Position numbers and translations under genes: made by a program
The notes under the pieces: generated by a model
What the model was told of the DNA's origin: nothing
Seen by the model: only the letters and a program-made list of their open reading frames with translations
Databases searched by the model: none
In this document: positions 1 through 33,486 of the stretch, in pieces
Layout: the number at the start of each line of letters is the position of its first letter
Numbering within the stretch: position 1 is the stretch's first letter
Virus record (IMG/VR): IMGVR_UViG_3300028785_000030
Location: 1 to 33,486 of that record
Strand: one strand, 5' to 3'
Source of the DNA: a virus
DNA: 33,486 nt

Positions 1-2
1 CG

Positions 3-188
3 GATTTGGCGGCCTTGCGCGCCATCTGCGCCGGTAATATCGCGCCGGTTGCCATGCAGGTCGATGCGGCCTCACCGGTCGAGCCTTGCCCCCACGTCGA
101 ATGGCTGGAGCAGGAGGGCGAGAGCTACGCCTGCCGCCTATCTGCCGGTCACAGGGGCAAGTGCGCCCGCGGCGAGCGGATCGCCTGA
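3..188 (+). CDS. C-terminal part of a small Cys/His protein, cut by the window edge
   Basis: The frame is open from the first bases of the window to a TGA at 186-188, so the true start may lie upstream; a TTG at 6 is the first possible start inside the window. The visible 60 residues contain CPHVEW, then ACRLSAGHRGKC. The C-x-L-x-AGH-x-G spacing resembles the VCVLDAGHKSAHW segment of the protein at 1624-1884, so both may be small zinc-binding phage proteins of related type. No function can be assigned. The reading is supported by its frame being open to the edge and by that shared motif, not by a visible ribosome binding site. Confidence 0.45.
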   Translation, partial: DLAALRAICAGNIAPVAMQVDAASPVEPCPHVEWLEQEGESYACRLSAGHRGKCARGERIA

Positions 189-319
189 AACTGCCTCCGT
201 AGGACGCCCCAGGACGCGCCGCTGGCGATTCGACCATGCTACCCCACCACCCTTTTTACCCCTCTAAGCCCCCTGCGAGCCTTCCGTCTCTGTTACCCTA
301 CAGGCGGAGGTCTCACCAA

Positions 320-511
320 ATGCCAGTCCAACCCGTCAATCTCGGTCGATCAACTCCCACCCGCCCCACTCCTCGCCCCGCTACCGTCTACCTCGGTCGA
401 GATGAGCGCACCGTCTCCATGCCCCAGATCCAGCCCGTCCACATGCCCCAGCCGACGAAGGATACCAAGCCCGCGGCGAAGGCTAAGACGGTGAAGCTCG
501 GATCCAGATAG
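320..511 (+). CDS. Small Pro-rich basic protein with repeated V-x-LG motif
   Basis: ATG at 320 follows GGAGG with good spacing, so I prefer it to the in-frame ATG at 236. The 63-residue product is rich in Pro, Thr and Arg and contains three copies of a V-[NYK]-LG-[RS] motif: VNLGR near residue 5, VYLGR near 30 and VKLGSR at the C-terminus. This looks like a short internal repeat with a linker of Pro-Thr. There is no membrane segment and no family I recognise. It stands apart from the next gene by about 300 bp, so it may belong to the end of an upstream transcription unit. Confidence 0.55.
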   Translation: MPVQPVNLGRSTPTRPTPRPATVYLGRDERTVSMPQIQPVHMPQPTKDTKPAAKAKTVKLGSR

Positions 512-761
512 CGCGCGCCGGATTCCGATTCCCCCGGCCCAACTGCGCGAGTTCTCCGCCTGCCGATGCGTTGCCCTCTCCCTGTGATGGCCTTCACCCC
601 CTCCCTCCGAGGTGTGCGGCCCTCCCTGCCGGCCCGACTGCGCGCGAGGCGAACGACTCCCCGGCGGGAACGCGCGATCAAGGGTACCCCCTCCCGTGAC
701 CCGTCCGCCTTCGGCGGATGATTGCTCACGCACGATTTCCTCAAATTCCGCTTTCGGGTCT
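512..761. other. Gene-less GC-rich stretch upstream of the early promoter
   Basis: No start with a Shine-Dalgarno sequence and no convincing protein is seen here on either strand; the minus-strand frames that cross it are low-complexity Arg/Gly/Ser readings of GC-rich DNA. The only structured elements are the hairpin at 704-718 and, just beyond, the promoter/operator at 762-804. Confidence 0.5.
704..718 (+). terminator. Short GC hairpin, possible transcription terminator
   Basis: TCCGCC and GGCGGA form a perfect 6-bp stem around a TTC loop, placed between the gene ending at 511 and the promoter at 776-804. There is no T-run after it, so it is at best a weak intrinsic terminator or a boundary hairpin. 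Confidence 0.3.
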
Positions 762-792
762 ACTGCAAATTTGCATTGACACCACTGCAAAT
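762..792 (+). promoter_or_regulatory. Operator-like repeats over the early promoter
   Basis: ACTGCAAAT occurs twice (762-770 and 784-792), 22 bp apart or about two helical turns. The first copy is part of the perfect 12-bp palindrome TGCAAATTTGCA (764-775). The -35 hexamer at 776-781 lies between the copies, so a protein bound here would block RNA polymerase. The HTH protein at 1406-1627, encoded in the unit this promoter would drive, is the obvious candidate ligand; that pairing is inference. Confidence 0.5.
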
Positions 793-804
793 AAGACGTA
801 GAAT
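776..804 (+). promoter_or_regulatory. Strong sigma70-type promoter with leaderless start
   Basis: TTGACA (776-781, perfect consensus), a 17-bp spacer, and TAGAAT (799-804, 5 of 6). The ATG at 812 follows seven bases after the -10 box, so transcription would begin at or next to the A of the start codon. No Shine-Dalgarno sequence precedes this ATG. It probably drives the early cassette from 812 onward. Confidence 0.7.
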
Positions 805-811
805 AATTGAT

Positions 812-1384
812 ATGAAGTGGGCATATTACAACGAGATCGATCCAATGAAGGCGGAGACAATCCGTGAAGCGATCAAGGCTGGAGCGATTGCGCCGGGAGA
901 CGTGGATGAGAGAAGTATTGCGGACGTGCAGCCAAGCGAACCTGCAAGCGGTGACAACGCCCTCGGCGCGGGACTGGAAGGATACTTCGGGGATGTCCGA
1001 GAGTGGCGTGGATCCGGATGGCTCGACCCGCACGAGGCTCGATCAGTTGCCGAGGCAGGCGCAACTCGCGGCTTCTGGGCCGACTGCGATTGGTGGTACG
1101 GGAGAGACGGCAAGTACAGGCCAATTGGGCAAGGGATCAATCCCCTCATCCGGTCAGCTCAACGCGGCGTACTCGCGCTGGCTCATGGGGGTTCCGGTGA
1201 TGTGGGATTACTTCTCGATCCAAGCAGCGAAGAACTTGAAACAGCGGAAGCGAGGGTCGGCAGGCTGAAACTCTATGGGGATGCGATTGTGGTACCTGTC
1301 GCCGTCGAGTTCATTAAGGCGTACCTTGATGTCGCGCAGGAAGAGGAAGATTTATCTCTTGACTATACCGCAGACATGCGGTAG
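812..1384 (+). CDS. Internally deleted C5-cytosine DNA methyltransferase remnant
   Basis: The first 40 residues (MKWAYYNEIDP..., then APGDVDERSIADVQP) match the start of phage Dcm-type cytosine-5 methyltransferases, and residues 148-168 (RVGRLKLYGDAIVVPVAVEFI) match their C-terminal conserved motif, here with Asp where YGN is usual. The catalytic core that should lie between (FAGIGG-type SAM loop, PCQPFS, ENV) is absent: the product is 190 residues, far shorter than an intact enzyme. A different frame over about 921-1268 also carries methyltransferase-like text (PSARDWKD; SGQLNAAYSRWLMG), so the locus appears both deleted and frame-scrambled. The ATG at 812 is set by a promoter giving a leaderless transcript. 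It is probably catalytically dead; whether the shortened protein is made or useful is unknown. Confidence 0.65.
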   Translation: MKWAYYNEIDPMKAETIREAIKAGAIAPGDVDERSIADVQPSEPASGDNALGAGLEGYFGDVREWRGSGWLDPHEARSVAEAGATRGFWADCDWWYGRDGKYRPIGQGINPLIRSAQRGVLALAHGGSGDVGLLLDPSSEELETAEARVGRLKLYGDAIVVPVAVEFIKAYLDVAQEEEDLSLDYTADMR

Positions 1385-1405
1385 ATTTGGAACGATGGAG
1401 GTGGA

Positions 1406-1627
1406 ATGGTTAACGGCTATCTAACACAGGATGACGTTCTGAATCGGCTAGAGAACGCGCAAGGGGTAAGGACACAGGTGGAGTTCGCGGCGGATCTGAA
1501 GATTTCACAGCAGATGTTGAGCGACGTGCTGCGAAAGCGACGAAACATCCCGGATGAGGTACTGACACTTCTCGGTCTTGAGAAGGTGGAGCAGTTGTAC
1601 CGGCGTGCGAGGAATGGGAAGCGATGA
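1406..1627 (+). CDS. Small helix-turn-helix DNA-binding protein (XRE/Cro-like)
   Basis: The ATG follows GGAGGTGG at ideal spacing. The 73-residue product has a compact all-helical pattern. A helix near residues 8-18 is followed by VEFAADLKISQQMLSDVL (about 26-43), which fits helix-turn-helix spacing with Ser-Gln-Gln at the start of the recognition helix, and a basic C-terminus (YRRARNGKR). Length and layout fit Cro/XRE-type phage regulators with a single domain and no dimerisation or cleavage domain. It lies in the unit driven by the promoter at 776-804, whose flanking repeats it might bind, giving autoregulation. The stop overlaps the next start (ATGA at 1624). Confidence 0.7.
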   Translation: MVNGYLTQDDVLNRLENAQGVRTQVEFAADLKISQQMLSDVLRKRRNIPDEVLTLLGLEKVEQLYRRARNGKR

Positions 1628-1884
1628 GAATTCACTATCTTGGCGAGGATGGGCAGCCGATGTGCAATGTTCCAGTAACTATTGCCAAGCTTGGAATAAA
1701 CCCTGGGGAGATCACCTGCAAGCGGTGCCTGAAGCAGTTGAAACCCTGCGGGGCGATCCGCAAGCAGGTCGGCAAGTACGCTGTCTGCGTCCTCGATGCT
1801 GGCCACAAGTCAGCGCACTGGGACAGCGAGTTGAGGATCAGTTGGAACGAAAAGCAGGTTGTAGATATTGAAGAGGTGAGGTGA
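1624..1884 (+). CDS. Small Cys/His protein, probable zinc-binding, unknown function
   Basis: It starts at 1624 by an ATGA overlap with the HTH gene and is therefore translationally coupled to it. The 86-residue product has ITCKRCLKQLKPC (about residues 30-42) and VCVLDAGHKSAHW (about 57-69), a Cys-x2-Cys plus Cys/His arrangement that suggests one zinc site. The second segment resembles the motif in the partial gene at 3-188. No catalytic motif or membrane segment is visible. It ends in TGATG, coupling it to the next gene. Confidence 0.6.
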   Translation: MRIHYLGEDGQPMCNVPVTIAKLGINPGEITCKRCLKQLKPCGAIRKQVGKYAVCVLDAGHKSAHWDSELRISWNEKQVVDIEEVR

Positions 1885-2333
1885 TGGAGAAGAAGATCGT
1901 AATTCCTGAAGGTATGTTGACAGCGGCTTGGCAAGCAGTTTCATCTAAGATGAAGACTTATATCCCTGGCCATGGGCCCGGAGAACTACACATCGCAAGG
2001 ATCGCCGTCGAAGCCTCCCTGAGATGGCTCTTGGATAACCCGATTGTTCCGACGAAGGAGCAATTAAGATCCTTAGCCAAAGAATGCGTGAAACTCAGCA
2101 ATTCATTAAACGGATACAACGGGTGGATATGGATGATTACCGAGTGGCAGCGCCGCATGTTACTCGCCCCAGGGCCAGATGTGCCGGAAGCGGTTTCCAA
2201 ATTAGAGCCGGGGAAATGCCCTCATAGATGGCAGGATAAAATTGATTACATTACGATGGAGCGAGTCGTCTACTGCGAACTTTGTTGCTGGGAGTATTCT
2301 CGGACTGTGGGTGGCGAGAAAGAGGTACGGTGA
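1884..2333 (+). CDS. Hypothetical phage protein with C-terminal Cys cluster
   Basis: ATG at 1884 is preceded by GAGGTGAGGTG and overlaps the previous stop. The 149-residue product is mostly helical by composition. Its last third contains KCPHRWQDKI and then YCELCCWEY, a C-x-H...C-x2-C pattern compatible with a treble-clef or ribbon zinc site; this arrangement is common in small phage proteins of unknown role. No family is recognised. It is coupled to the following gene by TGATG at 2331-2335. Confidence 0.6.
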   Translation: MEKKIVIPEGMLTAAWQAVSSKMKTYIPGHGPGELHIARIAVEASLRWLLDNPIVPTKEQLRSLAKECVKLSNSLNGYNGWIWMITEWQRRMLLAPGPDVPEAVSKLEPGKCPHRWQDKIDYITMERVVYCELCCWEYSRTVGGEKEVR

Positions 2334-2647
2334 TGGCTGAAGAGTTGAAGGGCATGAAACAAGCGGAGCTGGTTGCTCTAGGAAGCTGCGGCGTATGTCA
2401 CAAAAAGATCGGGGATTCAGAAGGACTGCCGGTTTTCTACGTCGTGGAAATATCGCGTGCCATGTTGGACAGAAGAGCTATCCGGCGGAATGCTGGGCTT
2501 GAAATGATGTTAGGTTCTCCTGCTGTTGCCGCTGTAATGGGGACGGATGAGGACATGGCAAAGTTTATCTGTGAGCCAAAGAGGATGTTTGTACATGATA
2601 GATGTGCAGACAAAACACCTCATCTTGCAATGCTTTTAGAAGACTAA
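2333..2647 (+). CDS. Hypothetical phage protein with CxxC and His/Cys motifs
   Basis: The ATG at 2333 overlaps the previous stop. The 104-residue product carries CGVCHKKIGD (about residues 18-27) near the N-terminus and FVHDRCADK near residue 90, so a Cys2-His-Cys zinc site spanning the protein is likely. In between is FYVVEISRAMLDRRAIRRNAG and a hydrophobic Ala/Val stretch. I know similar unnamed small proteins in phage accessory regions but no function. It is followed by the first of two near-identical ribosome-binding cassettes (2652-2680). Confidence 0.55.
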   Translation: MAEELKGMKQAELVALGSCGVCHKKIGDSEGLPVFYVVEISRAMLDRRAIRRNAGLEMMLGSPAVAAVMGTDEDMAKFICEPKRMFVHDRCADKTPHLAMLLED

Positions 2648-2651
2648 GCAG

Positions 2652-2680
2652 TAGCCCCAGCGGCGAAAGGAGTGAAATGA
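2652..2680 (+). repeat. First copy of duplicated ribosome-binding cassette
   Basis: This 29-nt segment (TAGCCCCAGCGG, CGAAAGGAGTGAAATGA) recurs at 2767-2796 with one extra G and two further differences. Each copy holds an AGGAG sequence and the ATG of the following small gene, so a complete translation start has been duplicated. Confidence 0.6.
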
Positions 2681-2769
2681 ATCCAGTATTTGAGTGGTAT
2701 CGAATGTGGCGCGATGATGAAGGCCGAGTAATCTACATGCAGCTTATTTACACAAACCAGTGGGCATAG
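2677..2769 (+). CDS. 30-residue small protein between two ribosome-binding cassettes
   Basis: ATG at 2677 is preceded by AAAGGAG at good spacing, and the frame ends at TAG 2767-2769. The 30-residue product begins MNPVFEWYRMWRDDEG and is rich in aromatic residues (three Trp, three Tyr). The stop codon is the first triplet of the second cassette copy. It could be a genuine microprotein or the 5' stub of a longer gene lost by recombination between the repeats. The ribosome binding site is convincing; function is unknown. Confidence 0.45.
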   Translation: MNPVFEWYRMWRDDEGRVIYMQLIYTNQWA

Positions 2770-2796
2770 CCCCAGCGGGCGAGAGGAGTGAAATGA
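2767..2796 (+). repeat. Second copy of duplicated ribosome-binding cassette
   Basis: Near-identical to 2652-2680. It spans the stop of the 30-residue gene, AGAGGAG, and the start of the gene at 2793. Confidence 0.6.
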
Positions 2797-3005
2797 TGGA
2801 TGAACGCGTATTTGAATCGGCTGAGTGCTACATCTGCGATGAGGTCTACAAGGGAAAATTCAGCAGCCCGGTTATCTTCTGCCACCGGCACAAACCTGAC
2901 GAGGTTGACTTCCATCAATCACTGCAAGCTGGCCCGCTCTCGAAAGATCAGAAGGCTCAGAAACGACTTTACGAAAAGAGATGGAAAGGTCAGCGCGTAC
3001 AATGA
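2793..3005 (+). CDS. Small Cys/His protein, probable zinc-binding
   Basis: The start at 2793 (tandem ATG ATG) follows GAGAGGAG within the repeat cassette. The 70-residue product contains ECYICDEVYKG (about residues 11-21) and IFCHRHKPDE (about 28-37), a Cys-x2-Cys...Cys-His-x-His arrangement typical of a small zinc finger. The C-terminal 25 residues are strongly basic and probably helical. It overlaps the next gene by ATGA (3002-3005). Function is unknown; nucleic-acid or protein binding is possible. Confidence 0.6.
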   Translation: MMDERVFESAECYICDEVYKGKFSSPVIFCHRHKPDEVDFHQSLQAGPLSKDQKAQKRLYEKRWKGQRVQ

Positions 3006-3253
3006 TTCCGTCACACTCCGCATCGCAAACCCCTTCCCCCACGGCGGCTCCATCTGGGGCCGCTCCCGCCTGGATCAGCGTGAAAGATCGGTTGCCGAAA
3101 ACTGATTGTGATGTCCTAGTTTACCGCGTCGGAAACGGCATCGGCTCTTGGATCGAGATTGCTAGATGTTTCGGTGACCAACACGCACGGCAATGGGTAG
3201 GGTGTGTCACTCACTGGATGCCATTGCCCGAACCGCCAAAGGGAGTCCAATGA
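3002..3253 (+). CDS. DUF551-family phage protein
   Basis: ATG at 3002 is coupled to the previous gene by an ATGA overlap. After a Ser/Pro/Ala-rich leader of about 22 residues, the product has WISVKDRLPKTDCDVLVYR and, at the end, VTHWMPLPEPP, which are the two signatures of DUF551, a common small phage domain of unknown function. Length (83 residues) is normal for the family once the leader is discounted. The leader shares TPSPTAA with the start of the next protein, a similarity that is also present at the DNA level (3030-3049 versus 3260-3279). Confidence 0.75.
   Translation: MIPSHSASQTPSPTAAPSGAAPAWISVKDRLPKTDCDVLVYRVGNGIGSWIEIARCFGDQHARQWVGCVTHWMPLPEPPKGVQ
3030..3049 (+). repeat. 20-bp direct repeat, copy 1
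   Basis: CCCCTTCCCCCACGGCGGCT here is repeated exactly at 3260-3279. Both copies lie near the 5' end of a gene and encode PSPTA in the same frame, so the N-terminal leaders of two unrelated proteins share a common origin. Confidence 0.7.
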
Positions 3254-3849
3254 GCAATACCCCTTCCCCCACGGCGGCTACTCCGGTAGCCGTCCCGCCC
3301 GCATATTATGAGCATGGCGGCATCACAATCTACCACGGCGACGCGCGTGAATTCCTACCGTTGTTGACGGCAGATTGCGTCATCACCGACCCGCCGTATG
3401 GACTCGGTGAGTTATCTGGTACCACGTCGAAGGCCCGTAATCGAAACGCCTATGGCGGCGGCGAGTTTGAGGACACCGAGGGCTATGTGCGCGACGGACA
3501 TCAACTTTCGAGGAGAACCGAAGTGAGCAAAATCCCCAATCCGCTCAGTATTGGCGAAGAAACATTCGCGCTCCAGTGCAAGGCGTACGGATTGACTCCG
3601 ATACGCGAGTACCAATTCTGCGATAGAAAATGGAGATTCGACTTCGCCTTCATAAGCAGGAATATCGCAGTCGAGATTGAGGGTGGAACTTCATTCGGCA
3701 AATCGCGCCACAGTTTCGGAGGTGGATTTGAGGGAGATGCAAAAAAGTACAACGAAGCAACAAAACTTGGATGGAGAGTCCTTCGCTACTCAACCGCAAT
3801 GGTCGAGCGAGGAGACGCAATCAATGACGTATTGGAGATGATGCCATGA
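3250..3849 (+). CDS. Truncated N4/N6 DNA methyltransferase fused in frame to PD-(D/E)XK endonuclease
   Basis: ATG at 3250 overlaps the previous stop (ATGA). Residues 19-50 (YYEHGGITIYHGDAREFLPL... then VITDPPYG) are the N-terminus and catalytic DPPY motif (D47-Y50) of an amino-methyltransferase of the DpnM/CcrM type. The sequence continues through LGELSGTTSKARNR to EGYVRD near residue 80 and then abandons the family; the SAM-binding FxGxG part is missing. From about residue 92 it is a complete small endonuclease with acidic residues D131 and E142/E144 (WRFDFAF... VEIEGG) and WRVLRYSTAMV at the end. The 199-residue protein is thus a stub plus nuclease. The endonuclease also has its own start signal (see 3523). 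The methyltransferase half is probably inactive. Confidence 0.7.
   Translation: MSNTPSPTAATPVAVPPAYYEHGGITIYHGDAREFLPLLTADCVITDPPYGLGELSGTTSKARNRNAYGGGEFEDTEGYVRDGHQLSRRTEVSKIPNPLSIGEETFALQCKAYGLTPIREYQFCDRKWRFDFAFISRNIAVEIEGGTSFGKSRHSFGGGFEGDAKKYNEATKLGWRVLRYSTAMVERGDAINDVLEMMP
3260..3279 (+). repeat. 20-bp direct repeat, copy 2
   Basis: Exact copy of 3030-3049, lying in codons 4-10 of the methyltransferase-endonuclease fusion. Confidence 0.7.
3523..3849 (+). CDS. PD-(D/E)XK endonuclease, internal start within the fusion
   Basis: GTG at 3523 follows GAGGAGA (3510-3516) at ideal spacing, in the same frame as the fusion at 3250. The resulting 108-residue protein begins MSKIPNPLSIGEETFALQ, which is where free-standing phage endonucleases of this type normally begin. 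It holds the whole nuclease: D40 in WRFDFAF, E51 and E53 in VEIEGG, a Gly/Lys/His-rich loop (GTSFGKSRHSFGGGFEGD) and the closing WRVLRYSTAMV. The fold is of the DUF559/Vsr-like restriction-endonuclease superfamily; in phages such enzymes may act in recombination, in packaging or against host or rival DNA. I think this was the original gene and the upstream methyltransferase piece was joined to it by deletion. Confidence 0.65.
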   Translation: MSKIPNPLSIGEETFALQCKAYGLTPIREYQFCDRKWRFDFAFISRNIAVEIEGGTSFGKSRHSFGGGFEGDAKKYNEATKLGWRVLRYSTAMVERGDAINDVLEMMP

Positions 3850-4097
3850 GTATGATTTGGGGCGTCTACGAGCAGTGGGACGATGACGACGAGTTTATTT
3901 CCTTCCATGTCATGCCGTGCGTTGTGATCGAGGGCGAGTATGTTCGTAGCGGCGACCATGAACTATCGAAGGATTGCCCCTGCGGTCCACTGCTAGAAGT
4001 AAATAATCTGGGGTACGATGTTTTGACGCATCATGCACCCGATCATCCCGGCGCATTTAGCGACGATGAGTGGAAAAAGAAAGAGGCACAACTTTGA
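3846..4097 (+). CDS. Hypothetical acidic phage protein
   Basis: The ATG overlaps the previous stop (ATGA). The 83-residue product is acidic (WDDDDEF near residue 11) with a CPCGP motif near residue 45 and a His-rich end (THHAPDHPGAFSDDEW). A single Cys pair is not enough to claim a zinc site. It is coupled to the next gene through TTGA at 4094-4097. No family is recognised. Confidence 0.55.
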   Translation: MSMIWGVYEQWDDDDEFISFHVMPCVVIEGEYVRSGDHELSKDCPCGPLLEVNNLGYDVLTHHAPDHPGAFSDDEWKKKEAQL

Positions 4098-4504
4098 GCA
4101 AAGCCACACAAGAGCGTCACAAGATGCAGCGCATGAGTAAGGTTTGGACCGCGTGGCAAGAAGTGCCAATCACCGATGAGATTAGAGACTCCTCTCCACA
4201 GATGAAGCGCGTTGCGAAAATCTATGCGAACTCGAAGTTCGAGGTGCAGACGTTCAACTGTGCAACCAGTATCGGCGGGGTCGTCCAGGTTGTGATCGCC
4301 CACCACGGCCACTTGTTGCCGGTCACATGGAACGATGTTCTCCGCATCAAGAACGAACTGTTTGGCGCGGACCAACTCGGAGTTGAAATCTATCCACGCG
4401 AGGTGGTGTCGAAGATGCACATACGAATCCTATGGATGCTGCCGGAAGGAACAGATTTACCTTATGGAATCGACAAAGAATCGGCCTGGGGAGGAACACG
4501 ATGA
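4094..4504 (+). CDS. DUF7694-like phage protein
   Basis: I place the start at TTG 4094 because AGAGG lies about eight bases upstream and TTG overlaps the preceding stop; GTG at 4070 is the alternative. The 136-residue product has KVWTAWQEVP, IYANSKFEVQTF, a central LLPVTWNDVLRIKNELFG and EIYPRE, followed by HIRILWMLPEGTDLPYG. This order of W-x2-VLRIKNEL-x-G, then a (V/I)E-(I/L)YP segment, then an H-x-(I/L)-W-x-LP segment is that of a small phage domain of unknown function (DUF7694). The role is unknown, but the family is common in siphovirus and podovirus accessory regions. Confidence 0.6.
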   Translation: MSKATQERHKMQRMSKVWTAWQEVPITDEIRDSSPQMKRVAKIYANSKFEVQTFNCATSIGGVVQVVIAHHGHLLPVTWNDVLRIKNELFGADQLGVEIYPREVVSKMHIRILWMLPEGTDLPYGIDKESAWGGTR

Positions 4505-4737
4505 AAGAACGCAGCGCAAAAGAGATGATCGCGGACACGCTGGACGAACTCAAGGACGCGGAAGACGCGATGCTTATTATCAGCCACAGTGACGGCTCGA
4601 TCAGTTGGCATGAGTGCCGCGATAGAATCTCGGCTAACCTCGGACTCGTGAGCTACGTCAAAGTCTGCCTCGAAGAGGAAGTTCGGCGGACCTCGGCGAT
4701 TGACGAAGGGCCGACGCCAAAGGAACTCGTCAACTAA
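4501..4737 (+). CDS. Hypothetical small acidic protein, last gene of the early cassette
   Basis: ATG at 4501 overlaps the preceding stop (ATGA). The 78-residue product is acidic and helical at its start (KEMIADTLDELKDAEDAML) with IISHSDGSISWHEC in the middle. It is the last + strand gene before a convergent minus-strand gene: its TAA (4735-4737) overlaps the TAG of that gene (4734-4736 on the opposite strand), and there is no terminator hairpin between them. Function is unknown; regulatory or anti-host roles are only guesses. Confidence 0.55.
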   Translation: MKERSAKEMIADTLDELKDAEDAMLIISHSDGSISWHECRDRISANLGLVSYVKVCLEEEVRRTSAIDEGPTPKELVN

Positions 4738-5375
4738 TTCTGCCGCATTGCGTAGGCCATTCCCATCTGCAGGGCCCCGATTATGCGGAATTTGTCCATA
4801 CTCGAACACATTGAAACGTCGCCGCTCTTGTGAAATCTCATTACAACAACGTCATCGACCGAATCCATGCCCTCCATTGCCTTGATGAGTATCGAGGTAC
4901 AGTCAGCCCCACACTCTTGCTGAAGTTGCTGCACGGGGTCGCCAGCGGCCTCCTGTGGCGGCTGTGGCGTGTTTTGCCCCTTGGTGAGCCACGGAGTCGA
5001 TCCGTCCGCAGGAAGACGCTGTAGGCCACCCTGCTCGTCATTCTGAGGAATCTCAGGGGATTCCTTGAACTGAACATGGCCCAGCCAGTCGGGGTCGCCC
5101 ATCAGCATCGCCGGTCGCAGGATGATCGCTCCGCCGGGGATCTGCGGGTTGCAGACCAGTTTCAACCCATCGAACTCGTACTGGGGTACGGGGCCAGATT
5201 TGGGTCGGCGAATCCGATCAATCAAACTGCGAGTGTCCGGCGGAACGACGGGGCGTAATCCTGCTTCGAGGATAAATCCGTCGATGGTGCCTATGTTGGC
5301 ATGGAGTTCTTGTGGCGCAAGTCCGATGATTCGCTGCTGTTTAATGAGAAATCGAAGTGTTTGTGGGCGGTTCAT
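4734..5375 (-). CDS. Lone minus-strand hypothetical phage protein
   Basis: The only convincing minus-strand gene. The ATG (5373-5375) is preceded on its strand by GAGGTG eight bases away. The 213-residue product begins MNRPQTLRFLIKQQRIIGLA, then has a central Pro/Gln-rich linker (about residues 110-145) and a C-terminal half with DDVVVMRFHKSGDVSMCSS, which looks like a beta strand pair, ending MGMAYAMRQN. I do not recognise the family. Orientation against everything else suggests separate regulation. A possible -10 (TAGAAT, + coordinates 5396-5401) sits upstream without a good -35. Confidence 0.6.
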   Translation of the reverse strand: MNRPQTLRFLIKQQRIIGLAPQELHANIGTIDGFILEAGLRPVVPPDTRSLIDRIRRPKSGPVPQYEFDGLKLVCNPQIPGGAIILRPAMLMGDPDWLGHVQFKESPEIPQNDEQGGLQRLPADGSTPWLTKGQNTPQPPQEAAGDPVQQLQQECGADCTSILIKAMEGMDSVDDVVVMRFHKSGDVSMCSSMDKFRIIGALQMGMAYAMRQN

Positions 5376-5842
5376 GCTTGCACCTCAGTAATCTGATTCT
5401 ACATAAAATCCATTAAGTTTCTACTGTTCTTTTGCTTTTGTCTTTGTTTCTATTATGTCGGGACTGAAGACCTGGGGGCGCACCAAGACTAATGAGTGCG
5501 CACGAAAGCGTATTCGCCCGTCGCAACATTAGCCTTAGCGTGTGCTGTCGGTTCAGTGAGCCCGAGAGCGCATTGCCTATTCCAGAGTGAGTTCCTACCC
5601 AACCAAAAATTCTTGGCCGTCTCGCGGAATCGGAGGACTCTGGAAGCTCGCAATAAGCCGACCATTCCCCCACGCCTCATTTCGGACACAACTCTTCCGT
5701 GTCGTTATAGTGGCGATTTATTTATCGGCTCCAGGTGTTCGGGAGACGGGAATTTAGGTGCCGGGCTTATCTTTCCAAGGGTAAGCTCGTATTCCAATTT
5801 CTCACTAGTTGAAAAAAAAAGCAACCCCTAACCCATAATTTA
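5376..5842. other. Divergent intergenic region, about 470 bp without a gene
   Basis: It lies between the minus-strand gene at 4734-5375 and the + strand unit from 5859. Open frames exist on both strands (for instance 5496-5831 on + and 5413-5673 on -) but none has a Shine-Dalgarno sequence or plausible protein. Visible structure: a pyrimidine-rich + strand tract (5416-5452), a hairpin GGGCTTA-12-TAAGCTC (5763-5788), a 14-nt direct repeat TTCCAAGGGTAAGC at 5773-5786 and 5909-5922 (the second copy inside the next gene), and an A9 tract at 5812-5820. Likely holds promoters for both directions. Confidence 0.5.
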
Positions 5843-5851
5843 TGTCATAAT
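5843..5851 (+). promoter_or_regulatory. Extended -10 promoter with leaderless start
   Basis: TG-T-CATAAT (TG at 5843-5844, -10 at 5846-5851) is an extended -10 element, which can work without a -35; no good -35 is present at 17 bp. ATG 5859 follows seven bases later, the same gap as at the 776-804 promoter. A second CATAAT at 5834-5839 is spaced 19 bp from TTGAAA (5809-5814) and is an alternative. Confidence 0.45.
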
Positions 5852-5858
5852 AGTTTGT

Positions 5859-6545
5859 ATGGGCTTGCCTGGCGGCGATCTCATCTGGCTGGCGATCTCC
5901 CCATCCTCTTCCAAGGGTAAGCATGGGTCGAGGTCGCCAGCCGTTCTATTTTCCCTTGCAATCCAACTGCAAGCGTCGTACAGTAAATTCATGTCCACGG
6001 TAGCCGTCTCGATCATCTCCGTCTTCGCCAGTTTCATCCTGCTCATCATCGTCTTGGGGCTTGCCGCGCTGATTATTCTCCATCTCCGGGCGCAGAAGGC
6101 GAACAAGGAACTCGCCGCCTTTCTGACGCAATACAAGACGGACTTGACCGTCCTTGTCGATGGCGCGCGGTCGAGCTTCACCGGCATCCGGCAGGAGATC
6201 AAGACCTCGCAGGAGAGGCAGGATAAGCTCTTGGCGGCTGCGCTCAAGGCGCACGATGCTGGATTCCGCGATGCCATCGGCAAATTCAACCCTACAGCGC
6301 TGGAGGCGGCTTCGATCAAGATTTTCAATGCGTCCGCAACGCTGGTGAGGGTTGCCAGCACACTTCAGGCTCTCTTGGTGACGCACGAGGTTCCCGAAGG
6401 CGCGGCGGACTTGCTCCCCGAAGAGTACGCGGCTGGCGATACGATATACTCCAGCATTAGCGAGTCAGCGCGGCTCGATCAGGCTGACCAGAGGGCGCAA
6501 TCGGAAGATGATGCGCCATTGTTCTCTGGGGTGGCGGCGGAATGA
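5859..6545 (+). CDS. Membrane-anchored coiled-coil protein ahead of the terminase genes
   Basis: From ATG 5859 the product is 228 residues; an alternative ATG at 5991 (184 residues) would place the membrane segment at the very N-terminus, but neither has a Shine-Dalgarno sequence and only 5859 has a promoter placed for a leaderless start. Residues 46-76 (STVAVSIISVFASFILL... IILHL) are one clear transmembrane helix. It is followed by about 100 residues of charged, probably coiled-coil helix (QKANKELAAFLTQYKTDL...) and an acidic tail. One anchor plus a long soluble helix suits a spanin-like, holin-associated or membrane-scaffold role, but nothing proves it. It heads the packaging/head operon and overlaps the next gene (ATGA). 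Confidence 0.55.
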   Translation: MGLPGGDLIWLAISPSSSKGKHGSRSPAVLFSLAIQLQASYSKFMSTVAVSIISVFASFILLIIVLGLAALIILHLRAQKANKELAAFLTQYKTDLTVLVDGARSSFTGIRQEIKTSQERQDKLLAAALKAHDAGFRDAIGKFNPTALEAASIKIFNASATLVRVASTLQALLVTHEVPEGAADLLPEEYAAGDTIYSSISESARLDQADQRAQSEDDAPLFSGVAAE

Positions 6546-6892
6546 AGGCGACTGTCGGCACGACGTTTACGGTGGAGTCCACTTCCTGCAATCCGCATCT
6601 CTGTGGATTCATCCAATTCCGTGTGTCCGAAGAAAAACTGGAGGTCAGATGGGAAGGCGAGGAGGAATGGCAGGAGATGCCGTGGTACGAGGTGATGGTA
6701 TGCCTCTCTGAACCAAACCCAGCAACCAAGATAGACCTCATCCGGCTAAAAGAAGCGGCAGAGCAAGAGGGATTCAAGTTTGGTTACGAGCAAGGGAAAG
6801 AGGCGGCGCGTAGGGAGGGTGCCCTGATCGACGGAGAGGCCGCTTTCAAACGATTCGAACTCTACGTGGAAAACAGGAAAGTACCGGCATAG
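6542..6892 (+). CDS. Hypothetical protein upstream of small terminase
   Basis: ATG at 6542 overlaps the previous stop. The 116-residue product has an N-terminal beta-rich part (ATVGTTFTVESTSC, RWEGEEEWQEMPWYEV) and a helical C-terminal half (IRLKEAAEQEGFKFGYEQGK). No known family is recognised. Position between a membrane protein and the terminase pair suggests expression with the packaging genes. Confidence 0.55.
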   Translation: MKATVGTTFTVESTSCNPHLCGFIQFRVSEEKLEVRWEGEEEWQEMPWYEVMVCLSEPNPATKIDLIRLKEAAEQEGFKFGYEQGKEAARREGALIDGEAAFKRFELYVENRKVPA

Positions 6893-6895
6893 GCA

Positions 6896-7564
6896 ATGGC
6901 GACCAACACAGCACTGGCACTTTTGGAATCTCCCCCCGGCTTCATCACGAAGACGACGAAGCGGGAGCGCGAACTCTGGCTGGGGAAAAAGAAGGGCTGG
7001 ACAGACGACCAGCTTGCCGTTCGATTCAAGATGACAGAGTTGGCAGTGAAAGCCGCGATTGGGCGGCACGAACTCTGGCGCGCGCAGTTCGACAACGCGG
7101 AAGTTGATCTCGAAGTAAACCGCCTGATTATCGGCCAAGCCCTGCCGCAAGCAGCCAAAGTCCTCATCGACGGCATGAAGGCGACGACGACCGAGAATGT
7201 TGGGCGCGGCAAGAACGTCATCATGCGCAAGGTGGCCGACCACGCAACCCGGTTGAAGAGTGTCGAGATGATGAAGACCCTCATGGACACGACGCGGCCA
7301 AGGGGCGGCGGAATCCAATTCAATCAGCAAATCAATGCCGCCGGGGGCCAGCAAGACGGGGCGGTGAGCGGACGTGGATTCGATTACGAGACCCGGCTGC
7401 GCCAGATACGCGAGAGCAAGGGAATTTCCAATGACGCTGGCATACCCGACGCAGATTTTGAAGACGTAGAGCAAGGCGGGATCGCCGAAGAGTTGGCGGA
7501 GATTGGCATTGAGATCCCCGAAGAGGATGACGACGACGAGGGCGACGACGAGGGTGACGAGTGA
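6896..7564 (+). CDS. Probable terminase small subunit
   Basis: It directly precedes and overlaps (GTGA) the large terminase gene, the usual place for terS. The 222-residue product begins with a helical region containing a helix-turn-helix-like segment (WTDDQLAVRFKMTELAVKAA, about residues 37-56) that would bind the packaging site. A second helical region (IIGQALPQAAKVLIDGMKAT) probably forms the oligomer, and the long C-terminal tail is very acidic (EEDDDDEGDDEGDE), a feature seen in small terminases that contact the large subunit. Assignment rests on position and architecture; sequence conservation in this family is low. The start at 6896 lacks a strong Shine-Dalgarno sequence. Confidence 0.65.
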   Translation: MATNTALALLESPPGFITKTTKRERELWLGKKKGWTDDQLAVRFKMTELAVKAAIGRHELWRAQFDNAEVDLEVNRLIIGQALPQAAKVLIDGMKATTTENVGRGKNVIMRKVADHATRLKSVEMMKTLMDTTRPRGGGIQFNQQINAAGGQQDGAVSGRGFDYETRLRQIRESKGISNDAGIPDADFEDVEQGGIAEELAEIGIEIPEEDDDDEGDDEGDE

Positions 7565-9741
7565 GTATTGCTCGCAAAGACCCGACGTTGAACGATGCCA
7601 TCGAATACCTCGATGACCTGTACGTCCGCGCTAACAAGAACCAGAAGGTCGCCTACTCGATGCTGGACGACAGCGACAAGTCGTTTATCTACGGCGAGAC
7701 TGAGCAGTGTTTATACCTGCGCTACTACCTCGAAAATTACCACTGCATCCAAGACGAAAACGGAAACTGGAAATCGTTCTATCCGTGGTTCGAGTATCAG
7801 GAGATTCTGTACGAGGCCATCGAAGAAGAGTTGGCGGAGAACGGCCAGTGCAAGATCATCGCCGTGAAGCCGCGGCAGTCGGGAATCTCGACGTGGACCG
7901 CCGGAGCCATTTTTCACCGAACCATCTTCGTTCCGAACTCCTACTCGATGATCGTCGGTCAGAACGGCGACACGTCTGAGCATCTTTACAACATGAGCAT
8001 CAACGCCTACCACGCGCTCCCGTGGTGGATTCGCCCAGAGTTCCTCTACAAGACGAAGGGTGACGAGATTGTATTTCAGCGCGAGGATGACGCGGAACGA
8101 TCCGTGAACCCAGGACTTGGTTCGATTCTGAAGTGCTCGAACGCGATGAAGATGAGCGGAGTTGCCATCGGTCGATCACTGCGTAATCTTCACGCGAGCG
8201 AGGCGTCGAGATGGCCTGACGATGGCATGTTCGAGGCTGACATCAAGCCGTCGATGAATGCGCGCGATACGTTTGCTGTCATCGAATCCACTGGATTCGG
8301 GCGGCAAGGATTCTTCTACGATCAATGGCGCGGCTCGGTCGAGGGAGACACGGGATACCGTGCGGTCTTCATTCCTGTCTATCGGTCGAAGAAGTATTAC
8401 CTGCCGTTCAATCGCCGGAACCCGGCCAAGAACGATGCACTGCGTGACGCCTTCACGCTGCGAGACGACGAAGAAAAGTTCAACTCCCGCGTTGAGAAGG
8501 AAGAACACTTCAGCATCCCGAAAGAGTTCTGGAACTTCCATCGAATCGGTATGCTCGCCGCGAAGAGGGGACAAGCGAAAGCGGGATTCATTGAATCGTA
8601 TCCGCTAACCCCGGCGCAAGCGTTCCAAGCATCCGGCATCTGCGCGTTCGACCGTGAATCCCTCGAAGAACAGGAGATGAAGTACATCTGCAAGCCGATC
8701 TTCGCGGGTGAGATTTCGCTGGCATTCGATAACAAAACTCCGAACACAGACATGATCCGCGAGGTGATGGACGACGAGATTCTGACGAAACGAAAAAGCG
8801 ACAGGCCATCGGCACGGCTTCATGTCTGGGAGTTGCCAGAAGTCGGGGAGACGTACTACGTCGGAAGTGATTCAGCATTAGGAGTTTACGGAGGAGACTA
8901 TAGCGTGGCCTCTGTCTTCCGTTGCGGACAGGGCTCTGCTTCGGATACGCAGGTTGCCGAATGGTGGGGCCACTGCCCTCCAGAAGAGTTCGCGCGTATC
9001 AACTGCGCTCTCGGCTACTGGTACAACGGAGCGGAGGTTGCGACCGAGTATCAAGGGCCAGGCATCTCGACCGGCGACAAACTGGTGGAACTGGATTACC
9101 CGAACCTCTACCGCGAACGGATGAAGGACCGGCCCGGCGGCGCCTACAAGCCGTATTTCCACTTCGTCACAAACATCAAGACCCGCGACGCCATCATCTC
9201 GACGATGAACGAAGCCCTGCTGCACCACAACCGCAAGGGCGATCCCGGAGTAATTCTGCGCTCCGTCGAACTTCTGGACGAGATGATCGACTTCGGATCG
9301 ACCGGCGGAAGGATGGAGGGGCAGGGAAATCACGATGACTCGGTTTTCGGCCTGATGATCGCGCTCTACTGCATGAGGGAGACGACAACTCACCTCAAAG
9401 GGACGGCAAACGATCGCTCCTCATCCGAGCATGTTGGCGACATCAACGTCTATGGGGTCTACGACAACATCATGCGCCAGCGGGGGCAGTATCAGGACAG
9501 GCTGGTTGCTCTGGGCGTCATCGAAGGCAAGCCGGGGTGGACAGTGCAGCCCATCCTGATTTGCAAGGCGAACACGATGTACTCTCCGACGTATGACGAC
9601 CCAAACAGCGCGGAGTTCAAACTGCGACATGCGCATGGTTTATCATCGGATGAGATCGTGCCTGCACTGGTTTCGAGCTTCAAAGCGGCCTACGATCAAG
9701 CCGCGATTGGCGGCAACAGTTCCAACGATTCAGATTGGTAA
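7561..9741 (+). CDS. terL: Terminase large subunit (packaging ATPase-nuclease)
   Basis: The motor that pumps DNA into the prohead through the portal and cuts the concatemer. The GTG start overlaps the terS stop. In the 726-residue product the ATPase domain has a terminase-type Walker A, AVKPRQSGIST (K103-T111), and the Walker B-like LHASEAS with E214, as in terminases with HxSE in place of DE. The nuclease domain has the RNase H-like acidic residues D437 (VGSDSALG) and D446 (GGDYSV), plus QGNHDDSVFG (D592-D593). The length is on the long side for TerL. All key residues seen appear intact. It is followed after a short gap by the gene at 9758. Confidence 0.95.
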   Translation: MSIARKDPTLNDAIEYLDDLYVRANKNQKVAYSMLDDSDKSFIYGETEQCLYLRYYLENYHCIQDENGNWKSFYPWFEYQEILYEAIEEELAENGQCKIIAVKPRQSGISTWTAGAIFHRTIFVPNSYSMIVGQNGDTSEHLYNMSINAYHALPWWIRPEFLYKTKGDEIVFQREDDAERSVNPGLGSILKCSNAMKMSGVAIGRSLRNLHASEASRWPDDGMFEADIKPSMNARDTFAVIESTGFGRQGFFYDQWRGSVEGDTGYRAVFIPVYRSKKYYLPFNRRNPAKNDALRDAFTLRDDEEKFNSRVEKEEHFSIPKEFWNFHRIGMLAAKRGQAKAGFIESYPLTPAQAFQASGICAFDRESLEEQEMKYICKPIFAGEISLAFDNKTPNTDMIREVMDDEILTKRKSDRPSARLHVWELPEVGETYYVGSDSALGVYGGDYSVASVFRCGQGSASDTQVAEWWGHCPPEEFARINCALGYWYNGAEVATEYQGPGISTGDKLVELDYPNLYRERMKDRPGGAYKPYFHFVTNIKTRDAIISTMNEALLHHNRKGDPGVILRSVELLDEMIDFGSTGGRMEGQGNHDDSVFGLMIALYCMRETTTHLKGTANDRSSSEHVGDINVYGVYDNIMRQRGQYQDRLVALGVIEGKPGWTVQPILICKANTMYSPTYDDPNSAEFKLRHAHGLSSDEIVPALVSSFKAAYDQAAIGGNSSNDSDW

Positions 9742-9757
9742 AGACGAGGAGAACACT

Positions 9758-10264
9758 ATGTCAGACCGAGCAATGATGTACTGCCCAACCTGCCGAAATT
9801 TGGCGAACATCACCAGCAACGCTTCCCTTAAGGTCGTCGAACTGGTGCGCGACCCGGACGCCTTCCGCTGCGCAAACGGACACGTCTTCAAAGCCTACGC
9901 GGAACTCATGGCGATGGAGCCGGAACTAATCAAACTCATCCCGAAGGAGACTCCCGGACCGAACGATACGAAGGTAGAGGTCTGGGTCAACAAGGACATC
10001 TGGACTCAGTTCGCGGCCAAGTATCCGGCACAGGTCAACGCCACGGTCGAGTCGATTCTGCGGCTCTATCTGGTCGGCGAGCCAGTCATCATCGACGGCG
10101 GACAGGCGGCGCATCTGCGGAAACTCGGGGTCAAGAACGGCTCGGAGATGGTCGCTGCGCTCGAAGTTGCGAAGACCCTCGAAGCGCAGTTGCAGACGGC
10201 GGAAGAGAAGATTTCTCTCATGCAGTCCCTCTTCCAAGGGGCAGGCGTTCAGGCTCCGGTATGA
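9758..10264 (+). CDS. Zinc-ribbon protein between terminase and portal
   Basis: ATG 9758 follows AAGACGAGGAG at good spacing. The 168-residue product starts with a zinc-ribbon-like pair, YCPTCRNLA (about residues 8-16) and RCANGHVF (about 44-51). A middle region, VWVNKDIWTQFAAKYPAQV, is followed by an HTH-like helical part (ATVESILRLYLVGEPVIIDGG) and a C-terminal coiled coil (VAKTLEAQLQTAEEKISLMQ). It may be a DNA- or terminase-associated accessory factor, judged from position only. Its stop overlaps the start of a 22-residue peptide (ATGA at 10261). Confidence 0.65.
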   Translation: MSDRAMMYCPTCRNLANITSNASLKVVELVRDPDAFRCANGHVFKAYAELMAMEPELIKLIPKETPGPNDTKVEVWVNKDIWTQFAAKYPAQVNATVESILRLYLVGEPVIIDGGQAAHLRKLGVKNGSEMVAALEVAKTLEAQLQTAEEKISLMQSLFQGAGVQAPV

Positions 10265-10329
10265 AAAACATAATGCTCCCCTTTATCGCCATCGTGTTTG
10301 GATTTGCGTTGTATTTCTGCCTTCACTAG
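10261..10329 (+). CDS. 22-residue hydrophobic microprotein
   Basis: It starts by an ATGA overlap with the stop of the preceding gene and ends at TAG 10327-10329. The product (MKNIMLPFIAIVFGFALYFC plus two residues) is one short membrane helix with a positively charged N-terminus. Translational coupling supports expression. Short single-helix phage peptides can be small holin-like or membrane-perturbing factors; with no further evidence this is only a possibility. Confidence 0.45.
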   Translation: MKNIMLPFIAIVFGFALYFCLH

Positions 10330-10388
10330 AAATTCTCTCGCGCTAACTCCCCACTCCGCAGCCATTTCGCGGTAGGATGAAATCGACT

Positions 10389-12188
10389 ATGGCCGCTGCG
10401 GAACTACTCAACGAAACGCCGGAACAACGCCTCGAACATGAGGTGCTGGAATGGACTGAATCAGTCTACGACGAGGCGGAGCGCGAGCTTTCGGACTCGA
10501 AGGAACTCAAACTTACCGGCAAACTGATCGACTACATAGAGGGGCGCCAGTGGAGTCCGCAGGCTCGGTTTGGTCGCTCTCGCCCGGTCGAGAACCGCTT
10601 CGTTCGCCAGTTCATCGAGATGGTGGGGCAGTTGACCGACATCCTGCCGGACTTCAAAGTCACGTTCCACGACCACCCCGAAGGATTCTCGGAACTCGAA
10701 AGCCTACTGAACCAGTACATCAGCCTTTGGGCAGAGAACACCGACTTCGAGGGAGACCTCAGCCAGACCGTAATCTACGGGCTGTTGCACACCGGCTACG
10801 GGAAAGTCCAGTGGAACCCCGCGCTCGCCAACGGCTACGGCGACAACGAGTACATTCCAATCTCACCGGTCAACCTGATGGAAGTAGGCACCGACAACAA
10901 GCTCAAAGAGGCGGAGTGCGTCATCTACCGCGTCCCTGTAACCCTTCAGTACCTCAAGCGGAGGTATGGTAGTATTGCGGATTTCATCAAGCCCGATTCT
11001 AATATGCAGAACCAGCCGGCACAGATGATGCGTCCGGCGAAAATGTCGGCATCGCAGTGGTCTAAGCTCCCGAAGTCCCTCCAGAACATGCTCGGCCAGA
11101 AGAAAGACGGCATGATCGGCACGAAGTACCCCATCGCGTTGATGAAGGAGTTCTGGTTCAAGGACGATTCACAGAACGAGTCGAGCACGAGTTTCCGCGT
11201 CGGGCCGGAGAATGCGAACTGGAGCTACATCGTCGAGCCTGGAATGCCGATCTATCCGCGTGGCCGTCTCGTCGTATCGGCGGGAAGAAAGATTCTTGCG
11301 GACAGTTGCAATCCCTACTGGCACGGAAATCATCCGTTTGCGAAGTATCGACCATACCGGATGCCGTGGAGTTCCAAAGGATTGTCGGCACTTGAACCGA
11401 TGGCAGCAATTCAGAACATCCTGAACCGCATCAACGGCGGCGTGATGGATACCGTCAATGCCGCGATCGAGCCGACGCTTATTGCACCGAAGGCCGCGTT
11501 CTCTGACCAGTCGTGGGATTCGATGGACCCCGGCGCGCCCGGTGGAAAGCTGCGGTACAACAACAACACGCCGAAGATTCCTGAGTTTCGCAAGCCGCCT
11601 GAGCTTGCTTCGTACGTTCTCGCCGTCAAACAGGGACTCGAAAAAGAGCAGGACATGTCCTCCGGCTCTGCGGCGATGAACCAGTCATTGCAGAAGAAGC
11701 AGGTCCCGAGCGGCGATTCGCTCGACATGATTCTCAACAGCAAGTCCGTCAACATTCGCTTGATGGGGAAGAATCTCAAGAGCTATCTCACGGAAGTTGG
11801 CGCGATGACCGCAGCGAACATTATGCAGTTCTCGCCGGTAAAGCGCAGAGCGCAACTATTCGGCGGAACAGGGATTCTGGATTCGGATTTCACAAAGTCG
11901 TATGGCGAGATGAAACCGGCGGGAATGGAGCCGGAAGAGTTCGTGCGTTCGATGAGCTTCAGTATTCGCAAACTCAACATGGCCGCAGAGCGAAGCGAGG
12001 ATTTGACGATCGCTTTCGGACTTAGAAAAAATAAGGACATCAGCCGGACGCGACTGTTGTTGAAGCTCGATCCGAATTTCGACATCAAGCAGAACGAGCA
12101 GGAATTGCTTGCGGAAGCCATGCAGGCAGCGGGCGTTCAAGGACTCATCGGCGCGGCGGGCGGCGGACATCATGGCGGTAAGAAATAG
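10389..12188 (+). CDS. Portal protein
   Basis: Forms the dodecameric ring at the vertex through which DNA enters and leaves. About 600 residues, the usual size for P22-type and related portals, and immediately downstream of the terminase module. Typical portal text is present: YDEAERELSDSKELKLTGKL, IEGRQWSP, RPVENRFVRQFIEMVGQLTD near the N-terminus, then NPFAKYRPYRMPWSSKGLSA and the crown/stem region IQNILNRINGGVMDTVN, and a Gln/Lys/Ser-rich segment (MNQSLQKKQVPSGDSLDMIL). I place the start at ATG 10389, with AGGA upstream; ATG at 10377 is in frame but has no usable ribosome binding site. The last residues are Gly/His-rich (GGGHHGGKK). Confidence 0.9.
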   Translation: MAAAELLNETPEQRLEHEVLEWTESVYDEAERELSDSKELKLTGKLIDYIEGRQWSPQARFGRSRPVENRFVRQFIEMVGQLTDILPDFKVTFHDHPEGFSELESLLNQYISLWAENTDFEGDLSQTVIYGLLHTGYGKVQWNPALANGYGDNEYIPISPVNLMEVGTDNKLKEAECVIYRVPVTLQYLKRRYGSIADFIKPDSNMQNQPAQMMRPAKMSASQWSKLPKSLQNMLGQKKDGMIGTKYPIALMKEFWFKDDSQNESSTSFRVGPENANWSYIVEPGMPIYPRGRLVVSAGRKILADSCNPYWHGNHPFAKYRPYRMPWSSKGLSALEPMAAIQNILNRINGGVMDTVNAAIEPTLIAPKAAFSDQSWDSMDPGAPGGKLRYNNNTPKIPEFRKPPELASYVLAVKQGLEKEQDMSSGSAAMNQSLQKKQVPSGDSLDMILNSKSVNIRLMGKNLKSYLTEVGAMTAANIMQFSPVKRRAQLFGGTGILDSDFTKSYGEMKPAGMEPEEFVRSMSFSIRKLNMAAERSEDLTIAFGLRKNKDISRTRLLLKLDPNFDIKQNEQELLAEAMQAAGVQGLIGAAGGGHHGGKK

Positions 12189-12335
12189 CCGTTGATGCTT
12201 GCAGTGTGCGCCAATCCAGCGTTTTCAAGCCTAAAAAATAATTTCAAAATAATCGCTTCTCAGCGTGTGTGAGGCATTGCGTTTTGTTTTCCGTTGTAGC
12301 AACGTAAGAGGCGAGGCAGAAACAATCCGCCTGAA

Positions 12336-12353
12336 AGTCAGTGCAGGCTGACT
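12336..12353 (+). other. Stem-loop in the 5' region of the microprotein gene
   Basis: AGTCAG-6-CTGACT forms a perfect 6-bp stem in the 208-bp gap between the portal stop and the 22-residue basic gene. That gap also has an unusually A+T-rich tract (about 12227-12252) that could hold a promoter, but I see no good -35/-10 pair. Confidence 0.35.
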
Positions 12354-12396
12354 CAAATCAAACCGTGATTCGATGGGGAAACCCAAAGGAGAAACA

Positions 12397-12465
12397 ATGG
12401 CACGCAAGATCGTAAAGCGCAGCAAGAAGGAACGTAAGGCGAAGCGTCACAGCAAGCGCGGCTAA
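12397..12465 (+). CDS. 22-residue polybasic microprotein
   Basis: ATG 12397 follows AAAGGAG at ideal spacing, and the frame ends TAA 12463-12465. The product has 12 Lys/Arg and one His in 22 residues (begins MARKIVKRSKKERKAKRHSK), one of the most basic peptides possible. It sits between the portal and scaffold-like genes, where phages often encode proteins packaged with or acting on DNA. DNA binding or condensation, or electrostatic binding to the acidic scaffold or terminase tails, are plausible; none is shown. A strong hairpin with a GTAA loop follows (12491-12514). Confidence 0.6.
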   Translation: MARKIVKRSKKERKAKRHSKRG

Positions 12466-12490
12466 GTTCGCGCTGCTCCTCAACCAATCC

Positions 12491-12514
12491 GGGGGCCGGA
12501 GTAATCCGGCTCCC
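12491..12514 (+). terminator. 10-bp GNRA-loop hairpin after the microprotein gene
   Basis: GGGGGCCGGA and TCCGGCTCCC pair over 10 bp (one G-T wobble) around GTAA, a GNRA tetraloop. No T-run follows, so it is more likely an mRNA-stabilising or processing structure, or a partial attenuator that lowers head-gene expression, than a full terminator. Confidence 0.5.
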
Positions 12515-12538
12515 ACAACACGAGAGAGGCAAATTCTC

Positions 12539-12724
12539 ATGGCAACGAAATCCAAGCCTGGCCAGAGCTACACCGAAGAGTCCTTCGGCCATCGCATTCC
12601 GCAGGTCGCATTGTCGAAGGGTGGCATTGAAATCTTCGGCGACACCGTTCACGACGGCAAGCTCGGCGGCAAGCCCACGAGCGTAAACACCAAGACCGGC
12701 TACCCCGGCAACCAGAAGGCATAA
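12539..12724 (+). CDS. Small structural-region protein, unknown
   Basis: The ATG follows GAGAGG. The 61-residue product is Gly/Lys-rich (IEIFGDTVHDGKLGGKPTSV) without membrane segment or known motif. It lies between portal and scaffold-like genes and ends in TAATG with the next start. It could be a minor head or decoration protein, judged from position only. Confidence 0.55.
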   Translation: MATKSKPGQSYTEESFGHRIPQVALSKGGIEIFGDTVHDGKLGGKPTSVNTKTGYPGNQKA

Positions 12725-13080
12725 TGCCAGAGCCAGCCGCAGCCCCTCCGAATCCGTACTCGAACATGGCGTCTATGCCCGGCCCCATGCCTCCGCCCAA
12801 GAAAGACGCGGACGTTGAGGAGTTGATGAAAGGCTTCCATGGGATTTTCAAAGCCCTGAAGAAGATGGAAGCCATGAATCCAGCCCTGGCCGAGAAACTC
12901 ACCGTGGCGAAGAAGGCTATGAAGGATGCAGTCGCCAACGTTCTGAAGGGCGATCCTTCGACGCTGGACGACGACAAAGACGCAACACCTCCACCTGTAC
13001 CACCCCCTGCTGACGCATCATCGAACACCGCGACACCACCCCCTGACGTGGCGACGACGGGATCAAACACCGCAGATTAA
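12724..13080 (+). CDS. Pro-rich head-region protein with helical core, possible scaffold component
   Basis: Coupled to the previous gene by TAATG. The 118-residue product has a Pro/Met-rich start (about residues 1-25) and a central amphipathic helical region (VEELMKGFHGIFKALKKMEA..., VAKKAMKDAVANVLKG, about 30-75). The tail is Pro/Thr/Asp-rich. Low complexity around a helix, placed before a second scaffold-like gene and the capsid gene, suits an assembly cofactor. No family is recognised. Confidence 0.5.
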   Translation: MPEPAAAPPNPYSNMASMPGPMPPPKKDADVEELMKGFHGIFKALKKMEAMNPALAEKLTVAKKAMKDAVANVLKGDPSTLDDDKDATPPPVPPPADASSNTATPPPDVATTGSNTAD

Positions 13081-13101
13081 CCAAGACGAGGAGAGTGAAT
13101 T

Positions 13102-13824
13102 ATGGCAGACCTATTGACCGATCTCGAAGGGTTCCTGGGCAAAGAAGCAGCCGACAAGCTGCGCGCCACCCCCGATGCTGTGACGCGCCTTAGCCGCGCC
13201 AGCGAGATTATGAGCTTCTACGACGGCGACACCGAGACCCCTCCCACTGCGCCGCGTGTGCGCGAGGCGCCTCCCACTGTTCGTTCGGCCACTGGAGCCG
13301 GAGATGAGACCTTGGCGCAGATCATGGCGCGGCTTGACGGACTTGGAAACATCGACGAGAAGATCAAGGAAGGCGTCAACAAAATTGTCGAAGCCCGTGG
13401 CGCGGAACTCCGCAGCGGAGCAGTCGCCGACTCCATCAGGATCGTCCGAGACCTTACCCGTCTCGATGCGCGTAACCGCGCAGACTTCGGCGAGGACATG
13501 GATGACGCGAAGCTCCAGGCGCACATTGACTCCGCCACTGCTATCGGTCGCCCCTTCCGTACCGTCACCGACGCCTACGAAGACATGACGCGGCAGGCGC
13601 GGATCGACAAGCAGGTTGCCGCAGGAATTGAGTCCGGCGTCCGCGAGAAGCTCAAGGATCGCGCATCCGGTGCTGTCCCAGGAGTTACGCCGACAGCGGC
13701 AAGCCCGATGCTGACCATGCTGCACAAGAGGCCGAACGGGTCAACCGATTCAGGAACACATTTGGACAAGGCTGCGCGCGCTCTTGAGGAACGTCTCGAA
13801 TCGCGCGGAGAGCACGTAGCATAA
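13102..13824 (+). CDS. Probable capsid scaffolding protein
   Basis: ATG 13102 follows AAGACGAGGAG. It is 240 residues, directly upstream of the major capsid gene. The composition is charged and helical throughout, with a Pro/Thr/Arg linker (about 48-65), a predicted coiled coil (ETLAQIMARLDGLGNIDEKI), and a basic helical C-terminus (LDKAARALEERLESRG). Position, length and helix-rich charged sequence are those of internal scaffolding proteins, which fill the prohead and leave or are cleaved before packaging. No protease domain is seen here, so it would exit by another route or by an unseen protease. Confidence 0.6.
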   Translation: MADLLTDLEGFLGKEAADKLRATPDAVTRLSRASEIMSFYDGDTETPPTAPRVREAPPTVRSATGAGDETLAQIMARLDGLGNIDEKIKEGVNKIVEARGAELRSGAVADSIRIVRDLTRLDARNRADFGEDMDDAKLQAHIDSATAIGRPFRTVTDAYEDMTRQARIDKQVAAGIESGVREKLKDRASGAVPGVTPTAASPMLTMLHKRPNGSTDSGTHLDKAARALEERLESRGEHVA

Positions 13825-13848
13825 CGATTTTTAACGGAGGCAATTCCA

Positions 13849-14817
13849 GTGGCTCTTACATACAACGACATCAGCGCGATCACCACGAATCACATCATCC
13901 CGGAGATCGTGGACGAATACTACAAAGTCTCCCCGGTATTCACTCTGATCTTCAAGAGTGAGGGCCAGAAGTCGTTCCCTGGCGGTCTCCAGATCCAGCA
14001 GCCGATCCAGTACGCGCCGCTGAAGGCCGGCGCCTTTGCGCCGGGCGGCACATTCGACATCAGCTACGTCCAGACGGACACGGCTATGATGTTCAACGTG
14101 AAGTTCTACTACGCCAACGTCACCATTCGCGCCACCGACCTCGCGCTGAACCGCGGTGCCGACGCCAAGATGTCCTACGTCGAAGAGAAGATGGTTAACG
14201 GTTCGCAGGCGCTCGTGCAGGCTTTGGCTACCGACTTCTTCGCCGACGGTCAGGGCGTAGTGTCTTCGCAGATCGCGCTCGACGGAATCCTCGCCGGGTA
14301 CGACGACGGAACCAACTACCCGTCGTACGGCAACATCGCGCGCGCGGCCATCGGTTCCGGCGCGAACACCGGCATCAACGGCTACTACCAGAACGTAGCC
14401 GGCCCGCTGTCGCTGACCGGGCTCCAGAAGGCGTATGGACAGGCCACCTTCGGCAATCACCAGCCGAATCTGCTTGCGACCACGCAGAGCATCTACAATC
14501 AGATTTTCAACAAACTGACCCCGATGCAGCGCGTCGCCGATGCCACCCCGGATCTGGTTAGCTACGGCTACGAGGCCATCCGGTACAACAACCGGCGTCT
14601 CGTGGTTGACCAGTATTGCCCGGCAGGATACCTGTTCGGCATGAATACGGGCTTCCTCAACGCATGGGTCTCCGACCACGAACTCTTCGGCTTCGGCTGG
14701 ACCGGGTTCAAGGAACTGCCGAACTCGCTCGACGCGGCTTCGCAGTGCATCTTCGGCGGCAACATCGTTGTGAGCGCACCTCGCTTGGGCTTTGTGTTGG
14801 CCGGAATAACTGGCTGA
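13849..14817 (+). CDS. Major capsid protein
   Basis: GTG 13849 with GGAGG eight bases upstream. 322 residues, right after the scaffold-like gene, the standard position. The N-terminal LTYNDISAITTNHIIPEIVD and the following FKSEGQKSFPGGLQIQQPIQ fit the pattern of HK97-fold capsid proteins of many podo- and siphoviruses: an N-arm followed by a Gly-rich substrate-like loop. FNVKFYYANVTIRATDLALN and the Ala-rich helix NGSQALVQALATDFFADGQG fit the spine and A-domain. It is expected to be the most abundant virion protein; the strong Shine-Dalgarno agrees. Confidence 0.8.
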   Translation: MALTYNDISAITTNHIIPEIVDEYYKVSPVFTLIFKSEGQKSFPGGLQIQQPIQYAPLKAGAFAPGGTFDISYVQTDTAMMFNVKFYYANVTIRATDLALNRGADAKMSYVEEKMVNGSQALVQALATDFFADGQGVVSSQIALDGILAGYDDGTNYPSYGNIARAAIGSGANTGINGYYQNVAGPLSLTGLQKAYGQATFGNHQPNLLATTQSIYNQIFNKLTPMQRVADATPDLVSYGYEAIRYNNRRLVVDQYCPAGYLFGMNTGFLNAWVSDHELFGFGWTGFKELPNSLDAASQCIFGGNIVVSAPRLGFVLAGITG

Positions 14818-14870
14818 TCGTAGTCGGCTGCTTGGCAAGGTTTTGATTTTCGTACCACAGGAGAAGCATC

Positions 14871-15500
14871 ATGGCTTTCGGAATCGACTACCCGGACTTT
14901 GGCGCAACCAATCCGCTCACCGCTGGAACCACCGTTTACACGGCGGTTGACACGTACAACACGGCACTGGAGAACAACGGCGCGAACCAGCCGCTTGGCA
15001 GCATCTACCAGGCTCCGCTGAGTCTCGGAGTAGTTGGGGCCGCGACCAAGGGGATCGGCCAGAACAACTACTTCAAGTACGTTCGCTATAACCCGACCGT
15101 CAGCCAGAACTTCCTGACCGGGCCGCAGCTTGTGTACTGGAAGGACAACACCTTCACGACCGTCACCGGACTGGCGTCCGAAGCCCTGAGCATCAACCTG
15201 ATTGCCGGCTGGCTGCTGTTCAACACGACCACGACCCCACTGGCGAGCGGGCAGACTGCGGCGCAGCAGGCCGCTCTGGTCAATGGCAACTTCGTCTGGA
15301 TTCAGGTGGGCGGATACTTGCCTGGAGCGTATGTCACGACCGGAACCGCAGCTGGCGGAGTAATCATCGGTGCATCCAGCACCTTTGGAGCCAACGCGTA
15401 CATTGCCCCCGGATCGAACATCACGAACGAGGTCGCCGGTATCTTGGTTGCGGCAGCGTCATCGAACCTGGCCGATCTGTACGTCCCGCTCATCGTCTGA
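14871..15500 (+). CDS. Putative capsid decoration / head protein
   Basis: ATG after AGGAG (CACAGGAGAAGCATC). The 209-residue product is rich in Gly, Ala, Thr and Asn, with beta-type repeats (PLTAGTTVYTAVDTYN; LLFNTTTTPLASGQ; GTAAGGVIIGASSTF) and no charged clusters or membrane helix. Gene order (right after the capsid gene) and composition suggest a virion surface or decoration protein. No named family is identified. It is probably made at a high level, from the same transcript as the capsid protein. Confidence 0.55.
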   Translation: MAFGIDYPDFGATNPLTAGTTVYTAVDTYNTALENNGANQPLGSIYQAPLSLGVVGAATKGIGQNNYFKYVRYNPTVSQNFLTGPQLVYWKDNTFTTVTGLASEALSINLIAGWLLFNTTTTPLASGQTAAQQAALVNGNFVWIQVGGYLPGAYVTTGTAAGGVIIGASSTFGANAYIAPGSNITNEVAGILVAAASSNLADLYVPLIV

Positions 15501-15548
15501 TCGTGGAGAACGACCGGCTGCGCTGAACCTGTTTGAGGAGAACTCGCA

Positions 15549-15914
15549 ATGGCATTGACAATCACGAAAATCCCGGACATCCGGTACTTCCTCGGAGAGT
15601 CGGGTATTATGAACGGATTCACGTTCAAGCCGTCCGTGTCCGACTACGTTACGGGCGGATATCCAATCACTGCGGCTCAAGTCGAACTCAGCTACCTCGT
15701 GGGCGCGATGCTCCTCGGAACCAACTCTGCGGGCGCAACCTACCTCGCGCAGTTCGTCGAGCCAACGGCTCTCTTTGGGACGACTCCTGCGGTTGGAACG
15801 CAGTTGAACCTGAAGGTGGTGGACTCGACCAGCGGCGGTGGAGCATTCACAGAGGTTGCCGCCTCGACCGATCTGAGCGGATGCTCCTGGGCAGCCCTCG
15901 TACTCGGGTGGTGA
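15549..15914 (+). CDS. Small virion-associated protein, unknown
   Basis: ATG preceded by GAGGAG. The 121-residue beta-rich product has an amphipathic start (ALTITKIPDIRYFLGESGIM) and a C-terminal half that looks like a small beta-sandwich (QLNLKVVDSTSGGGAFTEVA). Like its neighbour it is poor in charged residues, as expected for head decoration or head-tail joining proteins. A hairpin terminator follows at 15934-15964. Confidence 0.5.
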   Translation: MALTITKIPDIRYFLGESGIMNGFTFKPSVSDYVTGGYPITAAQVELSYLVGAMLLGTNSAGATYLAQFVEPTALFGTTPAVGTQLNLKVVDSTSGGGAFTEVAASTDLSGCSWAALVLGW

Positions 15915-15933
15915 CGGCTCGTAGTTCTAAGAA

Positions 15934-15964
15934 GGGAGGGGGCAGTCGCCCTCTCCCTCTTGTT
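15934..15964 (+). terminator. Intrinsic-terminator-like hairpin after the capsid/decoration genes
   Basis: GGGAGGGGGC pairs with GCCCTCTCCC over 10 bp (one G-T wobble) around an AGTC loop and is followed by TCTTGTT. The T-tail is interrupted, so termination is probably partial, which would lower expression of downstream neck genes relative to capsid. Confidence 0.6.
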
Positions 15965-15978
15965 ATCTGAGAGGGTGA

Positions 15979-16995
15979 ATGCCGATTGTTCCGAGTCCGG
16001 GCGTTGTGATACCACAGCAAGTTCTTCCTGATGGGTCGAACCCCGCGGTCAATCAGATGAATACTGGGCAGGCGATCGGACAAGTTCAGTTCTGGAATCC
16101 CGATCTCTCCCAACCTAAAATACTCGGTCTTCTCAACAACTCACTCCGTCGAACGGTAGACCGTAAAACCTGGGCGAGCCTCTTCGTCAAAGGGCAAGTG
16201 ATCGCACCACAAGCCACCACAAAGGGGCAGGCGACGACTACCCTTGGGTCGCCTATCGTAGTCGGCACGGGCACCGTCTGGACGCAGGCTCTCGTTGGTC
16301 AACAGTTCAGAATTGGCTACAATTGCCCCATCTACTCGATTGTGGCCGTGGATGACACAGCAACGCCGCAGACGTTGACACTCGAATTGCCTTGGGGCAG
16401 CCCTTCGGTTACATCGGGGTATTTCATTGTTCAGTATTATTTCAACTTCGGGCCTAACGTCAAATACTTGAAGACCATGATTAACACCCAACTTGGTTAC
16501 AAGTTTGATCTGCACTGGACGCAAGACGGACTCAACACCCTGGACGCCTGGAGATCCAACCAGAACTTCCCCTATATATCCGCAGGGATGCCTCTTGCGC
16601 AGGACGGTTCGTATCTCCAAGAGCTTTATCCCGCTTCGTGGATTCAGCAAGCGTTTCCGTTCCAAGCATATATCCAACCATTCAACTTGGTAAACGACTC
16701 TGATCCCTTCCCTCCGTATTTTCGCGCAGATGTAATTATTAAAGACGTAATTGCAGACGCGCTAGTCATCGGAGGCCCCAAGAATAATAGGTACTACGAT
16801 CCAGCCGAGTCGAGGATTAAGCGCCAAGATTACGAGGGAGAAATCCTTCGCATGGCCAACGCCGACGAAAATCTCTATCGTACTGAAGTCACAAAGATGG
16901 GAGAGGATATGCCATACTACCAGAGTGGAGGCGCACTGTTCAATGCGACCCATCTTTGCGCGGCTGGAGGAAGTGGAGGAGGATACGAGTTATGA
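15979..16995 (+). CDS. Probable neck / head-tail completion protein
   Basis: ATG after GAGAGGGTGA. The 338-residue product contains a segment (about residues 85-150) with GTGTVWTQALVGQQFRIG, YSIVAVDDTATPQTLTLELP and FIVQYYFNFGP. This G-T-x-W-T...VG-x2-F...I-x2-V-D-x-AT-x-LTL arrangement recurs in neck and tail-completion proteins of short-tailed and other phages. The N-terminal part is Pro/Gln/Asn-rich and may be a flexible arm; the C-terminal part is charged. The placement between head and tail genes supports a connector role. It overlaps the next gene (ATGA). Confidence 0.55.
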   Translation: MPIVPSPGVVIPQQVLPDGSNPAVNQMNTGQAIGQVQFWNPDLSQPKILGLLNNSLRRTVDRKTWASLFVKGQVIAPQATTKGQATTTLGSPIVVGTGTVWTQALVGQQFRIGYNCPIYSIVAVDDTATPQTLTLELPWGSPSVTSGYFIVQYYFNFGPNVKYLKTMINTQLGYKFDLHWTQDGLNTLDAWRSNQNFPYISAGMPLAQDGSYLQELYPASWIQQAFPFQAYIQPFNLVNDSDPFPPYFRADVIIKDVIADALVIGGPKNNRYYDPAESRIKRQDYEGEILRMANADENLYRTEVTKMGEDMPYYQSGGALFNATHLCAAGGSGGGYEL

Positions 16996-17336
16996 GTCAA
17001 GCCTGTGGTAGTTGTGGAGTCCCGGTTTTTCGTACACGCTTCAGCGCGGGGAAGTGGCTGGGCGTGGACTGCGGCTGCTCGCGGGATACTGTTATCGCTG
17101 ACCCCGACAACCCGTTCCACAACGATGGGTCGCTCACCTTGGAGCATATCTACGACGAGCGCGGCGAGAAAGTTCGCGTGACCAGTAGGCGGCAACTGGA
17201 AGAGGCAGAGAGCCGGTTCCACTTCAACCACATCCCGACGAACATGGATCGGGCGAACTGGGACAGGCCGAAGCAGCAGCAGGCATACACGGTGGGAGAT
17301 CGCTACCAGAGAAAATTTTCGGGGGTACAGCAATGA
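16992..17336 (+). CDS. Cys-rich small protein in the neck region
   Basis: ATG 16992 by ATGA overlap. The 114-residue product has QACGSCGVPVF near residue 3 and VDCGCSRDT near 27, a compact Cys2-Cys2 zinc-binding pattern, followed by a charged segment (DERGEKVRVTSRRQLEEAES). It may be a zinc-stabilised assembly factor or minor virion protein; no family is recognised. It is coupled to the gene at 17333. Confidence 0.55.
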   Translation: MSQACGSCGVPVFRTRFSAGKWLGVDCGCSRDTVIADPDNPFHNDGSLTLEHIYDERGEKVRVTSRRQLEEAESRFHFNHIPTNMDRANWDRPKQQQAYTVGDRYQRKFSGVQQ

Positions 17337-17683
17337 GCACTGACGGTTTAGGAACCTTTCGGCAGGTGGAGCGCGGCGACCACAAAATCAGCGTCAACTC
17401 GAAGTCGATGAATCAGGGCAGGTTCATTGACCAGTCGCGCTTGGCGAAGCGGTACACGGAGGAGTACGTTCCTTCGATCGTCCCCGGCAAGTATGGGCAG
17501 TATGTCCCGAAGGTGGAGATCGCTTCGCCGGAGGATAACGCGCGCCTGTCCTGCGACGCGATGAAGCACAAGTCGAGCTTTGTTGACGAGAGTGTTCCGG
17601 CGAACGAGAACAGGGGTAATTGCTGTGTGCCGTCGTACTATGGTGGCGATGGGCCACTGACGCGGCGAAGAGGGGATGACTGA
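17333..17683 (+). CDS. Hypothetical protein before the receptor-binding block
   Basis: ATG by overlap (ATGA) with the previous stop. The 116-residue product has no membrane segment. It contains RFIDQSRLAKRYTEEYVPSI, a single CC pair (NRGNCCVPSYYGG) and a basic C-terminus (LTRRRGDD). No domain is recognised. It is the last gene of GC-rich composition before the more A+T-rich block starting at 17693. Confidence 0.5.
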   Translation: MSTDGLGTFRQVERGDHKISVNSKSMNQGRFIDQSRLAKRYTEEYVPSIVPGKYGQYVPKVEIASPEDNARLSCDAMKHKSSFVDESVPANENRGNCCVPSYYGGDGPLTRRRGDD

Positions 17684-17692
17684 GAGGAAGCC

Positions 17693-19708
17693 ATGAAAAA
17701 AGTTTGCTTACTGCTTTCAATTCTCGCGTTGACGCTGACGGTTGGGGCGCAGAAGCCTGTGCCAATGGCCGCTTACTTATCTCTGTCGGCTGGCACATGG
17801 AACCCGTGGACTTCTTCTGGAGGTTTTGGATCTCTTTCTTTTACTCCACCCGCGATAGGACTATACTGCCAAGCGACATCAGGAGGACCGTGGCAGCCAT
17901 GCAATCCGGGAAGTGGCAGTGGTGGCAACGCGACCTCGCTTCAGGGCAATCCCGTCTCTGCGACCGCGCCGACACCGGGGCAGGTATACGTTGAGAACCC
18001 CAGCAAGGTACTAACTCCGGAAACTATTACGGGGACGTTCAACTGGCCGTACCAACCACTAGCAGACTATGACACGCGCAACGTGGTTGGTACGACATTG
18101 ATAGACAGTAGCGGAAATGGATATGACGGTACGCTCGGCGGTGGCAGTGCAACACTTCCTACGGTAACTCCGCAGGGATTGAGTTTCAATACCAACCTAA
18201 CTACCGGAGTCTATGACAACACACGAGGAGACGGAGTGTTATTGCCGTCTGCAGTCAATGCAGCACAGTCGTTTGCGTTTAGTTTTTATGACAACATTCC
18301 TCCGACTATTTCTGGAGGAATAGCATTCCCAGCCTTCGGGACATTTCTGACGAGTTCGAATGTTGGGAGTGGATTTAATATCCTAAATTGGTTGCACCCT
18401 GTTGGAGGTGGGTCTGCCTCTGGGTCGTTTGGCATAGGAATCTATGCCAATAATGCTAATGGGACGCAAGGCGTTAATTCAACTAGCGGATTTCACACAG
18501 CGATTGTAACTATTGGATCGGGTGTTGGAACCGGGCTGACCCATATTTACATTGACGGCCAAGAAACAGGATACACAAACCAGACAACGGATGGAGGTTA
18601 TGCACCAGCGGGAGGTAATTTTTATCTAGGCTCAGTAAATTCGGGGGTTTTTGCAAACAACAGCCTGTTTGGGATGTTGCCGAGAGCTACCTTGTTTTCT
18701 CAGCAGCTTACGCCTAGCCAAGCTCAGGCGGTTGATAGCATACTTCGGTCCGACGCCCTTGCGCGAGGTATACAGATTTCCCCAATTAACATTCGTCAGG
18801 CAGTCCCAACGATTAATTGTGTTGGTGATTCGATAACCTATGGTCTTGGCGTAACCACTCCCTACTGCACATCCTTTTCGCTGGACGCCGGACAGCCAGT
18901 ATACACTACTCGAATACTTGGCGTAGTCGGAATAACACTTTGGCAGATAGCTGCGATGGAGCCAGATCGCATGGCTACTTACTGCAAAGGGGATTACGGT
19001 CCAGTTTGGTTGATATTGGATGCCGCCACTAACGATCTATACTATGGATCTTACGGGACCATTGCCAACATCCAATCCAACATGGCGGGGGTTATATCTA
19101 AGTATACGAATGCCGGATGCAAAGTTTTAGTCGCAGACATGATTTCGCGAACTGGGAATAGTAATGCAACAGGGAACCCTACGATGGATAGCCTTAAAAA
19201 TAGTTGGGATGCTATCGTAGCGGATAACTGGAAAGCATGGGGGGCTGCGGGGGAAGTTGTATTTTCATCTAACCCGTTGTTAGGTGCCGATGGCGCATAT
19301 TCTGGCTCAGATTTTCTGTCTGACGGCACGCATCCCAATCAGACCGGTCAGAATGCAATGAATGCTGAGGCTGTTGCAGAGATGAATTACTTGGGTGGCC
19401 AGAACGCAGGAAATCCGAACCTAATAACTGCAACAACTGCAACGCTGCTCAATAGCCAAGTATTCAATTTGGTCACTCCTGCCACCAACACGGCGATCAC
19501 CATGCCGACATGCTATGGGCTACAGGGTGGAGCGACTTATACAATCAACGTCACCAACAGCAACGCTGTAACAGTAGTCGAAGGTGTGAGCGGGCAAACG
19601 ATTAACGGATCGGCCAGTGCTGTGACTCTTCCGACTGGGCCGCACGTCACAAATCTTATCGTCACACAGCTATCAAAGACCACGGCAGGGTGCATCTGGA
19701 GCTTCTAA
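17693..19708 (+). CDS. Secreted LamG-SGNH esterase, putative tailspike or receptor-modifying protein
   Basis: The ATG follows GAGAGGAAGCC. The 671-residue product begins with a textbook Sec signal peptide (KK, then CLLLSILALTLTVGA, cut before Gln20). Residues about 125-360 look like a LamG/concanavalin-type lectin domain (LIDSSGNGYDGTLGGG). From 378 comes an SGNH/GDSL hydrolase: GDSIT with S380, the block III residue N447 (DAATNDLY), and the catalytic pair D544/H547 in DGTHPNQ. A C-terminal beta domain (about 575-671) ends in CIWSF. SGNH enzymes deacetylate or de-esterify surface polysaccharides, so this probably trims host capsule or O-antigen. The signal peptide is odd for a virion protein. 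DNA is visibly more A+T-rich than in the head genes, suggesting acquisition. Confidence 0.75.
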   Translation: MKKVCLLLSILALTLTVGAQKPVPMAAYLSLSAGTWNPWTSSGGFGSLSFTPPAIGLYCQATSGGPWQPCNPGSGSGGNATSLQGNPVSATAPTPGQVYVENPSKVLTPETITGTFNWPYQPLADYDTRNVVGTTLIDSSGNGYDGTLGGGSATLPTVTPQGLSFNTNLTTGVYDNTRGDGVLLPSAVNAAQSFAFSFYDNIPPTISGGIAFPAFGTFLTSSNVGSGFNILNWLHPVGGGSASGSFGIGIYANNANGTQGVNSTSGFHTAIVTIGSGVGTGLTHIYIDGQETGYTNQTTDGGYAPAGGNFYLGSVNSGVFANNSLFGMLPRATLFSQQLTPSQAQAVDSILRSDALARGIQISPINIRQAVPTINCVGDSITYGLGVTTPYCTSFSLDAGQPVYTTRILGVVGITLWQIAAMEPDRMATYCKGDYGPVWLILDAATNDLYYGSYGTIANIQSNMAGVISKYTNAGCKVLVADMISRTGNSNATGNPTMDSLKNSWDAIVADNWKAWGAAGEVVFSSNPLLGADGAYSGSDFLSDGTHPNQTGQNAMNAEAVAEMNYLGGQNAGNPNLITATTATLLNSQVFNLVTPATNTAITMPTCYGLQGGATYTINVTNSNAVTVVEGVSGQTINGSASAVTLPTGPHVTNLIVTQLSKTTAGCIWSF

Positions 19709-19773
19709 TCTCACGCATACACGGAGAATTAGCGGCATGACAGCGCGTAGGGTTCACTAGGATAGGAGAAAGC

Positions 19774-20692
19774 ATGAAGAGACTCATCGGACCACTGCTG
19801 CTTCTGCTTGCTGCACAGACTTTTGCGCAACAACAGATTAACCCGGCCACGCAGATCAAGTGGCCCGCCATCACTGGTGCTGGGCTTCCTACTTCAATCC
19901 CAGTGGCCTGCACAACAGCCAACTATGGGCAACCGTACTTGAATACGGCATCGACTCCGAACACATCTTACGTCTGCAGCGTCAGCGGGTGGATTCTGGG
20001 GGTCCCCACCGATTTGGTAAAGACCGACCCAATGGCAACGCAGACGATAACGCAGCCGGTGAATACTAGCCTGAATGTGATTACGAGTGGTACGGGATCG
20101 TTGAAGAGTAATGGTTCTCCGGTGCTGACTACTGTTAACGGTTCAATCAATCTTTGTTTATTCTCAGGTTGAATACTATTCGGGAGCAGCTCCAGCGGGG
20201 CTGTATCCCGCAACACAGAATGTCTTTCACATGGTGACGAACGATTGGAGAACATCTTCCATTGTGCCGGATCAGGTTACTACCTTTTTCCCGTCCACCA
20301 CCGGTATAACCGGTGAATTGGAAAGCATTTACTTTGTCTCCTCAGCAGCGGGAGCTATTTATGGGGCTACCAACTGGCTTGAATTAGCTCCTGTAATTGC
20401 ATTCGACGGGAATACCTTTACCTATCGTGGGTGTGAGGATTTCTTTGGCACTCAATTCTACGGGCAGAACGGACTAACGCGTGGCGATGAGTGTGGGCAG
20501 GCAATTGCTTTTCAGGGCCAGAATCTTGGCACATCCGACGCAGTAACTTATTGGACCGGGTACCGATATTTCAAGGAAGCACCGCTGCGCTTCAATTCCA
20601 GCCTTTTGATTAACTGGCAGAATGTTGACACTGCCTACGGCAATCCGGCAACCCAGGTCGGTTCGTGTGTCGTGTACTACACGGAGAGTTAG
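19774..20692 (+). pseudogene. Signal-peptide surface protein split by a +1 frameshift
   Basis: ATG 19774 follows AGGAGAAAGC. Frame 1 (19774-20172, 132 residues) starts with a Sec signal (KR, LIGPLLLLLAAQTFA before Gln19), then INPATQIKWPAITG and NTSYVCSVSGWILG. It reaches a TGA at 20170. Frame 2 is open from 20129 to 20692 and continues the same protein (YYSGAAPAGLYPATQ, VTNDWRTSS, ending CVVYYTES). Both frames are open over about 20129-20169, so a +1 shift there would yield one protein of about 305 residues. It may be a broken gene, a programmed frameshift or a sequence error; no classic slippery codon is evident. It is probably a receptor-binding or adhesion accessory. Confidence 0.55.
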
Positions 20693-20767
20693 TTATTGAA
20701 AGTGTTGAGGTGCGTTTGGAGTTTCTAACACTGACCGGAACATTTCGACCAAAGATTGCGAGCTAAT

Positions 20768-21424
20768 ATGAAGAGAATTTTAGGGTTTTTTCTTATGATG
20801 TCCGGCGTGATGCAGGGACAGATTCCCGCGCCTCAGATCAATCTAAGCGGCAACATTGGGTGCCAAGGGTTCCCCTGTATCAACAGTGTCACATTAATCA
20901 TGACTACGGACGCAAATCGCACCATGACAGCACTTGAGACGAGTGCGATGTACATCAAGGTAACCAGCTCTGTTGCCTTGACTGATACACGAAACCTGAT
21001 TGCGCCGGCTGGAAGATTCAACTTCACCATCGAGAATGCTACTACGGGTGGGCAAGCAATCCAGATCATCGGCGTAAGCGGAACTGGTATCACTATTCCC
21101 AACGGCAATACTGCAAGCGTATGGAACGATGGGACAAATTTAGTTGGTACTAACACGCTCACGTCGGTCACGGGCACAGCCCCGGTGGATTGCACGACGA
21201 GCGGATCGAGCGTGAATTGCTCGATGGCCCAGGCAACCTCATCGGTGGATGGCTATCTATCGCAAATTGACTGGACGACGTTCAATAATAAGCAGCCCGC
21301 TGGTACCTACCTCACGCCATCTAGTACTGTATTCAATAGTGTAAACTACCCATCTAGTTACTCACAGTATGCACTGCTTACTGCGCCTACAACTGCGTCT
21401 GTGGGGAGCCTATTACCTAGCTAA
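20768..21424 (+). CDS. Third signal-peptide surface/fibre-like protein
   Basis: I place the start at ATG 20768, because the product then begins MKRILGFFLMMSGVMQGQ, a short Sec signal cut before Gln; TTG 20756 is the alternative. There is no strong ribosome binding site. The 218-residue product is Thr/Ser/Asn-rich and beta-structured, with LIMTTDANRTMTALETSAMY, FNFTIENATTGGQAIQIIGV and a C-terminal repeat-like SSTVFNSVNYPSSYSQY. The middle resembles the C-terminal beta domain of the 17693 protein. It may form a fibre or surface adhesin with its neighbours. It ends in TAATG, overlapping a 25-residue frame. Confidence 0.55.
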   Translation: MKRILGFFLMMSGVMQGQIPAPQINLSGNIGCQGFPCINSVTLIMTTDANRTMTALETSAMYIKVTSSVALTDTRNLIAPAGRFNFTIENATTGGQAIQIIGVSGTGITIPNGNTASVWNDGTNLVGTNTLTSVTGTAPVDCTTSGSSVNCSMAQATSSVDGYLSQIDWTTFNNKQPAGTYLTPSSTVFNSVNYPSSYSQYALLTAPTTASVGSLLPS

Positions 21425-21501
21425 TGGACAACAACGCGCTGTACTTGTCCTCGAACGCAAGTAGGACGCATGAAGGATTAGGATTGACGGTGACGAGGTA
21501 G
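21424..21501 (+). CDS. Possible 25-residue peptide coupled to the surface protein
   Basis: An ATG overlaps the TAA of the gene at 20768 (TAATG), and the frame ends at TAG 21499-21501. The product starts MDNNALYLSSNASRTHEG. It is Asn/Ser-rich like the preceding protein, so it may be a detached C-terminal piece of it rather than an independent gene. There is no separate ribosome binding site. Confidence 0.25.
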   Translation: MDNNALYLSSNASRTHEGLGLTVTR

Positions 21502-21530
21502 GAGTTATACTTGCAGTGAAGGAGTAGCAA

Positions 21531-22100
21531 ATGCCAATTCGGACATTCCAGGGAATCCAGACGGTAGCCTCGGCATCGCAGCCGGTCTTCGGCACAACTT
21601 TGACGGCGGCAGTCAACTTCTCTGTCGATCGCTTCACTGGCACCAATCGCCCCGGAACCACTACGGCTCCCGTCGCCGTGCCCGTGACCTCCAGTGTTGG
21701 GATGAAGGTGGGCGATCGTGTAGCCGTCGGCCCAAAGGCCAACTTCACGACGGCGAACCGCGGCCTGCTCGACCAGGGCACCATTGCTTCCATTGTGAGC
21801 CCAACCTCGATCACCGTCACTGGACTTATGCAGAACCACGTCTCCGGAGAGTACATCGTACTCTGTGAGACCTCCGACCATGTGCAGATCGTTCCTGTGA
21901 CTCTGAGCGGGGCTATCTATCTCGGAACCGACTCGACCATAAACGCGTCTGACTCTTCGATGTTTGCCGGCGGGCCTCCGCAATACTGGCAGGACTCGAA
22001 TCCGACAACCGGAACCGGGCAAGCGTATCAGACCGATCAATACTGGCTGTTCGGCTCAACTCCCGGCGATACATTCATCGCGCGGTTCGACCAGATCTAA
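21531..22100 (+). CDS. Putative tail structural protein
   Basis: ATG after AAGGAG at good spacing. The 189-residue product is beta-rich and uncharged (SASQPVFGTTLTAAVNFSV; VPVTSSVGMKVGDRVAVG), with an OB-like or SH3-like segment VGDRVAVGPKANFTTANRG followed by GTIASIVSPTSITVTGL. Its base composition is again GC-rich like the head module. It abuts the next gene directly. Likely a tail or neck component, by position. Confidence 0.5.
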   Translation: MPIRTFQGIQTVASASQPVFGTTLTAAVNFSVDRFTGTNRPGTTTAPVAVPVTSSVGMKVGDRVAVGPKANFTTANRGLLDQGTIASIVSPTSITVTGLMQNHVSGEYIVLCETSDHVQIVPVTLSGAIYLGTDSTINASDSSMFAGGPPQYWQDSNPTTGTGQAYQTDQYWLFGSTPGDTFIARFDQI

Positions 22101-22784
22101 ATGGCGACGATCAGCACACTCCTGCCGTATCTCTATAGCCGGGTCGATGAATCCGTAGAGAACGGTCCTGTGTTCTGGAGCCAAAATGAGGCGACCTCAG
22201 CTTTGATGGAGGCAATGTGCGATCTTCTCCTTCTGGTCGGTAGACCCGACATGATCGTGAGCGTTCCGTTCGAGGTGCAACCAAACACGCCGTTCCAGAT
22301 CGTTCCCAAGGGAGTATTTGCCGTTACTGGGCTACAAGGCCCAGTGTCCGAAGTCTGGAAAGTGACGCTGCAAGACCTCGACGGCGCGCAGGTGGCAGGG
22401 CCGGACTGGGAGCAGGACATCGGCGATTCGATCACGACATGGGCGCCGCTCGGCTTCACAAAGTTCATCGTGCATCCATCGGTTGCGCAAGCACAGACTG
22501 TGCTTCTCACCGGCATCGCATCGCCAGTGACGGATATGTGGCCGTACGGGGGGAGCGAAGCGGTTCCGTTCCATTCGGAAACATTTCAGGCTTTGGAGAA
22601 ATATGCAGCTTCATACCTGCAATTTAAGGCGGGCGGCGGGGACTTCAAGGCGTCGATGGCCGATTATGAATCGTATCTTGCAGATGCGAAGCGCATGACG
22701 GCTCTGGAAAACAGGCGCGATCCATTCGTGTTTTCTGGCTCGGTTGGTGCTCAGATAGTGGCCAACCCCACTACGCAGCGATAG
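22101..22784 (+). CDS. Head-tail adaptor-like protein (DUF6682-type)
   Basis: It starts immediately after the previous stop (TAA ATG). The 227-residue product has the layout of phage adaptor proteins. There is an N-terminal helix pair (FWSQNEATSALMEAMCDLLLLVGRPDMIV), a beta domain (PKGVFAVTGLQGPVSEVWKV), then the diagnostic pattern KFIVHPSVAQAQTVLL...A-SPV, and a C-terminal helix bundle (ALEKYAASYLQFKAG). Such proteins sit between portal and tail in short-tailed phages. Assignment is from pattern and context, not from a search. Confidence 0.55.
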   Translation: MATISTLLPYLYSRVDESVENGPVFWSQNEATSALMEAMCDLLLLVGRPDMIVSVPFEVQPNTPFQIVPKGVFAVTGLQGPVSEVWKVTLQDLDGAQVAGPDWEQDIGDSITTWAPLGFTKFIVHPSVAQAQTVLLTGIASPVTDMWPYGGSEAVPFHSETFQALEKYAASYLQFKAGGGDFKASMADYESYLADAKRMTALENRRDPFVFSGSVGAQIVANPTTQR

Positions 22785-22820
22785 ACGAACAGCGGTACAA
22801 TTCAAAGACGAGGTGAACCG

Positions 22821-23234
22821 ATGAAAATTCAAGACCTACATGGACGTGTTGAGAAGTGCTGGTGTACTAACAGCGACCCTGCGAAGCCGATGTCCTGCGC
22901 GAGGTGCTTTTGCAGAGGATTCGTCGCCGCTTGCCTTCAGTGCAATGCGACCGGACAGATCGAGGAAGCGGTTGCTGGCGGAGCCAAGGGGACGATGCTC
23001 ACCACATGCCCCGGATGTGGCGGAACAAAGTTCTTCGGAGTCAACAAGCCTGCCGACTGGGATCAAACGCATCCCGAAGCCATTCCACAGCCAGACGGCG
23101 ATTCCGCGCCCGTAGAGGCCGCTGGTGACCGTCCTGCGGTTCCGGTATATCCAGACGCCAAGGCTGCGCTCAAGGCCGACACTGCGGGCTGGCAGACGCC
23201 TCCGCTGCGTCCTTCTGGCAATGCGGCGGCATAG
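22821..23234 (+). CDS. DnaJ-type zinc-finger-like protein
   Basis: ATG after AAGACGAGGTG. The 137-residue product has four Cys pairs: CWCTN, CARCFCRGF, CLQCNATGQ and CPGCGGTKFFG, spread over residues 13-72. This resembles the CxxCxGxG zinc domain of DnaJ, but without the J domain and with imperfect second Gly positions. The rest is Pro/Ala-rich and likely disordered. A phage chaperone-like role in tail assembly is possible; an RNA- or protein-binding zinc finger is an alternative. Confidence 0.6.
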   Translation: MKIQDLHGRVEKCWCTNSDPAKPMSCARCFCRGFVAACLQCNATGQIEEAVAGGAKGTMLTTCPGCGGTKFFGVNKPADWDQTHPEAIPQPDGDSAPVEAAGDRPAVPVYPDAKAALKADTAGWQTPPLRPSGNAAA

Positions 23235-23251
23235 GTAGAGGACGGTGAGCA

Positions 23252-24352
23252 ATGGCAGCCATAGGGGTCGGGTACAGGACGGTAGCGGATGTTCTAGCAG
23301 AGGTGAGCCTCCATTTGCTCGAACCCATCTGTCAGGCGGTCTGCACGAACTTCGCCGCCGGCCCGATCATCACGGTCTCCAACCAAACTGCGATGTACGA
23401 TGGAGCGCAAGTTGTGGTTGGCTGGGGACTGAGCACCGCAGAAGTTGTGACCATCACCTCGGTCAATGGCGGCGGGACGATCAACACGACTGCGCTGGTC
23501 AACTCCCATAATCCAGGCGAGACGATTCTTGCGCCGACGTTTCCGAGCCAGGTTCCTGTGGACGAGTTCTTTACCCAAGCCCAAATGATCGAATGGATCA
23601 GTCGAGCGAACAATGAACTGCTCAGTCAAGTTCCGGTTGCCTATCTGGTTTCCTACCAGAACCTCCTCTATGGTCAAGTCTTCCAGAACACGCCATCGAA
23701 TTGTATCGAGATCAACCGTGTCGCGGCATCGACGTACTACTGTGCGCTCACATCTCTGACGCGAACGAACGATGAAGTTGTCGCAGTCGCGCAATCTCCG
23801 CACGGCCTTGCAAAAGGTTCGACGATCTTCGTTCAGAATGCCACGGCGGGATTCGGCGGAGTCTTCGAGGTGGACACAATCATCTCGCCGACAAGTTTCA
23901 GTTACCCTCAGACTGCGGCGGATGGCAGCGCAACTGGCGGGGCGATTCTCTACTTCTCGCGGATTTACGAAACGACACAAGCCGAAATAACCATGACGGA
24001 CAGGACATGGCGCAACGATTTCGTGCCTACTCCAACCGCGTGGGCGGAAGACAGGGCTGGACTATATCGGTGGCTCGTGAACGGTAAGCCTTCATCGAAT
24101 TATCCCGTCGAACTTCTGTGCAGTATCCGCGACAGCGACACGCTTGGGCTACTCGATGGATTTCTGATACCCGATACGCTGGTCTACCTGCTATCCTACA
24201 AGGTCATGGCGTATGCTTTGGGTTCGGAAAATGAACAGTCAGATCCAGCTCGTTCGCAGTATTGCCAGATGCGTTTTGACCGTGGCGTAGCAGCGGTGCG
24301 CAGGTATTTGGAAGGCTTCCAATTGAACCCGAAAGGGCAGAGCAATGGCTAA
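23252..24352 (+). CDS. Tail/adaptor structural protein
   Basis: ATG 23252 preceded by GGTGA. The 366-residue product has helical ends around a beta-rich centre. Near residue 110 it has QMIEWISRANNELLSQVP, then an inserted beta domain (NDEVVAVAQSPHGLAKGSTI; FEVDTIISPTSFSYP, about residues 170-220) resembling the neck-type domain at 15979. The last third reads like podovirus tail-joining proteins: SDTLGLLDGFLIPDTLVY, LSYKVMAYALGSENEQ and RFDRGVAAVRRYLEG. It overlaps the next start by 8 bp. Confidence 0.55.
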   Translation: MAAIGVGYRTVADVLAEVSLHLLEPICQAVCTNFAAGPIITVSNQTAMYDGAQVVVGWGLSTAEVVTITSVNGGGTINTTALVNSHNPGETILAPTFPSQVPVDEFFTQAQMIEWISRANNELLSQVPVAYLVSYQNLLYGQVFQNTPSNCIEINRVAASTYYCALTSLTRTNDEVVAVAQSPHGLAKGSTIFVQNATAGFGGVFEVDTIISPTSFSYPQTAADGSATGGAILYFSRIYETTQAEITMTDRTWRNDFVPTPTAWAEDRAGLYRWLVNGKPSSNYPVELLCSIRDSDTLGLLDGFLIPDTLVYLLSYKVMAYALGSENEQSDPARSQYCQMRFDRGVAAVRRYLEGFQLNPKGQSNG

Positions 24353-25103
24353 TTCTGGCAAGCCAACGACTCCAATTCTCGGAGGCCAGCTCAAGCTCTC
24401 CGACCTTCAAGAAGAGGGTCTGCCGTTTCTGAATGCGTGGAAGGCGCAGATCGAGAATCAGGTCAACAAACTCTCTGGGGCGACAGGACCGACACAACTT
24501 CCCGCTGGCGTGGACGTGAAGGGAAGCACGGTCTCAAACATCGGTGAGCCACAGTCTCCAACAGATGCAATCAGCAAAGCCCACGCGGAGAAGAATTACT
24601 CGGCAGCGGCTCTCGCGCCGAAGTTGGAATCCGGCAGCAGTTCGGCCCTCAAATCCTATCGCCAGTTGAACTCGAAGCAGCAGAGAGAGTCGTACTCCGA
24701 CTTTCTGGAATCCTGTATGAGCACGGCTCCGACGACAAACAGCAGTAGCATCGCGGCAACAGGGCCGGTCGGCGGATCGGCTACAGTCACAATCTCAGCC
24801 GGGTCGCACCAATTTGTTTCAGGAAATCAAAACAGTTATGCGCAGCGGTCAGACACGCTTGCTTTGCCGGGATCAGGACAGTCAGTCTATTACTACTCGT
24901 TGACGAAAGGGAGTCAGACATTGGCGTTGGCTGGGCCGTACACGGACGATACACAGCAAAATAGGCTCTCCGTCAACCAGGACGGCACTACGCTGGTAGC
25001 GGTCGCGGCAGTAAACTCCAGCGGATTAATTGCGCAACAGTCGGCAGCAGGGACGACAAGCCCGGCGTCCACGGGAAATTTCCGTCTACTTGCGCGACTT
25101 TAG
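24345..25103 (+). CDS. Tail-fibre-like protein
   Basis: ATG 24345 overlaps the end of the previous gene. The 252-residue product has a helical N-terminus (LSDLQEEGLPFLNAWKAQIE) that may attach to the tail. It is followed by the fibre hinge signature VSNIGEPQSPTDAISKAHAE (compare N-[IV]-G-x-P-x-x-P-x-DAV-x-K in many tail fibres), then a Ser/Thr/Gly-rich beta region up to the C-terminus. It is shorter than full fibres, so it may be an adaptor or truncated fibre. No catalytic motif is seen. Confidence 0.55.
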   Translation: MANSGKPTTPILGGQLKLSDLQEEGLPFLNAWKAQIENQVNKLSGATGPTQLPAGVDVKGSTVSNIGEPQSPTDAISKAHAEKNYSAAALAPKLESGSSSALKSYRQLNSKQQRESYSDFLESCMSTAPTTNSSSIAATGPVGGSATVTISAGSHQFVSGNQNSYAQRSDTLALPGSGQSVYYYSLTKGSQTLALAGPYTDDTQQNRLSVNQDGTTLVAVAAVNSSGLIAQQSAAGTTSPASTGNFRLLARL

Positions 25104-25144
25104 ACGTTGTGCTAGGAACGAAACGCGGTTATCCTTTACTTGTT

Positions 25145-25462
25145 ATGGCCTTAGAGATTCTCAAGTCCGACATCGACCGCTCCAGTGGACATATCACGGT
25201 GCAGGTGAGAGTTGTCGAAAAACACGCCGATGGACATATTAGCCACGGGCCTCTTGAGACGGTCGGCATCGACCACGCTTCTCTGACAGCGAAGTATCAC
25301 TGCTCAGAGAATGCGACTCCCTCCGAAGTTGAGGCTTGCCTGACGAAGTGGCTGGCCGAACATCACGCTGGAGCGGTGCTGCGTAAGCGCGCTCTTGAGC
25401 AGCGCAGCGGAGTTGTGTCGGGAATGGCTGGAAAGACCTTGAACTTTGGCGAGGGAGCGTAA
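25145..25462 (+). CDS. Small tail-region protein, unknown
   Basis: I favour ATG 25145 (105 residues), but a GTG at 25109 is possible; neither has a clear Shine-Dalgarno sequence. Upstream, TTGTGC (25107-25112), 17 bp and TATCCT (25130-25135) form a weak promoter ending nine bases before the ATG, so a leaderless start is conceivable. The product reads ITVQVRVVEKHADGHISHG, then CSENATPSEVEACLTKWLAE and AVLRKRALEQRSG. The mix of a beta hairpin and two helices is not recognisable. It overlaps the start of the tail-hub gene (TAATG). Confidence 0.5.
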   Translation: MALEILKSDIDRSSGHITVQVRVVEKHADGHISHGPLETVGIDHASLTAKYHCSENATPSEVEACLTKWLAEHHAGAVLRKRALEQRSGVVSGMAGKTLNFGEGA

Positions 25463-28400
25463 TGGCGCAGGAAACGAAAGCCTACGCGCCCATAGAGTTC
25501 CTGTTTAAAAGCCACGGCCTACTGGCTCGATACGCAAGTGACAGAAATCCCGAATACGCATACTTTGATTTCCGCAACTGTTTAGAGCGTTCAGAAGAGT
25601 CTTTGAGTACCCGCTTGGGGACGATGATTTTGAACCGTGATCCTGTTGGCGCGAGCGACCTAAACTACTTCTTTGACTCTCCTGTCACGTCGCTGGCGAA
25701 GCTGACCTACGCTGGTTCTCCGTCACGGTATGCAGGTCTGTCTGACGGTTCGCTCTGGCGTCGCAACTCGAACGCGCAGGGTGCATACACACAGATTTAC
25801 ACCGGACTCTCTGGCAATCCTTTTCAGACGGTAGTGGCATCCTGCTACGAGACGAGCCAAGCATACCTCTTCATCTACGATGGGGACTATTCGATCAAGG
25901 ACTCTGGCACGGGAAATCCGCAGTTGACCGGCATCGACCCGCCGGCGCAGACGGCGAACACTCAACCATACTCGCCACTCCTGACGCTGATTGACAACTT
26001 CAACCCGGCAAACACTTACACTTCGGAGAACTTCTCGATTGCTTGGGCCTCGACAGCGGTTACGACTCTAAATGCAGCGACCTCGCAACAGATTACCGAC
26101 TTCCCTGAATTTCTCGGAATAACAAACAATTCAGGCGGAACCCCGAGTGGCCCATTCAGTGCCTCGACGGGGCCGTTTTTTACCACTGAGACCGCTTCGC
26201 TGATTCGCGGCGGAGGAGACTCGGGAGGAGGAGTAAGCCATTTTGTCTCCCCGTCGTTCTACGGTTTCCCCTCGACCGTGCTGGGCTTGCTCGATGTCGT
26301 GACTCTGAGTGTCGTCACTGTCTCCTACAATGGGTCTGTCAATCTTGGAACCTGGTCGTCCCTATCGGGAACTATGCAGTACGAGTACAGCTTGGATAAC
26401 GGTGTTTCATGGACGCCCTTCTACACCTACTCTCAGACCTTGAGTGGGTGGTCTTCGTCTGTGTCGTCAGAAATTCCGGTGACGGTTACGGCTGCGATCT
26501 CAGGTCTGACCAACCTCAACACTGTGCGGTTGAGGTATGTGGGCGACATCCAGGGAAACGCCAGCAACACCTTCTCTCCGGTCTACATCACCGGACAGAT
26601 CAATGCGATCACGGCGACCATCGACAACAACGCAGCATCCGATCCGTTCGATGGAGTTCAGGACGGAATGCTCGCTGTATTGGGGACGACCGATCCAACT
26701 CCGGTCACGATTGCCTCTGTCGCCAGCGCCACTCTGATCGGCGGCGTTTATACGCAACTTCTGGTCACGACGCAGACCGCACACGGACTAGCCGCGAACT
26801 CGCTATGCTCCGTCTACGGAACCAACAATGATCTGGTGGATGGATTTTACGTTGTGCAGTCGGCCCCGAACGCTACGACGTATCTCGTCAATTTCTACTC
26901 TGTGGTCTATCTTTCGGCGACAGGCGGATTCAGTTACGGAGGGCAACCCGCTCCGTCAACATGCGTGGTCGCCAACCATCAAGGAACTCCGTACCCAAGC
27001 CAATTCTCAGGGTGGGGATTCTATGAGCAAGTTCCTCTGGCTCAAATATCGTTTCCAGTGTGGGCATGGTCTGGCAGTGTAGCGCAAAACACAACCATAA
27101 ACGCACCGGCAAAAGTCGGCCACACGGTCAATCTCGATCTCTCGATCAACAATCAGGTCACGGATGACGACTTGATCGTTCTGACACTGCTCGTGTCCGA
27201 TCCGGCAGCGATCGACAATATCCGCCTTCAGTTCGACGTGCGAGGTTCCGACTACAGTTCGAGCTACTACTACAAGGACATCTCTCCAGCATACTATCAG
27301 CAGGGCGTAAGCGGGGTGCAGGATGCCTACGCGTCCACGGAGCAGCAGATCCTTGCGGACTCGGTTGGACTTCTGAGTGGGGCGACGCCGGGTTCAATCA
27401 CCGCACAGCTTCAGCCGGGGACGTTTTCTACAGGCGAGAGTTCGTGGCAGACCGTCTATCTGAGACGTGGAGATTTTGTTGCGGTCGGCACAGCGGGGAA
27501 ACCGGGCCTCGACTGGAGCGCAATCACCGGATGGCAACTCGTCATCACCACGAACACTGTGGGGAGTTCGACAGTCGCCTGCAACGGCCTCTATCTTCAG
27601 TGGGGATACGGGCCATCGAGCTTCGGCGGAGTCGGGTACGACTACCGCTATATCTACTACGATGCGAACACGGGAACTCCATCGAATCCCGCACCCGAAC
27701 AGCAATTCAATCTTCTCTACGGATGGCTCTCGTCGCTCTCGGCTCCGATTTACTTGCGGCAGGCAAGTCAGACTACCGGACTTTACTCCAGCGATCCACA
27801 GGTCACGCACGTTCGGATATATCGCCGCGGCGGAACCTACAACGACAACTGGAGACAGATCGACCAAATCCCCAACATCACCGGCGGCGGGGTGTTCTAC
27901 TACAAGGACGTGATCGCCGATGCGGTAATCGCACAGGCTCAGACTCTTGTTCTGGACAATGATCCCCCGGTCACGTCTTCCCTGAGAACGCCGATTCAGA
28001 CGACGCTGCTCAACACTCCGTCATCTCCGGGGACGGGGGTCTATTCTACATTTGCTCCGCAGACGATGCAGGTAGCGCAGACCGCCGCCGTCTTCGTGCC
28101 GAACCAGATCGTCGATGTCGGCAACGCGAACAATCTGGAACAGGTCTCCGTGACCACCGGCGGGACAGGGCAGTTCACCGCTACGCTCCGTCTCCAGCAC
28201 AACGCGGGCGAGCCGGTCAACGTCTACGCGGTTCCGAGACAGTCATGCAATCTTTGCGCTTTGGCTTACGATCAAGTATGGCTTGCGGGGGACAAGAACA
28301 ATCCGCACTACCTCTACTTCTCGAAGAAGAATCAGCCGGAAAACTTTGGGCCAGAAGACTACATCCCAGTCGGAAGCCCGGACTTTCCCATCGTGATCGT

Positions 28401-29589
28401 GGTGAACTGGCGCGGGACGTTGTTCGTGGCGACGACGCAAACGTGGTGGCTGATTGTCGGTGGCGCACAGCCGTACCCGCAGCCCACAGGGTCGATTCAT
28501 GGCGCGGTTGCTTCTGAGGGCTGGACGCAGGATGAAGGCGGAGTGGGCTTCAGGAGTGCGGACGGCTGGCGCCGCTTCGGTGGAGCCGACGGTGCGTATG
28601 TTACCCTGCCGGTCGAGTTCCTCTTCAAGCAGACGCCATTGACTCCGGTGCCGTTGACTGACCCCACGCAGATTGCGAATGACGTGTTCGCATACTTCAA
28701 TAATGTTACGTTTGGCAGCTACGTCAGCCTCGACAGCGGCAAGCGATACAGGCTGGCATTCGATCATAACTACAGCCGATTCCGCTATGACGATGTTGCC
28801 GCGACTGCGATGCTGTGGGAGCGCGACACGAATATGCTACTTGCCGGAGTCCCGGCTCCAGCGGCCTTCCCGAACAAGTACGCCATCGTGCAGGACCAGG
28901 TGCCAAATCAGGACTACGACGACGGCGGATGGCAGAGCGGCGCTTTAGTCCAAACTCCCATCGAACTCATCAATCAGATTCCGTACCAAGATCTCGGCGC
29001 GCCGCACTTCCCGAAGCAGTGGAACACGGTCGAAGTGGACGCGAACACCTACGGGCAAACGCTCACTGTTGTCCTCAACTTCGACGACGGAATTGCGCCT
29101 CTGACCCTGGGGACGATCAACACGAGCGAGCGGCAGAAGATTCAATTGAAGGTCAATGGCGGAGACGGGCAGGAATCGTACAAGTGCAGCCCTGCTTTGA
29201 CTGGAGATGTGACGGTAGCGCCGTTCATCTACCAATTGAATATCTACGCGGACGTGCTGGCGGCGAACAGGACATCATTGGATTCCTACTTCCAGAAATT
29301 CGGAATCGACGCGAGCAAAATCTGCAAGAACGTCTATCTCGACTACACCTCGACGACGACGGTTTCTCTCGCCTTCTACACCGACGGGAGTTCGACGCCG
29401 TACTACACATTCACACTTCCGGTGAATCCAGATCGCGCGATTATCCGCGTTCGGCTCCCGGCATTGAAATTCAGGACGTGGCGGATGATCGCTCTCAGCA
29501 CTGCGCCGATGCAGAATTGGTCGGCTCCGAAATGCGAGTGGCGTCCTGTCCAGAACAATTCGTGGCAAATTGCGGAGGTCGCAACCTAA
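25462..29589 (+). CDS. Very large tail hub / stabilisation-type protein
   Basis: Starts TAATG-coupled; 1375 residues. It is beta-rich throughout with repeated Ig- and propeller-like segments: YSLDNGVSWTPFYTYSQ, the inserted LLVTTQTAHGLAANSLCSVY, and VRLRYVGDIQGN. The C-terminal 400 residues resemble podovirus tail-hub or stabilisation proteins (P22 gp10-like): ALAYDQVWLAGDKNNPHYLY, FSKKNQPENFGPEDYIPVG, VNWRGTLFVATTQTWWLIVG. With no tape measure anywhere in the window, it is the best candidate for the main tail body. Its length exceeds P22 gp10 about threefold, so it may combine hub and additional adhesion domains. It ends in TAATG with the next gene. Confidence 0.65.
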   Translation: MAQETKAYAPIEFLFKSHGLLARYASDRNPEYAYFDFRNCLERSEESLSTRLGTMILNRDPVGASDLNYFFDSPVTSLAKLTYAGSPSRYAGLSDGSLWRRNSNAQGAYTQIYTGLSGNPFQTVVASCYETSQAYLFIYDGDYSIKDSGTGNPQLTGIDPPAQTANTQPYSPLLTLIDNFNPANTYTSENFSIAWASTAVTTLNAATSQQITDFPEFLGITNNSGGTPSGPFSASTGPFFTTETASLIRGGGDSGGGVSHFVSPSFYGFPSTVLGLLDVVTLSVVTVSYNGSVNLGTWSSLSGTMQYEYSLDNGVSWTPFYTYSQTLSGWSSSVSSEIPVTVTAAISGLTNLNTVRLRYVGDIQGNASNTFSPVYITGQINAITATIDNNAASDPFDGVQDGMLAVLGTTDPTPVTIASVASATLIGGVYTQLLVTTQTAHGLAANSLCSVYGTNNDLVDGFYVVQSAPNATTYLVNFYSVVYLSATGGFSYGGQPAPSTCVVANHQGTPYPSQFSGWGFYEQVPLAQISFPVWAWSGSVAQNTTINAPAKVGHTVNLDLSINNQVTDDDLIVLTLLVSDPAAIDNIRLQFDVRGSDYSSSYYYKDISPAYYQQGVSGVQDAYASTEQQILADSVGLLSGATPGSITAQLQPGTFSTGESSWQTVYLRRGDFVAVGTAGKPGLDWSAITGWQLVITTNTVGSSTVACNGLYLQWGYGPSSFGGVGYDYRYIYYDANTGTPSNPAPEQQFNLLYGWLSSLSAPIYLRQASQTTGLYSSDPQVTHVRIYRRGGTYNDNWRQIDQIPNITGGGVFYYKDVIADAVIAQAQTLVLDNDPPVTSSLRTPIQTTLLNTPSSPGTGVYSTFAPQTMQVAQTAAVFVPNQIVDVGNANNLEQVSVTTGGTGQFTATLRLQHNAGEPVNVYAVPRQSCNLCALAYDQVWLAGDKNNPHYLYFSKKNQPENFGPEDYIPVGSPDFPIVIVVNWRGTLFVATTQTWWLIVGGAQPYPQPTGSIHGAVASEGWTQDEGGVGFRSADGWRRFGGADGAYVTLPVEFLFKQTPLTPVPLTDPTQIANDVFAYFNNVTFGSYVSLDSGKRYRLAFDHNYSRFRYDDVAATAMLWERDTNMLLAGVPAPAAFPNKYAIVQDQVPNQDYDDGGWQSGALVQTPIELINQIPYQDLGAPHFPKQWNTVEVDANTYGQTLTVVLNFDDGIAPLTLGTINTSERQKIQLKVNGGDGQESYKCSPALTGDVTVAPFIYQLNIYADVLAANRTSLDSYFQKFGIDASKICKNVYLDYTSTTTVSLAFYTDGSSTPYYTFTLPVNPDRAIIRVRLPALKFRTWRMIALSTAPMQNWSAPKCEWRPVQNNSWQIAEVAT

Positions 29590-29843
29590 TGTCTGAATGT
29601 TGCAGCGAGAAATGTGCGCATCTTGCAAAGCGCGACAAGCGCAAGGTCGTCTGGCTGGTCGATGGACAACCCTACTGTAACGTGTGCTTTTTGAACTGGA
29701 TCGAAGAATCCGGCATGAAGGATGAGCGGATAGTCCGTATGTATGACGACGAAAACCTCTACGCCGACATCCGAACACAGAAGCGCAGACGGCGGACACG
29801 CGAGCCGAATCCCTACGGTGCACCGATGCAAATGAGGGCTTGA
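29589..29843 (+). CDS. Small zinc-finger protein after the tail hub
   Basis: ATG overlaps the previous TAA (TAATG). The 84-residue product has ECCSEKCAHLAK (residues 3-14) and PYCNVCFLNW (about 27-36), a double Cys pair that should bind zinc, separated by a basic beta strand (KRKVVWLVDG). The C-terminus is basic (RTQKRRRRTREPNP). Fold and charge suggest nucleic-acid or anionic-surface binding. Function is unknown. Confidence 0.55.
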   Translation: MSECCSEKCAHLAKRDKRKVVWLVDGQPYCNVCFLNWIEESGMKDERIVRMYDDENLYADIRTQKRRRRTREPNPYGAPMQMRA

Positions 29844-29852
29844 AATCTTTCC

Positions 29853-29881
29853 TTGACCTGCAAGCATGAACCGAGTAGAGT
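29853..29881 (+). promoter_or_regulatory. Promoter with leaderless start for the Tat-signal gene
   Basis: TTGACC (29853-29858, 5 of 6), a 17-bp spacer, and TAGAGT (29876-29881, 4 of 6). ATG 29888 follows six bases later, with no Shine-Dalgarno sequence. The arrangement is nearly identical to the promoter at 776-804. It starts a new transcription unit after the tail genes. Confidence 0.65.
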
Positions 29882-29887
29882 GTCTAC

Positions 29888-30295
29888 ATGCTGAATCGCC
29901 GCAAATTCTTCTCCGTTCTCCCACTCTCCACGCTCGGCTTGGTTGTGCCAGAGGCAAAAGCCGATGAACCTCGCTTGACTAATCCCCTTACGGGATACCC
30001 GATGACGATAGGGGAGTGGCGCGACAGGGCGATGGTGTACCGCGATGCGGTCGAGCGTTTGATTACGGAGAAGGAAAGTATATGGGTGGAGATGACGTGT
30101 CAGCACGAAGCCCACTACAAATGGAAGCAGGGCATCAATGGCGAATGGATACAGGGCGCAATGACACATCCGGCGTGCGGACAAAAGTTCAAAGTCCTTC
30201 GCCTTCCGATCGCGCCGATCTGCCCGAAGTGCGGTTACAGTCAAGATATAAGCCGCCCCGGAATCCGCGAACAATTTCAAGGACAACCCTGCTAA
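29888..30295 (+). CDS. Tat-exported Cys-rich protein
   Basis: The 135-residue product begins MLNRRKFFSVLPLSTLGLVV, a twin-arginine signal (RRKFF, a hydrophobic core, then EAKA as cleavage box). Tat substrates are folded before export and often carry metal; here the mature part has TCQHEAH, HPACG and PICPKCG, a probable zinc or other metal site. The ATG at 29888 is fixed by a promoter placed for a leaderless mRNA. Membership in a phage late region is odd; it may modify the infected cell envelope or exclude other phages. No enzyme family is recognised. Confidence 0.6.
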   Translation: MLNRRKFFSVLPLSTLGLVVPEAKADEPRLTNPLTGYPMTIGEWRDRAMVYRDAVERLITEKESIWVEMTCQHEAHYKWKQGINGEWIQGAMTHPACGQKFKVLRLPIAPICPKCGYSQDISRPGIREQFQGQPC

Positions 30296-30336
30296 CGTAA
30301 TCCCGCGAACCACCAACCTGAAAGACGAGGACACAA

Positions 30337-30612
30337 ATGGATATCACTCTGAAGTTGGAAGCGCAAAACTGGTCTGAACGGACACCCACCAAAACTCAAC
30401 TCGAAAACCACATGGGCGACCTGTCGAGCTACCTCAACAAGCTGGCCGGAGCACTGCTGGCGACCGGTGAGTTCACCATCGCAGATCAGCCGATTGCAAC
30501 CGTGCTGAATGCGGCTGGCGCGCTGAAGGCCGCGAAGGAGCAGTTCGCTGGCGCAACCACTACGGGGATTGTTCCTCCTAACCCGCGTCCGCAGATGGTT
30601 CCGAGAGGGTAG
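30337..30612 (+). CDS. Small helical protein, unknown
   Basis: ATG after AAGACGAGG. The 91-residue product has an N-terminal beta strand (ITLKLEAQNW), then an amphipathic helix (TQLENHMGDLSSYLNKLAGA), a second helix (NAAGALKAAKEQFAG) and a Pro-rich tail (VPPNPRPQMVPRG). No membrane segment is present. It directly precedes a membrane-protein gene and may be expressed with it. Confidence 0.55.
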   Translation: MDITLKLEAQNWSERTPTKTQLENHMGDLSSYLNKLAGALLATGEFTIADQPIATVLNAAGALKAAKEQFAGATTTGIVPPNPRPQMVPRG

Positions 30613-30614
30613 CC

Positions 30615-31046
30615 ATGCCGACCATCCTCATCCCGATTCTGCTGCTCCCCCTCGTGCTGTGGGGATTCTTTCGCATCTCTTTGGCAAACACCACTTTCGA
30701 GTTCGACTTCGACACGGCACATGCCACGTTCAGCTTAATGATCGGCCACTTCGTCAGCATCGCGCGCTTGCTGATGGCGGTCGGATTCGGGATGGCTCTG
30801 GCGAGTAAATACACTCACGCGTCTTCGGATGTCGTGATCTGCTGCCTCGCCGGAGCCGTCTACGGACTCCTCTTCAATGTGCGGATATTGGTTTTCTACG
30901 AGGGATACCTGCACGTTCGCTATCCGCGCAACGGGATGCCGGGGCAGTCGAACTACACTGTGTCGAGGTACGCGACAATATTGGCTCTCGGATGGAGCGC
31001 AGTGTTCCTGACGTTGGTTGGCGTGATTGCGGCGGTGGTGCGGTGA
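30615..31046 (+). CDS. Multi-pass membrane protein (possible holin or envelope protein)
   Basis: ATG after GAGGG. The 143-residue product has four likely membrane helices: ILIPILLLPLVLWGFF (about residues 4-19), MIGHFVSIARLLMAVGFGMA (about 41-60), VVICCLAGAVYGLLFN (about 72-87) and ILALGWSAVFLTLVGVIAAV (about 121-141). A short basic loop (EGYLHVRYPRNGMPG) lies between helices 3 and 4. Size and helix count allow a class I or atypical holin, but no endolysin neighbour confirms it. The stop overlaps the next start (GTGA). Confidence 0.55.
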   Translation: MPTILIPILLLPLVLWGFFRISLANTTFEFDFDTAHATFSLMIGHFVSIARLLMAVGFGMALASKYTHASSDVVICCLAGAVYGLLFNVRILVFYEGYLHVRYPRNGMPGQSNYTVSRYATILALGWSAVFLTLVGVIAAVVR

Positions 31047-31378
31047 GAGCAAAACCAACAGCGATTGAAGAGGTGCTTGAACTTCACAAGCACCATTCCG
31101 ATGCAAGGTACGTGTCCCAGTCAGAGTTCAACGACATATTCAATGGGATGCCGCAAGATCAGCGTATCGTATCGCGCAATCTGGAGAGCGAGGCGGAGCA
31201 GCGCGGGGACTGGTGGTTTAAGAATGGATGGTGCGGGCAGTTTGTGGACGGGAAACTCGTGCTGTCTGATGTCAGGTGCGATCCCTACTGGCCCGCAATG
31301 TTTGCCAATAGCAAGAAAATCCTTGAATCGGAAAACCGCCAAGACGTAATTAATGAATTTCATCAAATTTGTGGCTGA
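31043..31378 (+). CDS. Hypothetical phage protein
   Basis: GTG 31043 overlaps the previous stop (GTGA). The 111-residue product is acidic-helical (IEEVLELHKHHSDARYVSQ; ESEAEQRGDWWFKNGWCG) with no metal or catalytic motif clear enough to name. It shares a 26-bp overlap with an alternative start of the next gene. Confidence 0.5.
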   Translation: MRAKPTAIEEVLELHKHHSDARYVSQSEFNDIFNGMPQDQRIVSRNLESEAEQRGDWWFKNGWCGQFVDGKLVLSDVRCDPYWPAMFANSKKILESENRQDVINEFHQICG

Positions 31379-31391
31379 AACGAGGCAAGCA

Positions 31392-32090
31392 ATGAAAATC
31401 AGACGGCTCAAAAATATCCCGATGCCGCAGCACGTATGGGTCGAGAAGGCCAGCAAGGTTGTCGCTCGGTTTGGCGAACTTGGCAAGTTCCCGGTTGACT
31501 CTTTCCCACCGCACGTTGTCAAGGCAGGGAAGGAGTTATCGAAGCGAGTGAAAGATGGAAGTGAGACTTCCACTACGACGGTCGAGACGCTTTCCTGCTA
31601 CCGTCTCGCCTTCGTTCGAGAGCGCGAAGACGGGCAAGTGTTCGAGGACTACTTCGATTACAAGATCGGAGAGTCTGAGAGCTTGTGGGAGAAAAAGGTA
31701 CAGATCATTGAGTCCCGATTTGCGACTGCCCTGGATTCTGAGCAGTGCGTTACCTGCAAGGAAGTGATTCTGCCGGATCAGTTCGCCCTTTTCAATCGCG
31801 GCCACGCGGCGCATCTTCGCTGGAAATGTATCTGGGGGCTGAAAGACGCTCAAGTGGTAGAGCCGGGTTTCCGAGGGAGTTTGTTCGCTAGTGGCGGCAC
31901 ATTCTCCCTTGTCGGTATCTTCCAGAGCAAAACGAAAGAGCGTCTCAAAGAAATCCATGTCGAACTAGTGGACACTGAGATCGACTCATCGCTCACGGAC
32001 CCCAACATCGTTCCGACGTTCGATGGAATCCGAGAGGCACTTCGTCGCGGAGCAGAATCTAGGGCAAAGTACGCAAAGTACGCGAAGTAA
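31392..32090 (+). CDS. Hypothetical protein with CxxC pair
   Basis: I choose ATG 31392, preceded by GAGG; an in-frame ATG at 31353 would overlap the preceding gene by 26 bp. The 232-residue product opens with a basic segment (MKIRRLKNIPMPQHVWVEKA), has a charged middle and a QCVTCKEVILPDQF pair near residue 117 with H-x-AHLRWKC further on, which may form a zinc site. The last residues repeat KYAKYAK. No known family. Confidence 0.55.
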   Translation: MKIRRLKNIPMPQHVWVEKASKVVARFGELGKFPVDSFPPHVVKAGKELSKRVKDGSETSTTTVETLSCYRLAFVREREDGQVFEDYFDYKIGESESLWEKKVQIIESRFATALDSEQCVTCKEVILPDQFALFNRGHAAHLRWKCIWGLKDAQVVEPGFRGSLFASGGTFSLVGIFQSKTKERLKEIHVELVDTEIDSSLTDPNIVPTFDGIREALRRGAESRAKYAKYAK

Positions 32091-32116
32091 TTGAAGGCCA
32101 GAAAAAGGAGAACCAA

Positions 32117-32446
32117 GTGAAGATTATTAGGGTAACGATGGATCAGTTTATGTGCATTTGGGATCGTCTGACCCCGATGCAGCGCGTGACGGTTGGAGAA
32201 AGATCGCTTGTCCTGCAACCATTCGATGCGATCATCACAGCGAGTGACGACGTGGAAGTTTTGGAGTTCCCGCCACTCTCCAACTCGGAACTGAGCATTA
32301 CGAAGCTGAGGCACTTCGCCAGCAAGGGCACCCTCGACGGCTTTACGCCTGGCAAGCCACCGCGCCCGATGTCTGAGGTGTATGCTGAAATGGCGAAGTC
32401 CGAGAAGGAGCGGGAAGACCGGGAAAACGCCGGAGTGAAGCCGTAG
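32117..32446 (+). CDS. Small hypothetical protein
   Basis: GTG 32117 after AAAGGAGAAC, a strong Shine-Dalgarno. The 109-residue product has a beta-rich N-terminal half (IIRVTMDQFMCIWDRLTPMQ; VLQPFDAIITASDDVEV) and a charged helical tail (VYAEMAKSEKEREDRENAG). No recognised motif. Confidence 0.55.
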   Translation: MKIIRVTMDQFMCIWDRLTPMQRVTVGERSLVLQPFDAIITASDDVEVLEFPPLSNSELSITKLRHFASKGTLDGFTPGKPPRPMSEVYAEMAKSEKEREDRENAGVKP

Positions 32447-32475
32447 GGACCAACAACCCGTAGGCGAGGAATGAT

Positions 32476-32796
32476 ATGGCGAAGAAGAAAATACCTGCGT
32501 GGAAACTCTCTCCAATCAAGATTGAGAAGGGAATCCCTATCCCTGCTTTACGCCGGAAAACGCAGAGCAAAGAGACGGCAAAGACGCGGAGCACCCTTCT
32601 CTATCCATTCCCAATAATGAAGATGGGCGACAGCTTTTTCGTTCCGAACGAGGAGGACTCATCGAGGATGCACAGAACCGCGCAACGGTACAAGTCGAGA
32701 CACCCAGGATGGAACTATTGCGCGCGAAAGGTGACCGAGAAGCGGGTGGTCGGTATTCGCCTGTGGAAGGTCCCGGTGAGGCTCGGAATAGCGTGA
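32476..32796 (+). CDS. DUF7303-like phage protein
   Basis: ATG 32476 after GAGGAATGAT. The 106-residue basic product has IKIEKGIPIPALRRK, then YPFPIMKMGDSFFVP, HRTAQRYKSRHPG and a C-terminal VVGIRLWKVPV. The order KIEKG-x-PIP ... YPF-x3-(M/V)GDSFFV ... A-x-R-Y ... (R/K)LW(R/K)V is that of a small phage domain family of unknown function (DUF7303). Its stop overlaps the GTG of the next gene. Confidence 0.6.
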   Translation: MAKKKIPAWKLSPIKIEKGIPIPALRRKTQSKETAKTRSTLLYPFPIMKMGDSFFVPNEEDSSRMHRTAQRYKSRHPGWNYCARKVTEKRVVGIRLWKVPVRLGIA

Positions 32797-33452
32797 GCAT
32801 CCTCCAAGCACTGAAAGACGACAAGTACCGCTGGAAAAATTGCCAGGCCCTCGTCTATGATCGCAAGGACACCTCGGTCTTCGGCGAAGGATTCCTCGGC
32901 GAACTGTACTTCAAGTTCAAAGGTAATCGCTACAATCGCCGCGAAGGAAACGGGATTTTGGAGACCCTCTTTTGCGGAATGCAGGACGTTTCGTTTCCCG
33001 CGATCACCTCGTATCTTGCCTCTGTTCCGCTCTGCATACTTGGCGTGTGGAAGGACGACAAGTTTGACGTAGCCGGGATTCAGTTCCCTACCGTGCGGAT
33101 CGGAGTTCCCGGCGGTCAGAAGGCTTGCTTCGCTGGATATGGCTTCGTCCCCGCCTATTGGGGATCAACGGAGGTGGAAGTCCTCGCCGCGCTCGGCATC
33201 GCTGTTTTGTTTCAGGAGCTCGATGTGATCTCGGTGCATGGCGTTCGCTACGCGGATAACGAATTGACGGCGCGGTTCATGGCGAAGTTTGGGTTCAAAG
33301 ATGTCGGAACCTTACCGAATTACATGATGAGGGCAGGGAAATTGACGGCGGCGACCCTCAGCACCCTCCCCCGCGAAGTCTTCGAGCAGGTTGTCGAGAA
33401 GATGGTGCTGGAAGCCTACCGTGCCAAGACCGATCAAATTCCTGCACTGTAA
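32793..33452 (+). CDS. GNAT-like acetyltransferase, phage type
   Basis: GTG 32793 overlaps the previous stop (GTGA). The 219-residue product has an acyl-CoA-type fold pattern: N-terminal helical/beta part (LGELYFKFKGN), central strand-helix ILGVWKDDKFDVAGIQFPTV, GQKACFAGYGFVPAYWGST and EVLAALGIAVLFQELDVISV. The diagnostic GNAT end is YADNELTARFMAKFGFKDVG followed by LPNYM. Many phages carry such a gene; proposed roles include modification of virion or host proteins. The absence of the classic Q/R-x2-G-x-G/A loop weakens the call, so it could be a degenerate or structural member. Confidence 0.6.
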   Translation: MSILQALKDDKYRWKNCQALVYDRKDTSVFGEGFLGELYFKFKGNRYNRREGNGILETLFCGMQDVSFPAITSYLASVPLCILGVWKDDKFDVAGIQFPTVRIGVPGGQKACFAGYGFVPAYWGSTEVEVLAALGIAVLFQELDVISVHGVRYADNELTARFMAKFGFKDVGTLPNYMMRAGKLTAATLSTLPREVFEQVVEKMVLEAYRAKTDQIPAL

Positions 33453-33486
33453 GCCCACACTTTTCCCTCTAAAGGTGCTATCGTCT

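Follow-up and report, generated by a model that had tools for sequence, protein, structure and literature searches.

A predicted Tat-exported zinc-ribbon protein encoded at a variable accessory site of a probable acidobacterial phage

The IMG/VR record IMGVR_UViG_3300028785_000030, from a soil virus, was analysed over its whole length of 33,486 bases (hereafter the window), and harbors at positions 29888-30295 a gene whose product combines a twin-arginine signal with a zinc-ribbon motif. With a probability of roughly 55%, we regard it as an accessory gene of an Acidobacteriota phage, whose product would be a Tat-exported zinc ribbon with the infected cell's envelope as its target. According to the mechanism proposed, the gene would have been inserted, in the manner of a moron, behind a conserved promoter of the late region and ahead of the gene that this promoter normally serves. 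The host Tat system would recognise the NRRKFF signal and bring the zinc ribbon, folded, metal-loaded and some 110 residues long, through the inner membrane, signal peptidase would cleave after AKA, and the resulting periplasmic protein would act on the envelope. The gene with its signal and zinc-ribbon motif, its insertion site and the promoter-like sequence are observed directly (Table 1); transcription, export, metal binding and envelope action are what we infer from them.

The window is part of a tailed phage genome, probably of podovirus-like morphology. PHROG matches identify a large terminase, a portal and a major capsid protein, followed by a long run of late genes on the same strand; the late-region location given in an earlier note on this DNA is thus confirmed, portal and capsid genes lying upstream of the gene in the same orientation. 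The capsid protein is a distant match (28% identity) to those of Tunturi_1 and Tunturi_2, two podovirus-like isolates infecting Tunturiibacter, of the Acidobacteriota (PMC11924767), and the terminase, portal and one long late protein of these phages match the window more weakly than the capsid does. Because of this capsid resemblance, and at phylum level only, the host is probably an acidobacterium. A search by terminase alignment matched no acidobacterial genome contig carrying a prophage, so that the host call rests on the similarity to the Tunturi capsids. Several late genes of the window (17693-19708, 19774-20172 and 20768-21424) start with Sec-type signal peptides, for example MKKVCLLLSILALTLTVGAQ, as do genes at 10371, 13940, 15949, 19025 and 19474 of Tunturi_1 (L096); some of the latter carry annotations as tail spikes or as structural proteins of the virion. 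Another genome, G004 (L081, L082), is 99.96% identical to window positions 1616-20709, its remaining 13.2 kb having no nucleotide match, and the break at 20709 may stem from a tail region that was recently exchanged or from a join made in sequence assembly.

The open reading frame at 29888-30295 is a real gene. Among the six frames it has the highest coding score (0.09 bits per codon, the others ranging from -0.12 to -0.60), although this score is weaker than that of the downstream neighbours. All the motifs reported for it in the earlier note (RRKFF, a hydrophobic core, AKA, CQH, HPACG and CPKCG) are present exactly there. The protein opens MLNRRKFFSVLPLSTLGLVVPEAKADEPR..., and its signal reads MLNRRKFFSVLPLSTLGLVVPEAKA up to the predicted cleavage point, with D as the next residue; NRRKFF is followed by the uncharged core SVLPLSTLGLVVP and then by AKA, placing RR and an uncharged hydrophobic stretch near the N-terminus, as in Tat signals (NRRKFFSVLPLSTLGLVVP). 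Strict Tat-like reading frames, defined by a length of at least 80 aa, RRx[FL] within the first 14 residues, an uncharged hydrophobic 11-mer and AxA, are limited to a single case over the two strands of the window, where 60 order-2 Markov shuffles gave 0.07 on average. A chance reading frame was rejected on the strength of this value and of the best coding score among six frames. The Pfam TAT_signal model gave no match to the protein at E <= 1.

In the mature part, CQH (C71/H73), HPACG (C97) and CPKCG (C112/C115) make up the Cys-rich portion already singled out in the earlier note, which is now recognised as a C-terminal zinc ribbon with four Cys: residues 74-115 match Pfam DUF3039 (PF11238) with 25.0 bits, over the curated cut-off of 22.7 (E 1.6e-5), a model that found no match at E <= 1 in any of 28 related records. 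Only weak matches, to the N-terminal region of CopA (E 0.007), were returned by a PDB sequence search, and these are probably driven by the CPxCG pattern. Searches of IMG/VR with the protein, an alignment and a DNA pattern, and of phage records, found no close homologue, and selection on the twin arginines is for this reason not measurable. That the protein might be a capsid fragment was rejected, the capsid profile giving no match. As DUF3039 is a zinc-ribbon domain of unknown function, and as signal-free zinc-ribbon relatives exist in other phages (L094, L095), the protein could also be conceived as a cytoplasmic zinc ribbon, perhaps binding nucleic acids or proteins, with a Tat-like start that arose by chance or persists as a relic. 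This is unlikely, since such an N-terminus is expected by chance about 0.07 times per window, and several protein families of the phage group, unrelated to one another, begin in the same way.

Table 1. Features of the accessory locus and of a second leaderless promoter in the window
Feature	Position	Strand	Details
Second leaderless promoter (predicted)	5956..5991	+	TTGCAA-17-TACAGT-6-ATG, before membrane protein at 5991
Upstream conserved neighbour	29589..29843	+	84 aa, Cys-rich (CCSEKC, YCNVC); homologues L103, L107, L108, L111
Sigma-70-type promoter (predicted)	29853..29881	+	TTGACC (29853-29858), 17 nt, TAGAGT (29876-29881)
Tat-signal zinc-ribbon protein	29888..30295	+	135 aa, ATG, putative leaderless start
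Twin-arginine signal, residues 1-25	29888..29962	+	predicted cleavage between AKA and D, read by eye
Zinc-ribbon part	30098..30235	+	C71-x-H73 ... H94-P-A-C97-G ... C112-P-K-C115-G
Shine-Dalgarno AGACGAGG of 30337 gene	30323..30330	+	leader common to L105-L109; CGACGAGGAG in L111
Downstream conserved neighbour	30337..30612	+	91 aa; homologues L105-L109 and L111, 37-39% identity
Conserved multi-pass membrane protein	30615..31046	+	143 aa; homologues in nine related loci

Most relatives lack the gene, and its two flanking genes, of 84 and 91 aa, adjoin in L105, L107, L109 and L111, with 60-80 bases between them; for L105 and L109, the counterpart of the 84-aa gene was assigned by gene order, not by search. 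The same intergenic site of L108 is occupied by an HNH/AP2-type endonuclease-like gene (4464-5225, - strand; read by eye). The site is a variable accessory locus and the gene an accessory insertion within it, in agreement with the accessory status assumed in the earlier note. By comparison of leaders, the Shine-Dalgarno sequence of the 30337 gene is kept from an arrangement without the insertion. As in a moron, an extra gene thus separates genes that are adjacent in relatives (L105, L107, L109, L111); a promoter of its own, also expected of a moron, is lacking insofar as gene-less relatives show a promoter-like sequence at the site, and no terminator-like site, which would be a further mark of a moron, was found between 30296 and 30336, ahead of the next gene.

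The ATG of the gene lies 6 nt past the -10 hexamer and has no Shine-Dalgarno sequence (TTGACC-17-TAGAGT-6-ATG), an arrangement that indicates a putative leaderless start. The + strand of the window has three such -35/-10/start arrangements and the - strand none, where shuffles give 0.07 for each strand; leaderless genes account for 9.7-19.4% of genes in Acidobacteria (PMC3160421). The leaderless arrangement is frequent among these phages: nine relatives have it in front of their homologue of the 5991 membrane protein, the first hexamer being TTGCAA or TTGCAT, and these sites, together with that of the window, mostly read TTGCAAGC...TANANT-6/7-ATG. The earlier note had taken the promoter of the zinc-ribbon gene to be both leaderless and private: the promoter and the leaderless start hold, the privacy does not. 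Promoter-like sequence is found at the same intergenic site in L105, L106, L107, L109 and L111; in relatives without the gene it includes TGCAAGC repeats and is followed by AGACGAGG of the next gene, and the window promoter contains TGCAAGCAT, a motif repeated at this site in relatives. Since the promoter segments of relatives align poorly outside the core, their correspondence rests on position and motifs. Given the promoter-like sequences of relatives at this position, import of the promoter with the gene was rejected, and the gene probably took over an existing promoter instead of importing its own; inserted behind this conserved promoter, it would be the first, leaderless gene of the transcription unit. 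A possible regulator site is TGCAAGC[AG]T, copies of which are found repeatedly between genes.

The strongest support for the Tat reading, as judged by sequence comparison, is the presence of other Tat-signal proteins in related phages. The N-terminal design of the 29888-30295 protein is found in L078, L080, L026, L093, L108, L121 and in ORF97 of Tunturi_1, and the signal claimed in the earlier note is strengthened by the twin arginines kept in these comparable proteins. A Tat zinc-ribbon family (a) is encoded between the genes for the small and the large terminase in at least six phages (L078, L080, L026, L087, L091 and L093; example start MDESRRKFFNIGAVAIAAAAIP...), with strong Shine-Dalgarno starts, and no homologue of it was found in bacterial genomes. 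Homologues lacking the twin arginines were named in the earlier note as evidence that would count against export: this point is borne out only in part, as all family (a) sequences at 61-87% mutual identity keep the twin arginines, and no signal of any kind precedes the more distant zinc ribbons of L094 and L095, which are related to family (a) and encoded directly upstream of the portal gene. The two members of a family (b), in L108 (9651) and L121, are 50% identical with RR in both. Tat-type starts are also borne by a group (c), comprising proteins of 66-70 aa in L029 (21353) and L032 (21530), of 157 aa in L109 (9246, - strand) and of 103 aa in Tunturi_1 (ORF97; L098 9906), and by L122 (d), which starts MNRRGFLRSIAGLAGAKALAPLAAVAALEP. 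Pfam TAT_signal independently matched several of these relatives, with per-genome E values of 3.9e-5 to 8e-3; none of the matches reaches the curated cut-off of the model. Two further peculiarities were observed: in L093 (2521-2860), the Tat zinc-ribbon gene has an in-frame TGA within the otherwise conserved RFRWYFGV stretch, which may denote a broken copy or recoding, and the terminase-like protein of L094 (1295-4249) contains an apparent intein (read by eye).

The mature parts of group (c) proteins resemble three different stretches of the phages' major capsid protein. Against the capsid profile, ORF97 reaches 16.3 bits (shuffle maximum 8.2), L032 11.4 (1.1), L029 11.0 (5.0) and L109 8.7 (0.2), in each case a weak score over a short stretch. 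Such capsid-like Tat proteins, together with the terminase-flanked position of family (a), the L087 N-terminus without a good AxA site and the signal-free relatives next to the portal gene, would fit an uncleaved Tat-type membrane anchor tethering the zinc ribbon at the inner membrane for a role in assembly or genome packaging. For the window protein this is unlikely: it has a good site between AKA and D, its gene is far from the packaging genes, and the expected place of a Tat substrate is the periplasmic side, opposite to that of the capsid. The kinship of the window protein with the packaging-module family is moreover unproven; the family (a) profile scores it at 15.3 bits, and common descent is no more than plausible, since 6 of 500 shuffles preserving Cys, His, Gly and Pro score as high. 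Most likely, the protein is exported by the host Tat system, or inserted by it in the membrane.

What might such a protein do in the infected cell? Tat exports folded, often metal-loaded proteins. Tat genes are present in Acidobacteria (PMC3827258). The likeliest outcomes of the putative envelope action would be the block of a second phage, or the tuning of adsorption or lysis; superinfection exclusion, the function proposed in the earlier note, is only one option among several, and no named superinfection-exclusion family was found among the matches of the protein. A more specific proposal, an exported regulator of lysis timing acting as T4 antiholin RI does, that is in the periplasm after signal cleavage, would suit the late region and the nearby conserved multi-pass membrane protein, and periplasmic lysis regulators encoded by phages do exist, T4 RI being an example (PMC8385771). 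It is nevertheless improbable: the window proteins that were scanned include no recognisable holin or endolysin, and most relatives manage without the gene.

More interesting than the single gene is the wider set of Tat-signal proteins of acidobacterial phages, a pattern that spans uncultivated and cultivated ones. A tentative view, which we advance with less confidence than the accessory Tat-exported zinc ribbon itself, is that Acidobacteriota phages possess a changing repertoire of short Tat-exported proteins, the present one included, and that several of these would display components of the phage itself in pieces (capsid fragments, packaging-module zinc ribbons) beyond the host membrane, forming an undescribed layer of phage-host or phage-phage interaction. 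If true, phages exploit the pathway by which a major soil phylum exports its folded proteins. Phage-encoded Tat substrates are apparently hardly described, none having been found by title or abstract in the literature searched, and the carriage of several small Tat-tagged proteins, as in the relatives of the present phage, seems to be a phage habit not described before. Direct testing is possible in the cultivated Tunturi_1, which carries the Tat-type gene ORF97.

Among known proteins, the small zinc-ribbon proteins of DUF3039 (PF11238) share the HPACG...CPKCG of the 29888-30295 protein, which differs in adding a Tat signal and a 45-residue linker and in being phage-borne. Family (a) resembles it in an RRKFF or RRRFF start, CxH or CxG...CG...F[RK] and, where complete, PPxCPKCG; in contrast, identity is about 25%, the linker is shorter, and both the genome position and the Shine-Dalgarno start are different. 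Phage morons and exported superinfection-exclusion proteins include P22 SieA, T4 Imm and Sp, and HK97 gp15, which are membrane or Sec-type proteins. The likeness lies in an accessory gene located between conserved genes and a product directed, here putatively, at the envelope, whereas the Tat export, zinc ribbon and borrowed promoter proposed here are absent from them. T4 antiholin RI is, like the protein as proposed here, a small phage protein with a cleavable signal and a periplasmic action, but it has a Sec-type signal, another fold and a known partner, the holin T.
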